From NCBI RefSeq assembly GCF_002007205.1, contig NZ_LAZS01000005.1, forward strand, positions 1,054,001 to 1,118,000: 64,000 nt of DNA. Reading direction: 5' to 3'. Each line of letters begins with the position of its first letter. Position 1 is the stretch's first letter. Position numbers and translations under genes: made by a program. The notes below the pieces were generated by a model. The model did no database searches. It had not been told where the DNA came from and was given only the letters and a program-made list of their open reading frames with translations. Of the stretch, positions 1-64,000 are shown piece after piece. Origin of the DNA: Ensifer adhaerens. Its GTDB lineage: Bacteria > Pseudomonadota > Alphaproteobacteria > Rhizobiales > Rhizobiaceae.

Positions 1-207
1 CCGCGGTACCACATCTCCGGAAAAGCGCTGTTTGAGGATATCGATGTGCGGAAGGGTTTGGATGAGCCGCTTCCGGGCCTGTTCCAGATCATCGACCCCG
101 AAGATATCGAGAAGATCGTCGTCGGCGACATAGACGCTGGCTATCGGCCCCGTGCTGCCCGGAGCCAGAAAATACCTTTCGATACATTCCGCCTCGAAGT
201 TCCTCAA
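1..207 (-). CDS. Unidentified protein, N-terminal part only (runs off left edge)
   Basis: An open minus-strand frame begins at a TTG codon (207-205) and continues past the window edge, giving 69 visible residues starting (M)RNFEAECIERYFLAPG. A purine-rich GGGAGG lies about 8 bases upstream of the TTG. The gene starts 55 bases after the stop of the upstream methyltransferase gene in the same direction, so the two are probably co-transcribed. I do not recognise the protein. A partner of a DNA methyltransferase such as a restriction enzyme is possible from context only. The start codon could lie further upstream in the same frame. Confidence 0.55.
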   Translation of the reverse strand, partial: MRNFEAECIERYFLAPGSTGPIASVYVADDDLLDIFGVDDLEQARKRLIQTLPHIDILKQRFSGDVVPR

Positions 208-261
208 TCTGTCTTTCCCTCCCCCTAAGACATACTTGAACCGAAGCCTGCCTCACCCTTC

Positions 262-2079
262 CTATCGGTAGCGCAGGTGGTCATTCGCAACCTTGCCCCT
301 GCCCTTCTGACGTGGCGGCTTGGGGTGAAGGACGAGATGCGGTGCCTTGAGCGACGCGTCGGCCGACATGTCGGTTTCTTCAAAGGTCAGCCGCGCGAGG
401 CGGAATGTTTCCTTGTCGCTTCCCAGCAAGACGGCAGCTCCGTCCTCTGGGATTGCCAGGGGAGGCAGGTTGGAGACACGACGTTCGGAGAGCTGGTCGT
501 GCAGAAGCTTTAGGCGTGCACGGAGGTACCGGACCGGAATGTCGAGTTCCATCCGTCCCGGCTTCGAGCCCAAGATGGCAAGAAGCTGCACGATGGCCCG
601 GTCGATAGCGTCCACGTCGCCTTCGCGCGTCAAAGGCAGCGCAACCAATTCCGCGGGACCGACCCCGCAGCGCTGCTGCTCCTCGTAGACGGCGACGAGA
701 TCCTGGTCGGTGAACTTGTCGCGCGAGGCGCGCCATTCATCACGGCGACGAAAACGCAGTGGCGTCTCGCTCAATCGATATCCATTGGCGGCGACAGCGT
801 CGGCCGCAATCGGTTCGCCCCAGCCCACTGGCCAGTACGTTCCGGCGCCGTAGCCGTCTCGGGCACGCTCAGACTCGTTCTTCTTGCCCATGAAGCGCTT
901 GACCATCTTCGGTAGCTTCTTGCCGTGAGCCAGCGCGTCTTTAGTAATCCTCGCCTTCACCCCTTCGGCGCCATGAAGCAGGTGCGGAATGAGCTTGGTC
1001 ATGAAGAAGGGCGGGACAGCGTTGCCAACCTGCTTGTATTGCATCCCGCGCGGCCCGTTGAATTCGAAGCTGTCCTGGAAGCCCTGAAGACGCGCACCTT
1101 CTCTGACCGAAAGAGGTCTATCATGCAGCGGATGCGTGAAGCAGCCAGAAGTAACGTTCCCGAAGCCGGCAGAAATGGTGTAGGCGGGCGAAGCCTTGTG
1201 CAGGCGACCGTAGAGTGTCGCGTAGTCGGTCAGGCGGACGCGGCGAAAACGATCTGGCAGCAGTTCCGGCGGGATGTCTTTCCAAGAACCGCCCTGAGGC
1301 ACCTTGGAGATCCGCTTTCGATTGAGGTCGGTGAGAATGTTGCACCAGTGGTTCGCAACCTCACCATCGGAATTCGCGACGAACCGTTGAAACGCAGTTG
1401 GCGCAGACGGTAGCTTGGTTGAAGCTTTCCCGTCACGGCTGGGCGGGGCTACCAAGTCAGAGATAGCTTCGGAAACCGTAACGTAGGCGGATAGGCCGTG
1501 TCTGCCATCGACAGAATGCGTCGGCTTCGGAAAGGTGGACGGAATCGGATCCACCGATGCTATAAGGAAGAACCTATTGCGGAGCTGTGGAAGGCCGTAG
1601 TCGGCCATATTCACGACGTCGGCGAAAACGTGGTAGCCGCGATCCTCGAAGAGGGTGAACAGCTCCTTCACAATGACGAGGTTCTTGCCGTAAACGACGC
1701 CCGGAACGTTTTCCATGATAACGCGCTGCGGACGCCGTCCAGCCGCCGTAAAGCCGTCCAGCAAGCGGATGAAATGTACGAAGAGCGCGTTGCGCGGATC
1801 ATCGAGGTGGAAGACGCCCATTGTGCTGACGGCCTGGCATGTCGGCCCTGCGAAAAACCAGTCGATCTTCTCGATTTCCGCGCGCTCAATCACGTCGGTC
1901 GCCGATACCAGCGAGACATCGCAGCAATCGACTAGCGCTTCCGGATGGGCCTTCTTGAAGGTCGCCGTCGCGTTCTTGTCAATGTCGAGCGCCCATTTCA
2001 CTTTCAGATCTGGGATTGCAATGGCCGCACCAGCCGACATTCCGCCGCAGCCGGAATAAAGATCGATAGCAGTCTGCAT
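262..2079 (-). CDS. DNA (cytosine-5-)-methyltransferase with C-terminal extension
   Basis: This 605-aa protein would transfer a methyl group from S-adenosylmethionine to C5 of cytosine. Motif I is DLYSGCGG near residues 6-13. The catalytic loop is GPTCQAVS with Cys81, where the family usually has a Pro just before the Cys. Motif VI is ENV (123-125), motif VIII is QLRNR, and the late motifs appear as LQGF and QVGNAVPP. About 200 residues follow motif X, longer than a minimal M.C5 enzyme. I chose the ATG at 2079 because GGGGGA precedes it and the next residues enter motif I directly; an in-frame ATG 19 codons upstream is possible. The next gene downstream (1-207) may be in its operon. Orphan or restriction-linked status cannot be decided here. 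Confidence 0.92.
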   Translation of the reverse strand: MQTAIDLYSGCGGMSAGAAIAIPDLKVKWALDIDKNATATFKKAHPEALVDCCDVSLVSATDVIERAEIEKIDWFFAGPTCQAVSTMGVFHLDDPRNALFVHFIRLLDGFTAAGRRPQRVIMENVPGVVYGKNLVIVKELFTLFEDRGYHVFADVVNMADYGLPQLRNRFFLIASVDPIPSTFPKPTHSVDGRHGLSAYVTVSEAISDLVAPPSRDGKASTKLPSAPTAFQRFVANSDGEVANHWCNILTDLNRKRISKVPQGGSWKDIPPELLPDRFRRVRLTDYATLYGRLHKASPAYTISAGFGNVTSGCFTHPLHDRPLSVREGARLQGFQDSFEFNGPRGMQYKQVGNAVPPFFMTKLIPHLLHGAEGVKARITKDALAHGKKLPKMVKRFMGKKNESERARDGYGAGTYWPVGWGEPIAADAVAANGYRLSETPLRFRRRDEWRASRDKFTDQDLVAVYEEQQRCGVGPAELVALPLTREGDVDAIDRAIVQLLAILGSKPGRMELDIPVRYLRARLKLLHDQLSERRVSNLPPLAIPEDGAAVLLGSDKETFRLARLTFEETDMSADASLKAPHLVLHPKPPRQKGRGKVANDHLRYR

Positions 2080-2238
2080 GATTCCCCCAAAATCTTGCGG
2101 TACCCTATCAAGACCAATTGCATTCTGCGATGGCATTTGAGGTGACCGGATTAAATTTATACGTGTTTCTGCACAAAAGAGTTCGCTCCGGGAGTACTGT
2201 CCGGACGCAGATCCGCAAAGATCTTCGATTAAGGACGC

Positions 2239-2574
2239 TTAATGGCACTGCAAACTGACATAGCGAAATCTTGCCGTGGCATCGTACCCATGATGGGTGT
2301 CGGCGCTGCCCCCTCGGGTGGGAGATTGACCGAGCGCGCGCATGGACCCGAGGCAGGGGTTGTGTGCTTTCTCGGCTAAGCGAGTTGCCAAGCGTGCTCG
2401 GTCTGGATCCGACATGTGCTCACAACAGACCGCAAAGCTACTGAAGAAGGAGACCTGATCAAATGCAGTCATCCGGAAATTGGCGAAGCCTTCGTTCAGG
2501 GCCGTCATGGCGACAGCAGCTTGCAGCGCGGATCCGCTCCTGCCCCTGCGAAGCACAGCATGCGAGCAATCCAA
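2239..2574 (-). CDS. Possible small protein, unrecognised
   Basis: A minus-strand frame of 111 codons lies in the 686-bp stretch between the methyltransferase and HNH genes. An internal ATG at 2508 begins MTALNEGFANFRMTAFDQ and the middle (FFSSFAVCCEHMSDPDRARL) has a plausible helical composition. No clear ribosome binding site is visible and the C-terminal third looks unlike a protein. It may be a decayed gene. The rest of 2080-2765 shows nothing I can name. Confidence 0.25.
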   Translation of the reverse strand: MDCSHAVLRRGRSGSALQAAVAMTALNEGFANFRMTAFDQVSFFSSFAVCCEHMSDPDRARLATRLAEKAHNPCLGSMRALGQSPTRGGSADTHHGYDATARFRYVSLQCH

Positions 2575-2765
2575 TTGCGTCGGGTCGGAAATTAAAGCAG
2601 CGGATTCCGTGCGACGCGGCTACTCCGTGAGGCTGCGTGGACGGGACACACCAACCGGGTGAATTCGATCGCCCATGAAGATGATCTGCTGTGGAAGCAC
2701 TCGGGCGGTCTGTGATGCGGATGCTCGATTCCAGAACCGACTTCAGTGGGGTGTCGAATCGCGCC

Positions 2766-3680
2766 CTACACAAACCCGCTGAACTTCTCTCTATGCCGCG
2801 CCACGTACGCCGGGTGCGGCCACAGCCCCTCATCCGCAGGCAGGTGTATCCGATCCATCTGCTTCGCAAACAGTGTCCGCAGCTCCGATGGCACCTTATT
2901 GTGTGAAACAAGGATCCGGTAATCGTCCGTCAACGAGATCAGATGCCTGTCGAAGAGCCAGTGTACGGTTGCCGAAAGCGCGATGCCGTTCTGCACGACA
3001 TCCGGTCCGCCCTCGGCGACCGACCATATATGCGCCGCCTGTGCCTCGGACTTGCCGCCGCCATTGACGATTCGCAACCCTGTGATCGCACAACGGTTGT
3101 CGTAGGCGTCGCAGACCTTTCGGCGGAAGCTGGCTTCGCGGATCTTGCGGTTGAGCAGGATCTGCTCGATTCGGCGTTCCTGCTCCTCAAGCGGCAGCTC
3201 GAGCAGCTCCTGTGTCTGATCATCGACATGCTTGGGATCGAGTTCCAGCCGGAGAGCATTTTCAGGCATCAACGTCTCGGAAAGCCCTGCTCGCGCGATG
3301 GCGGCGAAATCGCTATCGGGGATTGTCCGGATCGATTTACCCTGAAGGAAAGCGCCTACTTGAGTGGGGTCCGGAATCGAACGCAGTGCGGTTTCCCAGT
3401 AACGCCGGTCTCGGACGAAGGGCACAGGCTCATCGAACTCCCTGTAATCCGCCATGACAGCGTAAGCGAAACCAAGCCGGCAAGCATCCTCGTTCACGCG
3501 GACGACCTTTGCCGTTGCAACGTATGCCCGGCGTCCGCCGTTCCGCTGAGGTTCCCGGTAGATGATCCGATCGCCTACCAGGGATTCGGCGATCGCACGG
3601 TATTGCTTTGGGAAATGGTACCGGAACGCAATCTCGTCATCGTATCCGGAGTCACGTTTGGTATCAAAAATGCCCTTCAA
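2766..3680 (-). CDS. HNH endonuclease family protein
   Basis: This 304-aa protein has a C-terminal HNH nuclease domain. It contains CAITGLRI, then AHIWSVAEGGPDVVQNGIAL, then HWLFDRHLISL, which matches the HNH_2 pattern of AHI...G.D...NGI.L....H..FD. Such domains cut DNA with one metal ion. The N-terminal 120 residues begin KGIFDTKRDSGYDDEIAFRY and are probably a recognition domain; I cannot name the fold. I placed the start at the TTG at 3680, preceded by GGGG at good spacing, because the first 32 residues of the longer frame look like random translation. No ATG is available near there. It lies in a defence-type gene cluster and is divergent from the MBL-fold gene. A restriction or anti-phage role is inference. 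Confidence 0.85.
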   Translation of the reverse strand: MKGIFDTKRDSGYDDEIAFRYHFPKQYRAIAESLVGDRIIYREPQRNGGRRAYVATAKVVRVNEDACRLGFAYAVMADYREFDEPVPFVRDRRYWETALRSIPDPTQVGAFLQGKSIRTIPDSDFAAIARAGLSETLMPENALRLELDPKHVDDQTQELLELPLEEQERRIEQILLNRKIREASFRRKVCDAYDNRCAITGLRIVNGGGKSEAQAAHIWSVAEGGPDVVQNGIALSATVHWLFDRHLISLTDDYRILVSHNKVPSELRTLFAKQMDRIHLPADEGLWPHPAYVARHREKFSGFV

Positions 3681-3917
3681 ATCCAGCCCCTGACCTAATC
3701 TTCCGAATGTGCCTCGCCCTGTTCGGCAAACTAGAGAGGGTCGGACTTCCGAGCAACACCGCGCCCGCAAGATCACCGTTGCGCATTTCTCGCTGGGGAA
3801 GGTGTGAACATTGGCGGCAGTGGATCGCCTAGGGAAGTTTTCCGCAATACCAGTAATCGCCTATTTACAACTCTCGGTTATCACAACATTTGGTCATTTC
3901 AATGAAGTTTCCCTTTG

Positions 3918-5417
3918 ATGGTATCAGCCAGCTATCTGTCCCTCGCGGAGATCCGCCTCATCAAGCGGATGCTCCTCTTCAGGCCAAGGCCCACCAATCA
4001 GTCCATATTGGCCTACTTCACAAGGCCGGGACGCGATCTAAACCACCGCATAATTGCCGAAATCGAGGGATGGCGCGGCGCCGGACTGACGCCGGCTACG
4101 GAGCAGGAGGCGCGCGCCTACATGAGGGCGGCCAGTCTCCCGTATCCGGAGGGTCATGATTTCACAGCCAATGGCTTTCATGCCACCGGCCTGGCCAGTC
4201 GAGTGAAAGGATTATTGCACCTAGATTGGTGGCCGGCCGGTCAAGGTCTTTTCTCGACGGGGGCCATTACAAGCGGTCGCAGCAAGCCGCTCACTTGGGT
4301 TTTCGACTGTGGGACCGACTCCGGAAGCGCGCAGATGGACGTTGCGCTTGCGCAGTTCGCGGACCGGCAGGAGTCCATTTCCAGCAGGGAAATAAGTCTC
4401 GCATCTATTTCGCACTTTGACGCTGACCACATAAACGGGTTTGTCAAACTCCTTGCCTTGTATCCAGTCGACAAGCTACTGCTCCCATATGTCCCGCTTT
4501 GGCAACGACTTCTCGCATTAATTGAAGAAGGTATTCCTGCGAGTAGCCCCTTGGTGGGGTTTTTCGTGGATCCGGGCGCATTCCTGGCGGCTGTCGGAGA
4601 GATCCGTGAAATCATCTACGTCCCCATCACCGGCCCTGACGACCTCCCGCCTCCGCCAGAGGTACCTCCAGTTCCGTCCGGCCCCTCCTCGGAGGACGGT
4701 AATCTCGCCTTCGATGAGGGTAAACCGCAAGCGGATGGCCTCGATGACCCCATCGTTTATTCGAGCGCAATCAGGGCTCGTTTCCTTCGTCCCGGCGGCC
4801 GGATCAGGTCCGCGTTCTGGGAATTCGTGCCTTACAACGATTCGAAATGGCTAGCAGGTCCGCCGGCGGCATTGAGCGCCAAAGTGACCCCGGTCGCGCA
4901 GCAACTCGTCGACGCAAAGACCGATTCTAATCGAGAAACGGCACTCGCGGCGCTTGAAGCGATATACGACGCCACATTCGGAAGCAGGTCAAAAGCCCGT
5001 AACAGGATATCACTGTTCCTATATTCAGGTCCCGTTGATCCCGAATTGGAACTCGGGCCATACTTCGCATCACATCTGGTTGGTTTGCAGAAGAATTCGA
5101 AGCGCTTTTCCCAAATGTACACCGGAGATGGCAGCTTGAAAACCAAACGGGAGTGGGGTGAATTCAACCGATTTTTCGGTCCAGGGGACAGGTTGGCGAG
5201 GAGCAGCATCTTCCAGGTCATGCATCATGGAGCGAAAGACAATTGGCACGTCGGAATGGCATCCTCCCTTGCCCCTGCGGTCAGTCTGTTTTGCTCAGAT
5301 CCGGCACGCAAGCGTCCACACCCGCATGCAGACGTCCTCCGAGACTTTTGGCAACATCACCCTGTGCAGGTCGGCACTGAGACGGGATTTCATCTGCAAG
5401 CGAGACTTTATCGCTAG
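3918..5417 (+). CDS. ComEC-like metallo-beta-lactamase-fold protein
   Basis: This 499-aa protein begins with about 60 residues resembling a small helical DNA-binding segment (SLAEIRLIKRMLLF ... ILAYFTRPGRDLNHRIIAEI). An MBL-fold domain follows, with SHFDADHINGF as the H-x-D-x-D-H metal-binding motif, VFDCGTDSG before it, and a late VMHHGAKDNWH. No membrane segments are apparent, so it is a soluble relative of the ComEC C-terminal domain rather than a DNA uptake channel. A proline-rich linker lies around residues 240-260. A TTG one codon earlier is an alternative start. It stands between the HNH and PIN genes. Nuclease or phosphodiesterase activity is inferred from the fold only. Confidence 0.75.
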   Translation: MVSASYLSLAEIRLIKRMLLFRPRPTNQSILAYFTRPGRDLNHRIIAEIEGWRGAGLTPATEQEARAYMRAASLPYPEGHDFTANGFHATGLASRVKGLLHLDWWPAGQGLFSTGAITSGRSKPLTWVFDCGTDSGSAQMDVALAQFADRQESISSREISLASISHFDADHINGFVKLLALYPVDKLLLPYVPLWQRLLALIEEGIPASSPLVGFFVDPGAFLAAVGEIREIIYVPITGPDDLPPPPEVPPVPSGPSSEDGNLAFDEGKPQADGLDDPIVYSSAIRARFLRPGGRIRSAFWEFVPYNDSKWLAGPPAALSAKVTPVAQQLVDAKTDSNRETALAALEAIYDATFGSRSKARNRISLFLYSGPVDPELELGPYFASHLVGLQKNSKRFSQMYTGDGSLKTKREWGEFNRFFGPGDRLARSSIFQVMHHGAKDNWHVGMASSLAPAVSLFCSDPARKRPHPHADVLRDFWQHHPVQVGTETGFHLQARLYR

Positions 5418-5725
5418 GTGATCTTCGCGAAATCTGTGGCGGTTCTGGCTGAACAGGTAATTCGCTCGTTGCGGTGTCCTCGAACAGGACGCGCATGAAA
5501 TGGTCGTGGTGGGCGAACAGGAGGATGAGTTAGTAGCGTCCTCAAAGCAGGTATGGAGCTCCAAGGTAAGGTCGTAAGTCGGCGATAGCCTCCTTGCGAG
5601 TTTGGACCCGCGCGATGGCCACAGGGATACGCAGCTTCGGAGCATGACCGGCGACCGGATTCTGAAAAAAACGAAATCTGCCAGGCCACTTTCCCGGCAT
5701 CTCGCCCTTCATTTGGAGATTAGAC
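5418..5725. other. Intergenic stretch, no gene seen
   Basis: These 308 bases lie between the MBL-fold and PIN genes. Reading frames on both strands have no ribosome binding site or recognisable protein. The last 20 bases contain the GGAG that serves the PIN gene. I see no repeat or terminator of note. Confidence 0.5.
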
Positions 5726-6769
5726 ATGAATGACGCATTGCCGCAGCCTTTTCGGGTCATGTCAACGGCAGATCGCATATCGAAGGACTGCATAGGCACA
5801 CGCGCGCTGATTGACTCGAATATTTGGCGATACGTTTTTGATGGCAACGAACAGGGTTCCTTCCTCGATTTGGCACGGTCTCCTGGCCTTCATATCCAGA
5901 TTGCACCCGCGGTTGTCTATGAGGCGTTGCGTCTGCAGGACATTCCTCTTCGAAACCGGATCATCGGGCTGATGTCGCATCATCGAATGGTTCGCCTCAT
6001 GCCTGAAGCATACTCGGAGAGCATGGAGATCCTCGGAGAGATCCGCGAGAAGCGTCCAGAATGGGTTCGCCGTGCGCCCGACCTCGTATTCTTTGAGCGA
6101 CTGCGAAAGGACTGGGCTAAGCGAACAGGAGGCTTCTGGGTGCGAGTCGCAGAGGAGCCGGACCGAGAGGCACACCGGCTTTCACGGATGGAAGTCGAAA
6201 TGGTTGAAGGTTCGCGGCGGCAGGCAAAGGAAGCCCGCAAGGAAATGATCGCTGTAGGCTGGAAGCGAAATCCGCCAATGAACAAGACTGTTGGCGAGTT
6301 TCACGAGCCTACGCCCGGCTGGTCTGGGGAACCAGTAGACGCATGGAAATTTGATAGCCTTGACGGTTTAACTTTTGGTCTTTCCCAGACAGGGAATGCG
6401 TATCGTGATTGGATAGCGCCCTTTGTCGAGCTCGACACAGGTCTTTTAAGATCGCCAAGCTGGACCAAGTTCTGGCTGCACGACGTTGAAGTCGGCAAAG
6501 TCCCCCGCCAATGGATGAGATGGGCCCACTCGTTTGCTCAACGCTTCCGGACTGTGACATCGGGTTCACCTGGGGATACCCAATTGTTCACCTATTTCCT
6601 GGACACCGACGTCGTGGTAACGGGCGACAAGGCACTGCTCAAAATACTGGAGGAATGCAGGCCCTATAGCCCATTCCCTCTTCCCGAAACTCTGTTGGTT
6701 CGCGACGGGAAAGAAGGTTTGCGGGAGATGTTCGATGAACTCCACCGTTTGGGCCACCCCCAAACCTAG
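5726..6769 (+). CDS. PIN-fold nuclease with large internal insertion
   Basis: This 347-aa protein shows the two ends of a PIN domain. The N-terminal strand is ALIDSNIWRYVFDG with Asp30, and the C-terminal part is GDTQLFTYFLDTDVVVTGD, which supplies the later acidic residues. Between them lie about 230 residues rich in Arg, Trp and Glu, far more than a VapC toxin of about 130 aa. PIN domains are metal-dependent ribonucleases. The ATG at 5726 has GGAG six bases upstream. After its TAG stop the same frame stays open for about 80 codons of HEPN-like sequence (next entry). No antitoxin gene is visible directly upstream, so a stand-alone or fused defence nuclease is more likely than a classical toxin-antitoxin pair. 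Confidence 0.72.
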   Translation: MNDALPQPFRVMSTADRISKDCIGTRALIDSNIWRYVFDGNEQGSFLDLARSPGLHIQIAPAVVYEALRLQDIPLRNRIIGLMSHHRMVRLMPEAYSESMEILGEIREKRPEWVRRAPDLVFFERLRKDWAKRTGGFWVRVAEEPDREAHRLSRMEVEMVEGSRRQAKEARKEMIAVGWKRNPPMNKTVGEFHEPTPGWSGEPVDAWKFDSLDGLTFGLSQTGNAYRDWIAPFVELDTGLLRSPSWTKFWLHDVEVGKVPRQWMRWAHSFAQRFRTVTSGSPGDTQLFTYFLDTDVVVTGDKALLKILEECRPYSPFPLPETLLVRDGKEGLREMFDELHRLGHPQT

Positions 6770-7006
6770 TGGGATCCATTCGACAACGAGCAGAGGCGTT
6801 ATCTCAAGCAGTTGCTGGATTCACGGAACCAGGCCGCCCACGCTTCAGGCACCCATACAGCCGCGGACGAGGCGCGCAGAATGATTGAGGTAGGGCACAA
6901 GCGCTTCCTCTCCGTCGAGTTCCTGTCGAGCAGGCACGGAATCGGTGAACTGATATCCAGGATGTCGGACGCGGATACCGAATTCAATGGAAACGCGTGT
7001 CGCCGC
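6770..7006 (+). pseudogene. HEPN-like C-terminal remnant in frame behind the PIN gene
   Basis: Directly after the PIN stop codon (TAG 6767-6769), the same frame reads WDPFDNEQRRYLKQLLDS, then RNQAAHASGTHTAADEARRM and IEVGHKRFLSVEFLSS. The R-x4-AH core (RNQAAH) with surrounding helices is typical of HEPN ribonuclease-like domains, where the motif is R-x4-6-H. No start codon with a ribosome binding site exists for it alone. It could be the tail of a decayed gene, or the end of a longer PIN-HEPN protein interrupted by a nonsense change. Readthrough cannot be judged from sequence. The AAA+ gene ends 3 bases further on, on the opposite strand. Confidence 0.45.
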
Positions 7007-7008
7007 CC

Positions 7009-8865
7009 CTACCCTGCATCCCTCTGCAGCAGCTTCATTACAAAATCCCCGGAAACGACCTGCTTCTCAAGAACGGCGCCCGTCAGGGTTTCGAGGTCAG
7101 AACGCCGACGTCGGATGATCGCGATCGACCGTTCAAGCTCCGCCGCCAGTACGCGCTCGACCCGCCGCCTAATCAGGCTGTCGGACTTTCTTAGCTCGGC
7201 AAGCTCTTCGGGCGTGGAGGCATCGTTGTAGAGAAGTGATCCCATCCCCAGGCATCCGACCATGACGGTTGCGATGTCCGTCGCACGCTGGAGATCGGAT
7301 CCCACTCCGCCGCCTACGCCGTTGTAAGTCTGGCCGATGACCTCCCTCTCCGCAGCCATCCCTGCCATCAGCATCGCGATCTCGTCGCGGTACGACTGCT
7401 CGGATCGATGCATGGGTCTCGAGCGCTGCCATTCGACATGGCCGAGGCTATCGCAACGTGATGGCATTTCGGAGAGCACCACGACCGCCGACACCGTCGC
7501 GTAGGCCAGTTCGACGCCGACAATGGCGTGACCCGCTTCGTGTATCGCCGTCGCAGTTCTCGTCTCAATATCGATGCTGACCAACGGTGGCGATACTTCG
7601 AGGATGTCCTGCGGCAAGACCTCCCGACGATTGCGGCGCGCGATCTTGCGCGCGTCCCTCGCAAGCTGGGCGAGCAATGCACCGGAGTAACCAGCGGTGG
7701 CTCGTGCGGCGGCCGCCAGCGCGTCGGCGGGCAGTTCCGTTCCCAGATGGAGGGACAGGATCTTCTTGCGGTCATCGTATTCCGGGAGCTGAATGGCAAC
7801 ATGCCGGTCCAGCCTTCCCGGTCTTTTCAATGCCGGGTCGATGCTGTCTGGGTGGTTCGTTGCGGCGATGACTACAACTCCCTCCCTCCGAGACGATCCG
7901 TCGAGCATCTCCAAGATCCCATTCACCACCTGGACGCCGTATCCCGCGTTGTCGCCCCGGAACTTTGAGCGGTCGCCGACTGCGTCGAACTCATCGAGGA
8001 ACAAGATGGTGGGCGCCTTGTCCGCAGCCTCCCGGAAAGACTTGCGCATCGCCTTCAGGTAGTCCCCAAGATGCCCCGCAGCCTGCCATTCGGCACTGGA
8101 TGCAGCCATAAAGTTGATGCCGCAGGTGCGTGCCGCCGCGGAAGCGAACATCGTCTTGCCGGTTCCGGTCGGCCCGCTGAGCAAGAGGCCGCAGTCCACG
8201 TCCTCCCACGGGATGCTTCTCTTGCGCCAGTCCGCAATATCGCGGGAAAGGTCGAGCACCCAGTCCTGTGCCGCACCGAATCCGGGAAGATCCTCCACCC
8301 CGCAATCAACCACGACGGACTTCCGCCGTGCCGCGAGGGCGCTCAATCTGGACAAGGCGTCCTCGATCGAGCGGCCGGGACGCAGCGACTGAAAGATCAG
8401 TTCGGGCGGGTGCGCCAGCAGCGACCTGGCAACGGCGCTGGAGATGCGGATGCCTCGGGCGGATTTGATGGCCGCGGCCAGATGAGTGGGGAGGAGTTCG
8501 CCGACGTTTACAATGCGGTCGAGGCCAACAACCAGCCTTGGGGGGATCGTTGCATCCTCCGGGATAAGGATGATGACAGCGGGCTTCACGCCGAGAAACT
8601 CGATCGCGTCTGTCCAGTTGTGCTGCCCCTTCCAGGACTCCTCCACGCGAACGACGGTGTAGACGTCGTTCAGGTTTGCGCTTTTGAGAATGGATTTGAC
8701 GGCGTCAGCATAAACTTCGTGATTGACCGCATTCGAAAGCACCAGACCGACCGCGGCGTCTTTTCGGGCGAGCACGCCGCCCTTGCGCAGGGCGGTTCTG
8801 GCGGCGATCGAATAAGCGACCACTTCGAGCGTCGCGGCGCGCTCGGAGAACGAACTCTTGTTCAC
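7009..8865 (-). CDS. Soluble FtsH-like AAA+ ATPase with M41-type metallopeptidase domain
   Basis: This 618-aa protein has an N-terminal domain of about 200 residues that I do not recognise. A classic AAA+ module follows: Walker A GPTGTGKT (231-238), Walker B ILFLDEFD (287-294), sensor-1 AATN, and arginine fingers in RPGRLDR (348-354). The C-terminal part carries the zinc motif HEAGH (442-446) and a distal GSDLQRATDIA that matches the third-ligand region of FtsH. Unlike housekeeping FtsH it has no transmembrane segments, so it should act in the cytosol as an ATP-dependent unfoldase-protease. It is the second gene of an operon, 11 bases after the TnsA-like gene. Substrate and role are unknown. 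Confidence 0.85.
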   Translation of the reverse strand: MNKSSFSERAATLEVVAYSIAARTALRKGGVLARKDAAVGLVLSNAVNHEVYADAVKSILKSANLNDVYTVVRVEESWKGQHNWTDAIEFLGVKPAVIILIPEDATIPPRLVVGLDRIVNVGELLPTHLAAAIKSARGIRISSAVARSLLAHPPELIFQSLRPGRSIEDALSRLSALAARRKSVVVDCGVEDLPGFGAAQDWVLDLSRDIADWRKRSIPWEDVDCGLLLSGPTGTGKTMFASAAARTCGINFMAASSAEWQAAGHLGDYLKAMRKSFREAADKAPTILFLDEFDAVGDRSKFRGDNAGYGVQVVNGILEMLDGSSRREGVVVIAATNHPDSIDPALKRPGRLDRHVAIQLPEYDDRKKILSLHLGTELPADALAAAARATAGYSGALLAQLARDARKIARRNRREVLPQDILEVSPPLVSIDIETRTATAIHEAGHAIVGVELAYATVSAVVVLSEMPSRCDSLGHVEWQRSRPMHRSEQSYRDEIAMLMAGMAAEREVIGQTYNGVGGGVGSDLQRATDIATVMVGCLGMGSLLYNDASTPEELAELRKSDSLIRRRVERVLAAELERSIAIIRRRRSDLETLTGAVLEKQVVSGDFVMKLLQRDAG

Positions 8866-8876
8866 GGCAGCCTCCT

Positions 8877-9491
8877 TCAGCGCGCTGTGCGACGAATGCA
8901 GGTGTCTGGCCCGATCAATGCCTCATCGAGCTCGAGACTTACGATCCTCTGAAGGGCGAGCGAGGCGAGGCCCGCCATCGGAGCGATCTCGCGGAACAGC
9001 GCAAGCCCCTCCGCAATGCTGAACGATCCGACCTCGTCGAGTGCGGCCATCACCCGGATCCGGTCGCCAAGCGGGCAGCGATAGTTCCCATATCGAAGTA
9101 GGTCGCGGGCGTTGCGCAGCCTCCATCCCCGCTCCCGCTGTTCGCGGGTGATGAACTCGTAGGTCAGTCCGGCCGAGGATGCCGCCTCTTCGATGGCCCC
9201 GTTCACGTGGTCTGAGGCATCCATGAAGCACTCTCGTCCGCAGGTGAATGTCACCCGGAAGTCGGGCGTTAACGTCACGTCTCCAACGCGGAGCTCGACC
9301 GGAAGGCACTCCCATCTCTCCACCGCATCATCGACGTCGAGCAGACAACCGAGGTCGCGGGCATCTCGTGACCGGAATGATGGCGTTCCGGAGCATCTGA
9401 TAGTGGCTTTGGGTGGGAAGGAAATGGTCGCAGTACGCGGCACCTCACGGCTGCCGCTAGGGGGAGACTCGATACGCATGACAAGATCCAC
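8877..9491 (-). CDS. TnsA-like (restriction-endonuclease-fold) small protein
   Basis: This 204-aa protein resembles the TnsA nuclease family in layout. LPVELRVGDVTLTPDFRV contains the TPDF segment that carries the metal-binding Asp in TnsA, and the C-terminal helical part ends with LELDEALIGPDTCIRR, a pattern I associate with TnsA-type proteins of alphaproteobacterial Tn7-like elements. Where an active TnsA has E-V-K, this protein has FMDASD, so catalysis is doubtful. It heads a two-gene operon with the AAA+/M41 gene, and a perfect palindrome (9599-9618) lies upstream. The start may be the GTG at 9491 or the ATG at 9479. Assignment to the fold is by eye and needs a profile search. Confidence 0.55.
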   Translation of the reverse strand: MDLVMRIESPPSGSREVPRTATISFPPKATIRCSGTPSFRSRDARDLGCLLDVDDAVERWECLPVELRVGDVTLTPDFRVTFTCGRECFMDASDHVNGAIEEAASSAGLTYEFITREQRERGWRLRNARDLLRYGNYRCPLGDRIRVMAALDEVGSFSIAEGLALFREIAPMAGLASLALQRIVSLELDEALIGPDTCIRRTAR

Positions 9492-9598
9492 AGACGAGTG
9501 ACGACTGCCGCGGTGGCGGCGGCTTCATCAGTCCAGTCCAGGTTGTCGATGATCCAGCTTCATAGTGGAACAAATACGGAACGATCTATCGGGAGTCA

Positions 9599-9618
9599 AC
9601 CGGTATTATAATACCGGT
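9599..9618. promoter_or_regulatory. Perfect 20-bp palindrome with TATAAT at its centre
   Basis: The sequence ACCGGTATTATAATACCGGT is its own reverse complement over all 20 bases. It lies 108 bases upstream of the TnsA-like/AAA+ operon and contains TATAAT, so a dimeric repressor bound here would block a promoter -10 element. A good -35 is not obvious on either strand. The remainder of 9492-9685 shows no gene. Confidence 0.5.
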
Positions 9619-9685
9619 CAAAAATCGAATTCCGGCGCCCTTCAATTCGGAGTCGGCCAACGGTCTTGTGTTGCGCGGCCCGACC

Positions 9686-9874
9686 TCAGTCCCGCCGTGC
9701 ACCCCTTGCGAGGAATTCCCTGGCATCGGGCTTGCCGTTTTTCTTCTGGTAGATGAGCGTAAACGAACCGTCCTCGTCATCGACCTGCTGCGAACCCTTG
9801 GACTTTGCGGCTGCAAAGAAGGCTAAAGGGTCCTTCAGGACGTCGCCGAGAGAGATGGTTTTTGTGCGCGACAT
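9686..9874 (-). CDS. Small hypothetical protein, antitoxin-like size
   Basis: This 62-aa protein begins MSRTKTISLGDVLKDPLAFF and has a basic C-terminus. GAGG lies just upstream of the ATG at 9874; an ATG four codons earlier (9886) is an alternative. It is divergent from the PIN toxin gene at 10126. The fragment DVLKDPLAFFAAAKSKG followed by a beta-type stretch (GSFTLIYQKK) would fit a small antitoxin, but family membership is not established. Confidence 0.5.
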   Translation of the reverse strand: MSRTKTISLGDVLKDPLAFFAAAKSKGSQQVDDEDGSFTLIYQKKNGKPDAREFLARGARRD

Positions 9875-10125
9875 TCGACCTCGCATACCCTGATCACATA
9901 TGAATATATAGGGGATGGGGTACTGTTGCTAGCCGAGCAGGTGAATCTCCACAGAAGCCCGAATGCAGCCGTGTGATATCTCGGGAGGATTGAATCCTTC
10001 CAATCATGTGCCGCGCCTCCGCCGTCTCCATTTCAATTCCATCCCATTGCTGGCGTTAGGGCTTCTTTAACCGTGTCCCGGGACCCTCAGTGCACGTATG
10101 TATGCATGGTTGGGTGGAGACAGTG

Positions 10126-10686
10126 ATGCACACAGGTTACATGCTGCTCGACACGAGCGTCGTGAGTGCGGCACGAGGGAAAGCCCCGGAGGAGACCGTC
10201 GTGCGCTTCCTGCGGTCATTGCCACGTGGTTCGATCGCCGTTCCGACGTTCACCGTCTTCGAACTCGAGCGGGGTGTGCGGAAGCTGCAACTTGTCGACG
10301 GACAGCGCGCCCAGCCACTCCTCGACTGGCTGGACGATCTGCTCGCGACGGACATCTTCATTCCTCCTGTCACGGTCGATATCTGGCGCCTTCTAGCCCG
10401 CATGGCGTTGGTGCCCGCCCTCAGCAAGTTCTGGATCGATACCGGAGATCCGCCGAAGATGCGGTTCGGATGCGATCCGGGGCTCGCCGCAATCGCGATT
10501 CACCACGGCATGCCCATCGCAACCCGTGACGTCCACGACTTCATGCTCATCCATCGCCATTTTCCTCTGCCCGGACTTTATGAGCCGCATGCGTGCCGCT
10601 GGCACATCGAGCCGACGACCGAGTGGAGAAGTTCGTTCGAAGCTGAAGCCTCCGATGACCTACAAGCGGTGGGGTATTTCTCATAG
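10126..10686 (+). CDS. VapC-family PIN-domain toxin (putative ribonuclease)
   Basis: This 186-aa protein carries the PIN pattern: MLLDTSVVSAARGK with the first Asp, FELERGV with the Glu, and DPGLAAIAIHHGMPIATRD with two further acidic residues. Such proteins cut tRNA or other RNA until neutralised by an antitoxin. It is about 45 residues longer than a typical VapC at the C-terminus. I chose the ATG at 10126 because GGAG precedes it by eight bases; the longer frame to 10090 adds an unconvincing MHVCMHGW stretch. No antitoxin gene lies directly upstream in the same direction. The divergent 62-aa gene at 9686-9874 is the only nearby candidate. Confidence 0.8.
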   Translation: MHTGYMLLDTSVVSAARGKAPEETVVRFLRSLPRGSIAVPTFTVFELERGVRKLQLVDGQRAQPLLDWLDDLLATDIFIPPVTVDIWRLLARMALVPALSKFWIDTGDPPKMRFGCDPGLAAIAIHHGMPIATRDVHDFMLIHRHFPLPGLYEPHACRWHIEPTTEWRSSFEAEASDDLQAVGYFS

Positions 10687-11290
10687 CCGCGTCACTATCG
10701 GGTAACGCTTTATACTGAACAGTGAAGAACAGTGTTGCCGTGAAGCGTAACCATATCTCTTAACATTTCATTTACCGTTCGATTTCGAGATGATGCAGAA
10801 TGTTCCGGAGCTTCATTTCCAGTCGAACGTATCTCTTGATACTTTCCTGTTGACGACGAGATCTTTATGTGCACATTTCGCCCTCAGTGAACCGCACTGG
10901 TTCACCATGCAAGGATGTATACGACATGCAACAAGTCGCACCGACATATCTGGCCCGAAAGAGCCGACAATCCGCCTAAGGCATCGGTGCCGACTCCGGT
11001 GATCCAGGCGGTCCCGGCCCTTTCTCAGCCCTACACTTCTGAGAAACGAGTAGATCCATGTCCAAGTCCAGGAATACCCTTCCCCAGTCCGCTCTCGCGG
11101 CTTCGCGACAATGATGTCGATCGGTCGGCTCATTCGCTGACCCGTCGGGTTCTCAATAAGCATGGCTGCTGAGAATCTTCCGTGGGTCGAATAGAGCCCT
11201 GATCCGTGTCAACCAGCATTTTCGGCAAGACCCACCAGGCCGTGCCGATGCTGGTCTCCTCCTCTGGACTTCGACAAAAGGAGCTGCGCG
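10687..11290. other. 604-bp stretch without gene; short repeats upstream of tns genes
   Basis: No convincing reading frame is present. GAACAGTG occurs twice, at 10717-10724 and 10727-10734, one helical turn apart, flanked by GGTAACGCTT (10701-10710) and AAGCGTAACC further on, which are inverted with one mismatch. CGACATGCAACAAGTCG (10922-10938) is an imperfect palindrome. TTTCTCAG (11021-11028) pairs perfectly with CTGAGAAA (11039-11046). These could be operator or hairpin elements controlling the transposition genes. I found no convincing transposon terminus here. Confidence 0.45.
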
Positions 11291-11680
11291 ATGCTGCAGA
11301 TCGATGACTCACGCCTGTTGTTTAACGACCCCATCCCGGAAACCTTCCTCCCTGAACTCCGTCAGTGGTCGCGGGAACACCGCTCCGGCTACTTCAGAAA
11401 GGACGAGGCTGACCTCTTCAGCATCGCAGCCCTTTCTTACGCCGATGCGGCACGCCCGACCATGGTCCAGGTGTACCGGATGCTGTGCGCCCTGATCGAT
11501 GAGGACAATGCCCGAACTGCGCTGCCGGTCCGCAAGCCCTCGTCCTCGACGTTCCGGCGCATCATCAGGTCGTTGCCCAGCGATTTCGTCCGCTACAGGC
11601 GTTTCGGCCGGCTGAAAAAAGCCAGCACGTTCGACCTCGTGTCCGCTGCCGCAAGCGTCCTCGATATCTCATCGACCTGA
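11291..11680 (+). CDS. Small protein with transposase-type HTH-like segment, upstream of tnsA
   Basis: This 129-aa protein starts at an ATG preceded by AAAGGAG at good spacing. Its second half, SSTFRRIIRSLPSDFVRYRR then FGRLKKASTF, resembles the helix-turn-helix segment that precedes the catalytic core in TnsB/TniA transposases; the TnsB of this module has TFYRRVAEQKRMLIDLGHNG in the equivalent place. No catalytic residues are present. It could be a regulator or a DNA-binding accessory factor of the element, or a fragment of an ancestral transposase. About 100 bases and a small GC hairpin separate it from the tns operon. Confidence 0.6.
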   Translation: MLQIDDSRLLFNDPIPETFLPELRQWSREHRSGYFRKDEADLFSIAALSYADAARPTMVQVYRMLCALIDEDNARTALPVRKPSSSTFRRIIRSLPSDFVRYRRFGRLKKASTFDLVSAAASVLDISST

Positions 11681-11782
11681 TGCTCTTCAACCCCCCGCGT
11701 TTCCCGGACGACCTGCGCTGAACACCCGCCGCGATCCTGCGGCGGAGTTCCTGTAAACCGTTGATCATGAAAGGAAGACAGC

Positions 11783-11941
11783 ATGATCCAGGTTCTGAAC
11801 CAGATTGAGGCACTCTATTTCGCTCGACAGGGATACCTTCCCTGGGCGCGCGCCTATGAACGCAAGACTTACGTGGCCAACCCCGACGAGGGTTATCGCG
11901 GCGGACTCATGTCAGGGAACTGCCGAGGTTCACAAGCGTGA
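11783..11941 (+). CDS. Possible small ORF overlapping the start of tnsA
   Basis: An ATG at 11783 with GGAAG upstream opens a 52-codon frame beginning MIQVLNQIEALYFARQGYLP. It ends at TGA 11939-11941 inside tnsA in another frame. It could be a leader that couples translation to tnsA, or the original N-terminus of TnsA lost by a frameshift, since the tnsA frame itself begins with a poorly protein-like stretch. No family recognised. Confidence 0.3.
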   Translation: MIQVLNQIEALYFARQGYLPWARAYERKTYVANPDEGYRGGLMSGNCRGSQA

Positions 11942-12638
11942 GGTATCGGTCGAGGAATATGCTGGCCTTCCGTTCTTCTATGAGATGGAACCGTCGCCCG
12001 CGGCCCGTAAGGTAACGCTGAAGACGAACGCCTCCTGCCGCATCGTGATGTGTGCGCCGGGTTCCAACCAGTACCTCGTATTTGAAAGCCAGTTCGAAGC
12101 CGATTGCGCACGCGTTTTCTGGGCGATGCCGAACGTCCGATCGGTCGAAGCTCAGTACGGGCCTATCGAATACACCGACGAGGATGGCGTCATCCGCGAG
12201 CACTATGCCGACCTCCGGGTCGAGTTCACGAACGGCTGGGTGGCTCTCTACTGCGTCCGGCCCTCGGAGAAGGACAGACGCGGCAAGCTGAAGGCAGCGG
12301 TCGAAGATATCCGTAACCATGAGCTCAGATATCATGCCAACCGCATCGAAATTCTGACGGAGAAGACGGTGACGAAAGCCGATATTTACCGCGCGCGTGA
12401 AATTCTCGCGGCCCGGCGCCTCAAGAACTCCCCCGATTGCGTCCGTCTCCTTGAACGACTCCGCGCGAGGACGAAGCCGGTCCGCGCATTCGAGCTTCTT
12501 GACGAGTTCGGTTGCCAGGGGAGCGGAATGATCGCGCTGTGGAACCTGATGGGGGATGGCTTGGTAGATCACGTTTCCAGCAATGCGTCGTTGACGTTCA
12601 CGCCCGTTTCCTTCGTGCGCGCCCGGAGGCCGAGCTGA
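11805..12638 (+). CDS. tnsA: TnsA-like transposon endonuclease, catalytic lysine apparently replaced
   Basis: TnsA is the restriction-endonuclease-fold subunit that cuts the 5' ends of a Tn7-type element, while TnsB joins the 3' ends. The 277-aa product has the family pattern: FESQFEADCARVFWAMPNVR with the first acidic residues, then EAQYGPIEY, then HYADLRVEF with the metal-binding Asp. Where active enzymes have E-V-K or V-A-V-K-P, this one reads YCVRPSEK, so Lys seems to be Arg. The C-terminal half has winged-helix character. The true start is uncertain: the ATG at 11859 (MNARLTWPTP) or one beyond it may be used, because residues 1-40 look atypical. The stop overlaps the tnsB start as TGATG, indicating coupled translation. 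Confidence 0.75.
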   Translation: MRHSISLDRDTFPGRAPMNARLTWPTPTRVIAADSCQGTAEVHKREVSVEEYAGLPFFYEMEPSPAARKVTLKTNASCRIVMCAPGSNQYLVFESQFEADCARVFWAMPNVRSVEAQYGPIEYTDEDGVIREHYADLRVEFTNGWVALYCVRPSEKDRRGKLKAAVEDIRNHELRYHANRIEILTEKTVTKADIYRAREILAARRLKNSPDCVRLLERLRARTKPVRAFELLDEFGCQGSGMIALWNLMGDGLVDHVSSNASLTFTPVSFVRARRPS

Positions 12639-14995
12639 TGGCGTCGACGGGGAGCTTTACGACTGCGCGGCTCCGGATCGTGGACCGTGTCGAGATGAAT
12701 GGTGCGGCCTTCCGCGTGCACCCATCCAAGAACGGGCTTGGATTCATCTTTACGGAGATAGGCGGCGCTGGTGCCGTCGACTATCTGAAGAATTCCGAGA
12801 TCGCGAAGTTCATCCGCCGACGCGCCATGGTGATTAGGCGCAACTACTATTCAGAAGAGGAAGCCGTCAGTCGTCAGAAACAGTCGCTCGATCCGGACAT
12901 CGTCCCAAAGCACATCATGTACCGGGCCAGGATGCTCACCAAGTTCCTCGAGGAGTGGGAGGCCGGTCTGCGTTCCAAAACGGAGGAAAGCGTCCTGGAG
13001 TTTTACGAGGACTATTCTTCGTCCTACGAGGCGCAACTTCCAGAACCTCGCGCTGGACAGAAAAAGGTTCAGGTCGAGACGCATCATTTCGGGAGTCCGG
13101 GCCATTTCCTGAGGCTAGTCCGGAGGTTCGAGCAAGGCAATCGCAGCCCGTTTTGCTTGATGTACGGCGGCGACCCGAGCGACGCCGATCCCCCTCGGCG
13201 ACGTCTTCCCGAGCCAGTAAACCAGTACCTCGATTCCGAGGCAAGAAAACTGGCTACCGCCAAGAAGGCCGACATCGCCCTTCATTGGAAGCTTATGGTG
13301 AAGGACAACGAGGATAGTGCGAATCCGCTTGATCTGCCTGACATCCGTACCTTCTATCGGCGTGTTGCAGAACAAAAGAGAATGCTGATCGATCTAGGTC
13401 ACAATGGCGCAGAGGCGACGCGCGACAAATACGAGCTGTCAAAGACCGCGAACCGAAAGTTTCGCCCCCTCGAACGCATTGAGATGGACGAGGACAAGCT
13501 CGACATCATTGCATTGTTGAAAGGCACGCGCCTCTGGAATGTCATCGCTCCCGCGGTCCAGGAGCGCATCAAGAAGCAACGCTTCTGGGGATCCATGGCA
13601 ATCGACTGCGCGACGAGATCGATTCTCGCATTGCGTCTTCTCGATTCCGATCCCAAAGGCAGGTCCGCCGTTGAGACCCTCCACATGGCTGTCATGCCGA
13701 AGGATGATTTCGCCAAGGCCGCCGGTGCCGAAGCATCCTGGATTCAGTTCGGCATTCCGGAAGAGGTGGCGACTGACCATGGCGCCGGCTATCTCGACGA
13801 CGAGTTTCATGAGTGCGTCGTTGCGCTCTGCGGCAGCCATCTGATGCCGCCCACAGGTACCCCGAGGCTACGCGGCCGGATCGAACGCTTTTTCAAGACC
13901 GGTAAGAGCTGGCTGCGCCTCTTTTCCGGGCAAACGTTTTCCAATCCAATTGCCCGCGGGGCATATGATTCCGAAGCGAACGCCTCGATGGACTTCGAGG
14001 AGCTTGCGCGGTGCCTTGTTCGGCTCATCGTCGATGCCTACCACCTGACAAAGCACCGGGGCCTTGCCAACCAGAAGCCGATTGACGCTTGGTCGCAGAT
14101 GACCAGGGACCGACCGGTGGACGTTCTCGCGGATCCTGACAAAGAGGGGATGATATTCGGCTTCCGGGCAGGAACACGGGCGATCAGTCGTTCGGGCATT
14201 GTGTGCTTAGGGGTTCCCTACTGGGACGGCCGTCTCCAGGCGATCATCGCACAATACGAGAAAGCCGAGGTGCATATCCGCGTCAATCCATACAATCTTG
14301 AAAGTATCGGCTTTCGAATGGCCGGCGATGATCGTGTCTTCTGGATCAAGGCCGCAGTGCCCGGATTTGAAGGTGTTTCGGCGATCGAATGGGCCGCCAC
14401 GAAGCGCCGTCTGGATGAGGCGTACTCGCAGCACGACATTGAGGATGCGAAGATCATCGCCAAGGCTTTCAAGGATGTCATGGCGATCGCGAAAGTCTCG
14501 GAAGACAGGCATAACGTGGCCTCGCATGTCGTGACCAAAGACGACTACGATCGGCTCGAAGACCAAGTTTTCAACGGCTACGTCGCGGGTGGCCGGACGC
14601 GTCCCGACTACGCTCCCGAGCCCGAGATGTTTCTGTTGGACAACCTTCCGCATGACGGAGTCACCTCGATCGAAGACGAAAGCGACGACATTAACAAGGA
14701 CGTCTCGGTTGCAGAGGAGCCCGCAAGCATTCTCAGCCCACCGGAGGGTGAGTTCGATCCTGGCCGCTTCGCGCGCCTGCGTGAGCAGGAAGGTGTGGCG
14801 CATCCCCGCGTCACGCCGGCTCCGGCTGAAGAGAAAAAGCCACGAAGGAAGAAGAATGAGGAACCATATCTTCCCGCAACAATCTCGGATCTCATGCGAG
14901 GCGCCCCCGCAGCGCCTAAGGATGAAAAACCGAAGGGGCGAATTGCAGGTCGGCCGCCAGCATTCAAATCGGACTGGAGCAGCGAAGAAGAATGA
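12638..14995 (+). CDS. tnsB: TnsB-like DDE transposase
   Basis: This 785-aa protein is the integrase-fold transposase that binds the element ends and performs 3' cleavage and strand transfer. The catalytic triad can be read as Asp323 (in AIDCATR), Asp380 (in ATDHGAGYLDD) and Glu416 (in RGRIERFF), intact and with normal spacing. An upstream HTH-like region (TFYRRVAEQKRMLIDLGH) and a downstream beta-barrel region fit the TnsB/TniA/MuA layout. The C-terminal 100 residues are charged and low in complexity and would include the TnsC-contacting tail. I chose the ATG at 12638, which overlaps the tnsA stop and has GGAGG upstream; the open frame extends back to 12512. It overlaps tnsC by four bases. 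Confidence 0.93.
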   Translation: MASTGSFTTARLRIVDRVEMNGAAFRVHPSKNGLGFIFTEIGGAGAVDYLKNSEIAKFIRRRAMVIRRNYYSEEEAVSRQKQSLDPDIVPKHIMYRARMLTKFLEEWEAGLRSKTEESVLEFYEDYSSSYEAQLPEPRAGQKKVQVETHHFGSPGHFLRLVRRFEQGNRSPFCLMYGGDPSDADPPRRRLPEPVNQYLDSEARKLATAKKADIALHWKLMVKDNEDSANPLDLPDIRTFYRRVAEQKRMLIDLGHNGAEATRDKYELSKTANRKFRPLERIEMDEDKLDIIALLKGTRLWNVIAPAVQERIKKQRFWGSMAIDCATRSILALRLLDSDPKGRSAVETLHMAVMPKDDFAKAAGAEASWIQFGIPEEVATDHGAGYLDDEFHECVVALCGSHLMPPTGTPRLRGRIERFFKTGKSWLRLFSGQTFSNPIARGAYDSEANASMDFEELARCLVRLIVDAYHLTKHRGLANQKPIDAWSQMTRDRPVDVLADPDKEGMIFGFRAGTRAISRSGIVCLGVPYWDGRLQAIIAQYEKAEVHIRVNPYNLESIGFRMAGDDRVFWIKAAVPGFEGVSAIEWAATKRRLDEAYSQHDIEDAKIIAKAFKDVMAIAKVSEDRHNVASHVVTKDDYDRLEDQVFNGYVAGGRTRPDYAPEPEMFLLDNLPHDGVTSIEDESDDINKDVSVAEEPASILSPPEGEFDPGRFARLREQEGVAHPRVTPAPAEEKKPRRKKNEEPYLPATISDLMRGAPAAPKDEKPKGRIAGRPPAFKSDWSSEEE

Positions 14996-16062
14996 GCAAG
15001 GGACCAATTCTGGGTGAGAAGCCCGAGTTTTCCGGCGTAAGCGATGTGAATGTACAGCTTGTTGCGGCCGGAGTGGCGAGAGGCCTAGACGACAAGCATC
15101 GGCGGATCATGGCCACGATGACGAGGGTGAAGTCCGCCTACGTTCCAACCCGGAATGATAAATTGGTCGACATCCCTTTTGCTCGAATGAAACGCGCCGT
15201 AGCCGGCATGGAACCGGAAGGTTTCGCCGTGTCTATCTTCGCCGAGACCGGAATGGGCAAGTCGACGTTGATCGAACAGCGCCTGAAGGACGAAATATCC
15301 TTCCAACCTCTCCCGGACGGATATAATAACTACCTATACCCGGTGCTCTACGTGAAGGCTCCATCGAAGGCGTCTATGAGCGATCTAGGGGAGCAGATGC
15401 TCGATGCGATGGGTTATCCGATCACGCGTCAGAAGAAGGAAGCTGCCATCGTCAGGGACGTGGGCAACTATCTCAGACGTCGTGGTACCAGGGTTGTCGT
15501 CATCGATGATTTCCAGCACGTCCTTGACGCACCGAAGACCAAGGGTCCGGCGCACGTCGCAGATTCGATCAAGAACATGCTGCAGAACCCGCGATGGCCG
15601 GTGTTCATCGTCCTCGTCGGCCTTCCCGAGATCAAGGAAGTCGTCCTCAGGGATCCCAAGGATCAGATGCTGCGTCGTGTCGACGATTTTGGACTGCTGG
15701 ACCTGTCACTCGAAGCCGACGGAGAAATGATTGCGGCGATTATCCTGGAGCTCGTGGAGAAGCGAGCAGGACTTCGGATGTCTCCCGATGTGCCGGCAGA
15801 CTTCATCGAAAGGCTCATGTTCGGCGCGCACTTCCGGTTCGGGATGGTCATGAAGATAATCTACCACGCCATTGAGGACGCCCTCGAACACGACGAGAGT
15901 GTGGTTTGTGCCCACCACTGGGAGGAAGGTTATCGTCGCCTGGTCAACGGTGACTATGAGGCGAATAACAACGTGATGGCCTCTGACAACTGGAGGACGA
16001 TCCATCGGCCGGTCAACAGAAATGGCGTCTTCGGGTCTCTTTCCAAGAAAACGGCGAACTGA
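14992..16062 (+). CDS. tnsC: TnsC-like AAA+ transposition regulator
   Basis: This 356-aa ATPase would link the target-selecting TniQ protein to the transposase and mark target DNA by forming ATP-dependent filaments or rings. Walker A is ETGMGKST (GMGKST at 87-92) and Walker B is RVVVIDDFQHVL (VVVIDD at 168-173). A sensor-1-like VLVGLPE follows. Length and order are normal for TnsC/TniB. The start ATG overlaps the tnsB stop by four bases (ATGA), so the two are translationally coupled. Confidence 0.92.
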   Translation: MSKGPILGEKPEFSGVSDVNVQLVAAGVARGLDDKHRRIMATMTRVKSAYVPTRNDKLVDIPFARMKRAVAGMEPEGFAVSIFAETGMGKSTLIEQRLKDEISFQPLPDGYNNYLYPVLYVKAPSKASMSDLGEQMLDAMGYPITRQKKEAAIVRDVGNYLRRRGTRVVVIDDFQHVLDAPKTKGPAHVADSIKNMLQNPRWPVFIVLVGLPEIKEVVLRDPKDQMLRRVDDFGLLDLSLEADGEMIAAIILELVEKRAGLRMSPDVPADFIERLMFGAHFRFGMVMKIIYHAIEDALEHDESVVCAHHWEEGYRRLVNGDYEANNNVMASDNWRTIHRPVNRNGVFGSLSKKTAN

Positions 16063-16072
16063 GGCTGCAGCG

Positions 16073-17878
16073 ATGTATCGTGTTCCCCTGTTCCATGACG
16101 AAAGCCTGACGAGCTATTGCTCGAGACTTGCGGCTGCCAATGTGAAGACCGCTCCAGACTTCTGTCTCGATATGGGGATCCGCTTCCAGGATGTGATCCA
16201 AGCTACAGACTTCGCTGTCAAAAGGCTGGCAGAGATCGGAGATTTGCCGATCGAGAGCATCCAGCGTGCTGCAATCGGCAAAAAAGGCGATAGCTGGATT
16301 GTCGGTGGCGAGGCGATCAACAATAAGTTCTATGTAAGAACGCAGCTTCGGATATGCCCGCGCTGCTTCGAAGAGGATGCCAGGGCCGTGGATCGAATGC
16401 CGGGTGTCCGACACTACATGCGTCGATCATGGTCGTTGCAGTTTGTCAGAACCTGCCCGCATCACAACTGTGCGCTCAACGATTTCGGTCGATCGCCGCT
16501 ACACGCCATCAGATGCCATGACTTCATCGACAGCCTGATGGCATCTGACATCGGCCCTGGGTTCGGACAGGTTCGGCCGCGCGCCCTCTCCGGCTTCGAA
16601 CGCTTCTCTCTCGATCGCCTCGAGGGCATCCGACGGCATGGCGGTACACTGGATTCAATGCCTCTGGAACGCGCGGGGTACCTTTGCGAGGTTCTTGGGA
16701 TAGCCCTGCTCTATGGCAACAACACCGACCAGGCGGCGGTCGATGAAGATCAATTGTGGCATGCCGGCGAGAAGGGCTATCAGTATCTTTCGAGAGGCCG
16801 CGATGGTCTTCGGGACGCTTTGGATGTGTTTCACGGCCGCCTCGAACTAAACAAGTCCGACTTCGGCGGCGGCAAGCTATATGGTCGATTCTACAAGATC
16901 CTCTGGGACCAGCGAGATCCTGTTTGGGACCAGATAAAGAGAGATATACACGACTACGCATTCGCGGTTCTTCCTCTGAGCCAGACAGCGAACGTTTTTG
17001 GAACTTCGAAAAAGGCAAGCCATATCTCAGAGACCGAGCTACGCACACAGTTTGGCCTCAGGCCCAGCCATCTAAGAAAGATGGCCGTCGCGCTGGGGAT
17101 GCTGGACGCTGCGTCGGCGAAATCCGGAGCGGTCCCAAAGGATGTAGCTCGCAAAGTCGCTGAAATCCTGGCTGACAGCTTGCTGGCCAAAAAGGCGGCT
17201 GGCGTTCTGGGAATTACCTATCCGAAATTTGCGAAATACCGACGCGCAGGCTTTTTCGATCCGGTCATCGTTCCGGGCAACGGCGTCACGCTTTCCGAGA
17301 GGTTTTCCAAACGAGCTCTTGAGGCTTTCCTTGAGAGTATTCACCCAGCGGTGGGGTCTCCGGTCGCGGAAGGCCTAAAGCCGATAAACGTTGCAGCCAA
17401 ACTAGCGCGATGCAGGGACAGCGACGTTCTGAAACTCGTCCACGATAAGAAATTGAAGCGCGTCGGATGGGATGACGGAAAGGTCGGACTTGAAGCTGTT
17501 TTGGTGGATCCCGAGGAGGTCCTCGCGCTCGACCAGCCTCACGAGGCGGAGGACCCCTCGCTGGATGAAGTCGGTGAAATCTTGAACGTTGGCTCGGACG
17601 CGGCACGAAGCCTTTGCGGGTCAGGATATCTACCATGCTACAACGGAAAGAACCGATATAATCAGGCCACGCAATATGTGAGACATTCTGATATCGAAGC
17701 ATTCCGCGCAGAGTACATTTCCCTGTCGGAGATGGTTTTCGAGTTCAGCGATAGGTTCGGGGAATTGCAGTCAGCTATAAATACAAAGCGGATCCGACCC
17801 TCGATACCCAAGGCAAGCAAGCATCCAAACTTCTATCGGCGATCAGAGATCGAAGCACTGATGAACGCTATAGCGTAG
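16073..17878 (+). CDS. tniQ: TniQ/TnsD-family target-selection protein
   Basis: This 601-aa protein starts with the TniQ domain (MYRVPLFHDESLTSYCSRLA) and a zinc-binding motif formed by Cys95 and Cys98 (CPRC) with Cys128 and His131 (CPHH). The long C-terminal part holds several helix-turn-helix-like blocks, for example ELRTQFGLRPSHLRKMAVAL and EVGEILNVGSDAARSLCG. It is therefore closer to TnsD, which recognises a fixed chromosomal site, than to short TniQ proteins. I chose the ATG at 16073, preceded by GAGG, 10 bases after tnsC. The frame is open back to 16022 inside tnsC. Its target cannot be read from the sequence; tRNA-Ala is 3 kb away. Confidence 0.9.
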   Translation: MYRVPLFHDESLTSYCSRLAAANVKTAPDFCLDMGIRFQDVIQATDFAVKRLAEIGDLPIESIQRAAIGKKGDSWIVGGEAINNKFYVRTQLRICPRCFEEDARAVDRMPGVRHYMRRSWSLQFVRTCPHHNCALNDFGRSPLHAIRCHDFIDSLMASDIGPGFGQVRPRALSGFERFSLDRLEGIRRHGGTLDSMPLERAGYLCEVLGIALLYGNNTDQAAVDEDQLWHAGEKGYQYLSRGRDGLRDALDVFHGRLELNKSDFGGGKLYGRFYKILWDQRDPVWDQIKRDIHDYAFAVLPLSQTANVFGTSKKASHISETELRTQFGLRPSHLRKMAVALGMLDAASAKSGAVPKDVARKVAEILADSLLAKKAAGVLGITYPKFAKYRRAGFFDPVIVPGNGVTLSERFSKRALEAFLESIHPAVGSPVAEGLKPINVAAKLARCRDSDVLKLVHDKKLKRVGWDDGKVGLEAVLVDPEEVLALDQPHEAEDPSLDEVGEILNVGSDAARSLCGSGYLPCYNGKNRYNQATQYVRHSDIEAFRAEYISLSEMVFEFSDRFGELQSAINTKRIRPSIPKASKHPNFYRRSEIEALMNAIA

Positions 17879-18000
17879 CGACCATCTGGACCACTCTCTT
17901 TGCGCGGCCTTTGCAGCGCGAAGGCTTTCACGTCGCTCAAGGTGCTGGGCTCGACTTGTGTCCATCGCATAGAGAGAGCGAACGATAGCGCAATGAAGTC

Positions 18001-18201
18001 CTAATTGTCCGGGCTCTTGGATTCCCATTTCTTCAGAGCCGCACTGCGCTTCCCCTGCGACACGATCTTGCGCCCGACCTTCGCAGGCTCGAAGCCCGCC
18101 TTTGATAGCGCTTCGCCAAACGTTTCTTTGTTCTCCCCCGTTTCCCCGATAGGATCAAAGTCGCGGCCTTTGCCCGCATCATTCTTCTTACCGTGCGGCA
18201 C
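18001..18201 (-). CDS. Small basic hypothetical protein
   Basis: This 66-aa product (starting (M)PHGKKNDAGKGRDFDPIG) begins at a GTG with GGGAG upstream. It is rich in Lys and Gly and includes ETFGEALSKAGFEPAKVGRK. I do not recognise it. It faces tniQ and lies between tniQ and the candidate terminus, so if real it belongs to the element. The remaining 18202-18525 shows nothing I can name. Confidence 0.45.
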   Translation of the reverse strand: MPHGKKNDAGKGRDFDPIGETGENKETFGEALSKAGFEPAKVGRKIVSQGKRSAALKKWESKSPDN

Positions 18202-18525
18202 TCCAGTCTCCCACTTCCGACAGTCCGCTATCGCGGAGATCTCATCTGCTCTGGATTTCCACTACATCTTAGCCGGTTTCCCGACTTGTCTGAAGGAACC
18301 CCGACACCCCCCACGAAGGATTTTAAGGAATTCGGTGGTTGTCTCCCTCAGCCGCGCCCGCAAAGTAGTCCCTGGCTATCGGCAAGCACCCCCTCCCGGG
18401 CGCAGGAGCTCGCCGATCACGGTTTCGCCGTAAGGGTGTCCTGGAGGCAACCCCACGCCCCTTCTGCTTGTCGTCGACGCGGGCGGCTAAATCAATCTTG
18501 CTGGTGACACTGGCCTGCAAAACTA

Positions 18526-18606
18526 TGACAACCTTGATGTCTCTTACGCAAATGAATCTAAAGGGTTTTATTGGTTAACGTGTGGCAAAGTTCGTGTCAT
18601 CCTACA
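18526..18606 (+). repeat. Candidate Tn7-like terminus with two TnsB-site-like repeats
   Basis: Read inwards on the minus strand from 18606, the sequence begins TGTAGGATGACACGAAC, matching the 5'-TGT start and TGACA box common to Tn7/Tn5053-type ends. Two 16-bp elements follow: GACACGAACTTTGCCA (18598-18583) and GACATCAAGGTTGTCA (18541-18526), identical at about 11 of 16 positions. Repeated TnsB-binding sites of this kind are expected in an element end. No 5-bp target duplication can be tested because the other end was not found. Confidence 0.4.
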
Positions 18607-18621
18607 GTTAGTGAGTGAGTG

Positions 18622-18649
18622 AGTTTCAGGCGTTTCGACGCTTGAAACT
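18622..18649. repeat. 28-bp inverted repeat just outside the candidate terminus
   Basis: AGTTTCAGGCG (18622-18632) pairs with CGCTTGAAACT (18639-18649) with one mismatch, leaving a six-base loop. It lies between the candidate transposon end and the stop of the ComEC-like gene. No T-run follows on either strand, so it is not a typical intrinsic terminator. Confidence 0.5.
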
Positions 18650-18742
18650 GCCAGGTGGAACAAAAAGAGATCAACCGCAGACGCCGCTCGACGGGCGTCG
18701 TCGGTCGAGTTCACCAATCCGCGGGTGCCGACGCAGCCAACG

Positions 18743-20257
18743 TCAAAATCGCGATCTGAATTTCTTGACCGCCCAGGATCCGTCGCCTTCGTTCATCGTG
18801 GCGCACAAGATCGTCTCGCCGTCGGTGCGGATGTTGACGAGCCCGTAAATGAGCCCCGCAACGACGGGCACGCGGGACATTGGCTTCTGCTTCCTCTCCG
18901 GGTTGAGCGCGCCGGGCTTCGTTTCCGTAAAATGCACGGTGACCTGTTGAAGCCGCGCCGCATCGATCTCCACGTCTTCGGATGCTCCGGCGATGGCCTC
19001 ACTCTTGATGGCAAGGGACGTCGGCTTTCCAATCGAGACCGAGCGCGCGAGTTCGGTCGAGTAGACGAGCGGCGTCAGGATTTCATCCCGCTCGACGGTT
19101 CGATATCCCGTCACGCCGGATGCCGCGACAATCCTGGGTTTGGGGTGGTCATGTCCCTCCCCGTCGCCAGAGCAGATGACAGTCGCCGCCGGGGTCATGG
19201 CTTGCAGGAACGCATAGGAGACGTCTTCACTGCCGTGGTGGCACGCCTTGGCGACGTCGCATTGGAACTCCATGCGGTGCCCCGAGTGAATCTCCATAAG
19301 TAGCTGCTGGCTGACCTTGTTCAGATCGCCGGTCAGGAGGATGCGCGACCGGCCGTAGTCGATGCGCAAGACCACGCTGTTGCCATTGGTGGTCTTGGAG
19401 TCGGCGCCGAAGTCCGCAAGGGCGGGTTTTCCGTCAATCGTGAATTCGGCAGGGCCAAGAAGTTTCATCGACGCATTGCCGGCTGCGGGCTCAAAGCTCG
19501 GCAGATATCCCGTCATGTGGCTGAGGCGTGTGATCGGCGTGGGAGAGCCGTCCGAACGCTTCGCCGACACGACCTTTTCGATGAATTTGCCCCACTCGCC
19601 CTGCAACGGAGGATCCGCACCCCCGCCGATCGCGTTCACCGCGCTCTCGCGATCTTCGAGAAGCTGCGTCTGAAATTGTTTGCCATCGACGGATCGCGTC
19701 GTGCCGAGCGTCCGCTCCCCGTCCTTCCTCCACCAGGAAATGCCCGCGTGGTAGAAGTTCTCGATCGACGTCGACTTCGCGTCAAGTTCGCTGGTCTGAC
19801 CGGCATCGAGCACATCCGACAGCCCGCCATAGTGGTCCAGGTCGTTGTGCGAAGCGATCATCGCGTCGAGAGAAATGTTCTCCAGCCCGTAGTCCTGCGT
19901 GAATTTCCAGTCCACGAAGTCGGCGGCCGACTTTCCGGTATTCTGGCTCGTGCGGGAATGACCACCGTCGATCATGAGGTGCCGGAAATCCGGTGTCTTG
20001 ACCAACACCCCGTCCCCCTGTCCGACATCGATGAAATACACTTCCAGAAGCGATTTTCCGCCCAGCGCCTGCTCGTCTATCCAGCCTTCGCGGTTCTTTC
20101 CCCTGGCCGTCACCTTGACCCGGCCGTTCTCCTCTTGGCCACGACGAAACACGCCATCGCCCCACAGGAGAAATCCAGAGTGTTTACCGCCGCTGGAGTC
20201 GCGCCAGAGCTTCGTAGAATCCACACTGACATAGTCATCGAACGCAGGGTCGACCAT
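18743..20257 (-). CDS. ComEC/Rec2-type metallo-beta-lactamase-fold protein
   Basis: This 504-aa soluble protein has an N-terminal SH3-like stretch (LWRDSSGGKHSGFLLWGDGV to GWIDEQALG). The MBL fold follows: YFIDVGQGDGVLVKTPDFRH, then ASHNDLDHYGGL as the metal-binding H-x-D-x-D-H, RILLTGDLN, and CHHGSED. No membrane helices are visible, unlike full ComEC. Related soluble proteins occur in defence islands and are presumed nucleases or phosphodiesterases; activity here is inference. It is a second, divergent copy of this fold in the island (the other is at 3918-5417). If the terminus at 18606 is real, this gene lies outside the transposon. Confidence 0.8.
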   Translation of the reverse strand: MVDPAFDDYVSVDSTKLWRDSSGGKHSGFLLWGDGVFRRGQEENGRVKVTARGKNREGWIDEQALGGKSLLEVYFIDVGQGDGVLVKTPDFRHLMIDGGHSRTSQNTGKSAADFVDWKFTQDYGLENISLDAMIASHNDLDHYGGLSDVLDAGQTSELDAKSTSIENFYHAGISWWRKDGERTLGTTRSVDGKQFQTQLLEDRESAVNAIGGGADPPLQGEWGKFIEKVVSAKRSDGSPTPITRLSHMTGYLPSFEPAAGNASMKLLGPAEFTIDGKPALADFGADSKTTNGNSVVLRIDYGRSRILLTGDLNKVSQQLLMEIHSGHRMEFQCDVAKACHHGSEDVSYAFLQAMTPAATVICSGDGEGHDHPKPRIVAASGVTGYRTVERDEILTPLVYSTELARSVSIGKPTSLAIKSEAIAGASEDVEIDAARLQQVTVHFTETKPGALNPERKQKPMSRVPVVAGLIYGLVNIRTDGETILCATMNEGDGSWAVKKFRSRF

Positions 20258-20489
20258 CGGATATGCCCCCCCAGATCTCTTACATCGGTCAACAATAGAA
20301 GGCGCTCGCCTCAGGATTGTGTCAAGCGCCTATGCAAGATCGAGGCGACAGGCCGCCGTCCCGGCCGCAAGTCGACCTGAAACGGTCTTCGGACCGCGCT
20401 TGCCATTCAGAACGAAACATGAATATCGTTCAACTTGACTCAGGGGCCGCCCGTGGCCCGTGCTTGCTTCACCCCAGCCGGATCCCATC

Positions 20490-20918
20490 ATGGCCGCGCC
20501 GATCATCGACATCATCCTCGAAGACCCGAACAGAGAGGACCTGCGCGGCATCGTGGCGCCGCTGGACGCCTATAACGACGCCCATAGCGGCATGGCCGAT
20601 CTGCCCGGTTTTGCGGTCGTGCTTCGCGACCCCGAGACGAAGGCAGCAACCGGCGGGCTCTATGCGACGGATGGTTACGGTTGGGCGTTCATCCGCTACC
20701 TCGCCATTCCCGATGAGTACCGCGGCCAAGGCCTCGGCCGGCGTCTGATCGAGGAAGCGGAGAAGATCGCGCGGGATCGCGGCTATGTCGGCCTCTGGCT
20801 CGACACGTTCGAATTCCAGGCCCGGCCTTTCTACGAGAAGCTGGGCTTCGAAGTCTTTGGTGAACTCGAAGGCGGACAAGGAGCGATTGCGCGCTATTTC
20901 CTGAAGAAACGGTTCTGA
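20490..20918 (+). CDS. GNAT family N-acetyltransferase
   Basis: This 142-aa protein has the acetyl-CoA binding motif RGQGLGRRLIEEAEKIARDR and the terminal ARPFYEKLGFEVFGEL typical of GNAT enzymes. The ATG at 20490 begins MAAPIIDIIL. It is the first gene after the accessory island and appears chromosomal. Substrate unknown. The 230 bases between it and the ComEC-like gene show no gene. Confidence 0.88.
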   Translation: MAAPIIDIILEDPNREDLRGIVAPLDAYNDAHSGMADLPGFAVVLRDPETKAATGGLYATDGYGWAFIRYLAIPDEYRGQGLGRRLIEEAEKIARDRGYVGLWLDTFEFQARPFYEKLGFEVFGELEGGQGAIARYFLKKRF

Positions 20919-21035
20919 AGCTCCGCACAGGCGTGGGCTCGGAGGCGAGGACGCCGTGCGTCGGCCGGGTGTCGGTTCTCTACCACGCGGAAGATGTTGA
21001 CAGGCTCGGCGGGTGTCGTGTTGACTGGTCGATAC

Positions 21036-21111
21036 GGGGCCGTAGCTCAGTTGGGAGAGCGCCGCAATCGCACTGCGGAGGTCGAGGGTTCGACTCCCTT
21101 CGGCTCCACCA
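21036..21111 (+). tRNA. tRNA-Ala (anticodon CGC)
   Basis: A 76-base cloverleaf is complete with encoded CCA. The acceptor stem GGGGCCG pairs with CGGCTCC with one G-T pair. The anticodon stem CCGCA/TGCGG encloses loop ATCGCAC, giving CGC, which reads GCG. The T-arm is GAGGGTTCGACTCCC. Confidence 0.97.
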
Positions 21112-21360
21112 AAACGACCGGAACTCTGCCTGGTCGAAGCTCGCATTGTGCGGCTGATTGGTAATCCGCAGGGAAGTTCGTATCTCTCGGTGCGGTGCAC
21201 CACCAACCCACTTCCAGCCTTCCTGCAGCCTGAACGGCGAACAAACCCGCGGGCATGCGGGAGGCGCGTCGTGCTCGCTTAGAATCACGCCTTGCGTCTC
21301 AGGCGCTTGCCATCTCACATGGTGCACGGCAAACACGGGCGCGCGCTTGCGGCCACCTGT

Positions 21361-21963
21361 TCAGAGACTAAAGGGATCGCGCGCCGAGCGCTTCTCGCTA
21401 GGCGCATTGAACGGGTCGGCCTTCTTCTCCTTGGACTTGCGTCCCTCATCGGCAATGATCTCGTCGACAGCCCGCTGGCACTTCATCAACTCCTCCGCCG
21501 CGGGGCCTGTGCCGCGCAGGCTCAGATTCGCGATGACGCGATCTTCAAAGGCGATGGCCAAGGCCCGCCTGCGTACGAAGCCCGTCAGGAACTCGGCGTC
21601 GGTGACGTTCACGAAGAGGAATTTTCCGCTCGCATCCCCAGCGGCGGTCGCCGAGGCGCTCCACGGATCGTTCTTGTCGAAACGGAATGTCAGGTCGTAG
21701 TCCTTGCCAACCTCGAGCGACTTCCAGTCGTCGCTGGCGAAGCTCATATAGAGCGGCGAGTCGGAGCCCTTGGGATAGAACCCCAGGCGCAAGGTGACCC
21801 CGCCCTCGAATATCGACGAGATGAAACATGAGCCCTCCATCGAGGTGTCGGATGCAACGGTCCAGCCGTCGACGTCCTTCCACTTGATGATTTCAGACTC
21901 TTCAGCCGCGGCCGATCCCGCGGCGATCAGACAGCTTACCAAGCCGACCAGCAATCTACGCAT
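21361..21963 (-). CDS. Secreted protein, tandem paralogue 1
   Basis: This 200-aa protein has a signal peptide (MRRLLVGLVSCLIAAGSAAA, then E). The mature part includes GSCFISSIFEGGVTLRLGFY and DDWKSLEVGKDYDLTFRFD and ends RSARDPFSL. It shares layout and motifs with the next gene (22090-22722), so the two arose by duplication. The ATG at 21963 begins the signal peptide; the frame extends upstream without support. Function unknown; periplasmic location predicted. Confidence 0.82.
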   Translation of the reverse strand: MRRLLVGLVSCLIAAGSAAAEESEIIKWKDVDGWTVASDTSMEGSCFISSIFEGGVTLRLGFYPKGSDSPLYMSFASDDWKSLEVGKDYDLTFRFDKNDPWSASATAAGDASGKFLFVNVTDAEFLTGFVRRRALAIAFEDRVIANLSLRGTGPAAEELMKCQRAVDEIIADEGRKSKEKKADPFNAPSEKRSARDPFSL

Positions 21964-22089
21964 GCAAAACCCCCGTTTGCGCGCATTTTGATAGGTCCTC
22001 CCCCTGCTGTCGAGGGTGCGCAGCCTGATCCGGTGCAAAATTTTAGGAATATTCACCTCTCTGCATCGAGAGAGGCGCCCTATGACAGG

Positions 22090-22722
22090 TTACATGGCGA
22101 AAGGATCTTTCGACGACTTGGTCTGGCCGCCGCCGGCAAAGGGGTCGTTGTTTGGCGCATTGCCGCCGGCACCCGCAAAGGGATCGGCCGCCACCCCCTG
22201 CCCACCGTTCGGGATCAAGGCGCTCACCGCCTCCTGGCATTTGAACATCTCACTGACGGCCTTCATCGAATCACGCAGACTGAGGCTCGCGATAACGCGT
22301 CCCTCAAACGCCAGCGCCAGCGTGTTCTTGCGCACAAATTCGGTGAAGAAGTCGGTGTTGGAGAAGTTGACGACAAGAGCCTTGGCGCCGGTGAGGTCGA
22401 CGCCGAAGGCGGTCGCCGGCCACTGGCGACTACGGTCGAGCTGCAAGGCGACGTCGTACTCCCGCTGCGGCTCGATCGATTTCCAGTCGGCGTTGCCTAT
22501 CGAAAGAAACGCCAGGTTCGCCGATCCCCTCGGGTAAAAGCCGATGCGGAGGATAGCGCCGGCATCGTAGCTCGTCGCCGCGTAGCACGAACCTCCCAGG
22601 GAAGGATCCGACCCCACGGTCCAGGCGTTGATCCGCTTCCAGATATTCGAACGCCCGTCCTCAGCGGATGCCGCTCCGGCCGTGAGCAACAGGCCGAGCA
22701 CCACCAAAGGCAATCTATGCAT
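22090..22722 (-). CDS. Secreted protein, tandem paralogue 2 with DPF repeats
   Basis: This 210-aa protein has a signal peptide (MHRLPLVVLGLLLTAGAASA, then E). It contains GSCYAATSYDAGAILRIGFY and ADWKSIEPQREYDVALQLD, aligned with its neighbour. The C-terminal 40 residues carry three DPF units (ADPFAGAG, NDPFAGGG, KDPFAM), compared with two in the paralogue. It lies 126 bases upstream of the other copy on the same strand. Function unknown; predicted periplasmic. Confidence 0.82.
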   Translation of the reverse strand: MHRLPLVVLGLLLTAGAASAEDGRSNIWKRINAWTVGSDPSLGGSCYAATSYDAGAILRIGFYPRGSANLAFLSIGNADWKSIEPQREYDVALQLDRSRQWPATAFGVDLTGAKALVVNFSNTDFFTEFVRKNTLALAFEGRVIASLSLRDSMKAVSEMFKCQEAVSALIPNGGQGVAADPFAGAGGNAPNNDPFAGGGQTKSSKDPFAM

Positions 22723-22953
22723 GCAACACCCCCAACTTTCCATGCAAAGTTACCGTTTTCTGGCGACCTGTCGAGACGGTGAAGCTTGTTCACGACGGGG
22801 ATTTTTGTGCATCGCCGGTGCCGGGCGCGTGCTGCTGCCGTCGAAGCGGTTTCCGCACGTCCCACGGGAGAGCGAGCCAGGTTGCCATCCGTCAGGGACA
22901 TTTGGCGCAAAAGGGACACAGCCTGCAGGCAAAGAGCTGTTGAACACGCGGGA

Positions 22954-23343
22954 GTGATCGGCAAGCTTGCTGGACTTCGGAACGAAAGCGCGGTTCACAT
23001 CGTTAACCGCCCCGTAGTCCCCCCAATCACCAAGTGGACGAACACCGTGCTTGCCGCCCTGCTTCTCGCTTCGATCGTCGCTTCGCCCAATATGCCTGAT
23101 GTCAAGCTCAGTGCCGCCACCGTGGACGAACTCCAGACCGACTTTGAGCGCGCCGTGCCGTGCCATCAGATCGATGGACGCAAGGTATGGAAGGGCGCGA
23201 TCGCATTCTACATCCAGTCGTTCGTCTATGACGGCGACACGCCTGTTGCGACCGACGCGGCGGACGCGGTGCTGCCTGACGACAACGACGCCGAGACGGT
23301 GAAGGAGTTCGAAGACGCCTGCTCCGCCTCGCAAGCGACTTAA
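22954..23343 (+). CDS. Hypothetical protein, start uncertain
   Basis: A plus-strand frame ends at 23343. Its last 100 residues (TNTVLAALLLASIVASPNMP ... DELQTDFERAVPCHQ ... CSASQAT) are acidic with a short hydrophobic stretch and look protein-like. The GTG at 22954 is one possible start but has a poorly spaced ribosome site. Residues further upstream in the same frame look random. No family recognised. Confidence 0.4.
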   Translation: MIGKLAGLRNESAVHIVNRPVVPPITKWTNTVLAALLLASIVASPNMPDVKLSAATVDELQTDFERAVPCHQIDGRKVWKGAIAFYIQSFVYDGDTPVATDAADAVLPDDNDAETVKEFEDACSASQAT

Positions 23344-23514
23344 GTCTCTGCGCGAGGGAGAAGCGCGTCGTTCGAATCATGCTGCGATCGGCCTTCTACT
23401 GCGCTCCTTGGCGCATGATCGTCGCCCAAACCCTGCGCCGTTCCCGCAAAAGTGACCAATCGGCCCCTTAGGAGCGAGCAATTGCCCGAATTCACGGAAT
23501 TTTAGGCACTTGCG

Positions 23515-23529
23515 GAACACATATGGAAC
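23515..23529 (+). promoter_or_regulatory. SOS box (LexA operator) upstream of lexA
   Basis: GAACACATATGGAAC matches the alphaproteobacterial LexA operator GAAC-N7-GAAC exactly. It lies about 50 bases before the lexA start, as expected for autorepression. A weaker GTTC-N7-GTTT follows shortly downstream. Confidence 0.88.
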
Positions 23530-23577
23530 AGATAGTGTCTGTTCTTGATTTGTTTCACGCCTCTGGAGCGACGTGCC

Positions 23578-24300
23578 ATGCTGACCCGCAAGCAACAGGA
23601 ATTGCTTCTGTTCATCCACGAACGCATGAAGGAGTCAGGCGTTCCGCCGTCATTCGATGAAATGAAGGATGCGCTCGACCTGGCGTCGAAGTCCGGCATC
23701 CACCGTTTGATCACGGCGCTCGAAGAACGCGGGTTCATTCGCCGGCTGCCGAACCGGGCGCGCGCGCTCGAGGTCATCAAGCTTCCGGAAGCGTACGCCG
23801 CCAGCCAGCAGCAACCGCGCCGAGGCTTCTCCCCCAGCGTGATCGAGGGCAGCCTCGGCAAGCCGCCGGCCGCCGCCCCTGCCACGCCCAAGCCCACGCC
23901 GGTCGCCGAAAGTACATCTGTTTCCGTTCCCGTGATGGGACGCATCGCCGCCGGCGTGCCGATCTCGGCGATCCAGAACAACACCCACGACATTACCATT
24001 CCGCTCGACATGATCGGCAACGGCGAGCACTACGCCCTCGAAGTGAAGGGTGATTCGATGATCGAGGCCGGCATCTTCGATGGCGACACGGTGATCATCC
24101 GCAATGGCAACACCGCCAATCCCGGCGATATCATCGTGGCGCTGGTGGACGACGAGGAAGCGACGCTGAAGCGCTTCCGCCGCAAGGGCGCGTCGATTGC
24201 ACTCGAGGCTGCCAACCCCGCCTACGAGACGCGGATCTTCGGACCCGATCGAGTGAAGATCCAGGGCAAGCTCGTCGGGCTGATCCGCCGTTACCATTGA
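23578..24300 (+). CDS. lexA: LexA repressor
   Basis: LexA represses SOS genes and cleaves itself when RecA is activated by DNA damage. The 240-aa product has the N-terminal winged helix ([20 protein letters not shown]), the cleavage site between Ala125 and Gly126 (RIAAGVP), catalytic Ser160 (KGDSMIEAG) and Lys198 (EATLKRF). The linker is long and Pro/Ala-rich, as in rhizobial LexA. The ATG at 23578 starts the conserved MLTRKQQ. An SOS box lies upstream and an intrinsic terminator directly downstream, so it is a single-gene unit. Confidence 0.98.
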
Positions 24301-24323
24301 GTTCCAGGCAGAACGCCGAATCA

Positions 24324-24358
24324 AAAGAGCCTCGCCACTGAAAGCGGCGAGGCTCTTT
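24324..24358. terminator. Intrinsic terminator after lexA (bidirectional)
   Basis: AAAGAGCCTCGCC pairs with GGCGAGGCTCTTT over 13 bases with a nine-base loop. Flanking A and T runs let it serve both lexA and the convergent gene at 24388-24720. Confidence 0.9.
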
Positions 24359-24387
24359 CCATTTCAGGCGAACTGAAGCCAGAGCGT

Positions 24388-24720
24388 CTATTCGTGGACC
24401 GTGTATTCGCCGAGCTCGCAGAGGTCCTGCGTGTCCTCGGTCGTATCGAGGGCCGAGCCTTCTTCGAACTCGAATCGCATGTCGTATTTGCAGACGTCCC
24501 GCCCGTCGGCGATGGTGATCTCCATGCTCTCGCCGGGGTTCAGAACCTGCCGACCGAAAACATCGTCTTCCCATTCGTTGACGCCGACCGGCGAGGTGTA
24601 GAAGTTCGTCAGCACCGCGCTGGTGTTGTTTTTCAACTGAAAAACCAGGTCTTCCGCACGCGCTTCAATCGCGGTCGCGGCAAAACACGCCAACGCCGTC
24701 AGGATCAGTCTCTTTTTCAT
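24388..24720 (-). CDS. Small secreted protein
   Basis: This 110-aa protein begins MKKRLILTALACFAATAIEA with a signal peptide cleaved near RAED. The mature part (DLVFQLKNNTSAVLTNFYTS ... DVCKYDMRFEFEEGSALD ... LCELGEYTVHE) is acidic with two Cys and looks like a small beta-rich periplasmic domain conserved in rhizobia. Function unknown. The start ATG at 24720 is preferred over 24729 because it gives the Lys-Lys signal-peptide N-region. Confidence 0.78.
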   Translation of the reverse strand: MKKRLILTALACFAATAIEARAEDLVFQLKNNTSAVLTNFYTSPVGVNEWEDDVFGRQVLNPGESMEITIADGRDVCKYDMRFEFEEGSALDTTEDTQDLCELGEYTVHE

Positions 24721-24935
24721 TGTTACCATTGCCTCCGTTCTTAATGTTGACGGACGCTATCGACGCGGCTGATCTCAGCGGAGTCATCGTTCCCCCTCTA
24801 CCGAATTCACCGAAGCGATAAGATCCGACGGAGAGCTATAGAAGGCGCGGCTTGCGCGGACGTGGGGCGGCGAACATCGACTGCGCTGCCACAGGGGGCA
24901 GAACACTAATCCGAACCAATAGGAGGTGAGATTTT

Positions 24936-25009
24936 TGGAGGCCTCGCCCGGAATTGAACCGGGGTACAAGGATTTGCAGTCCTCTGCGTCACCACTCCGC
25001 CACGAGGCC
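24936..25009 (-). tRNA. tRNA-Cys (anticodon GCA)
   Basis: The reverse strand folds as a 74-base tRNA with encoded CCA. The acceptor stem GGCCTCG pairs with CGAGGCC and the anticodon loop CTGCAAA gives GCA. The T-arm is CCGGTTCAATTCCGG. Confidence 0.97.
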
Positions 25010-25161
25010 TCACTGCTCGGATAACCAAGCGTTGGCGCGGATTTAGAATGATTGCAGAAAAACCGCAAGAGGCATTTTCTGAAAAACGCGCCGTCGATTT
25101 ATATGACAGTTACTTTCCACAGAGCGATCGACAATGTCGGACGATCGGGTCCCAGTTGTTC

Positions 25162-25896
25162 TCAGCACCAGGGTGTCGCCCGCCCTTCCCATGGGCGCAC
25201 AAGCCCCTCGGAAACGAGCATACGTCCAAGAGACCGATCGTCGCGGGTGACCAGGCGCAGCTTCTCGCCGGCCTTGGCATCTGATCGCCCTCCTGCCGAA
25301 ACCAGCTTGAAGTCACCTGCATTCAGCAATTCGCGCAGGCGCTGCTTGGCGTAGAAGCCGCGCGAACGTTCCTTGTCGCAGCTCGCCTGACGGATTCGCG
25401 GTGCATCGACGTCGGCCACCCGGATCGTCTCGCCGTGGAAGACGAAGGTTGCGCCGTCGATCACGCAGTTGTCGTTGCGAATGCCGCAGAAATAGAATTG
25501 GTCGCTGCGGATGGATGCCGTCTTCACCTCTTCATTCGGCCGCACGACGGGGGTAGGCGGCGTGACACCGACATTTACCGACGGCACCGGGGCGGCAAGC
25601 GCAACCTTCGTGACCGGGTTCGGCTTCGGATTCGGCTTGTGCCTGTCCGCCTGTTGGGCGACACGCTCTTCCGCCACAGGAACCGAACGCGGGGGCTTCG
25701 GCTTCGTTTCCGTTCGCGACGCAAAGGCCATGACATCGGACACCACCGGCCAGTGCCGCAATTCGGCGCGATGGTCATAGGCCATGACGCCGCCAAGGGT
25801 CAGCGCTGCTGCCAGATACCACGGCGCCATTCCGCCCTGTTTGCTGCTGCTCCGGCCCGAGCTGCGGCGTCGACGTTTCGTAGTGGCTTTGGCCAT
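25162..25896 (-). CDS. Membrane-anchored staphylococcal-nuclease-like protein
   Basis: This 244-aa protein has a very basic N-terminus (MAKATTKRRRRSSGRSSSKQ), one hydrophobic segment (APWYLAAALTLGGVMAY), a Pro/Lys-rich spacer and a C-terminal SNase-like (OB-fold) domain. That domain contains TIRVADVDAPRIRQ, AKQRLRELL and DRSLGRMLVSEGLVRPW. In active SNases the segment reads like D-x-P-E; here it is DAPR, so the catalytic Glu may be missing. The domain would sit outside the cytoplasm. Nuclease activity is uncertain. Confidence 0.75.
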   Translation of the reverse strand: MAKATTKRRRRSSGRSSSKQGGMAPWYLAAALTLGGVMAYDHRAELRHWPVVSDVMAFASRTETKPKPPRSVPVAEERVAQQADRHKPNPKPNPVTKVALAAPVPSVNVGVTPPTPVVRPNEEVKTASIRSDQFYFCGIRNDNCVIDGATFVFHGETIRVADVDAPRIRQASCDKERSRGFYAKQRLRELLNAGDFKLVSAGGRSDAKAGEKLRLVTRDDRSLGRMLVSEGLVRPWEGRATPWC

Positions 25897-26119
25897 TGGT
25901 CCCCATCCTGATTCGAGACCGCATTATGCGTTTGATGGGTTGCCGAAAAGTTTTCGAGGGCACCCCAACAGCTGGGGAAGGCCGAATGCGCTCGCTCGTT
26001 AACCACGCACGATCGCGATCGCTAGCGGGAGATTCGGGATTGAAGGTGCAGGGTAACGGGATTGAGAGCACTCGGCAGCGCCGCACCCGGCAAGGAGCGG
26101 TGACCAGGCGACGCCGGGT

Positions 26120-26416
26120 TCAAGAACCGTTCGAGGAATTGGCCTTCCCGCGCCAGCGCGCCCACCAGACGGCCAGGCGGCGGCGACGGCGGCGAACGGA
26201 GGGAATGTCGTGCGAAAGCACGATCAGGCCCAGCGGTATCATCCAGAAGCCCAGCACGGGCAGGAAGCCGAGAAAACCGCAGAACACCAGCAGCGAACCC
26301 AGCAGGATGCGCAGCAGCGGAGAGTCGGGCAGCGCGATACGCCATTTGCCCAGCACGATCTGTCGTGTCTGCGGATCAATGCCGAAATGCGTCTGCTTCC
26401 TGTTTTTATTCATCAT
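26120..26416 (-). CDS. Small membrane protein
   Basis: This 98-aa protein has two adjacent hydrophobic helices (LLRILLGSLLVFCGFLGFLP and FWMIPLGLIVLSHD) followed by a strongly basic tail (RRRRRRLAVWWARWRG). It looks like a small conserved inner-membrane protein of rhizobia. The start is one of two adjacent ATGs (26416 or 26413). Function unknown. The 223 bases between it and the SNase-like gene show no gene. Confidence 0.72.
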   Translation of the reverse strand: MMNKNRKQTHFGIDPQTRQIVLGKWRIALPDSPLLRILLGSLLVFCGFLGFLPVLGFWMIPLGLIVLSHDIPSVRRRRRRLAVWWARWRGKANSSNGS

Positions 26417-26571
26417 TCCCTATCCGGCGTGTTTTCCCACAATTGGGGACTTCTCCACAGCCTCGCAACGGAACTTGTCATTTTTTTTGAAAAAAGCGCT
26501 TGGCAAATCGGAAAAGCATGCGTATTAGCAGCCTCACTTCTGAAGCGCACAGCAAACAGCGGCGCGGATGA

Positions 26572-26646
26572 TCCCTGGTAGCTCAGCGGTAGAGCATTCG
26601 ACTGTTAATCGACAGGTCGCCGGTTCGAATCCGGCCCGGGGAGCCA
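26572..26646 (+). tRNA. tRNA-Asn (anticodon GTT)
   Basis: A 75-base tRNA with encoded CCA. The acceptor stem TCCCTGG pairs with CCGGGGA with one T-G pair, and the anticodon loop CTGTTAA gives GTT. The T-arm is GCCGGTTCGAATCCGGC. Confidence 0.97.
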
Positions 26647-26651
26647 GTTTC

Positions 26652-26689
26652 AAAAAGAGCCATTTGCAGCGATGCGAATGGCTCTTTTT
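26652..26689. terminator. Intrinsic terminator after tRNA-Asn
   Basis: AAAAAGAGCCATT pairs with AATGGCTCTTTTT over 13 bases with a 12-base loop, followed by a T-rich stretch. It starts six bases after the tRNA. Confidence 0.9.
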
Positions 26690-26744
26690 CATTTTGCACC
26701 TATGTTCACCGGGTGATCAATCCCCAACCTCCTGACGGTTCTCC

Positions 26745-28208
26745 ATGACAAGGGCAGTGGTGCCACCCATCATCGTCTGGTTCCGCAAGGATCTGCGGCT
26801 TACCGACAATCGTGCTCTTTCGGCCGCCGCTGGCGAGGCCGCTGTCATCCCCCTCTACATCCGCGAACCCGCCGATAGCGGCAACGGTCCGCTTGGCGCG
26901 GCCCAGGCGTGGTGGCTGCACCATTCGCTCGATGCCTTGAGCGCGAGCCTCGAGCAGCATGCTTCCAGACTCGTTCTCCGTTCGGGTGACGCGTTGGACG
27001 TGATTGTCGACATTGCGCGTGAAAGCGGCGCGGAGCGCATCTATTGGAACCGGCGCTACGACCCGAGCGGCATTGCCACGGATACCGCGCTCAAGAAGGC
27101 ACTGGCCGACCGCGGCATCGTCGCCGAGAGCTTTGCGGGACAGTTGCTGCATGAGCCCATGCGGCTGCTGACGACCACGGGCGGCCCTTACCGGGTGTTC
27201 ACGCCGTTCTGGCGCGCGCTCGAGACCAAGAGCGAGCCGGTACCGCCGATCGACCGGCCACACCATATCGCAACACCGGAAACCTGGCCGCGATCGGATC
27301 GTCTCGAGGACTGGTCGCTGCTGCCGACGAAACCGGATTGGGCGGCGACATTCAGCGAGGTCTGGACGCCGGGCGAAGAGGGTGCGGCCGCCCGTCTCGA
27401 AGAATTCGTCGAGGAAAAGCTCGGAGACTACAAACGTCGCCGCGACTTTCCCGATGCGGACGGCACGTCCCTGCTCTCGCCTCACCTCGCCTTCGGCGAA
27501 ATTTCACCGGCGCAGGCCTGGCATGCGGCGGCAAGGCCCGAAGCCGACGGCGGCGAAGGTGCTGCCACCTTCCGGAAGGAACTCGCCTGGCGCGAGTTCT
27601 CCTATCATCTGCTGTTTCATTACCCGGAGCTTGGCCGCCGCAATCTCGACCGCCGGTTCGATCGTTTCCATTGGCTGAACCATGAGGACGGTTTTACCCG
27701 CTGGACCAAGGGGCTGACCGGATACCCGATCGTCGACGCCGGCATGCGTCAGCTCTGGCGTCACGGTTACATGCACAATCGCGTGCGCATGATCGTCGCC
27801 TCCTTTCTCATCAAGGACCTCCTGGTCGACTGGCGCAAGGGAGAGGCCTGGTTCCGCGACACGCTGGTCGATGCGGATCCGGCCAACAATGCCGCAAGCT
27901 GGCAGTGGGTTGCCGGATCGGGTGCGGACGCCGCGCCGTTCTTCCGCATTTTCAACCCGGTCCTCCAGGGCGAAAAGTTCGACCCCGATGGCCTCTATGT
28001 GAAGCGCTTCGTGCCGGAACTTGAGCGCCTTCACCCGCGTTACGTCCATCGTCCCTTTGCGGCCCCGGCCGCGGCCCTTGCGGAAGCCGGGATAGAACTC
28101 GGCGCGACCTACCCGAAACCGATCGTCGACCATGCCGTCGCACGGGACCGGGCACTGGCCGCCTTCCGGCAGATCACAAGCGCGCCGGGAGAATCCGAAA
28201 GGACATAA
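26745..28208 (+). CDS. phrB: Deoxyribodipyrimidine photolyase
   Basis: This 487-aa flavoprotein would repair cyclobutane pyrimidine dimers with blue light. It shows the N-terminal antenna-domain signature VWFRKDLRLTDNRAL and the FAD/DNA-binding region: EFSYHLLFHYPE, YPIVDAGMRQLWRHGYMHNR, VRMIVASFLIKDLLVDWRKG and DPANNAASWQWVAGSGADAA. Length and motifs fit class I CPD photolyase. A FAD cofactor is expected; the second chromophore cannot be told. It precedes cfa by 86 bases in the same direction. Confidence 0.95.
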   Translation: MTRAVVPPIIVWFRKDLRLTDNRALSAAAGEAAVIPLYIREPADSGNGPLGAAQAWWLHHSLDALSASLEQHASRLVLRSGDALDVIVDIARESGAERIYWNRRYDPSGIATDTALKKALADRGIVAESFAGQLLHEPMRLLTTTGGPYRVFTPFWRALETKSEPVPPIDRPHHIATPETWPRSDRLEDWSLLPTKPDWAATFSEVWTPGEEGAAARLEEFVEEKLGDYKRRRDFPDADGTSLLSPHLAFGEISPAQAWHAAARPEADGGEGAATFRKELAWREFSYHLLFHYPELGRRNLDRRFDRFHWLNHEDGFTRWTKGLTGYPIVDAGMRQLWRHGYMHNRVRMIVASFLIKDLLVDWRKGEAWFRDTLVDADPANNAASWQWVAGSGADAAPFFRIFNPVLQGEKFDPDGLYVKRFVPELERLHPRYVHRPFAAPAAALAEAGIELGATYPKPIVDHAVARDRALAAFRQITSAPGESERT

Positions 28209-28294
28209 AGCCCTCCGGTAGAATTCCACAGTTGGCGTCTCGCCCGATTGCGGCTAGGCTCACGCTACGGATGCAACAGCTGAGGGGGTGGTGT

Positions 28295-29548
28295 ATGCGT
28301 AACCTGGAAGCCGATTTTGCCGCATTTGACGGTGCGGTGGAGCTCTCCTCTGACAATCTGGCGACGGTCGCACGGGATTTTCCGCTCAGGGCGCGCATGG
28401 TGCTTGGCGCCTTGGTGCACCTTCAGGTGGGGACGTTGATGCTCGCCACGCCCGACGGCCGCAGGCTGATCATCAACGGCACCAGGGCCGGCCCCCGCGC
28501 GATACTCAATCTCAACAACTGGAACCTGCCCCAGCGTGCCATCTCAGGCGGCACGATCGGTGCGGCGGAAAGCTACATCGACGGCGACTGGGACAGTCCC
28601 GATGTCGGCGCCTTTCTCGAACTGTTCCTCATCAACGCCGAGATCGGCAGGAACTTTCCAAACCGTGCGCGCGGGCTTCTGCGACTTTTCGACAAGTTCC
28701 TACACTGGCGCAACGCCAACACGCGCTCCGGCGCTCGCCGCAACATTTCGGCCCATTATGACCTCGGCAATGCCTTCTATAGCGAATGGCTCGATCCGAG
28801 CATGACCTATTCGTCCGCACTCTATGCCACCGGCGCCAACGATCTGCGTTCCGCGCAGAGGGCCAAGTACCGCTCGCTTGCGGAGGCAACGAACCTGCGC
28901 ACCGGTGATCATGTGCTTGAGATCGGCTGCGGCTGGGGCGGTTTTGCCGAGTTTGCGGCCACGGAAATCGGCTGCAAGGTCACCGGTCTGACGATCAGCC
29001 GCGAGCAACTGGCGTTCGCGCGCGAACGCATGCAGCGTGCGGGCCTTGCGGACCGCGTCGAACTGAAGTTCCAGGATTATCGCGAAGAAACGGGTACCTA
29101 CGACCGCATCGTCTCGATCGAGATGTTCGAGGCCGTCGGCGAGAGATTCTGGGCGACCTATTTCTCGCAGCTGAGGCGATGCCTGAAGCCTGGCGGCAAG
29201 GCCGGTCTGCAGATCATCACCATCAAACCCGAAGCCTACGAGGAGTACCGCTCCAATCCGGACTTCATCCAGAAATACGTCTTCCCGGGCGGCATGCTGC
29301 CGACGCGCGAGCATCTGGTCGAGCTTGGCCGCAACGTCGGCCTGCGCATGATCAACGACTTCGGCTTCGGTGGCGACTATGCCCGCACACTTGGCGAATG
29401 GCGGGAACGGTTCTGGTCGGTCTGGAACAGGATAGAGCCGCTCGGCTTCGATCTTCGCTTCAAGCGGCTGTGGGAGTTCTACTTCTACTACTGCGAAGCC
29501 GGGTTCCGCGCCCGCAACATCGACGTCCGGCAGATCGTCTTCGAGTGA
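28295..29548 (+). CDS. cfa: Cyclopropane-fatty-acyl-phospholipid synthase
   Basis: This 417-aa methyltransferase would convert cis double bonds of membrane lipids to cyclopropane rings using S-adenosylmethionine. The SAM motif is VLEIGCGWGGFAEFAA. The substrate region includes HYDLGNAFYSEWLDPSMTYS, and the C-terminal part reads SIEMFEAVGERFW, YVFPGGMLPT and RLWEFYFYYCEAGFRARNID. I chose the ATG at 28295 with GAGGGGG upstream; ATG 28271 is an alternative. It follows photolyase, which suggests a shared stress-related unit. Confidence 0.95.
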   Translation: MRNLEADFAAFDGAVELSSDNLATVARDFPLRARMVLGALVHLQVGTLMLATPDGRRLIINGTRAGPRAILNLNNWNLPQRAISGGTIGAAESYIDGDWDSPDVGAFLELFLINAEIGRNFPNRARGLLRLFDKFLHWRNANTRSGARRNISAHYDLGNAFYSEWLDPSMTYSSALYATGANDLRSAQRAKYRSLAEATNLRTGDHVLEIGCGWGGFAEFAATEIGCKVTGLTISREQLAFARERMQRAGLADRVELKFQDYREETGTYDRIVSIEMFEAVGERFWATYFSQLRRCLKPGGKAGLQIITIKPEAYEEYRSNPDFIQKYVFPGGMLPTREHLVELGRNVGLRMINDFGFGGDYARTLGEWRERFWSVWNRIEPLGFDLRFKRLWEFYFYYCEAGFRARNIDVRQIVFE

Positions 29549-29628
29549 GTGCGTGCTCGGCGCGTCTTTACCGCGTCACCCGTAGCGCTTAAGAGGCGGT
29601 CATCCAAGTTTCTTTTCAAAGGTACAGC

Positions 29629-30000
29629 ATGCGTCTTGCATGGTTTTTCCTCGCGCTCGCCATCGCGACCGAAGTGGTGGGCCTGACGGTGATGAAGGCC
29701 GCTTCCGAAAGCGGCTCCTATCTCGGGCATATCATCATGTATGTCTCGATCGCGCTCTCCTACGTCTTTCTGGCCAAAGCGGTAAAGACGATATCGGTCG
29801 GCGTCGCTTACGCAATCTGGGAAGGTTCGGGCGTAGCCATCATCACGCTGGTTTCGGTTTTCGTCTTCGGCCACGTGCTGACCGGACGCGAAATGCTCGG
29901 TCTTTCAATGGCGATCGTCGGCATCCTGCTTGTCAATGCCGGCGAATATCACGACGAGGACGAAGCGGCGAGCGCAGGAGCAGCCAATGAGCGCGCCTAG
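29629..30000 (+). CDS. SMR-family transporter subunit (MdtJ/EmrE-like)
   Basis: This 123-aa protein has four hydrophobic helices and the SMR membrane-embedded Glu in ALAIATEVVGLTVMKAA. It is longer than its partner because of an acidic C-terminal tail (GEYHDEDEAA). The next gene encodes a second SMR subunit and overlaps by 14 bases, so the two form a paired heteromeric exporter of small cationic compounds or polyamines. Substrate cannot be deduced. Confidence 0.9.
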   Translation: MRLAWFFLALAIATEVVGLTVMKAASESGSYLGHIIMYVSIALSYVFLAKAVKTISVGVAYAIWEGSGVAIITLVSVFVFGHVLTGREMLGLSMAIVGILLVNAGEYHDEDEAASAGAANERA

Positions 30001-30313
30001 CATCTACTTCGTTCTCGCGGTCATTGCCGGCATTCTCGACGTTGCGGCCAACCTCGCCTCGACGAAATCCGAAGGGTTCGCCCGCCGCGGCTGGGGCATC
30101 CTTTCGATCCTGCTGGTGCTTGCCGCCTTTGCCTTCCTGGCGGAAGCCATCAAGGGCATGGAGCTTGCCATCGCCTATGCCGTGCTTGGCGCAACCGGGA
30201 TCTTCGGGACAGCTATCTGCGGCCGCGTTCTGTTCGGCCAGAAGCTGAAGCCGATCGGCTGGGCCGGCCTCGCGCTCATCTTCGGCGCGGTGCTGGTGCT
30301 TCACACCGCCTGA
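29987..30313 (+). CDS. SMR-family transporter subunit, partner of the preceding gene
   Basis: This 108-aa protein has four predicted transmembrane helices. At the place of the usual Glu it has an Asp (AGILDVAANLASTKS), the asymmetric pattern seen in paired SMR proteins. The ATG at 29987 lies inside the end of the first subunit gene, so translation is coupled. The gene ends in a 13-base overlap with the convergent SDR gene. Confidence 0.88.
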   Translation: MSAPSIYFVLAVIAGILDVAANLASTKSEGFARRGWGILSILLVLAAFAFLAEAIKGMELAIAYAVLGATGIFGTAICGRVLFGQKLKPIGWAGLALIFGAVLVLHTA

Positions 30314-31140
30314 CGCGGACGCCCGCCGGGCCCGGCGTGCTTCTTGCCTTCCATCGCCTCCGTCTGGCCGCGGGTCAGCCAGTTCAGCAGGCTGAAATAG
30401 AGGCTGTAGGGCAAGAGATCCATCAGCTTCACCGCGTAAGCAAAGCGGCGCGGGAAGGCGATCTCGAACCGCCGCGATTTCAGGCCGGCGACGATGCGGC
30501 TTGCAGCCTCCTCGCTCGTCACCGGGACCGGCCGCGGAAAGCGGATACGCGCGGTCCCCGGCGTATCGACAAAGCCGGGGCTGATGATCTGCAGCCGGAT
30601 GCCGATCCGGTCGAGATCGAATTTCAAGCTTTCCGCCATATTGATCAGCGCGGCCTTTGTCGCGCCATAGGCGGCGCTGGTCGGCAACCCGCCATAGCCG
30701 GCGACGGACGAGACGATGGCGATGTGTCCGCGCCCCCGCGCCTTCATATGGTCGACCGCCGGCAAGAGACAGTTAACGACGCCGTTGAGGTTGACGGCAA
30801 AGCTCTTCTCGAAAGTCTCGCGGTGAAGCTCGTCCCCCCGCACCGCCAGCGCGACACCCGCGTTCAGGACCACGAGCGAAAGATGCCCGTGATCGTATTC
30901 GATCGCCGCCATCACCCGTTCCATATCGGCGGGATCGGTAACGTCACCGTCGAGCACGGTGATACGGCCCTCGCTTGCTGCTTCGTGCTGCAGGTCCACA
31001 AGCCTGTCATGGTTCCTGGCCGTCACGACGACGGCATAACCTTCGCGCACCAGAGCAAGAGCCAGCGCCCGCCCTGTCCCCGAACTGGCGCCCGTAACCC
31101 AAGCCAGTTTCTGTTCCGGTTTCGTAGATTGGATACTCAT
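30301..31140 (-). CDS. Short-chain dehydrogenase/reductase
   Basis: This 279-aa NAD(P)-dependent oxidoreductase has the Rossmann motif TGASSGTG, the NAG motif (LNAGVAL), catalytic Ser (IVSSVAG) and the YxxxK motif (YGATK). The C-terminal basic and hydrophobic extension (RRFAYAVKLMDLLPYSLYFS) is longer than in minimal SDRs. Substrate unknown. ATG 31140 is preferred over the adjacent ATG at 31143. Confidence 0.92.
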   Translation of the reverse strand: MSIQSTKPEQKLAWVTGASSGTGRALALALVREGYAVVVTARNHDRLVDLQHEAASEGRITVLDGDVTDPADMERVMAAIEYDHGHLSLVVLNAGVALAVRGDELHRETFEKSFAVNLNGVVNCLLPAVDHMKARGRGHIAIVSSVAGYGGLPTSAAYGATKAALINMAESLKFDLDRIGIRLQIISPGFVDTPGTARIRFPRPVPVTSEEAASRIVAGLKSRRFEIAFPRRFAYAVKLMDLLPYSLYFSLLNWLTRGQTEAMEGKKHAGPGGRPRQAV

Positions 31141-31447
31141 CACTCACTCCTCGGCACGCGCCGGGAAACACGTACGCATCTCCTTCTGTGGGCGAAAAAT
31201 GACTTGCCCGGCCCTTCATCGCGTCAGCGCTCCTTGCCGCCGGCTCTCCGATGCCCTGGAGACGATTTTTGTTCGGGACAGAGCGGTGACGAAACGCTAT
31301 TTCTTGCCTGAAGTGCAGGCTGAGCCGAAAACACGCCAACATTTCGGCGGTCCGGAAACGTTGTCGATATTCGCCGGCCGCCGTTCGTTCTTACCTGGTA
31401 CGCGCCGCCTTGCCGCGGTGCCTGTCCTCCAACACGAGGTTCTGCAA

Positions 31448-32488
31448 ATGGCCATTCTCCCGTCGGTGCTCGAAGCAATCGGAAACACGCCTTTGATCCG
31501 GTTGAAATCCGTGTCCGAGGCGACAGGCTGCGAGATCCTCGGCAAGGCCGAGTTTCTGAACCCCGGACAATCGGTCAAGGACCGCGCGGCGCTCTGGATC
31601 ATTCGCCATGCGGAACGCACCGGCCAGCTGCGTCCGGGCGGCGTCATCGTCGAAGGCACGGCCGGTAATACCGGCATCGGCCTGGCGCTGGTCGGCCAGG
31701 CGCTCGGCTATCGCACCGTCATCGTCATCCCGGAAACCCAGAGCCAGGAAAAGAAGGACGCGCTGCGACTGCTCGGCGCCGAACTGGTCGAAGTGCCGGC
31801 TGTTCCCTACAAGAACCCCAACAACTACGTGAAGATCTCCGGCCGGCTTGCCGAGCAACTGGCCAAGACCGAGCCGAACGGGGCGATCTGGGCGAACCAG
31901 TTCGACAACGTCGCCAACCGCGATGCGCACGTGGAAACGACTGCGCCGGAGATCTGGCGCGACACGGACGGCAAGGTCGACGGCTTCATCTGCGCCGTTG
32001 GCTCCGGCGGCACGCTGGCCGGCGTCGCCCAGGGCCTCAGAGCCAAGAACCCCGCGGTCAAGATCGGCCTGGCGGATCCGCAAGGCGCCGCCCTCTACAA
32101 TTTCTACGCCAATGGCGAATTGAAATCCGAGGGAAGCTCGATCACCGAGGGCATCGGCCAGGGCCGAATCACGGCCAACCTCGAAGGCTTCACGCCCGAC
32201 TTCTCCTACCAGATTCCCGATTCGGAAGCGGTGCCCTACGTCTTCGATCTGATCGAAAAGGAAGGCATCTGCGTCGGTGGTTCCACGGGCATCAACATTG
32301 CCGGTGCGGTGCGGCTCGCCAAGGACCTCGGACCGGGACATACGATCGTGACGATCCTGTGCGACTATGGTAACCGCTATCAGTCGAAGCTTTTCAATCC
32401 GGACTTCCTCGCCTCCAAGGGGCTGCCGGTGCCGACGTGGTTGAAGACGGCTTCCAACATTGCTGTGCCATACGAATCAGTTGGATAG
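31448..32488 (+). CDS. cysK: Cysteine synthase (O-acetylserine sulfhydrylase)
   Basis: This 346-aa PLP enzyme would make L-cysteine from O-acetylserine and sulfide. The PLP lysine is in NPGQSVKDRAA, the substrate loop is EGTAGNTGIGLA, and the phosphate-binding loop is AVGSGGTLAG. The ATG at 31448 starts MAILPSVLEAIGNTPLIRL; the upstream open frame (to 31199) has no such support. It is followed eight bases later by alaX and then sseA, so these form a probable operon around sulfur amino acids and alanine tRNA proofreading. Several CysK paralogues are usual in rhizobia. Confidence 0.93.
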   Translation: MAILPSVLEAIGNTPLIRLKSVSEATGCEILGKAEFLNPGQSVKDRAALWIIRHAERTGQLRPGGVIVEGTAGNTGIGLALVGQALGYRTVIVIPETQSQEKKDALRLLGAELVEVPAVPYKNPNNYVKISGRLAEQLAKTEPNGAIWANQFDNVANRDAHVETTAPEIWRDTDGKVDGFICAVGSGGTLAGVAQGLRAKNPAVKIGLADPQGAALYNFYANGELKSEGSSITEGIGQGRITANLEGFTPDFSYQIPDSEAVPYVFDLIEKEGICVGGSTGINIAGAVRLAKDLGPGHTIVTILCDYGNRYQSKLFNPDFLASKGLPVPTWLKTASNIAVPYESVG

Positions 32489-32495
32489 GAATGCG

Positions 32496-33245
32496 ATGCC
32501 CAGGACCGTGACTGCCCTCTTCCGTGACGATTTCTACCTCTCGACCTGCGAGGCGAGCGTCACCGGAATCCTCGAAGATGGCGGGATCGAGCTTGATCAG
32601 ACCTGCTTCTATGCCACGTCCGGCGGCCAACCCGGCGACACGGGCTTCCTGGAGCGCGCCGACGGCAGCCGGATCGACATCGCGGTCGCGCGCCACGGCG
32701 AAACGAAGGACATCATCATTCACGTCCCGGCCGCAGAGCAGCCGGTGCCTGAAGTCGGCGAGAAGCTCGTTCTCCATATCGACTGGCCGCGCCGCTACCG
32801 CCTGATGCGTATGCACACCGCCTGCCACCTGCTTTCGGTCGTCTGCCCCTTCCCAATCACGGGCGCCTCGGTCGGCGAGGACGAGAGCCGTGTCGATTTC
32901 GACATGAGCGAGACGATCGACCGGGACGAAGTCACGGCGGCGCTGATGAAACTGGTCGAAGAAAACCACCCCGTCTACGTGCAATGGATCACCGACGACG
33001 AGTTGGCCTCCAATCCCGGCATCGTCAAATCCAAGAATGTTCGCCCGCCGATGGGGCTCGGACGCGTCAGCCTTGTCTGCATCGGTGAGAACTCGGCGGT
33101 CGACAGCCAGCCCTGCGGCGGCACGCATGTATCCGAAACGCAGGAAGTCGGCGCCATCCACATCGCCAAGATCGAGAAAAAGGGTAAGGAGAACCGTCGG
33201 TTCCGTATCCGCTTCGGCGCGCCCGAAGACCGTGCATCAGTTTGA
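32496..33245 (+). CDS. AlaX-type alanyl-tRNA editing protein
   Basis: This 249-aa stand-alone editing domain would hydrolyse Ser- or Gly-mischarged tRNA-Ala. The zinc motifs are HTACH (HxxxH) and CGGTH with its Cys and His. The N-terminal beta-barrel begins TALFRDDFYLSTCEA and contains TSGGQPGDTG, as in the AlaRS-derived family. The ATG at 32496 has AGGA upstream. It lies between cysK and sseA. Confidence 0.93.
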   Translation: MPRTVTALFRDDFYLSTCEASVTGILEDGGIELDQTCFYATSGGQPGDTGFLERADGSRIDIAVARHGETKDIIIHVPAAEQPVPEVGEKLVLHIDWPRRYRLMRMHTACHLLSVVCPFPITGASVGEDESRVDFDMSETIDRDEVTAALMKLVEENHPVYVQWITDDELASNPGIVKSKNVRPPMGLGRVSLVCIGENSAVDSQPCGGTHVSETQEVGAIHIAKIEKKGKENRRFRIRFGAPEDRASV

Positions 33246-33261
33246 GTAAGGAGTTGCGACC

Positions 33262-34116
33262 GTGACCAACAACAAGAGCGCCTTTGTCGTTTCCGCCGAT
33301 TGGCTGCAGGAGCGCCTCGGCGATCCCTCGATCCGGATCCTCGACGCGTCGTGGTACCTGCCGGCACAGAAGCGCAACCCGAAGGCGGAATACGACGCCG
33401 GGCACATTCCCGGTGCTGTCTTCTTCGACCAGGACGCCATTGCCGACCATACGAGCGGCCTGCCGCATACGCTGCCTTCGCCGGAAGCCTTTGCTGAAGC
33501 GGTGGGCGCGCTCGGCGTCAGCGAGACGGACACGATCGTCGTCTATGACGGCCCGGGCATCATGACGGCGCCGCGCGTCTGGTGGGAGCTGCGCATCATG
33601 GGGGCCAGGAACGTCTACGTGCTCGATGGCGGCATGGACGGCTGGCACCGGGAAGGCCGCCCCGTCACGACCGAAGTGCCCTCGCCTAGGCCGGCCACGT
33701 TCAAGCCGAGCTTTACGCCGGCCGCCGTCACCTCCCTGGCCGGAATGAAGGAGATCGTTGCCAACGGCGCCGTCCAGATCGCCGATGCTCGTGGCGCTGC
33801 CCGCTTCTATGGCGAGGAGGCCGAGCCGCGCGCCGGCCTACGTTCCGGTCACATGCCCGGCGCCCATAGCCTTCCGTCCGGTGTCTTTTCGGAAAACGGC
33901 AAGCTTAAGGATCTCGCCGCCTTGCGCCAGACCTTTGCGGACGCCGGCGTCGACCTTTCGAAGCCCGTGGTCACGACCTGCGGCTCGGGCGTGACCGCGG
34001 CTATCATCACGCTGGCGCTGCAATCGCTCGGCCACACCGACAACACGCTCTATGACGGCTCCTGGTCGGAATGGGGTGGACGTGCCGACACCACCGTCGT
34101 CACCGGTCGTGAGTGA
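33262..34116 (+). CDS. sseA: 3-mercaptopyruvate sulfurtransferase (rhodanese family)
   Basis: This 284-aa protein has two rhodanese domains. The N-terminal one contains DASWYLPAQKRNPKAEYDAG, and the C-terminal active loop CGSGVTA carries the catalytic Cys of 3-mercaptopyruvate sulfurtransferases. The start is a GTG at 33262 preceded by AAGGAG at good spacing. Located 16 bases after alaX and 4 bases before a GNAT gene. Confidence 0.94.
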   Translation: MTNNKSAFVVSADWLQERLGDPSIRILDASWYLPAQKRNPKAEYDAGHIPGAVFFDQDAIADHTSGLPHTLPSPEAFAEAVGALGVSETDTIVVYDGPGIMTAPRVWWELRIMGARNVYVLDGGMDGWHREGRPVTTEVPSPRPATFKPSFTPAAVTSLAGMKEIVANGAVQIADARGAARFYGEEAEPRAGLRSGHMPGAHSLPSGVFSENGKLKDLAALRQTFADAGVDLSKPVVTTCGSGVTAAIITLALQSLGHTDNTLYDGSWSEWGGRADTTVVTGRE

Positions 34117-34120
34117 CGCC

Positions 34121-34684
34121 ATGCGCCCTCCGAAACTCGCCTCACTGACGGCGCACGTTACCGAACTCGAAATGACCGCTCCGCCGAAGCAGAGCCTGCC
34201 GATGCCGGTCAATATCCAGACTGCAATCCTGCGCGTCTCCGACATTCCGCTCGGCTACTATCGGTTTCTCTATCTGCGCGTCGGCCGCCGCTGGCATTGG
34301 ACCGAACGGCTGCGGATGAGCGACGAGGATCTGGCAGCGCTGCTTGGCGACAAGCGAACGAGCGTGACGGTTCTTTACGTTAACGGCGCACCTGCCGGCT
34401 TCTTCGAATTGCATCAGGGCGACGACGACGTGGTCGAGCTCGTCCATTTCGGGCTGATGGAACACGCGCTTGGCCTTGGGCTCGGCAAATGGTTCCTGCT
34501 GCAGACGCTGTTTGCCGCCTGGGCGCTGAACCCGAGCAAGCTGAAGGTGACCACCAACAATCTCGACCACCCGCGCGCGCTGCAGCTCTACCAGCAGTTC
34601 GGCTTCTCGCCGGTCGCAACCCGCGAGGCCACGGTCTCTCCTTTGACCGATGCCGAACTTCTGAGCCTGGCGAAAAACCTCTGA
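34121..34684 (+). CDS. GNAT family N-acetyltransferase
   Basis: This 187-aa acetyltransferase contains the acetyl-CoA region ALGLGLGKWFLLQTLFAAWA and the tail DHPRALQLYQQFGFSPVATR. The ATG at 34121 follows the sseA stop by four bases, so it is in the same operon. The substrate is unknown. Confidence 0.88.
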   Translation: MRPPKLASLTAHVTELEMTAPPKQSLPMPVNIQTAILRVSDIPLGYYRFLYLRVGRRWHWTERLRMSDEDLAALLGDKRTSVTVLYVNGAPAGFFELHQGDDDVVELVHFGLMEHALGLGLGKWFLLQTLFAAWALNPSKLKVTTNNLDHPRALQLYQQFGFSPVATREATVSPLTDAELLSLAKNL

Positions 34685-34776
34685 CGAACACCATCCGGCA
34701 AGTTCCGGGTGTCCTGATGGCTGCAGCCGGTGCAATCTCCTGATCGAACAATATAAGTCGATCAAGGAGATACACC

Positions 34777-35244
34777 ATGCCGCTGCGCTATTTTCCGATG
34801 TCTGACGCGGAAGCCCGCCGGATAAGAGAGGGCGGGCTGGACGCTTATGGCAATGCGCCGGAGCGACAGATCTCCGACGGCGGCGGCGTACCTTGCCGTC
34901 ATTGCCTGGATTATGTCGAGGCCGGCGCGCCCTATTTGATCTTCGCGCTTCGACCGTTTTCGACCTTGCAGCCTTACGCGGAAACCGGCCCGGTATTCAT
35001 GCACGCCGAGGCCTGCCCGGCGCATGATGGCGAAACCTTGCCGCCGATCCTGAGCTCGCGTGACAGCTATCTCCTGCGCGGCTACGGCCCCGACGAACGG
35101 ATCGTCTACGGGACCGGTGACGTCATCGCCAGGGAACAGCTTGAAACGCGAGCGAATGAACTGCTGGCACGACCCGACATTTCAGCCGTCCATGTGCGCT
35201 CGACCAGGTACAACTGCTACCAGTGTCGGATCGTCTCCGCCTGA
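34777..35244 (+). CDS. DUF1203-family protein
   Basis: This 155-aa protein begins MPLRYFPMSDAEARRIREGG and contains PCRHCLDYVEAGAPYLIFAL, VFMHAEACPAH and TRYNCYQCRIVSA, the layout of DUF1203 proteins. Paired cysteines suggest metal or redox binding, but no function is known. The ATG has AAGGAG upstream. Confidence 0.85.
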   Translation: MPLRYFPMSDAEARRIREGGLDAYGNAPERQISDGGGVPCRHCLDYVEAGAPYLIFALRPFSTLQPYAETGPVFMHAEACPAHDGETLPPILSSRDSYLLRGYGPDERIVYGTGDVIAREQLETRANELLARPDISAVHVRSTRYNCYQCRIVSA

Positions 35245-35255
35245 CACCTTCGTGG

Positions 35256-35287
35256 CAATCGGCCCGGCATCGCCGCCGGGCCGATTG
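35256..35287. terminator. Bidirectional hairpin between the DUF1203 gene and ald
   Basis: CAATCGGCCCGGC (35256-35268) pairs perfectly with GCCGGGCCGATTG (35275-35287) with a six-base loop. It lies between two convergent genes. The flanking T-runs are weak. Confidence 0.7.
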
Positions 35288-35296
35288 GTCATTCCG

Positions 35297-36415
35297 TCAG
35301 GCGACGTTCAGCACCGCCTCGGGCGCATAGGCATCATAGCCGAGCGCTTCGGCGACAGGCGCGTTGGTGACGCGACCACGGTGAACGTTAAGGCCGGCGC
35401 GCAGATGCCGGTCTTCGGCAATCGCCTTCAGCCCCTTGTCGGCAAGCTGCAGGCCATAGTGCAGCGTGGCGTTGTTGAGCGCATGCGCCGAGGTCACCGG
35501 TACGGCGCCCGGCATGTTCGCAACGCAATAATGCACGATGCCGTCGACCTCATAAGTCGGGTCAGAGTGCGTGGTGGCATGCGAGGTTTCGAAGCAGCCG
35601 CCCTGGTCGATGGCGACGTCGACGATGACGGCACCCTTCTTCATGCCGGTCAGCATTTCGCGGGTCACAAGCTTCGGCGCCGCAGCACCCGGGATCAGCA
35701 CGGCGCCGATGACCAGATCGGCGGAGAAGACTTCCTCTTCCAGCGCGTCGATGGTCGAATAGCGCGTGTGCACGCGGCCGGCAAAGAGATCGTCGAGTTG
35801 CCGCAGACGCGGGATCGAACGATCAAGGATAGAGACATCGGCGCCGAGACCAGCCGCCATGCGCGCGGCATGCAGGCCGACGACACCACCACCGATGACG
35901 GTAACCTTGGCCGGCAGCACGCCCGGCACGCCGCCAAGCAGGATGCCGCGGCCACCATTGGCTTTTTGCAGCGAGGTGGCACCCGCCTGGATCGCCAGGC
36001 GCCCCGCAACTTCGGACATCGGCGCGAGCAGCGGAAGGCCGCCGCGATCGTCGGTGACGGTTTCATAGGCAATCGCCGTGACGCCGGAATTCAACAGACC
36101 CTTGGTCTGTTCCGGATCGGGCGCAAGATGCAGATAGGTATAGAGAATTTGGCCTTCACGCAGCTGCGCCCATTCGGAGGGCTGCGGCTCCTTGACCTTG
36201 ACGATCATGTCCGACCTTTCGAACACGTCCTTTGCCGTCGCGACGATCTTCGCGCCAGCGGCACGATAGGCATCGTCATCCGCGCCGATCCCTGCCCCGG
36301 CCTTGGTCTCCACGATTACCTCGTGGCCATGGGCAATATATTCACGCACCGAGCCGGGCGTCAGGCCGACACGATATTCATGGTTTTTGATTTCCTTCGG
36401 GCAACCGACACGCAT
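35297..36415 (-). CDS. ald: Alanine dehydrogenase
   Basis: This 372-aa enzyme would interconvert L-alanine and pyruvate with ammonia and NAD. The N-terminal signature [20 protein letters not shown] and the NAD-binding [20 protein letters not shown] are clear. Catalytic Lys (VKVKEPQ) and His (YLHLAPD) regions are present. ATG 36415 has AGGAG upstream. It is divergent from an Lrp/AsnC gene, the usual arrangement for alanine-induced control in rhizobia. Confidence 0.96.
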
Positions 36416-36517
36416 CCTAGCGTTCCTCTCCTGTAATGGGCTTTGCGCCGCTTTTGACGAGGCAATCAGCAAAACACGCTGACAATCGAATGTCCTTGCA
36501 AAGACGAGAGCCCCCGC

Positions 36518-36540
36518 GCAATGATTTCGAAGAATGTTGC
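36518..36540. promoter_or_regulatory. Candidate Lrp-type operator in the ald-lrp intergenic region
   Basis: GCAA and TTGC flank a TTCGAA core with AT-rich arms in the 157-bp divergent promoter region. This is the sort of loose dyad that Lrp/AsnC proteins bind. The symmetry is imperfect. Confidence 0.3.
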
Positions 36541-36572
36541 GACAACAAGCGCAGGATTGAGGGAAATCACGA

Positions 36573-37034
36573 ATGAGCGAACTTGATGCCATCGATCATG
36601 CGATTCTGCGCATTCTTCAGCAGAACGGCCGGATCTCGAATGCCGATCTGGCGGCCAAGGTCGGACTCTCTCCGTCCGCCTGTTCTCGGCGGCTCGACAT
36701 CCTGGAAAAATCCGGAACCATCGCCGGCTATCATGCCCGGATCGCCCATAAGGCGCTCGACTACCAGATCATGGTCATCGTGCATATTTCGCTCTCCGGC
36801 CAGTTCGCAAAGACGCTCGCCGAATTCGAGGCAGCGGTAAAGCTCTGTCCGAACGTGCTTGTCTGCTACCTGATGTCCGGGGAGTACGACTATATCCTGC
36901 GGGTCGCGGCCAAGGATCTGCAGGACTATGAGCGCATTCACCGCGACTGGCTTTCGGCCCTGCCCCACGTGGTGAAGATCAATTCCAGCTTCTCGCTGCG
37001 CGAAATCATCGACCGGCCGAATGTCGGCATCTGA
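36573..37034 (+). CDS. Lrp/AsnC-family regulator, probably of ald
   Basis: This 153-aa protein has the N-terminal winged helix ([20 protein letters not shown] ... [17 protein letters not shown]) and the C-terminal RAM effector domain ([20 protein letters not shown]). It is divergent from alanine dehydrogenase and so probably activates or tunes ald in response to alanine, as AldR-type proteins do. That specific role is inferred from position. Confidence 0.93.
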
Positions 37035-37048
37035 AGCTTCGAGATGAC

Positions 37049-38296
37049 CTATCGGCCGACGACGCAATTGCGCCCGCGTCCCTTGGCGGCATAGAGCCTC
37101 AGGTCGGCCTGGGTCAGCAGATCCTCGACCGAGGCACCATCGGCAGGTGACGACGAAAGCCCTATGCTCGCCGTCACCGCCTGCCCGTCCGGCGTCGCGA
37201 TCTGATCGGAGATCGAGAGCCGAATCTCTTCCGCGCGCCGCAGGGCGTCGGCATGCGCCATTGCCGGACACAGGATCACGAATTCCTCGCCGCCATAACG
37301 AAACAGCCGGTCGACCGGGCGCAACTTCGATTTCACCGTCTCCACCAGCCGCTGCAGCACCCGGTCCCCTTCGAGATGACCGAAGCGATCGTTGACGCCC
37401 TTGAAGTGGTCGACGTCGATGATCATCAGCGTCACCGCTGCATTTTCGGCGCTCGCCGCGCGCAGCATCTCGGGTGCCTCGATCTCGAACCGGCTGCGGT
37501 CGAGCGAGCCCGTCAGCGTGTCCTGCCCGGAGCGCGACAGCAGATCCTCGTAGCGTTCACGGAAGGTCAGCGTGTTGAAGATGTCGCCAAGCGGCCGGTC
37601 CGACATCGCCAGCGACGGATGGCGCGAGAGGTTGAGATAAAGGCCGACGGCAATGGCATAGAAGGGCGCCGCCAGCATCTTCGCCATCCATCCGCCCCAG
37701 AACACCTCGGCCGGCGCGCCGTTCCACCAGCGCAACGCCGCATAGAAGGCGGCCTGGTCGAAGGTCAGCACCACGACGCCGCAGATGAGGAAGCGGACGG
37801 TCACGAAGTGACGCAGCCACCGCCCCAGGCGCTCGTAAAGCAGGATGATCATCAGCGAATCGAAGTAGAGGATCGTCGTTCCCCAGACCATCAGCCATCC
37901 CATCTCGTCGATGAAGGCGAGGTCGGCGGAGCGCTCCGCCACGATCGACACCGTATCGTGCTGGCGCAGAAGAAGGCTGAGCGCCACGGTCAGGAAATTG
38001 CCGGCGAGCAGACCATAGATCGGCTGGCGCACCGTTGCCGCGTCCTCCTTCACATAGAGAAGGAGAATCATCATCAGCTTGCCGGAAAACAGGACCGCCG
38101 AGCCGGGCGAAATCACGCCGAAAGGCAACTGCACATAGAAGACCGCTGCGAGATAGGTCTCGATGAAATGCATCACCCCGAGCGCGGCGACGAACACACC
38201 GAGCCCCAACCGGGCGCGAAGGTGCAGCAGCCCGATCATCGCCGTGACGTAGACCAGCGCCTCGCCGACGAAAAGAAGAAGGTTGGCGTTTGGCAT
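37049..38296 (-). CDS. Membrane-bound diguanylate cyclase (GGDEF)
   Basis: This 415-aa protein has about 230 N-terminal residues with several hydrophobic helices (LLLFVGEALVYVTAMIGLL onward), then a GGDEF domain. The active site is RYGGEEF, and RPVD five residues before it is an intact inhibitory I-site. It would make cyclic-di-GMP from two GTP. There is no EAL domain. The membrane part is probably a sensor domain; its ligand is unknown. Confidence 0.92.
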   Translation of the reverse strand: MPNANLLLFVGEALVYVTAMIGLLHLRARLGLGVFVAALGVMHFIETYLAAVFYVQLPFGVISPGSAVLFSGKLMMILLLYVKEDAATVRQPIYGLLAGNFLTVALSLLLRQHDTVSIVAERSADLAFIDEMGWLMVWGTTILYFDSLMIILLYERLGRWLRHFVTVRFLICGVVVLTFDQAAFYAALRWWNGAPAEVFWGGWMAKMLAAPFYAIAVGLYLNLSRHPSLAMSDRPLGDIFNTLTFRERYEDLLSRSGQDTLTGSLDRSRFEIEAPEMLRAASAENAAVTLMIIDVDHFKGVNDRFGHLEGDRVLQRLVETVKSKLRPVDRLFRYGGEEFVILCPAMAHADALRRAEEIRLSISDQIATPDGQAVTASIGLSSSPADGASVEDLLTQADLRLYAAKGRGRNCVVGR

Positions 38297-38531
38297 GTGC
38301 TTGAGAAAGTTCCGTTTCCTGGAGCACCGTTAACCAGGAAACTTGAAGAAAACTTTACCAGGTATCCGCTCTCGCTCGACCTTGAGGTGCGAAAATCTGC
38401 CGCTTTCGGAAACGTCGGCTTTCCGGCATAGTCGCCGCCAACCCACCGTCGTTCGCCTTCCGGCGAACAAAACTCCCGATTGCATCCCTTTTTTACATGA
38501 CGACCCGTATTCTTGATAAATGGAGGACCGC

Positions 38532-40514
38532 ATGACATCGATGACATCCCCGCTTCACCTCACGCGCCGCTCGCTTCTTGCGGGGGCCGCAGCTTCCTCG
38601 GCGCTCGTCATGTTGCATCCATTCTCGGTTCGGGCCGCCGCCAACCAGGCGCATCTCAGGATCATGGAAACGACGGACCTGCACGTCCACGTGTTCCCCT
38701 ACGACTATTACGGCGACAAGCCGAACGACACCGTCGGCCTTGCGCGCACGGCTTCTATCATCGACGCCATCCGCGCCGAAGCGACGAATTCGATCCTCGT
38801 GGATAACGGCGACTTCCTGCAGGGCAATCCGATGGGCGACTACATCGCCTATCAACGCGGTATAAAGGACGGCGACATCCACCCTGTTATCGCCGCCATG
38901 AACGTGCTCGGCTATGACTGCGGCACGCTCGGCAACCATGAGTTCAACTACGGCCTCGACTTCATGTTCAAGGCGCTCAACGGCGCCAACTTCCCGCTCG
39001 TCTGCGCCAACCTGACGAAAGGGGCACTTGCCGCCAATGCCCGCCAGGACGAGTTGTTCCTGAAGCCCTACGTCATTCTCGACCGCAAGGTGAAGGACGG
39101 CTCTGGCCAGGAGCACGAGATCCGCATCGGCCTCATCGGCTTCGTTCCGCCGCAGATCATGACCTGGGACGCCAAGCATCTGGAGGGCAAGGCCAATGCC
39201 CGCGACATCGTCAAGGCGGCCGAAGCCTGGGTGCCGCAGATGCGCGAGGAAGGCGCCGACATCGTGGTGGCGCTCTCCCACTCCGGCATCGGCCAGGAGG
39301 CCTATGCGGAAAACCTCGAGAACGCCTCCGTGCCGCTGGCCGCAATCGAAGGCATCGACGCGATCGTTACCGGCCACAGCCACCTGGATTTCCCAGGACC
39401 GAAGTTCGACGGCCTCTCCGGCGTCGACAACAAGAAGGGGCTGATCTCCGGCAAGCCCGGCGTCATGGGCGGCTTCTGGGGCTCGCATCTCGGCCTGATC
39501 GACCTGCTCATCGAGCGCGAAGGCGGCGCCTGGCGCGTCGTCAGCTCGACGAGCGAAGCGCGGCCGATCTATCGCCGCGTCGAAAAGAAAGTCGTGGCCG
39601 AAGTCGCCGACAGAAAGGAAGTTCTGGCTGCCGCGCAGAAGGACCACGAGGCGACGCTTGCATATGTGCGCACGCCAGTCGGCAAGACCAGTGCGCCGCT
39701 CTACTCCTACTTCGCCCTGGTTGCCGACGATCCATCGGTGCAGATCGTCAGCCAGGCGCAGACCTGGTACATCAAGGACATGCTGAAGGACACCGAGCAC
39801 CGCGACCTGCCTGTGCTTTCGGCCGCCGCTCCCTTCAAGGCCGGTGGCCGTGGCGGCGCCGATTACTACACGGACGTTCCGGCCGGCGACATCGCCATCA
39901 AGAACGTCGCGGACCTCTATCTCTATCCGAACACCGTCCAGGCCGTGGTCATATCAGGCGAACAGGTGCGCAACTGGCTGGAGATGTCGGCCGGCATCTT
40001 CAACGAGGTCAAACCGGGCGCTTCGGACGCACCGCTGATCAACGGCGGCTTCCCGTCCTACAACTTCGACGTCATCGACGGGGTCACCTATCAGATCGAT
40101 CTTTCCGTGCCGCCGAAGTTCGACAAGGATGGCAACACCATCAACGCCGCCTCGAACCGCATCAAGAACCTGCAATTCAACGGGCAAGCAATTGATCCGG
40201 CGCAGAAATTCGTCGTGGCCACCAACAACTACCGCGCCGGCGGCGGCGGCAACTTCCCCGACATCACCGCCGACAGGGTGATCTTCGTCGCCCCGGACAC
40301 CAACCGCGACGTCGTGGTCCGCTACATCATCGATCAGGGCACGATCAACCCGTCGGCCGACGCCAACTGGACCTTCGTGCCGCTCGCCGGCACGAGCGTC
40401 ACCTTCGACAGCGGTCCGAAGGCGCGGCAGTTCCTGGCGCAGGTCAAGGGCGTGACGATCGAGGATGCCGGTGACGCCGCCGAGGGCTTCGCACGCTTCC
40501 GGATCAAGCTCTGA
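38532..40514 (+). CDS. cpdB: 2',3'-cyclic-nucleotide 2'-phosphodiesterase / 3'-nucleotidase
   Basis: This 660-aa periplasmic enzyme has a twin-arginine signal (LTRRSLLAGAAASSALVML). The metallophosphatase motifs follow: TTDLHVHVFPYDYYG, DNGDFLQGNPMGDY, GNHEFNYG, and a C-terminal nucleotide-binding domain. The ATG at 38532 is preferred because TGGAGG lies upstream; an ATG four codons earlier overlaps that site. It would salvage phosphate and nucleosides from extracellular nucleotides. Confidence 0.94.
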   Translation: MTSMTSPLHLTRRSLLAGAAASSALVMLHPFSVRAAANQAHLRIMETTDLHVHVFPYDYYGDKPNDTVGLARTASIIDAIRAEATNSILVDNGDFLQGNPMGDYIAYQRGIKDGDIHPVIAAMNVLGYDCGTLGNHEFNYGLDFMFKALNGANFPLVCANLTKGALAANARQDELFLKPYVILDRKVKDGSGQEHEIRIGLIGFVPPQIMTWDAKHLEGKANARDIVKAAEAWVPQMREEGADIVVALSHSGIGQEAYAENLENASVPLAAIEGIDAIVTGHSHLDFPGPKFDGLSGVDNKKGLISGKPGVMGGFWGSHLGLIDLLIEREGGAWRVVSSTSEARPIYRRVEKKVVAEVADRKEVLAAAQKDHEATLAYVRTPVGKTSAPLYSYFALVADDPSVQIVSQAQTWYIKDMLKDTEHRDLPVLSAAAPFKAGGRGGADYYTDVPAGDIAIKNVADLYLYPNTVQAVVISGEQVRNWLEMSAGIFNEVKPGASDAPLINGGFPSYNFDVIDGVTYQIDLSVPPKFDKDGNTINAASNRIKNLQFNGQAIDPAQKFVVATNNYRAGGGGNFPDITADRVIFVAPDTNRDVVVRYIIDQGTINPSADANWTFVPLAGTSVTFDSGPKARQFLAQVKGVTIEDAGDAAEGFARFRIKL

Positions 40515-40529
40515 GCCGCAGCCGATCGG

Positions 40530-40559
40530 GCGTGGGTTGCCGCTTGCGGCGGCCCACGC
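40530..40559 (+). terminator. Possible hairpin after cpdB
   Basis: GCGTGGG pairs with CCCACGC around an inner GCCGC/GCGGC stem. No clear T-run follows, so termination strength is uncertain. Confidence 0.4.
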
Positions 40560-40686
40560 GCCTGGCGCGTGGTCGATCCGGCCGCGCAAATCGCCGGCAG
40601 AAATCCTCAGCGTTCCTGACGCAGGGTATGAGCTGCGCCTGGTAAGTCTCTGTTTATTTTACATTATCTTGAAGAGCCGCGGAGGC

Positions 40687-41007
40687 TCACACCTGGCGCG
40701 ACGGGGCGTCGTCGGAAAACAGCGACGGGCCGGTCTGATCGATGATCTGGCGCCCCTTGCGCAGCGCCGCGTCGATCGCATCCTGCTCGGACGTGAAGAG
40801 ATCGGCACGGATGAAGCTGCGGACCTTGGTCCCACCTTCGGCCGAGGCCTTCTCGATATTGCCGGCCAGACGAAACTGCGAGCCCTCGCGCATCGGCGTG
40901 GCGCGGATGGTGCAATCCGCATAGGCCTCGGATTTCCCCGGCGCTGCCTGCGCCTGGTCTTCGGAGTTGCCGGAACGGCCGAAAAATTTCGAGAAAAACG
41001 ATGCCAT
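40687..41007 (-). CDS. HlyU-family protein
   Basis: This 106-aa protein begins MASFFSKFFGRSGNS and matches the HlyU family of small regulators: YADCTIRATPMREGSQFRLA, then RADLFTSEQDAIDAALRKGR and QIIDQTG. HlyU in Vibrio controls haemolysin; rhizobial members have no established role. ATG 41007 preferred. Confidence 0.85.
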   Translation of the reverse strand: MASFFSKFFGRSGNSEDQAQAAPGKSEAYADCTIRATPMREGSQFRLAGNIEKASAEGGTKVRSFIRADLFTSEQDAIDAALRKGRQIIDQTGPSLFSDDAPSRQV

Positions 41008-41083
41008 GCCCAAGACTTAGACGCCGCGGCCGATACTGTCAAAGCCTAAGTGCCGATAATCGACCGCGACGTCCTCATCCTCA

Positions 41084-42331
41084 TCAGATGATCAGATTGG
41101 AGAGGATCTCGTTCTCGGTGATGTCCTGGTAGCGAAGCCCGGCGGCGTCGAAGCGGGCCTTCAGCACCGGGAAGTTCTCGGCATGTTTGGTCTCGATGCC
41201 GATCAGGATGGAGCCGAAGTTGCGGGCCGACTTCTTCAGATATTCGAAGCGCGAGATGTCGTCCTCGTCACCGAGCAGATTGAGGAAATCGCGAAGGGCC
41301 CCCGGTCGCTGCGCCATGCGCAGGATAAAGTACTTCTTGAGGCCGGCATGGCGCATCGCGCGCTCCTTGACGTCGGGCAGGCGCTCGAAATCGAAATTGC
41401 CGCCGGAAACGACGGCGACCACCGTCTTGCCGGCAAGCTTTTCGGGCCCCAGCATTTCCAGCGCCGAGATCGAAAGGGCGCCAGCCGGCTCGAGCACGAC
41501 GCCTTCGACATTCAGCATGTCCACGATCGTCAGGCAGATGGCATTCTCCGCCAGGAGCATGACCTGGTCGGGCGAGAAACGCCGAAGTGCTGCAAAGTTC
41601 AGATCGCCGATCCGCCCGACAGCGGCACCGTCGACGAAGTTGTCGACCTGGTCGAGGGTCACCACGCTGCCGGTTTCCAGGCTTTCGCGCAGGCTGGGCG
41701 CGCCGACCGGTTCGCAGAACACGAAGTGATCAGCCGCGACCTTATCCTTGAGGTAGCCGGTGACGCCCGCGGCAAGTCCGCCACCGCCGACCGGCAGCAC
41801 GACGAGATCGGGCACTACGCCCTCCGGCAACTGCCAGGCAATTTCCGCCGCAACACTTGCCTGCCCCTCGATGATGTCGGCGTGATCGAAAGGCGGCACC
41901 ATGACGCCGCCGATCGCGTCCACGTGGTCGCGGGCCGCCTTGTAGCACTGGTCGAAGATATCGCCGACCAGCTTGATGGTGATGAATTCGCCGCCGAACA
42001 TCCTAGTCTTGTCGATCTTCTGCTGCGGCGTCGTCACCGGCATGAAGACGACACCCGGCACGCCGAAATGACGGCAGACGAAAGCGAAGCCCTGGGCATG
42101 GTTGCCGGCCGAGGCGCAGACGAAGGTCTTGCCCGAAGCGCCGGCGCCGATCGCCTTGCGGAAGAAATTGAAGGCGCCGCGGATCTTGTAGGAGCGAACC
42201 GGCGAAAGATCCTCGCGCTTGAGGTAGATGTTGGCGCCATAGCGTGCGCTCAAGTGCTCGTTGAGCTGCAGCGGCGTCGGCGGGAAGATCTCCCGCAAGG
42301 CTTCGGTTGCGGTTTCGACATCCTGCTTCAT
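41084..42331 (-). CDS. ilvA: Threonine dehydratase (threonine ammonia-lyase)
   Basis: This 415-aa PLP enzyme would convert L-threonine to 2-oxobutanoate, the first step to isoleucine. The PLP lysine is in VRSYKIRGAFN, the glycine loop is PVGGGGLAAG, and a C-terminal single ACT-like regulatory domain (KKYFILRMAQRPGALRDFLN) makes it the shorter biosynthetic form. The start is the second of two adjacent ATGs. Confidence 0.94.
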   Translation of the reverse strand: MKQDVETATEALREIFPPTPLQLNEHLSARYGANIYLKREDLSPVRSYKIRGAFNFFRKAIGAGASGKTFVCASAGNHAQGFAFVCRHFGVPGVVFMPVTTPQQKIDKTRMFGGEFITIKLVGDIFDQCYKAARDHVDAIGGVMVPPFDHADIIEGQASVAAEIAWQLPEGVVPDLVVLPVGGGGLAAGVTGYLKDKVAADHFVFCEPVGAPSLRESLETGSVVTLDQVDNFVDGAAVGRIGDLNFAALRRFSPDQVMLLAENAICLTIVDMLNVEGVVLEPAGALSISALEMLGPEKLAGKTVVAVVSGGNFDFERLPDVKERAMRHAGLKKYFILRMAQRPGALRDFLNLLGDEDDISRFEYLKKSARNFGSILIGIETKHAENFPVLKARFDAAGLRYQDITENEILSNLII

Positions 42332-42483
42332 CACGTACGGTCTTCCGTTGAGTTGGTCGCTGGCCGTCGCTATTGCACATCACAACGCCCGAAGCCATGG
42401 CTTTGACTCGAATCGGGCCGGCGTTGAAAATGGGCAGCACCTGTCCGGCCGGTATGCCGCATTGATTTCCAGGAAATGAACGC

Positions 42484-43938
42484 TTGAACGCAACCCTCAT
42501 CCGGCATGCCGTGCACATCTCGGCGATCCTCGGCATTTATCTTGCCTGCGCCATGCTGGTGCCGGCGATGGTCGACCTCTATTACGGACACCCGGACTGG
42601 CAGATTTTTGCCGCCTCGTCCTTCATGGTCGGCGGCCTTTCGCTGGCGACCTTCATGGCCACGCGCATGGGGCCGCCGCCGTTTTCGAAGAAGTTCGGCT
42701 TCGTCCTCGTCAACATGCTCTGGGCTGTGTTTTCCGTGGTCGGCGCGATCCCACTCTGGCTGTCGTCCATGAAGCTCGACTTTGCTCAGGCGCTGTTCGA
42801 ATCCGTGTCGGCAATCACCACGACAGGCGCAACCGTGATCGTCGGTCTCGACGATGCGCCGCCGGGGCTTCTCGTCTGGCGTTCACTGCTCTGCTGGCTT
42901 GGCGGCATCGGCATCGTCGTGCTCGGGCTGTTCATCATCCCTTATCTCAGGGTGGGCGGCATGTCGTTCTTCAAGATGGAGTCCTCCGACACCGGCGACA
43001 AACCCTTTGCCCGGCTCGCCAGCTTCAGCCGCGCCTTCCTGGCGATCTACGTCGTCATCACCCTGCTATGCACGATCGGTTACTTCCTCACCGGCATGAA
43101 CCGCTTCGATGCGATCAACCACGCGATGTCGACGGTGGCGACCGGCGGGTTCTCCACCCATGACGCATCCTTCGCCTATTTCGGCAGCATACCGCTGCTC
43201 TGGACCGCCACCTTCTTCATGGCGCTCTGCAGCCTGCCCTTTTCGATCCTGATCGTGCTCGTCGCGCGCGGAAGACTCGACGCGCTGCGCGACCCGCAAA
43301 TCATCGTGTTCCTCGGCTATCTCTCTGCATTCTCGATCGCCGTCGCCGTCTACCACCGGCTTGCCAATGGCGTGGAATTCCACCTGGCGCTGGCGCATTC
43401 CTTCTTCAACATCACCTCGATCCTCTCGACCAGCGGCTATGCCAGCCAGGACTACAGCCTCTGGGGACCGTTCGTCGTCATCGCCGCCTTTATCGCCACC
43501 TTCATGGGCGGATGTTCCGGATCGACCGCCGGCGGTATCAAGGCCTATCGCTTCATCGTGCTCTTCAACGCGATCCGTTCGGGACTGAACAAACTCGTCT
43601 ACCCCAATGCGATCTATGCGGTGCGCTATGGCGGCAACGCCGTCGACGCGGACACGCAACGTTCCATCTTCCTGTTCTTCATCACCTACATTCTACTGTG
43701 GGTGCTCGGCAGTCTCGCCATGGGCGCGCTCGGCTACGATCTGGTCACCGCGACTTCGGCGGTCATCACCTGCCTCTCCAATGTCGGCCCGGGCCTCGGG
43801 CCGATCATCGGGCCGGCCGGCAACTTCTCGACGCTCGGCGATCCCGAACTCTATCTGCTGTCGTTGATGATGCTGCTCGGTCGTCTCGAAGTGCTGACCG
43901 TGCTGGTAATCCTGACGCCGGTCTTCTGGAAGCATTGA
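42484..43938 (+). CDS. trkH: TrkH-family potassium uptake protein
   Basis: This 484-aa membrane protein has the repeated helix-pore-helix layout of Trk channels. Pore loops include SAITTTGATVI, STVATGGFSTHD, ILSTSGYASQD and CLSNVGPGLG, the selectivity filters. It would take up K+ together with a TrkA-type NAD-binding subunit, not present here. The start is TTG at 42484 (NATLIRHAVHISAIL), preceded by AGGAAA. Confidence 0.92.
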   Translation: MNATLIRHAVHISAILGIYLACAMLVPAMVDLYYGHPDWQIFAASSFMVGGLSLATFMATRMGPPPFSKKFGFVLVNMLWAVFSVVGAIPLWLSSMKLDFAQALFESVSAITTTGATVIVGLDDAPPGLLVWRSLLCWLGGIGIVVLGLFIIPYLRVGGMSFFKMESSDTGDKPFARLASFSRAFLAIYVVITLLCTIGYFLTGMNRFDAINHAMSTVATGGFSTHDASFAYFGSIPLLWTATFFMALCSLPFSILIVLVARGRLDALRDPQIIVFLGYLSAFSIAVAVYHRLANGVEFHLALAHSFFNITSILSTSGYASQDYSLWGPFVVIAAFIATFMGGCSGSTAGGIKAYRFIVLFNAIRSGLNKLVYPNAIYAVRYGGNAVDADTQRSIFLFFITYILLWVLGSLAMGALGYDLVTATSAVITCLSNVGPGLGPIIGPAGNFSTLGDPELYLLSLMMLLGRLEVLTVLVILTPVFWKH

Positions 43939-44019
43939 CCATTCGCGCGCCGGCCCTATCGTCTTGACTTGGTGCAGCAGATGCCGAAAGTCGGTCGGAA
44001 CCGGCGATGGGGGAACGTC

Positions 44020-44610
44020 ATGGTGAAACATATGGGGCTTCTGGCGTTGCTGACCGCCGCAGCGGCGCTTTCGACCGGTCTCGCCGTACAGGCAGGCCCG
44101 CTTGCCGAAGCGGCCGCCCAAGCCGAGAAGCTCGCGGCTTCCGGCGACGCGGCGAAGGCCCATGACCTGCTGCGCCAGGCGATGAGCGATTTCTCGCAAA
44201 CGCTGCCGCTGGCGATCGGTAGGGCGGTTTTCGTGACCAAGGCACCGGCCGGCTACGCCATGTATGACCCGCGTGAGGGCTCGGTCTTCAAGGAGGGAGA
44301 GTCGTTGATCTCCTATATCGAGCCGATCGGCCTCACCTGGAAGGAGTCGGCAACGAAGGGCCAGCTCGAAAGCCACTTCACCGTGGATTTTGATATTCTC
44401 AACCCGAAGGGCGACGTGCTCGCAGGCCAGAAGGCGTTCGGTGATTTCACCTTCACCGGCCACCTCAGAAACCAGGAAATCTATTCGACGCTGACCATCG
44501 ACGTCTCCGGCGCACCGGCCGGCGACTATGTGCTGCGCTTCCATTTCAATGACGTCAACAGCGGCAAAAGCGCCAGCGTCGACCAACCGTTCAAGATTGC
44601 CGGACCATAA
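44020..44610 (+). CDS. Secreted protein of unknown function
   Basis: This 196-aa protein has a signal peptide (MVKHMGLLALLTAAAALSTG, cut near VQAG). A helical stretch (AEAAAQAEKLAASGDAAKAH) and a beta-rich domain ending in STLTIDVSGAPAGDYVLRFH follow. The ATG at 44020 has GGGGGA upstream. Its stop is four bases before a HAD gene, so the two are co-transcribed. Role unknown. Confidence 0.8.
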   Translation: MVKHMGLLALLTAAAALSTGLAVQAGPLAEAAAQAEKLAASGDAAKAHDLLRQAMSDFSQTLPLAIGRAVFVTKAPAGYAMYDPREGSVFKEGESLISYIEPIGLTWKESATKGQLESHFTVDFDILNPKGDVLAGQKAFGDFTFTGHLRNQEIYSTLTIDVSGAPAGDYVLRFHFNDVNSGKSASVDQPFKIAGP

Positions 44611-44614
44611 CACC

Positions 44615-45319
44615 ATGCCCCATGCAGTGACGACCGTCGGCTTCGACGCCGACGATACACTCTGGCAGAACGAGCAGTTCTTCCGGCTGACGGAAGCGCG
44701 CTTCGCCGAACTCCTGAGTGCCCACACCGACACCGAACACCTCTCCGACCGGCTGCTTGCCGCAGAGAAGCGCAACCTCGGCCTCTACGGCTTCGGCATC
44801 AAGGGCTTCGTGCTCTCCATGGTCGAAACCGCCGTCGACGTCACCGACGGCAAGGTGCCCTCCTCCGTCATTGCCGAGATCCTCTCGGCCGGGCGCGACA
44901 TGCTCGTGCATCCGGTCGAACCGCTGCCGCATGTCAAAGAAACCCTCGACGCGCTTCATGGCCATTTTCGTCTTGTCATGATCACCAAGGGCGACCTTTT
45001 CGACCAGGAGCGCAAGCTCGCCGCCTCCGGCCTCGGCGACTATTTCGACGCCGTCGAGATCGTCAGCGACAAGAACGCCGCCACCTACGACCGCATCTTC
45101 CGCCGTCACGGCGATGGCGCGCCGAAAAGCCTGATGGTCGGCAATTCGCTGAAGTCCGATATCGTGCCAGCGCTCGATGCCGGCAGCTGGGGTGTCTACG
45201 TCCCCCATGCGCTGACCTGGTCGTTCGAGCACCATGACAAGCCGGAGAAACACCCGCGCTTCCGCGAACTTGAAGACCTCGGAGGACTGGCCGAGCTCGT
45301 TCGTGGCTTGAAGGACTAA
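44615..45319 (+). CDS. HAD-superfamily hydrolase
   Basis: This 234-aa protein has the HAD motif I FDADDTLWQN (nucleophile Asp), motif II MITKG, and motifs III-IV in VSDKNAATY and MVGNSLKSDIVPALDAG. It would be a small-molecule phosphatase; substrate unknown. The ATG at 44615 begins MPHAVTTVGFDADD and directly follows the upstream gene. Confidence 0.9.
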   Translation: MPHAVTTVGFDADDTLWQNEQFFRLTEARFAELLSAHTDTEHLSDRLLAAEKRNLGLYGFGIKGFVLSMVETAVDVTDGKVPSSVIAEILSAGRDMLVHPVEPLPHVKETLDALHGHFRLVMITKGDLFDQERKLAASGLGDYFDAVEIVSDKNAATYDRIFRRHGDGAPKSLMVGNSLKSDIVPALDAGSWGVYVPHALTWSFEHHDKPEKHPRFRELEDLGGLAELVRGLKD

Positions 45320-45842
45320 GCTCAAGCAACGGCGGTCTCACCCAACGTTGTGACGGGGCGCAGTCGACCGGCGTCGACATGAACTTGCCGGACAAGGGGT
45401 TTTAAGTCCCTTGCGCCGGACGAGGCTCATCAGGGCGACGGCAACCCGTAGATGACTGCGACGGCCCGAAACCACGGCCCTCAATCCAGAAGCAATGAAC
45501 GTGGCGTTTCTTCGCCTTGCAACTTTACGATGTAATCGACTTAGCATGGCGACCGACTGCCCGAAACGCAGGATTCAGTTCCTCCACAATCTGCGGTACG
45601 TAGAATAGAACGCCGACTCGGCCTGCCAAATAGGGCGTTTGCCGTGCGTCGGCAGGCCTGATCACATCGGCTCCTCCGGCCAAGGAGGCCACCAACCGAC
45701 TAAGGTCGAGAGCGCGATTTCCCTGCCGGGCTGTTGCCCCGGCCGGAAATGCCGGGATTACAACCGGATTTTGCGGGACGGTCGGGAAAGCTGTTCCCAT
45801 CCCCTTGACGCAGCAGCCCAAGTGATTGATCTAGGGGCGATT
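45320..45842. other. 523-bp stretch without gene upstream of tRNA-Leu
   Basis: No convincing gene is present; minus-strand frames here (45338-45547, 45525-45821) have no ribosome sites and no recognisable domain. The notable feature is an inverted match to the tRNA-Leu anticodon arm at 45395-45415. This looks like the scar of a past integration event. Confidence 0.5.
45395..45415 (-). repeat. Inverted fragment of the tRNA-Leu anticodon arm
   Basis: On the minus strand the sequence CGCAAGGGACTTAAAACCCC reproduces the tRNA-Leu segment CGCAAGGGACTTAAAATCCC with one mismatch. It lies about 430 bases upstream of the tRNA in opposite orientation. Anticodon arms are common core sites of tyrosine integrases, so this may be an attachment-site remnant. 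Confidence 0.6.
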
Positions 45843-45927
45843 GCGGGCGTGGCGAAACTGGTAGACGCAAGGGACTTAAAATCCCTCGGCCTTGGCTGTG
45901 CGGGTTCGATCCCCGCCGCCCGCACCA
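45843..45927 (+). tRNA. tRNA-Leu (anticodon TAA)
   Basis: An 85-base class II tRNA with encoded CCA. The acceptor stem GCGGGCG pairs with CGCCCGC, the anticodon loop CTTAAAA gives TAA, and there is a long variable arm (CGGCCTTGGCTGTG). It reads TTA. Confidence 0.97.
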
Positions 45928-46012
45928 GGCAATCGGTTTTTAAAGATTCAATAGGCGACGCGCACCCAACTCTCGCAGGAGAGCGAGACGTTGCGCCGGC
46001 GAGAATGGCCGC

Positions 46013-46231
46013 TCAGCTATTGTAGTAATAACAATCGCATTCGGCCTGGTAGGCATCATCGTGCCATACGCGAACGGCGAGCTTCGTTGCGCATCCCTGG
46101 TTTTCCAGCCTGAGGCCGAGAAGCGAGACCGCTGCCGCCTTCGAATTGGGGGCGTCCACCTCGATTGCCGATCCGACCTGGTGGACACCCTGCCGCGGGG
46201 TCCAGGTGAAGATCTGAACGCTGTAGTGCAT
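46013..46231 (-). CDS. Small conserved-looking protein, unrecognised
   Basis: This 72-aa protein (MHYSVQIFTWTPRQGVHQVG ... YQAECDCYYYNS) starts at an ATG with GGAGGG at good spacing. Composition is that of a real small soluble protein with a Cys/Tyr-rich end. No function known. Confidence 0.7.
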   Translation of the reverse strand: MHYSVQIFTWTPRQGVHQVGSAIEVDAPNSKAAAVSLLGLRLENQGCATKLAVRVWHDDAYQAECDCYYYNS

Positions 46232-46311
46232 CGAATACCCTCCATGGAGAAGTGGTGTGCACGCAATACTAAACGCTATGTGTTCGCAGTGAGCCGGTCG
46301 CCTTGACCGTT

Positions 46312-46554
46312 TCAGCCGTCCTCGACGGTCGCTTCGGGTCGATCGCCGCCATCCGTGTGTTCGAAGTGCCAGTTGCCCTGTTCGTCCTGGAAGCTGATCT
46401 CTTCGTCGTCACCACCGACCTGTTGTTCGGCGGCGGCTGCCTTGGCGGCGGCAAGCGCCATTTCGCGGTCAGGAAAGGGTTCCGAAAAGGCGTCGGCAGC
46501 CTTGTAGGCCCATCCGCCGTCATGAGGAACGATGGTGTAAGTAATCCGCGCCAT
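46312..46554 (-). CDS. DUF2188-type small protein
   Basis: This 80-aa protein begins MARITYTIVPHDGGWAYKAA and contains FPDREMALAAAKAAAAEQQ and ISFQDEQGNWHFEHTDGG, the arrangement of the short DUF2188 family. ATG 46554 has GGGAGGG upstream; the longer frame to 46692 is not needed. Function unknown. Confidence 0.82.
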   Translation of the reverse strand: MARITYTIVPHDGGWAYKAADAFSEPFPDREMALAAAKAAAAEQQVGGDDEEISFQDEQGNWHFEHTDGGDRPEATVEDG

Positions 46555-46731
46555 ACTTCCCTCCCAGTAATCCGAAAGACGTTTCCCGTCCTCGGCGGGC
46601 CGTTGCCGCACAGCCCTGCATTCCTCCTCGTCAAAGGCATACTCAATGCCGAACGCGGCGGATCTTAGCACAAGTGTGGTACGAATTGCCACATTCGCGA
46701 ATCACCCGGAATGGCTAGCCGCAAAACAGAA

Positions 46732-46755
46732 AGGCGGCGCCTTGCGGCGCCGCCT
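46732..46755 (-). terminator. Intrinsic terminator after wrbA
   Basis: AGGCGGCGCC pairs perfectly with GGCGCCGCCT around a TTGC loop. On the minus strand TTTCTGTTTT follows, and it lies 29 bases after the wrbA stop. Confidence 0.85.
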
Positions 46756-46784
46756 AAGCTCTTGAAACGATTAGGTCGAACTGA

Positions 46785-47384
46785 TCAGGCCGAAAGCTTC
46801 GCGGCGATCTTGGCGACGTGTGCGCCCTGGAAGCGGGCAGCCTGGAGTTCGACCTCGGACGGCTGGCGCGAGCCGTCGCCATCGGTGATCGTCGAGGCGC
46901 CATAGGGCGAGCCGCCCTTGATTTCGTCGATACCCATCTGGCCCTGGAAGGCATAGGGTAGACCGGCGACCACCATGCCGTGATGCATCAGCGTCGGAAT
47001 GAAGCCGAGGATGGTGGACTCCTGACCGCCGTGCTGGGTCGCAGACGACGTGAAGACCGAACCGACCTTGCCGACGAGCTTGCCCTTGGCCCACAGGCTG
47101 CCGGTCTGATCGATGAAGTTGCGCATCTGCGAGGCAACCGTGCCGAAGCGCGTGCCGGCGCCGAAGATGATTGCGTCGTATTGGGCAAGCTCTTCGACAT
47201 TGGCGACCGGTGCGGCCTGGTCGAGCTTGTAGTACGAAGCCTTGGCAACCTCCTCCGACACCAATTCGGGGACGCGCTTCACGTCCACTTCGGCGCCAGC
47301 CGATTTCGCACCCTCGGCCACGGCATAGGCCATGGTTTCGATATGTCCATACGCCGAATAATAGAGAACAAGAACCTTGGCCAT
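46785..47384 (-). CDS. wrbA: NAD(P)H:quinone oxidoreductase WrbA
   Basis: This 199-aa flavodoxin-like enzyme would reduce quinones by two electrons, limiting oxidative stress. The FMN phosphate loop is [12 protein letters not shown]. Other family marks are [34 protein letters not shown] and [10 protein letters not shown]. The ATG at 47384 has AAGGAG upstream. Confidence 0.96.
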
Positions 47385-47549
47385 AAAATGCTCCTTTGGA
47401 TTCAAGCGATCCCACTTGATCACTGCCGCCGGGAAGATTTATCAAAATGCGGCCGCCTGCCAGGAGCTATCCGGGAAACAGACTGTTCTCATCTCTCGAA
47501 CAATAACAACTCACTGTTAAACGATAAGCTTAAATAGATGGAATTACCG

Positions 47550-48305
47550 ATGAGCAGCACAACAATCGTCACAGCCGCCATGGTCGCCATCGGCGACGAA
47601 CTTCTGTCGGGCCGAACGAAGGACAAGAACATCGGTCACCTCGCCGACATGATGACCATGGTCGGCATCGACCTCAAGGAAGTGCGCATCGTCGCCGACG
47701 ACGAGGCGGCGATCGTCGAGGCGATCAATGCGGTGCGCAGCCGCTACGATTACGTCTTTACGTCCGGCGGCATCGGCCCGACCCATGACGACATCACGGC
47801 CGATGCCGTGTCTCGCGCCTTCGGCGTCGAATGCGTCTACGAGCCGGAGGCGATGGCGCTGCTTGGCGCGATGTACGAACGCCGGGGCATGGAGTTTACC
47901 GACGCGCGCAAGCGCATGGCGCGCATGCCGCTCGGCGCGCGTCACATCCCGAACCCGGTATCGACGGCGCCGGGTTTCGCCATCGGCAACGTGCATGTCA
48001 TGGCCGGCGTGCCGCAGGTCTTCCAGGCTATGCTCGACACTCTGCTGCCTGGTCTGAATGTCGGTTCGCCCCTGCTCTCGCGAACCGTGCGCTCGCCCTT
48101 CGGCGAAGGCGATATCGGCAGCCCACTGACGGAGGTGCAGAAGAACCATCCGGAGACGAGCATCGGCTCCTACCCGAAGTTCGACGGCAAGACCTTCTCG
48201 ACGGATATCGTGGTGCGGGCCCGCGATCCGGAAGCGCTTGCTGCAGCGGAGGCCGATGTCCAGGCAATGATCCAGGCAATCGCCGCCGCGCGGGCAAAGG
48301 GATAG
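47550..48305 (+). CDS. CinA-like molybdopterin-binding-fold protein
   Basis: This 251-aa protein has the MoaB/MogA-like fold of the CinA N-terminal domain: AAMVAIGDELLSGRTKDKNI, then FTSGGIGPTHDDITADAVSR, then VHVMAGVPQVFQAMLD. It lacks the C-terminal nicotinamide-nucleotide amidase domain. In full CinA this part has ADP-ribose pyrophosphatase activity; function here is unknown. ATG 47550 is preferred over 47538 for its GGAA spacing. Confidence 0.88.
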   Translation: MSSTTIVTAAMVAIGDELLSGRTKDKNIGHLADMMTMVGIDLKEVRIVADDEAAIVEAINAVRSRYDYVFTSGGIGPTHDDITADAVSRAFGVECVYEPEAMALLGAMYERRGMEFTDARKRMARMPLGARHIPNPVSTAPGFAIGNVHVMAGVPQVFQAMLDTLLPGLNVGSPLLSRTVRSPFGEGDIGSPLTEVQKNHPETSIGSYPKFDGKTFSTDIVVRARDPEALAAAEADVQAMIQAIAAARAKG

Positions 48306-48434
48306 TGCGAAGCCCTTGCACTTGGGGCCTCAATGCCGTTATTGCATGTGGGCAAATCAGGATGACGCGTTCCCGCCTGCCCGATCTGCCGGACGCTTCG
48401 CCTTACCCTCGTTCAGACAAGCCGGAGCCCACCC

Positions 48435-48932
48435 ATGTCGCTGCCCGATAAAGCCTTTCCCGTTTCCTGGGACCAGTTCCACCGCGATGCCCGGGCGCTT
48501 GCCTGGCGGCTGGCCGACAACGGCCAGGAATGGCGTGCCATGGTTTGCATCACCCGTGGCGGCCTGGTTCCGGCTGCGATCATTTCGCGCGAACTCAATA
48601 TCCGGATGATCGAAACCGTCTGCGTCGCCTCCTACCATGACTACGACACGCAGGGGCAGATGAAGGTGCTGAAGGGCATCACGCCTGAAATCACCAAGGA
48701 CGGCGGCGAAGGCGTGCTGATCGTCGACGACCTGACCGACACCGGCAAGACCGCAGCAGAGGTGCGCGCCATGCTGCCGAAGGCGCATTTTGCTGCCGTC
48801 TACGCCAAGCCGAAAGGCCGCCCGCTCGTCGATACCTTCGTGACCGAGGTCAGCCAGGACACCTGGATCTATTTCCCCTGGGACTTGGGCTTCACCTACC
48901 AGGAGCCGATCGCCAAGGGCACGCGCGGCTGA
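48435..48932 (+). CDS. gpt: Xanthine-guanine phosphoribosyltransferase
   Basis: This 165-aa purine salvage enzyme would attach phosphoribosyl groups from PRPP to guanine, xanthine or hypoxanthine. The PRPP loop is [13 protein letters not shown], and [19 protein letters not shown] and [10 protein letters not shown] fit Gpt rather than Hpt. The ATG has GGAG at eight bases. Confidence 0.95.
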
Positions 48933-49001
48933 CAGTGCATCTGAGCCGGACACGGCGAGTGGCGCCTCAAGAGAGGTGGCTTGTCGGTTCGCGAGTTTCG
49001 A

Positions 49002-50477
49002 TCAAGTGATCGGCGGTATCGCGCCGATCAGCGTTTCGGCGGTCAAGCCCCGCCCCGCCTGTGTGCCGGCCGCGCCATGGCGCCAGACCGCGGCGGCCGC
49101 CGCCTCGAAGGCCGGCATCCCCTGCGCCAGGTGCGCACCGACGATGCCGGCAAGAACGTCTCCCGATCCAGCGGTCGCCAGCCACGGCGGCGCATTGTTA
49201 TTGACGACGGCCCGTCCGTCCGGTGCGGCAACGACCGTGTCGGCGCCCTTGTAGACGATTACCGCATGGCTCGCCCGCGCCGCGGCCTGTGCCTTCTCGA
49301 TCTTCGAAAGCCCGTCATCACCGGCAATCTCGGGAAAGAGGCGGGCGAACTCGCCTTCGTGCGGCGTCATGACCATCTGGCCTCCAGCTCTCGCCAGAGC
49401 CGCGAAGAGTTCGCCGGGGTTCGCCTGGAACGATGTGATGCCGTCGGCGTCGAGCACCAGAGAGCGATCGCAGAGCGCAAGCGCAAAGTCCCTCGCCTTC
49501 TTGCCGATGCCGAAACCCGGCCCAAGGACGAAGCTACCCAGGCGCTGGTCCTGCAGCCATTTGGTAAGGTCACGCTTGCCATCGACTTCCTTCACCATCA
49601 CCGCTGTCAATTGCGATGCATTGATGCCGAGCGCCGCCTTGCCCGTGGCAACGGTGACCAGGCCTGCGCCGGCAGCAAGGCCCGCCGCCGCCGAAAGGCG
49701 CGCCGCGCCCGTGGCCTGACGATCGCCCGAGAAGACGACGAGATGGCCCCGCTTGAACTTGTGCGTCGACGCCGCAAGTTCGGCCGCCCAGTCCGCCCAG
49801 ACGGACGGTGCGTTGAGGCGCAGCGAACCTGCGCCGGCGCGCACGATGCGCTGGGGAATGCCGATGTCGAATACCTCGAGTGTGCCGCAGAGGGATCGCC
49901 CGGGCAGAAGCCAATGACCGGGCTTTGGCGCCATGAACGTGACGGTGTGGCGGGCGGCAAAGGCGGCGCCCCGGATCTCGCCGGTCCGGCCGTCGATGCC
50001 GCTCGGCAGATCGATGGCGACGACCGGGACGCCGCTGGCATTGACCCGTTCTATAAGGTGAACGACGTCGTCCGGGAGGTCGCGTGACAAGCCAGCCCCA
50101 AAGAGCGCATCGATGACGACATCGCCAGCCTGTGGTTCGAATGCAGAGATTGGCGCGGCAGGACCACTCCAGTCGGACCAGGCCCGCGCTGCATCGCCTT
50201 GAAGCCTGGCGGGATCGGCGAGGACGAACACCGCGACATCCGCCCCACTTTCGGCGAGACCGCGGGCTGCAACATAGCCATCGCCGCCATTGTTGCCCGG
50301 GCCGCAGAGCACGGCGAAGCGGCGGGCATCCGGGAAATATCGCAGGGCCGCCGCCGTCACCGCCAGCCCGGCGTTGCGCATCAGAGCGAAGCTATCGATG
50401 CCGGATTGCGCAGCCGCCCGATCGATCGTCGTCATTTCGGAGGGCGTGACCAGGACGTGCTGAAGTTCTAAGCGCAT
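49002..50477 (-). CDS. nnr: Bifunctional NAD(P)HX epimerase / ADP-dependent NAD(P)HX dehydratase
   Basis: This 491-aa protein repairs hydrated NADH and NADPH. The N-terminal YjeF_N epimerase domain has CGPGNNGGDGYVAARGL and DALFGAGLSRDLP. The C-terminal ribokinase-like dehydratase domain has LVVFSGDRQATGAARLSAAA, GPGFGIG, TPHEGEF and the terminal ATAGSGDVLAGIV. Both domains are complete, so both activities are expected. It is divergent from glnB. Confidence 0.95.
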   Translation of the reverse strand: MRLELQHVLVTPSEMTTIDRAAAQSGIDSFALMRNAGLAVTAAALRYFPDARRFAVLCGPGNNGGDGYVAARGLAESGADVAVFVLADPARLQGDAARAWSDWSGPAAPISAFEPQAGDVVIDALFGAGLSRDLPDDVVHLIERVNASGVPVVAIDLPSGIDGRTGEIRGAAFAARHTVTFMAPKPGHWLLPGRSLCGTLEVFDIGIPQRIVRAGAGSLRLNAPSVWADWAAELAASTHKFKRGHLVVFSGDRQATGAARLSAAAGLAAGAGLVTVATGKAALGINASQLTAVMVKEVDGKRDLTKWLQDQRLGSFVLGPGFGIGKKARDFALALCDRSLVLDADGITSFQANPGELFAALARAGGQMVMTPHEGEFARLFPEIAGDDGLSKIEKAQAAARASHAVIVYKGADTVVAAPDGRAVVNNNAPPWLATAGSGDVLAGIVGAHLAQGMPAFEAAAAAVWRHGAAGTQAGRGLTAETLIGAIPPIT

Positions 50478-50553
50478 TCCCAGACTTATCCATGCCCGAG
50501 CGCGTGAAGCAAGAGTTCGATCCCGGCGATAGTTTGCTCATAAATTCTGCATT

Positions 50554-50607
50554 TGCACATATTTAGTGCTCAAATAACGAGCTTTGCGAGCGCACCGGGT
50601 TGGCGCT
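50554..50607 (+). promoter_or_regulatory. Two NtrC-binding-site-like sequences upstream of glnB
   Basis: TGCACATATTTAGTGCT (50554-50570) and CGCACCGGGTTGGCGCT (50591-50607) each resemble the NtrC site TGCAC-N7-GTGCA. Their centres are about 37 bases apart and lie about 150-190 bases before the sigma-54 promoter, the layout of an NtrC enhancer. Confidence 0.6.
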
Positions 50608-50615
50608 GCCACTAG

Positions 50616-51158
<543 letters not shown>

Positions 51159-51222
51159 CATCACGGGCCGTCCGGCCCGGTTCTTTTCAAACCTCGTCAT
51201 CTCACACAGGGAATAACGGCAA

Positions 51223-52632
51223 ATGACGACTGCAAGCGATATTCTGAAGCAAATCAAGGACAACGACGTCAAGTTCGTCGACCTGCGCTTTACCGATCCC
51301 AAGGGCAAGCTGCAGCACGTGACGATGGACGTCGTCTGCGTCGACGAAGACATGTTCGCCGATGGCGTCATGTTCGACGGCTCCTCGATTGGCGGCTGGA
51401 AGGCCATCAACGAGTCCGACATGGTGCTGATGCCCGATCCGGAAACAGCGCATATGGACCCGTTCTTCGCGCAGTCGACGATGGTCATCATCTGCGACAT
51501 TCTCGATCCGGTTTCGGGCGAAGCCTATAACCGCGACCCGCGCGGCACGGCCAAGAAGGCGGAAGCCTACCTCAAGGCCTCCGGCATCGGCGACACCGTG
51601 TTCGTCGGCCCGGAAGCCGAATTCTTCGTCTTCGACGACGTCAAGTACAAGGCCGACCCGTACAACACCGGCTTCAAGCTCGACTCCTCGGAACTGCCGT
51701 CGAACGACGACACCGACTATGAGACCGGCAACCTCGGCCACCGTCCGCGCGTCAAGGGCGGCTACTTCCCGGTTCCGCCGATCGACAGCTGCCAGGACAT
51801 GCGCTCGGAAATGCTGACGGTACTCACCGAAATGGGCGTGACGGTCGAAAAGCACCACCACGAAGTGGCGGCCGCCCAGCACGAGCTCGGCGTCAAGTTC
51901 GACGCGCTCGTTCGCAACGCCGACAAGATGCAGATCTACAAGTACGTCGTGCACCAGGTCGCCAATGCCTATGGCAAGACGGCAACCTTCATGCCGAAGC
52001 CGATCTTCGGCGACAACGGCTCGGGCATGCACGTGCATCTGTCGATCTGGAAGGACGGAAAGCCGACCTTCGCCGGTGACGAATATGCCGGCCTTTCGGA
52101 GACCTGCCTCTACTTCATCGGCGGCATCATCAAGCACGCCAAGTCGCTGAACGCCTTCACCAACCCGTCGACGAACTCCTACAAGCGTCTCGTCCCGGGC
52201 TACGAGGCACCGGTTCTGCTCGCCTACTCGGCGCGCAACCGTTCGGCTTCCTGCCGCATTCCGTTCGGCACCAACCCGAAGGCCAAGCGCGTCGAAGTCC
52301 GCTTCCCGGATCCGACCGCCAACCCCTACCTCGCCTTTGCAGCCATGCTGATGGCCGGCCTCGACGGCATCAAGAACAAGCTGCACCCGGGCAAGGCCAT
52401 GGACAAGGACCTCTATGACCTGCCGCCGAAGGAGCTGAAGAAGATTCCGACCGTCTGCGGCTCGCTGCGCGAAGCACTTGAGAGCCTCGACAAGGACCGC
52501 AAGTACCTGACGGCCGGCGGCGTCTTCGACGACGACCAGATCGATTCCTTCATCGAACTGAAGATGCAGGAAGTCATGCGCTTCGAAATGACCCCGCATC
52601 CGGTCGAGTACGACATGTACTACTCGGTCTAA
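51223..52632 (+). CDS. glnA: Glutamine synthetase type I
   Basis: This 469-aa enzyme makes glutamine from glutamate, ammonia and ATP. The signatures [37 protein letters not shown] and [13 protein letters not shown] are present, and the adenylylation Tyr lies in [11 protein letters not shown] near residue 398. Length is exactly that of GSI. Forms the glnBA unit with the preceding PII gene; a terminator follows. Confidence 0.99.
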
Positions 52633-52677
52633 GACCGTTGAGACCGGTGGCGTCGATCATCGGCTCGAACAAGGCTC

Positions 52678-52717
52678 AAGGCCGGCGGCTCCCCAATCGG
52701 AGCCGCCGGCCTTTTCT
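52678..52717 (+). terminator. Intrinsic terminator after glnA
   Basis: AAGGCCGGCGGCTCC pairs perfectly with GGAGCCGCCGGCCTT over 15 bases, followed by TTCTTT. Confidence 0.93.
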
Positions 52718-52912
52718 TTGGCGCAGACGAGCGCAAGCCCGAGCGAGGAGCAGCACGAAACTGTCGAATTGTGTGATATTATGTTGCCGACAACCTTTGC
52801 GCGTCCGCGGGACGCGCGGCGCGAGATCGATCAACGGAAGGCGGAAGGGAATTCCCTATTGATGTTTTGGGTTCGCCAACCCAGATAATCTCCTGAAAGG
52901 ATGTGTTGCGTC

Positions 52913-53242
52913 ATGAAACAGAGAAACGCCAAATTCGAGATCGGACAGGTGGTTCGCCATCGGGTTTTCCCGTTCCGCGGCGTCATTTTCGACGTCGATC
53001 CGGAATACGCCAACACCGAGGAGTGGTGGAACGCCATTCCGCAGGAGATCCGCCCGAGCAAGGATCAGCCCTTCTATCACCTGTTCGCCGAGAACGACGA
53101 CAGCGAGTATGTCGCCTATGTCTCCGAGCAGAACCTGGAATTCGACGACAGCGACCGGCCCATGCGCCACGCGCAAGTCGATGCCCTTTTCGACAAGGAT
53201 GGCGTCGGTCACTACAAGCCCAAGGCGACGTTCCGCCACTAA
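52913..53242 (+). CDS. hspQ: Heat shock protein HspQ
   Basis: This 109-aa protein has the HspQ/YccV layout: KFEIGQVVRHRVFPFRGVIF, DVDPEYANTEEWW, QPFYHLFAENDDSEYVAYVS and QNLEFDDS. HspQ is a specificity factor for the Lon protease in enterobacteria; the rhizobial role is inferred. The conserved part begins at the ATG 52913. Confidence 0.93.
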   Translation: MKQRNAKFEIGQVVRHRVFPFRGVIFDVDPEYANTEEWWNAIPQEIRPSKDQPFYHLFAENDDSEYVAYVSEQNLEFDDSDRPMRHAQVDALFDKDGVGHYKPKATFRH

Positions 53243-53266
53243 GGCACTTCGCTCTCGAACAAATGA

Positions 53267-53300
53267 AAACGCCCGGACCTTGCGGTCCGGGCGTTTCTTT
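53267..53300. terminator. Intrinsic terminator after hspQ
   Basis: AAACGCCCGGACC pairs perfectly with GGTCCGGGCGTTT around TTGC, followed by CTTT. It also faces the convergent ialB-like gene. Confidence 0.92.
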
Positions 53301-53320
53301 ATGAGTTCGCGGAGCGCCGC

Positions 53321-53950
53321 TTAGTTCTGCTTGGCAGCCTTCTGGGCTTCTTCAAGCTTCTTGCGTGCGTCCTCGGCCTTCTTCTGCATTTCTTCCTGCA
53401 GCAGGCGCTGACGCTCTTCGAGTTGCGACTGCTCGATCGGCTCGCCGTCGAATACACCGGTGAAGCCCGTGAGGGCCATCTTGATCGGGTTCGGAGCGCG
53501 CTGGAAGTTGACCGAGGTGAAGACGACCTCATTGCCCTTCTTCAGGCTGGCGATCAGCTGATCGGAAAGCGGGGCTTCGGCAACACACTTGTCGGGCATG
53601 CAGATGGCATAGTCGAGCTTGACCGGCTTGCCGCCGTCGATCTGCATCTGAACGCCGGTCGGAATGAGACGCGCGGACGGTACGGAAACCTGCATGATCT
53701 TGCGGTTGACCTTGCCGGAAACGGTGATGAGACCGACGGCGGTCACGAGCTGGCCGTTGTTGGCGGTCAGGAGGTTCTGAACGATGCAGACATCGTTGTC
53801 TTCCTGCTTGGTGCAGACCTTGAACCAGCCCTGCGGCGGCTTGCCGCCGGCCTGCTGTGCAGACGCAACGTTCGGAACGCCCGCAGCAGCTACCGTGAGC
53901 GCCAGCGCAGCCATGCCCGAACGTCTTGTAATATTCGACTTGAAGATCAT
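53321..53950 (-). CDS. Invasion-associated locus B (IalB) family secreted protein
   Basis: This 209-aa protein has a signal peptide (ending NVASA, then QQAGG). The IalB domain (GWFKVCTKQEDNDVCIVQNL, DYAICMPDKCVAEAPL, VNFQRAPNPIKMALTGF) has its four conserved cysteines. The last 45 residues are a charged coiled-coil tail (EERQRLLQEEMQKKAEDARK). ATG 53950 has AGGAG upstream. Named after Bartonella; in rhizobia the function is unclear. Confidence 0.9.
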   Translation of the reverse strand: MIFKSNITRRSGMAALALTVAAAGVPNVASAQQAGGKPPQGWFKVCTKQEDNDVCIVQNLLTANNGQLVTAVGLITVSGKVNRKIMQVSVPSARLIPTGVQMQIDGGKPVKLDYAICMPDKCVAEAPLSDQLIASLKKGNEVVFTSVNFQRAPNPIKMALTGFTGVFDGEPIEQSQLEERQRLLQEEMQKKAEDARKKLEEAQKAAKQN

Positions 53951-54223
53951 TGTGATTCCGTCTCCTGAAATCCGGTAACGGAACAGTTCGTTCCGCAGGT
54001 GAGTATCGTCAGCCGCCGTTGTCCTGTTGGCCAAATAAGGCAAATGCATGACCCCGTTTCCGGAAACACCTGTTACATTGGCTCGCTTCGATTATCCAGT
54101 GTTTCCTGTCATTTTTTGACTTCTTACTGGGCGGAATTTGGGCGACGGATCGGTTGGATTCATCGGTCGCCGTTGGTAACGTTCAGGGAATCGGCCTGTT
54201 GATACCCCTCACGGGAGGTGACC

Positions 54224-56038
54224 TTGCGTGCAATTCTTTCCGGTCTGGCGCTGATCCTGACCACCACTTCATTCGGAACTGCTGCGGTAGCCGCTCCCGT
54301 GCATGCCATTGCCATGCACGGAGAGCCGGCGCTGCCTGCCGATTTCAAGAACTTTCCCTACGTCAATCCGGACGTAAAAAAGGGCGGAAAGATCTCCTAT
54401 GGCGTCGTCGGCAGCTTCGACAGCCTCAATCCCTTCATCCTGAAGAGCATGCGCACGACCGCGCGCGGCATGTGGGATCCGGAATATGGCAACCTCGTCT
54501 ACGAATCGCTGATGCAGCGGTCGCGCGATGAGGCCTTCACCATGTATGGCCTGCTCGCCGAAACCGTGGAGTGGGACGACGACCGGACCTTCATTCAGTT
54601 CAACCTGAACCCCAAGGCTCGCTGGACCGACGGGCAGCCGGTCACCGCCGAGGACGTGATCTTCACCTTCGAACTGCTGCGCGACAAGGGGCGCGTTCCC
54701 TTCAGCAACCGCCTGGCCAAGGTGGCGAAACTGGAAAAAGTGGGAGAGCGCAGCGTGCGCTTCACTTTCACCGAAGATGCCGATCGCGAACTTCCGCTCC
54801 TGCTCGGCCTGTCGCCTGTGCTGCCGAAACACGCCATCGACCTTGCGACCTTCGATCAGACCACGTTGAAGCCACCGCTCGGCTCCGGCCCCTACCGCGT
54901 CGCCGAGGTGAAACCGGGCGAGCGCATCGTCTACAAGCGAAATCCAGACTACTGGGCGAAGGACCTGCCGTCGAAGGTCGGCCAGGACAATTACGACGAG
55001 ATCTCCGTTGAGTACTTCCTCCAGGAAAACTCGCTGTTCGAAGCCTTCAAGAAGGGCGAGATCGACATCTATCCCGAGGGTAGCGCCACAAAGTGGGCGC
55101 GCGGCTACGATTTCCCCGCGGTCCGTTCCGGCGACGTCGTCAAGGAGACCTTCACACCGAAGACGCCGTCCGGCATGCTCGGCATCGTCTTCAATACCCG
55201 CAGGCCAATGTTCGACAACCTCAAGCTTCGGCAAGGTCTGGCGCTGGTCTTCGACTTTGAATGGGTCAACAAGAACCTCTTCGACAACGCCTATACGCGC
55301 ACCCAGAGCTACTGGCAGAACTCGACACTGAGCTTTCTCGGCGCGGCGGCCGACGACCGCGAACTCGGCCTGATCGGTGACGCGCGCGATCGAATCAACC
55401 CGGCGATTCTCGACGGCACCTATCGCCTGCCGGTCACCGATGCCTCCGGCCGCGACCGCAACGTGCTGCGCGTCGCGGTCTCGCTGATGCGGGAGGCCGG
55501 ATACCAGATCAAGGACGGCAAGATGGTCGATCCCCAGGGCAAGCCGCTTGCCTTCGAGATCATGAGCCAGAACGCCGGCCAGGAAAAGATCGCGCTCGCC
55601 TACCAGCGCTTTCTCGCCCCCCTCGGCATCCAGGCGTCGGTGCGCACCGTCGACGATTCGCAGTACCAGCAACGCAGCCAGTCCTTCGACTACGACGTGA
55701 TCATCAAATCCTACCCCTCGACGCTGTCACCCGGCGTCGAACAGGTCGGGCGCTGGACCGCGCAAGCACGGGACCGGCAGGGAAGCGACAACTTCGCCGG
55801 CGTCGCCGACAAGGATGTCGACCGGATGGTCAACAACATCCTGCAGGCCCGAACGAGCGAGGACTTCACAGCGGCGGTGCGGGCGCATGACCGGTTGCTC
55901 GTCAACAATTCCTATCTGGTGCCGCTCTACCATCTCGACGCCCAGTGGGTGGCGCGACGCAAACATATCGGTCGGCCCGATATCATGCCGCTCTACGGCT
56001 ACCAGCTTCCCACCTGGTGGGATCAAGACGCGCAATAG
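54224..56038 (+). CDS. Periplasmic extracellular solute-binding protein, family 5 (YejA-like)
   Basis: This roughly 604-aa protein has a signal peptide (ILSGLALILTTTSFGTAAVA). Family 5 motifs follow: FPYVNPDVKKGGKISYGVVG, FNLNPKARWTDGQPVTAEDV, LGSGPYRVAEVKPGERIVYK and YEVFP-type lobes. YejA-like proteins bind oligopeptides for an ABC importer; no permease genes are nearby. The start is either GTG 54218 or TTG 54224; TTG has the better GGGAGG spacing. Confidence 0.9.
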   Translation: MRAILSGLALILTTTSFGTAAVAAPVHAIAMHGEPALPADFKNFPYVNPDVKKGGKISYGVVGSFDSLNPFILKSMRTTARGMWDPEYGNLVYESLMQRSRDEAFTMYGLLAETVEWDDDRTFIQFNLNPKARWTDGQPVTAEDVIFTFELLRDKGRVPFSNRLAKVAKLEKVGERSVRFTFTEDADRELPLLLGLSPVLPKHAIDLATFDQTTLKPPLGSGPYRVAEVKPGERIVYKRNPDYWAKDLPSKVGQDNYDEISVEYFLQENSLFEAFKKGEIDIYPEGSATKWARGYDFPAVRSGDVVKETFTPKTPSGMLGIVFNTRRPMFDNLKLRQGLALVFDFEWVNKNLFDNAYTRTQSYWQNSTLSFLGAAADDRELGLIGDARDRINPAILDGTYRLPVTDASGRDRNVLRVAVSLMREAGYQIKDGKMVDPQGKPLAFEIMSQNAGQEKIALAYQRFLAPLGIQASVRTVDDSQYQQRSQSFDYDVIIKSYPSTLSPGVEQVGRWTAQARDRQGSDNFAGVADKDVDRMVNNILQARTSEDFTAAVRAHDRLLVNNSYLVPLYHLDAQWVARRKHIGRPDIMPLYGYQLPTWWDQDAQ

Positions 56039-56126
56039 AGGGTTGGTTCCCTTTTGGTAACGCATTGAAAGCCGGATGAAACCGGCTTATCTCGCCTTCA
56101 ACCGAACAAGGAAAGGCGCCCACACC

Positions 56127-56789
56127 ATGCAAACCGTCAGCATCGATGTCGTCTCGGACGTCGTCTGCCCCTGGTGTTATCTCGGCAAGGCACGGCTCGA
56201 CCAGGCGATTGCCAACGTTCCGGACGTGCTCGTCACGGTCAATTGGCGTCCGTACCAGCTCAATCCCGACCTGCCGCCCGAAGGGATCGATCACAAGCGG
56301 CATCTTGCAGAGAAGCTTGGCGGCCAAGCGGCCGTCGACCGCGCCCACGACACGTTGCGCGAACTCGGCAAGGCCGACGGAATCGCCTTCGATTTCGATG
56401 CGGTGAAGATCAGCCCGAACACGCTTGATGCCCATCGGCTGGTCCGCTGGGCCGCGACCAACGGCGAGGCAGCGCAGTCGGCCGTCGTCGGCCTGCTGTT
56501 CAAGGCCAACTTCGAAGAAGGCCGCAACGTCGGCGATCACGCCGTGCTGCTCGATATCGCCGAGCAGGCCGGGCTCGATCGCCCCGTCATTGCGGCGTTG
56601 CTTGGCTCGGATGCCGACAAGGACGCGGTCAAGGAGGAGGTCGGCATGGCCCGCGAGATGGGCGTGACCGGCGTTCCCTGCTTCATCCTCGAAGGACAAT
56701 ATGCCGTGATGGGAGCGCAATCCGTCGACGTGTTGACGAACGCGCTGCGCGAAATCGCTGAGATGAAGGCAAGCGGCAAGCCGAACTGA
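56127..56789 (+). CDS. DsbA/FrnE-family thiol oxidoreductase
   Basis: This 220-aa cytosolic protein has a thioredoxin-like fold with redox motif CPWC (SDVVCPWCYLGKARLDQA), the long helical insertion and the cis-Pro loop GVTGVPCFI. This matches the FrnE type of 2-hydroxychromene-2-carboxylate-isomerase-like oxidoreductases. No signal peptide. ATG 56127 starts at the fold; the frame extends upstream without support. Confidence 0.92.
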   Translation: MQTVSIDVVSDVVCPWCYLGKARLDQAIANVPDVLVTVNWRPYQLNPDLPPEGIDHKRHLAEKLGGQAAVDRAHDTLRELGKADGIAFDFDAVKISPNTLDAHRLVRWAATNGEAAQSAVVGLLFKANFEEGRNVGDHAVLLDIAEQAGLDRPVIAALLGSDADKDAVKEEVGMAREMGVTGVPCFILEGQYAVMGAQSVDVLTNALREIAEMKASGKPN

Positions 56790-56828
56790 TCGCGCGGCGA
56801 TCGGAACATACATGCCGCCAATAGCTCA

Positions 56829-56866
56829 GGCCATCCTGCCGTATCCAGCGGCAGGATGGCCTTTCG
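56829..56866. terminator. Intrinsic terminator between the FrnE-type gene and mfd
   Basis: GGCCATCCTGCCG pairs perfectly with CGGCAGGATGGCC around a seven-base loop, followed by TTTCG. It separates two convergent genes. Confidence 0.92.
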
Positions 56867-59800
56867 TTATTTTGCCAGGCCGGCAAGCTGCGTCATCACC
56901 ATTGCCGCACCCGAAAGGCGCTTCTCCGGGGTCACCAGCTCGCGCTGGAAGAAGACGCTCTGGTCCGCTCTGATCTTCACCAGCGTACCCTGCTTGGCGA
57001 TGTAGCCGACGAGCGCCGCCGGATTCGGGAATTCCTTGTTGCGGAACTGCACGACGACGCCCTTCGGCCCGGCATCGAGCTTCTCGACGTTGGCCGTGCG
57101 GCAGAGCGACTTGATGTAGACGATCTTCAAGAGATGCTGGACCTCGATCGGCAGCGGACCGAAGCGGTCGATCATCTCGGCGCCGAAGCCGTCGATCTCC
57201 TTCAGGTCCGTCAGTTCGCCGAGGCGGCGATAGAGACCGAGCCTCAGGTGCAGATCCGGTACGTAGTGTTCCGGGATCATGACCGGGGTGCCGACCGAAA
57301 TCTGTGGCGACCAGCCGGTGTCGTGGATTTCTTCCTCGCCCTTGAGCTCGGCAACCGCCTCCTCGAGCATCTGCTGGTAAAGCTCGAAGCCGACTTCCTT
57401 GATATGACCCGACTGTTCCTCGCCGAGCAGGTTGCCGGCGCCTCGAATATCGAGGTCGTGGCTCGCAAGCTGGAAGCCGGCGCCAAGCGTGTCGAGCGAC
57501 TGCAGAACCTTGAGCCGGCGCTCGGCCATGCCCGTCAGCGTCTTGTTGACCGGCAGCGTGAACAGCGCGAAGGCGCGCACCTTCGATCGGCCTACGCGGC
57601 CGCGAAGCTGGTAGAGCTGAGCAAGACCGAACATGTCCGCGCGGTGAACGATCAGCGTGTTGGCCGTCGGCACGTCGAGACCGGACTCGACGATCGTCGT
57701 CGACAGCAGCACATCGTAACGGCCGTCATAGAAGGCGTTCATGATGTCTTCGAGCTCAGTCGCCGGCATCTGGCCGTGGGCGACGGCCACCTTCAGCTCC
57801 GGAACGTCCGACTTCAGGAAGTCGTGGATTTCCGACAGGTCGCTCAGGCGCGGGCAGACATAGAAGCTCTGGCCGCCGCGATAATGTTCGCGCATCAGCG
57901 TTTCGCGGATCACCAGCGCATCGAACGGCGAAATGAAGGTGCGCACCGCCATGCGGTCGACCGGCGGCGTAGTGATCAGCGACAGTTCGCGAACCCCGGT
58001 CAGGGCGAGCTGCAGCGTGCGCGGGATCGGCGTTGCCGACAGCGTCAGCACGTGCACGTCGGACTTCAGCTCCTTCAGCCGCTCCTTGTGCTTGACGCCG
58101 AAGTGCTGCTCCTCGTCGATGATCAGGAGGCCGAGATTGGCGAAGTTGACCGAGGAGCCGAGAAGCGCATGCGTCCCGACGACGATGTCGGTCTTGCCGT
58201 CGGCCACTTCCTTCTTCGTCAGTGCCAGCTCCTTGGAGCCGACGAGACGCGAGGCCTGCTGGATACGGATTGGCAAGCCGCGGAAACGCTCGGAAAAGGT
58301 CTTGAAATGCTGGCGCGCGAGCAGCGTCGTCGGCACCACGACCGCGACCTGCACGCCGTTCATGGCGGCGATGTAGGCAGCGCGCAGGGCCACCTCTGTC
58401 TTGCCGAAGCCGACGTCGCCGCAGACGAGGCGATCCATCGGGCGGCCGCTGCCGAGATCGTCGCGCACTGCGTCGATCGAGCTCAACTGGTCTTCGGTCT
58501 CGTCATAGGGGAAGCGGGCGGCAAACTCGTCATAGACGCCATCCTGGGCGACGAGCGCCGGTGCGCGGCGCGTATGGCGTTCGGCGGCGATGCGGATGAG
58601 GCCGCCTGCCATGTCGAGCAGCCGCTTCTTGAGCTTCGCCTTACGCGCCTGCCAGGCGACGCCGCCAAGCTTGTCGAGGATCGCATCGGTGCCTTCCGAG
58701 CCGTATCGGGACAGCAGCTCGATGTTTTCGACCGGCAGAAACAGCTTGGCATCGTCGGCATAGACGAGCTCAAGACAATCGTGCGGTGCGCCGACGGCTT
58801 CGATGGTGCGCAGGCCGACGAAGCGACCGATACCGTGCTCGGCATGCACGACATAGCTGCCCTCGTCGAGGCCGGCCACTTCGGCGATGAAGTCGGCCCC
58901 GCGCTTGCGCCGCTTCGAGCGGCGGACCATGCGGTCGCCGAGGATGTCCTGTTCGCCGATAACGACGAGATCGCCGGTTTCGAAGCCGGCTTCGATGCTG
59001 AGCACGGCGGATGCCGCCTCACCCGGTTTCAGCGACTTGACCTCGGCCAGCGCCTTGATCGGCTTGATGTTGCCGAGACCGTGCTCGGCAAGGACCTGGA
59101 GCAGACGGTCGAGCGAGCCTTCGCTCCAGCCCGAGATCACCACCTTGGCGCCCTTAGAGCGTCGCTCGGCGATAAATTTGACCGCCTGATCGAAGACGTT
59201 GACGCGCTCGTCCTCGGCGTCACCCTCGCCGGCCGACTTCGCCCAGCGCATGCCCTGTCGCGCATCGACCGAGATGACCTGGCGGGCTTCGCCCTCGTGT
59301 TCGTTGAAGGGCGACAGGCGAATGGCGTCGCGCGAACTCAGGCCGGCGTTGAAGCCCTGCGAGCTCAGATAGAGCAGTTCCGGCGGAACCGGCTTGTAGG
59401 GCGTGCCCTGGGTGGCCTGCGCCTTGCCCGGAGACGCCGATGCCAGACGGGCGTCGTAATAGTCGAGAATGAGCTTCGAGCGCTCAGCCGCAGCTTCGCG
59501 CGCCAGATGATCGGTGACGATACGGAAGCCGTCGAGATAGTCGAAGACTGTCTCCAGCCCGTCATAGAACAGCGGCAGCCAATGCTCCATGCCGGCATAG
59601 CGCCGGCCTTCGGAGACAGCCTGGTAAAGCGCGTCGTCGCGGGTCGTCGCGCCGAACAGCGACAGGTAGTGCTTGCGGAAGTGGCTGATCGTTTCGGGCG
59701 TCAGCGACACCTCGCTCATCGGATTGAGATCGAGGGAGCGGACCTGACCGGTCGTGCGCTGACTTGCAGGATCGAACGAGCGAATGGTTTCGAGCGTATC

Positions 59801-60373
59801 GCCGAAGAAATCAAGGCGCAGCGGCTCGCCGCTCCCCGGCACGAAGACATCGAGAATGCCGCCGCGCACCGCGTATTCGCCGACCTCGCGCACGGTCGCG
59901 ACCCGCTCGAAGCCGTTGCGCTCCAGGCGGGCAGCGATGTCGTCCATGCGCACCTGGTTGCCCGGGCGGGCCGAGAACGCCAGACTCTGGATCACGTCCT
60001 GCGGCGAGATCTTCTGGAGCGCGGCGTTGACCGTCACCAGCACGATCGCCGCGTGCGGCTTCTTCTTGTGCGCGATCAGCGCACTGAGTGCGGCCAACCG
60101 CCGGGCCGAGGTATCGGCGCTCGGCGAGACGCGGTCATAGGGAAGGCAGTCCCAGCCGGGAAGCGTCAGCACCGGAATGTCGGGCGCGACGAAGGAGAGG
60201 ACCTGCTCCAGATCGGCGATCCGCTGGCCATCCGAAAGAATATAGGCGACCGGCTGGCCGGCACGGGCCAGCTCGGCAAGGACCAGCGCCTCGGCTCCGG
60301 AAGGTACCGGCCCGATCGTGATCTCCCGCTGTGCTTCGACAATTTTCTTCGGATCAAGGCCAGCCAGCATCAT
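56867..60373 (-). CDS. mfd: Transcription-repair coupling factor
   Basis: Mfd removes RNA polymerase stalled at DNA damage and recruits UvrA. The 1168-aa protein has the N-terminal UvrB-homology part, the polymerase-interacting domain (YVVHAEHGIGRFVGLRTIEA) and the RecG-like translocase: Walker A CGDVGFGKTE, DEEQ box IIDEEQHFGVKHKERL, TATPIPRTLQ and QLRGRVGRSKVRAFAL. Length is normal. Four bases separate it from sdhE upstream, so they share a transcript. A second ATG one codon on is an alternative start. Confidence 0.98.
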   Translation of the reverse strand: MMLAGLDPKKIVEAQREITIGPVPSGAEALVLAELARAGQPVAYILSDGQRIADLEQVLSFVAPDIPVLTLPGWDCLPYDRVSPSADTSARRLAALSALIAHKKKPHAAIVLVTVNAALQKISPQDVIQSLAFSARPGNQVRMDDIAARLERNGFERVATVREVGEYAVRGGILDVFVPGSGEPLRLDFFGDTLETIRSFDPASQRTTGQVRSLDLNPMSEVSLTPETISHFRKHYLSLFGATTRDDALYQAVSEGRRYAGMEHWLPLFYDGLETVFDYLDGFRIVTDHLAREAAAERSKLILDYYDARLASASPGKAQATQGTPYKPVPPELLYLSSQGFNAGLSSRDAIRLSPFNEHEGEARQVISVDARQGMRWAKSAGEGDAEDERVNVFDQAVKFIAERRSKGAKVVISGWSEGSLDRLLQVLAEHGLGNIKPIKALAEVKSLKPGEAASAVLSIEAGFETGDLVVIGEQDILGDRMVRRSKRRKRGADFIAEVAGLDEGSYVVHAEHGIGRFVGLRTIEAVGAPHDCLELVYADDAKLFLPVENIELLSRYGSEGTDAILDKLGGVAWQARKAKLKKRLLDMAGGLIRIAAERHTRRAPALVAQDGVYDEFAARFPYDETEDQLSSIDAVRDDLGSGRPMDRLVCGDVGFGKTEVALRAAYIAAMNGVQVAVVVPTTLLARQHFKTFSERFRGLPIRIQQASRLVGSKELALTKKEVADGKTDIVVGTHALLGSSVNFANLGLLIIDEEQHFGVKHKERLKELKSDVHVLTLSATPIPRTLQLALTGVRELSLITTPPVDRMAVRTFISPFDALVIRETLMREHYRGGQSFYVCPRLSDLSEIHDFLKSDVPELKVAVAHGQMPATELEDIMNAFYDGRYDVLLSTTIVESGLDVPTANTLIVHRADMFGLAQLYQLRGRVGRSKVRAFALFTLPVNKTLTGMAERRLKVLQSLDTLGAGFQLASHDLDIRGAGNLLGEEQSGHIKEVGFELYQQMLEEAVAELKGEEEIHDTGWSPQISVGTPVMIPEHYVPDLHLRLGLYRRLGELTDLKEIDGFGAEMIDRFGPLPIEVQHLLKIVYIKSLCRTANVEKLDAGPKGVVVQFRNKEFPNPAALVGYIAKQGTLVKIRADQSVFFQRELVTPEKRLSGAAMVMTQLAGLAK

Positions 60374-60377
60374 CGGT

Positions 60378-60683
60378 CTATTTCATCCCTTCGGGGAGCT
60401 TGTCGAAATCCGGACGATAGGCGGTGATGCGCTCGAACATCGGCGTCTGGTAGCGGGACGGCACCGGCTGCTCGCCGGTGATCCATTTCACGAGATCGTT
60501 GTCCTCTTCGCCCATGATCGTCTCAAGTTCGTCGAGCTGTTCGTCGGAAAGCGTCGAAAGCTCGGCCTCGGCAAACTGCCCGAGGATCAGATCCATCTCG
60601 CGGATGCCGCGATGCCAGGCGCGAAACAGGATCCGCCGTCGACGCGGATCGAGATCGGCGCTGGTGCGTGAGATGCCAGTCAT
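60378..60683 (-). CDS. sdhE: Succinate dehydrogenase assembly factor SdhE
   Basis: This 101-aa protein of the SdhE/YgfY family flavinylates succinate dehydrogenase. The motif RGIREMDLILGQFAE contains the essential R-G-x-x-E. It is the first gene of a unit with mfd and is divergent from recG. Confidence 0.93.
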   Translation of the reverse strand: MTGISRTSADLDPRRRRILFRAWHRGIREMDLILGQFAEAELSTLSDEQLDELETIMGEEDNDLVKWITGEQPVPSRYQTPMFERITAYRPDFDKLPEGMK

Positions 60684-60836
60684 GGGATTTCCTTCCTGCC
60701 GCCCGCCATAGCGTCCGTAGGGTCAAACGAACGCCGAAGGCTTTAGGGTACGGTTTTTCGTCAATGGCTCTATAAACGCTGAATAGCCGATTGTCAGCCT
60801 TGCCAAAGCCCGAATTATCATCGCAATTTCATCGCC

Positions 60837-62942
60837 ATGCGCCCTGCCCTGCTCGACCCGCTCTTCTCTCCGCTCGACACGCTTCCAGGCATCGGCCCGA
60901 AGATCGGCGAACTCTATGCCCGTCTGCTCGGCCGTGACACGATCGAAGACTGCCGCGTCGTCGACCTCGTTTTTCACGCGCCGCATTCGTTGATCGACCG
61001 GCGCCAGCAGCCGGGCATCGCCCATGCGCCGCAAGGCGTCATCGTCACCATCACCGGCCGGGTCGATCGCCACCAGCCGCCGCCACGCGGTAAACCCAAC
61101 CTGCCCTATCGCGTCTTCCTGCATGACGAGACCGGGGAGCTGGCGCTCACCTACTTCCGCGTCAAGGGCAACTGGCTGGAAAAATCGCTGCCGGTCGATG
61201 AGACAGTCATCGTCAGCGGCAAGGTCGACTGGTTCAACGGCCGCCCCTCCATGGTTCACCCGGACTATGCGGTCCGGGCAAGCGAAGCGGAAAACCTGCC
61301 GCTGGTCGAGCCGGTCTACGGGCTGACGGCGGGACTTTCACCCCGGATATTACGCAAGTCGATCGAGGCGGCCGTCGCCCGCGTCCCGGACATGCCGGAA
61401 TGGATGGACGACGCGCTGCTGACGCGACAGGGTTTCAGCACAGCGGCCGAAGGTTTCCGGGCGCTCCATGATCCCCGCGACGCGACCGACCTTGATCCGC
61501 AGGCACCCGCCCGCCGCCGCCTTGCCTATGACGAGTTTCTGGCCGGACAACTGTCCCTGGCTCTTGTTCGCCAACGCCTGCGCAAGGTCGCGGGGACGCC
61601 GGTTCACGCGACCGGCGTGCTTTCCCGTCCGGTCATCAATGCCCTTCCCTTTTCGCTGACGGCGAGCCAGTCGACGGCGATCGCCGACATCCTGAAGGAC
61701 ATGTCCGGGAACGAACGCATGCTCCGGCTGCTGCAGGGCGACGTCGGCTCCGGCAAGACGATGGTCGCCCTGATGGCGATGCTGGCAGCCGTCGAATCGG
61801 GCGGACAGGCCGTGCTGATGGCGCCGACGGAAATTCTCGCCCGCCAGCACCATGCGACGCTTGCCAGAATGGCGGCCCCTGCCGGCTTGACGATCGACGT
61901 TCTGACCGGCCGCACCAAGGGCAAGGAGCGCGACGCCATCCTCGAGCGCATCGCCTCCGGCGAGACCCGGATGGTGATCGGCACGCACGCGCTCTTCCAG
62001 GAAACGGTGAGCTACAAGGAACTGACGCTGGCTGTGGTGGACGAACAGCATCGCTTCGGCGTCCACCAGCGCCTGCGCCTGACTGCCAAGGGGATCTCGC
62101 CGCATATGCTTGTGATGACGGCAACGCCCATTCCGCGCACGCTGGTGCTTGCCGCCTTCGGCGACATGGACGTGTCGAAGCTCACGGAGAAGCCCGCCGG
62201 GCGCAAGCCGATCCAGACCGTGACGATCCCGACGGAACGCGTTGACGACATCGTCGATCGCTTGGACGCGGCCCTTCGCGAAGGCAAGAAGGCGTACTGG
62301 ATCTGCCCGCTCGTCGAGGAATCGGAAGCCGTCGATGTCATGTCGGCGGAAGAACGATACGAAGGCCTCGCCAAGCGCTTCGGCGACAATGTCGGCCTCG
62401 TGCACGGCCGCATGAACGGGGCGGAAAAGGACGCCGTGATGCTCGCCTTCAAGAGCGGCGAGATCCGCCTGCTGGTCGCCACCACCGTTGTCGAAGTCGG
62501 CGTCGACGTGCCTGATGCGACGATCATGGTGATCGAACATGCGGAACGCTTCGGCCTCGCCCAGCTCCACCAGTTGCGCGGCCGTGTCGGCCGTGGCGAC
62601 GAGGCCTCGACCTGCATCCTGCTCTACAAGGGGCCGCTCGGTGAGACCGGCCGGGCGCGGCTCTCGATCCTGCGCGACAGCGAAGACGGCTTTCTCATCG
62701 CCGAGGAAGACCTGAAGCTGCGCGGCGAAGGCGAATTGCTCGGCACCCGGCAATCGGGCACGCCGGGCTTCCGCATCGCCAGCCTGGAAGCCCACGGCGA
62801 TCTGCTCGAGATTGCGCGAAAGGACGCCGCCTATGTGATCGAGCGCGATCCGGATCTTACCTCGGAGCGCGGCGAAGCGCTGCGCACGCTGCTCTATCTC
62901 TACCGCCGCGACGAGGCGATCCGCTTCCTGCGCGCCGGCTGA
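60837..62942 (+). CDS. recG: ATP-dependent DNA helicase RecG
   Basis: RecG reverses stalled forks and migrates branched DNA. The 701-aa protein begins with the wedge OB domain (PLDTLPGIGPKIGELYARLL) and has helicase motifs: Walker A LLQGDVGSGKTMVA, DEQH box VVDEQHRFGVHQR, TATPIPRTLVLAAFGDMDVS and QLRGRVGRGDEASTCILLY. Length is normal. The ATG 60837 starts MRPALLDPLF. Confidence 0.98.
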   Translation: MRPALLDPLFSPLDTLPGIGPKIGELYARLLGRDTIEDCRVVDLVFHAPHSLIDRRQQPGIAHAPQGVIVTITGRVDRHQPPPRGKPNLPYRVFLHDETGELALTYFRVKGNWLEKSLPVDETVIVSGKVDWFNGRPSMVHPDYAVRASEAENLPLVEPVYGLTAGLSPRILRKSIEAAVARVPDMPEWMDDALLTRQGFSTAAEGFRALHDPRDATDLDPQAPARRRLAYDEFLAGQLSLALVRQRLRKVAGTPVHATGVLSRPVINALPFSLTASQSTAIADILKDMSGNERMLRLLQGDVGSGKTMVALMAMLAAVESGGQAVLMAPTEILARQHHATLARMAAPAGLTIDVLTGRTKGKERDAILERIASGETRMVIGTHALFQETVSYKELTLAVVDEQHRFGVHQRLRLTAKGISPHMLVMTATPIPRTLVLAAFGDMDVSKLTEKPAGRKPIQTVTIPTERVDDIVDRLDAALREGKKAYWICPLVEESEAVDVMSAEERYEGLAKRFGDNVGLVHGRMNGAEKDAVMLAFKSGEIRLLVATTVVEVGVDVPDATIMVIEHAERFGLAQLHQLRGRVGRGDEASTCILLYKGPLGETGRARLSILRDSEDGFLIAEEDLKLRGEGELLGTRQSGTPGFRIASLEAHGDLLEIARKDAAYVIERDPDLTSERGEALRTLLYLYRRDEAIRFLRAG

Positions 62943-62985
62943 CCTTCCGCCGGCCCGCAAAGGCGACGTTCGCGGCAGCCTGGCA

Positions 62986-63690
62986 TCAAGTGACGGGAAG
63001 CTCAGGCGTCTTTTGCTGGCCGATCTTCAAGGGGACGTTGGCGATCGGCTTTTGATCGGGCGTCACGAGCCCCCCCGAAATCAGGAGCTTGGCCGCGTCC
63101 TCCGCGCTCATCTCGAGCGGGATGATCTTGTCACGCGGGATGAACAGCAGGAAACCCGCCGTCGGGATCGGGGTCGGCGGCAGGAAGACCGCCACCATGT
63201 CCATGCCACGCTCGTTGAACTTCGAGGCGATCTCGCCTTTCACATCCGTTGCGATGAAGACCAGCGACCAGATACCCGGGCTCGGATATTCGATCAGCCC
63301 CGCCTTCTTGAAGGAGGACGACTGCTCCTGCAGCACCGTCTGGAATATCTGCTTGGTGGACTTGTAGATCGTGCGGACGAGCGGCGTGCGATTGAGGAGC
63401 GACTCGGCAAAATTCACGATCGACCGACCGACGAGGTTTGCTGTCATGAAGCCGACGAAGGTGATCACGAAAATCGCGACGAGCAGGCCGAAGCCGGGGA
63501 TGGCGACAGGCGAATAGGTGTCCGGGTTGTAGAAGTTGGGCAGGTACGGCTTCACCCAACCGTCGGCCCAATCGATGAACGTGCGCACGAGCCAGACGGT
63601 GATCGCCACCGGTGCGCAGATGATCAAACCGGTCAGGAAGTAGTTGCGCAGCCGGGTGCCGATATAGCCGCGTTTTGAGTGTTCCGTCAT
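62986..63690 (-). CDS. DUF502-family membrane protein
   Basis: This 234-aa protein begins MTEHSKRGYIGTRLRNYFLT and has two transmembrane helices (GLIICAPVAITVWLVRTFID and GFGLLVAIFVITFVGFMTA). NRTPLVRTIYKSTKQIFQTV and IGLVFVAT-type segments are typical of DUF502. Function unknown. Confidence 0.9.
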   Translation of the reverse strand: MTEHSKRGYIGTRLRNYFLTGLIICAPVAITVWLVRTFIDWADGWVKPYLPNFYNPDTYSPVAIPGFGLLVAIFVITFVGFMTANLVGRSIVNFAESLLNRTPLVRTIYKSTKQIFQTVLQEQSSSFKKAGLIEYPSPGIWSLVFIATDVKGEIASKFNERGMDMVAVFLPPTPIPTAGFLLFIPRDKIIPLEMSAEDAAKLLISGGLVTPDQKPIANVPLKIGQQKTPELPVT

Positions 63691-63708
63691 GCTTCTTCCG
63701 TCTCAACC

Positions 63709-64000
63709 TCACTCGACGCCGAAGGCCGGATGATAAGCCACCGTACCGGCCGCCATCGCGCCGGAAAAAGCCAGCGCCATGAAATATTGCGGCGCACAAC
63801 CGGGGAATACAAGAGCCGATTCGTTGCGGAAACCGAACTTTTGATACAAGGCCGGATCGCCGACGACGACGCAGCCTGAGGCCCCTTCCGCCCGCAGCCA
63901 TTCGAGCCCTTCGAGGATCAGTTGCCTGCCGATGCCCTGGGCCTGAAGGTCCGGCTTGACCGAGACCGGGCCGAGCCCGAACCAGCCGGGTTCATCCGGC
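63709..64000 (-). CDS. GNAT N-acetyltransferase, C-terminal part (runs off right edge)
   Basis: The minus strand reads PDEPGWFGLGPVSVKPDLQA, then QGIGRQLILEGLEWLRAEGA and ALYQKFGFRNESALVFPG, ending HPAFGVE before a TGA at 63711-63709. This is the acetyl-CoA-binding half of a YhbS-type acetyltransferase. The N-terminus lies beyond the window. It is upstream of the DUF502 gene on the same strand with an 18-base gap, so they are probably co-transcribed. Confidence 0.88.
   Translation of the reverse strand, partial: PDEPGWFGLGPVSVKPDLQAQGIGRQLILEGLEWLRAEGASGCVVVGDPALYQKFGFRNESALVFPGCAPQYFMALAFSGAMAAGTVAYHPAFGVE

Follow-up and report, generated by a model that had tools for sequence, protein, structure and literature searches.

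A TnsA-like protein predicted to have lost its nuclease site is paired with a soluble AAA+/M41 protease, largely on Tn7-like islands of Rhizobiaceae

Why should a relative of TnsA be encoded next to a soluble relative of FtsH, and what might the two do together? The question is raised by two genes on the minus strand of the window (by which we mean the whole 64,000-nucleotide stretch of Ensifer adhaerens DNA that was analysed): an AAA+/M41 protease gene at 7009..8865 (618 aa, GTG start) and a small TnsA-like gene at 8877..9491 (204 aa, GTG start), with 11 bp between them and an AAGGAGG preceding the start of the protease gene. The constituent parts are of known kinds, and the pairing itself appears to be undescribed: it was not recognisable in the literature searched, which was mainly open-access (most subscription journals and bioRxiv lay outside its scope) and included passages of PMC10910872, PMC10924106 and PMC11406308. 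Term searches for FtsH gave no match in a survey of Tn7 cargo (PMC8649781) or in one of target selectors (PMC10293859), and a term search of PMC13092281 was likewise without a match.

The pair is situated inside a 43.4-kb island that is likely to be one Tn7-like transposon. By comparison with three relatives that lack the island (empty sites of 146, 179 and 425 bp), its right limit falls at 20485..20499 and its left limit at about -22885, outside the window (in L160); the left flank is presumably the end of an nrdJ-type reductase gene, to judge from its residues, and a search for terminal repeats at the island limits found none. The Tn7-like genes that the first-pass annotation had noticed nearby occupy 11805-17878, all on the plus strand: a resident TnsA (11805..12638; assigned by TnsA-family and PDB alignment, with the Glu and Asp kept and Arg in the place of Lys132), a TnsB transposase ORF (12512..14995, its true start probably near 12600; PADLOC TnsB 3.8e-9, Mu-transpos_C just below the cut-off, invariant Asp/Glu columns), a TnsC/TniB AAA+ regulator (14992..16062; Pfam TniB 6.6e-18) and the target-selection protein TniQ (16022..17878; PADLOC TniQ 3e-23). 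The small protein is not the element's own TnsA, since a separate TnsA precedes tnsB both in the window and in the other tnsA-annotated loci. Other genes of the island include Druantia-like ones, namely a DruE2 helicase (2085 bits) and a methylase for which DruM2 matches rank below a generic model for type II methylases, along with an E1-E2/JAB pair and HNH and metallo-beta-lactamase genes.

Between the pair and tnsA are a PIN-domain protein, a probable toxin or RNase (10090..10686, plus strand; Pfam PIN 2.2e-6), and, divergent from it on the minus strand, a 66-aa ORF (9686..9886) without a Pfam match above the cut-off. The latter is one of a group of related short ORFs located beside PIN genes and is a putative PIN antitoxin; an HMM built from it found PIN neighbours in 26 loci at E <= 1e-3. 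In Agrobacterium rubi (L001) the pair, the PIN gene and TnsABC-TniQ are laid out as in the window. A perfect 20-bp palindrome at 9599..9618, upstream of the small gene, had been taken as a sign of shared control. The palindrome itself is real (no chance match in 100 shuffles), but perfect palindromes of at least 14 bp occur at 4 of 67 small-gene loci against 2.5 expected, and we therefore rejected it as a regulator characteristic of the family.

The two genes had been proposed to form one unit, and the comparison of loci supports this. Among 74 small-gene loci (the window, L036, L040, L055-L064, L067 and L099-L158, with L065, L066 and L068 excluded), 63 have the protease gene directly downstream on the same strand; in addition, distances among the small proteins correlate with those among the proteases (r 0.71, p 0.0005, n=21 dereplicated loci), so that the two proteins co-diverge. 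We also checked whether the homologues might never occur together, which is not so, both genes being present at those 63 loci. Nine of the 74 small genes have no adjoining protease even though at least 1.5 kb of sequence is present, two run into the end of their stretch, and the three decayed plasmid copies excluded from the count (L065, L066 and L068) also lack it. The protease family is found with other partners as well; in L044 the partner is a DUF6634 protein. A scan of viral contigs for further relatives found none.

The protease consists of an unassigned N-terminal region (residues 1 to ~190), an AAA+ module with its lid (~223-425) and an M41 domain (~431-610), with matches to the Pfam families AAA (4.9e-31) and Peptidase_M41 (1.7e-20). 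The Walker A, Walker B, arginine-finger and HEAGH motifs picked out on first inspection are near-invariant in 61 relatives scoring above 380 bits: the Walker A Lys is kept in 60/61, and the Walker B Asp-Glu, the first two Arg of RPGRLDR and the His, Glu and His of HExxH are each kept in 61/61, with the Asp of the third ligand in 60/61 (one gap). At the place of pore loop 1, as located by an FtsH alignment made by eye, the protease has W-Q-x-x-G-H-L-G, with W in 61/61; the FtsH pore loop is aromatic-hydrophobic-Gly (F-V-G). Hydrophobicity agrees with the earlier statement that membrane helices are lacking: no membrane segment was found by this measure, and the top 19-mer falls within the M41 domain, unlike that of the genome's own canonical FtsH, which is at the N-terminus. 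The score against TIGR01241 is 207, where the cut-off is 600. The N-terminal 200 residues had been described as being of no known kind, and indeed the first ~190 are uncovered among the matches listed from Pfam, NCBIfam, PADLOC and PHROGs; a degenerate AAA, TnsA or M41 domain was rejected there on hhalign probabilities of only 5.4, 0.4 and 0.15 per cent, respectively. No PADLOC family among the matches listed covers either protein of the pair at full length.

The small protein is harder to place. By itself it matches no model above the cut-off (NF033179, TnsA-like, E 0.092), its profile alone does not reach the TnsA entries of the PDB, and a Pfam search over 15 relatives gave one weak match; glycogen phosphorylase and similar PDB matches of the small protein alone were dismissed as chance. 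The proposed check against TnsA, run by profile comparison, did find homology: the family profile matches the TnsA profile of these same elements (hhalign probability 98, E 1.6e-13, 181 columns), which in turn matches TnsA proteins of solved structure (PseTnsA 6e-8, Tn7 TnsA 0.0065). Structure models made from two-sequence alignments (window and L001) had pLDDT values of 36 for the small protein and 42 for the AAA+ protein, and nothing was drawn from them. The alignment to 1f1z places A44, D77, D91 and S93 of the small protein at E63, D114, Q130 and K132 of Tn7 TnsA; these four (Glu63, Asp114, Gln130 and Lys132) we take to be the TnsA active site. In the 74 members, position 44 is Ala in 62, Val in 8, Thr in 2, Lys in 1 and a gap in 1, with Glu in 0/74; position 77 is Asp in 71/74; and position 93 is Lys in 1/74, with 7 gaps. 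Resident TnsA proteins have Glu in 61/61, Asp in 61/61 and, at the Lys position, 47 Lys and 14 Arg. In a tree, the 74 small proteins form a single clade separate from 55 TnsA proteins, with support of 1.0. Given these residue counts and a clade of its own, the small protein is, as judged from sequence, a separate TnsA-derived family with a lost nuclease site, and since two catalytic positions of TnsA are lost family-wide, it is probably not a working nuclease. Both the TPDF core and the conserved C-terminal part are present. The earlier description of a kept TPDF core with a changed catalytic Lys position is thus borne out, with loss of the Glu63 counterpart besides; of the proposed nuclease-fold partner, the kinship with TnsA stands, but a working nuclease is improbable.

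How closely is this cassette tied to Tn7-like elements? The small gene is present in 56 of the 394 Rhizobiaceae genomes drawn (72 matches, for which 60 loci were retrieved, G000 and G105 being already included; 71 were used after a second fragment, G187, was left out). A class-wide draw of 385 genomes had it in the window's own genome only, L040 (G236) is a member that comes from a different family within the order, and matches were obtained in 17 of 72,556 named plasmid records (13 from Rhizobium, 2 from Sinorhizobium and 1 each from Aminobacter and Microvirga). For each genome up to 2 TnsB and up to 7 small-gene candidates were scored, and TnsB was split at E 1e-100, a value set after viewing the list, where full-length matches turn into shorter ones. 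Among the TnsB matches listed, full-length TnsB (E < 1e-100) is found in 52/394 genomes, and 43 of these also contain the small gene (odds ratio 121, p 8e-37, Fisher test ignoring kinship), leaving 9 of these 52 without it and 13 of the 56 small-gene genomes without such a TnsB. The rows of the TnsB alignment had been taken from loci beside the cassette, and we tested this bias by exclusion: without the 16 genomes that supplied them, the count is 27/36, with an odds ratio of 76 (among the matches listed). A single control gene, HsdR, is present in 81/394 genomes and in 8/52 of those with this TnsB type (odds ratio 0.67). Full-length TnsB is absent from 342 genomes; 62 of these have shorter TniA-type matches, and the small gene is present in 3 of the 62 (odds ratio 1.37, among the matches listed). 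Neither the restriction gene HsdR nor the short TniA-type transposases are thus linked to it.

The association is also physical. Among the matches listed, 36 of 64 full-length TnsB loci have the small gene on the same contig at a distance of up to 60 kb, and for 36 of 71 small genes a TnsB of this kind lies within 40 kb, against ~1.2 expected. The distance itself spans 2 to 117 kb; L040, L145, L148, L150 and L152 have a same-strand run of small gene, AAA, TnsA, TnsB, TnsC and TniQ, with less than 1 kb between AAA and TnsA. At the level of the order, tns genes are found in 9 of 20 retrieved AAA-M41 loci. The cassette is carried largely by Tn7-like TnsABC-TniQ islands in Rhizobiaceae, as the early suggestion of a link to such elements had it. 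We also considered whether the cassette keeps out a second element; judged by eye this is not favoured, several cassette genomes having two TnsB loci among the matches listed.

Carriage need not mean dependence. In 21 loci thinned by both TnsB and small-protein distance, the correlation with TnsB is -0.06 for the small protein (p 0.71) and 0.04 for AAA (p 0.33), whereas that of TnsC with TnsB is 0.86. Lighter thinning, by TnsB alone (n=24), gives 0.12 for small-TnsB (p 0.065), 0.19 for AAA-TnsB (p 0.005) and 0.26 for AAA-TnsC (p 0.0005), with TnsC-TnsB at 0.84. Undereplicated small-TnsB correlations are positive (0.72, n=10; 0.48, n=16; 0.28, n=29; 0.32, n=30), and TnsA-TnsB reaches 0.68 in a separate thinned set (n=36). 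Because small-TnsB co-divergence is weak or absent and far below that of TnsC with TnsB, the pair looks mainly like an exchangeable cassette. An accessory module of the transposon, as the first-pass annotation had suggested, is thus upheld as regards carriage (odds ratio 121, among the matches listed), but functional dependence on the transposon is doubtful, since in the same loci TnsC follows TnsB strongly and the pair does so weakly or not at all (small-TnsB r -0.06).

The reading that we tentatively put first is that the cassette is a recognition-plus-degradation machine whose target is somewhat likelier to be foreign, from a phage or a rival mobile element, than to be the resident transposase. 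In the mechanism that we infer, from ring assembly through the adaptor role to target and outcome, the TnsA-like protein would bind a DNA-protein complex without cutting and most likely serve as an adaptor, or sensor, that feeds the protease with proteins from the DNA-bound complex of a phage or transposon; the AAA+ M41 ring would unfold and degrade whatever protein the adaptor hands over. The adaptor role is suggested by the homology to TnsA together with the loss of the active site, and a binder or adaptor is likely because the N- and C-terminal regions of TnsA are kept although cutting is not expected. A foreign target is favoured by the exchange of the cassette between elements, which places very different transposases alongside it, by its variable distance from tnsB and by the known antiviral genes nearby. 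PADLOC, applied to the window island and three plasmid loci as a record of presence, not of enrichment, lists among these neighbours DruE2 and the DruM2-like methylase (window island), Hachiman HamA/HamB (L058), IetA/IetS and KwaB of Kiwa (L062) and a CBASS cyclase with HORMA (L064); the annotations of two more plasmid loci with the pair, L056 and L057, name no known defence system. Specificity for one TnsB type (odds ratio 121, among the matches listed) is not required of a plain defence cassette and counts against a defensive role. Two further observations run against a foreign-directed degradation machine: the protease is missing beside 9 of the 74 small genes, and AAA co-diverges weakly with TnsB and with TnsC at n=24.

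The same facts can be arranged around the transposon itself. It is a real possibility, which we hold with some reserve, that the inactive TnsA relative binds TnsB/TnsC complexes at the transposon ends and brings in the protease, either to take apart or degrade the complex left after transposition or to hold transposition in check. The TnsA origin of the small protein (E 1.6e-13), its presence in 43/52 genomes with this TnsB type and in 27/36 after exclusion, its position within 60 kb of 36/64 TnsB loci (all three counts among the matches listed), the same-strand runs in L040, L145, L148, L150 and L152, the weak AAA-TnsB and AAA-TnsC co-divergence under lighter thinning and the tns genes of 9/20 order-level AAA-M41 loci are all consistent with this. 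There is a precedent too: host ClpX acts on the MuA complex after transposition, and the same has been proposed for type I-F CASTs. In one study, PseCAST integration is higher with ClpX, which is hypothesized to take apart the complex that remains after transposition, the host factor also increasing integration by wild-type CAST in human cells (PMC12326709). An accessory of transposition fits poorly with small-TnsB correlations of -0.06 (n=21) and 0.12 (n=24) beside 0.86 and 0.84 for TnsC-TnsB, with a TnsB distance of 2 to 117 kb, and with the 9/52 element genomes lacking the small gene and the 13/56 small-gene genomes lacking TnsB (among the matches listed). The more specific proposal of a nuclease-dead TnsA as a decoy adaptor, bringing transposase complexes of the Tn7 type, whether the element's own or a rival's, to a dedicated soluble AAA+ protease as an island-borne, ClpX-like control of transposition, is on balance doubtful. 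That the protease is an ordinary acquired quality-control enzyme hitch-hiking on the islands, with the TnsA-like gene as a domesticated DNA-binding regulator of the operon, seems to us unlikely: the patchy occurrence (56/394 genomes) and the conserved C-terminal part of the small protein would suit it, but the strong specificity for one element type and the co-divergence of both proteins suggest partnership, and a regulator of the operon would leave unexplained the nine small genes that have no protease gene beside them to regulate. Least probable is a toxin-antitoxin switch, in which the protease would degrade the neighbouring short antitoxin and, on a trigger, release the PIN RNase. In the window and in L001, L064, L113, L117, L122, L129 and L135, a short ORF on the same strand as the pair does lie divergent beside the PIN gene, but PIN is present in only 25 of 76 clustered loci, and the PIN/short-ORF pair also occurs away from the cassette, ~20 kb off in L172 and L188 and with the cassette on another contig in L178.

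If the adaptor reading is true, a transposase subunit would have been turned from a cutter into a protease-targeting subunit, providing a new control of DNA-protein complexes. Were the cassette to act on transpososomes, Tn7-like elements would own a counterpart of host ClpX; a phage target would add M41 enzymes to the antiviral proteases. The pair is compact, is conserved and lends itself to direct experiment in laboratory E. coli.

Each half of the cassette has its closest known counterpart in a system that it only partly resembles. For TnsA (1F1Z, 1T0F; PseTnsA), the N- and C-terminal regions of the small protein align with the TnsA profile of these elements, and the Asp of the PDF core is common to both, but the small-protein family is without the catalytic Glu and Lys and forms its own clade. 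With FtsH and other M41 proteases, the window protease has in common the order of AAA and M41, HExxH and the third Asp ligand; it differs from FtsH in that a membrane segment is absent, the FtsH N-terminal domain is not among the matches listed and the ~190 N-terminal residues are different. IetAS likewise combines an AAA ATPase with a protease, in that case a subtilisin-like one, and IetA models match the window's AAA domain. This match spans only residues 226-409, however, and the window protein has its M41 domain fused in cis rather than a separate S8 protease; in place of a separate subtilisin-like IetS there is an additional TnsA-like partner. The likeness to ClpX on MuA and CAST transpososomes would be one of function only: both are AAA+ unfoldases tied to a DDE transposase system, with remodelling a possible shared activity, but ClpX is a host protein, whereas the window protease travels with the element and has a protease domain of its own.

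The resident TnsA of the window's Tn7-like element (11805-12638, forward strand), which is distinct from the cassette's TnsA-like small protein, carries an Arg at the catalytic Lys position, as do 14 of the 61 TnsA proteins in the set compared; the element may therefore transpose replicatively. Two proteins of about 500 aa are encoded on either side of the transposon genes: that of window 18743-20257 has a metallo-beta-lactamase match, and that of window 3915-5417 gave weak matches to Avs1a/LmuA and nothing beyond. A short ORF (window 9686-9886, reverse strand) and a divergent PIN-domain gene (10090-10686, forward strand) are probably a toxin-antitoxin pair. Members of the short-ORF family, for which Pfam gave nothing above cut-off, adjoin a PIN gene at 26 loci, some of these sites lying away from the cassette.

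The AAA-M41 protease family also occurs in a second context, seen at three other fetched loci (L037, L038 and L044), where a protein of about 325 aa is encoded upstream of the protease gene. In this protein, the motif D...VKRGGG may represent a nuclease-type core; the protein's L037 and L044 copies had no Pfam match, and at L044 a DUF6634 protein accompanies it. Near the cassette pair itself, a calcineurin-like metallophosphoesterase gene (Pfam; 14615-15454 in locus L056) was found repeatedly, its family being present in 17 of 76 clustered loci; it directly follows the protease gene in L056, L058 and L064, and none was seen in the window.

The window's island also holds Druantia/CBASS-like genes (9820-15693 and 150-2295 of the fetched locus L159, and window 262-2136): a Druantia-type helicase, DruE2, and a DruM2-like methylase, together with a CBASS-like pair, E1-E2 plus JAB.
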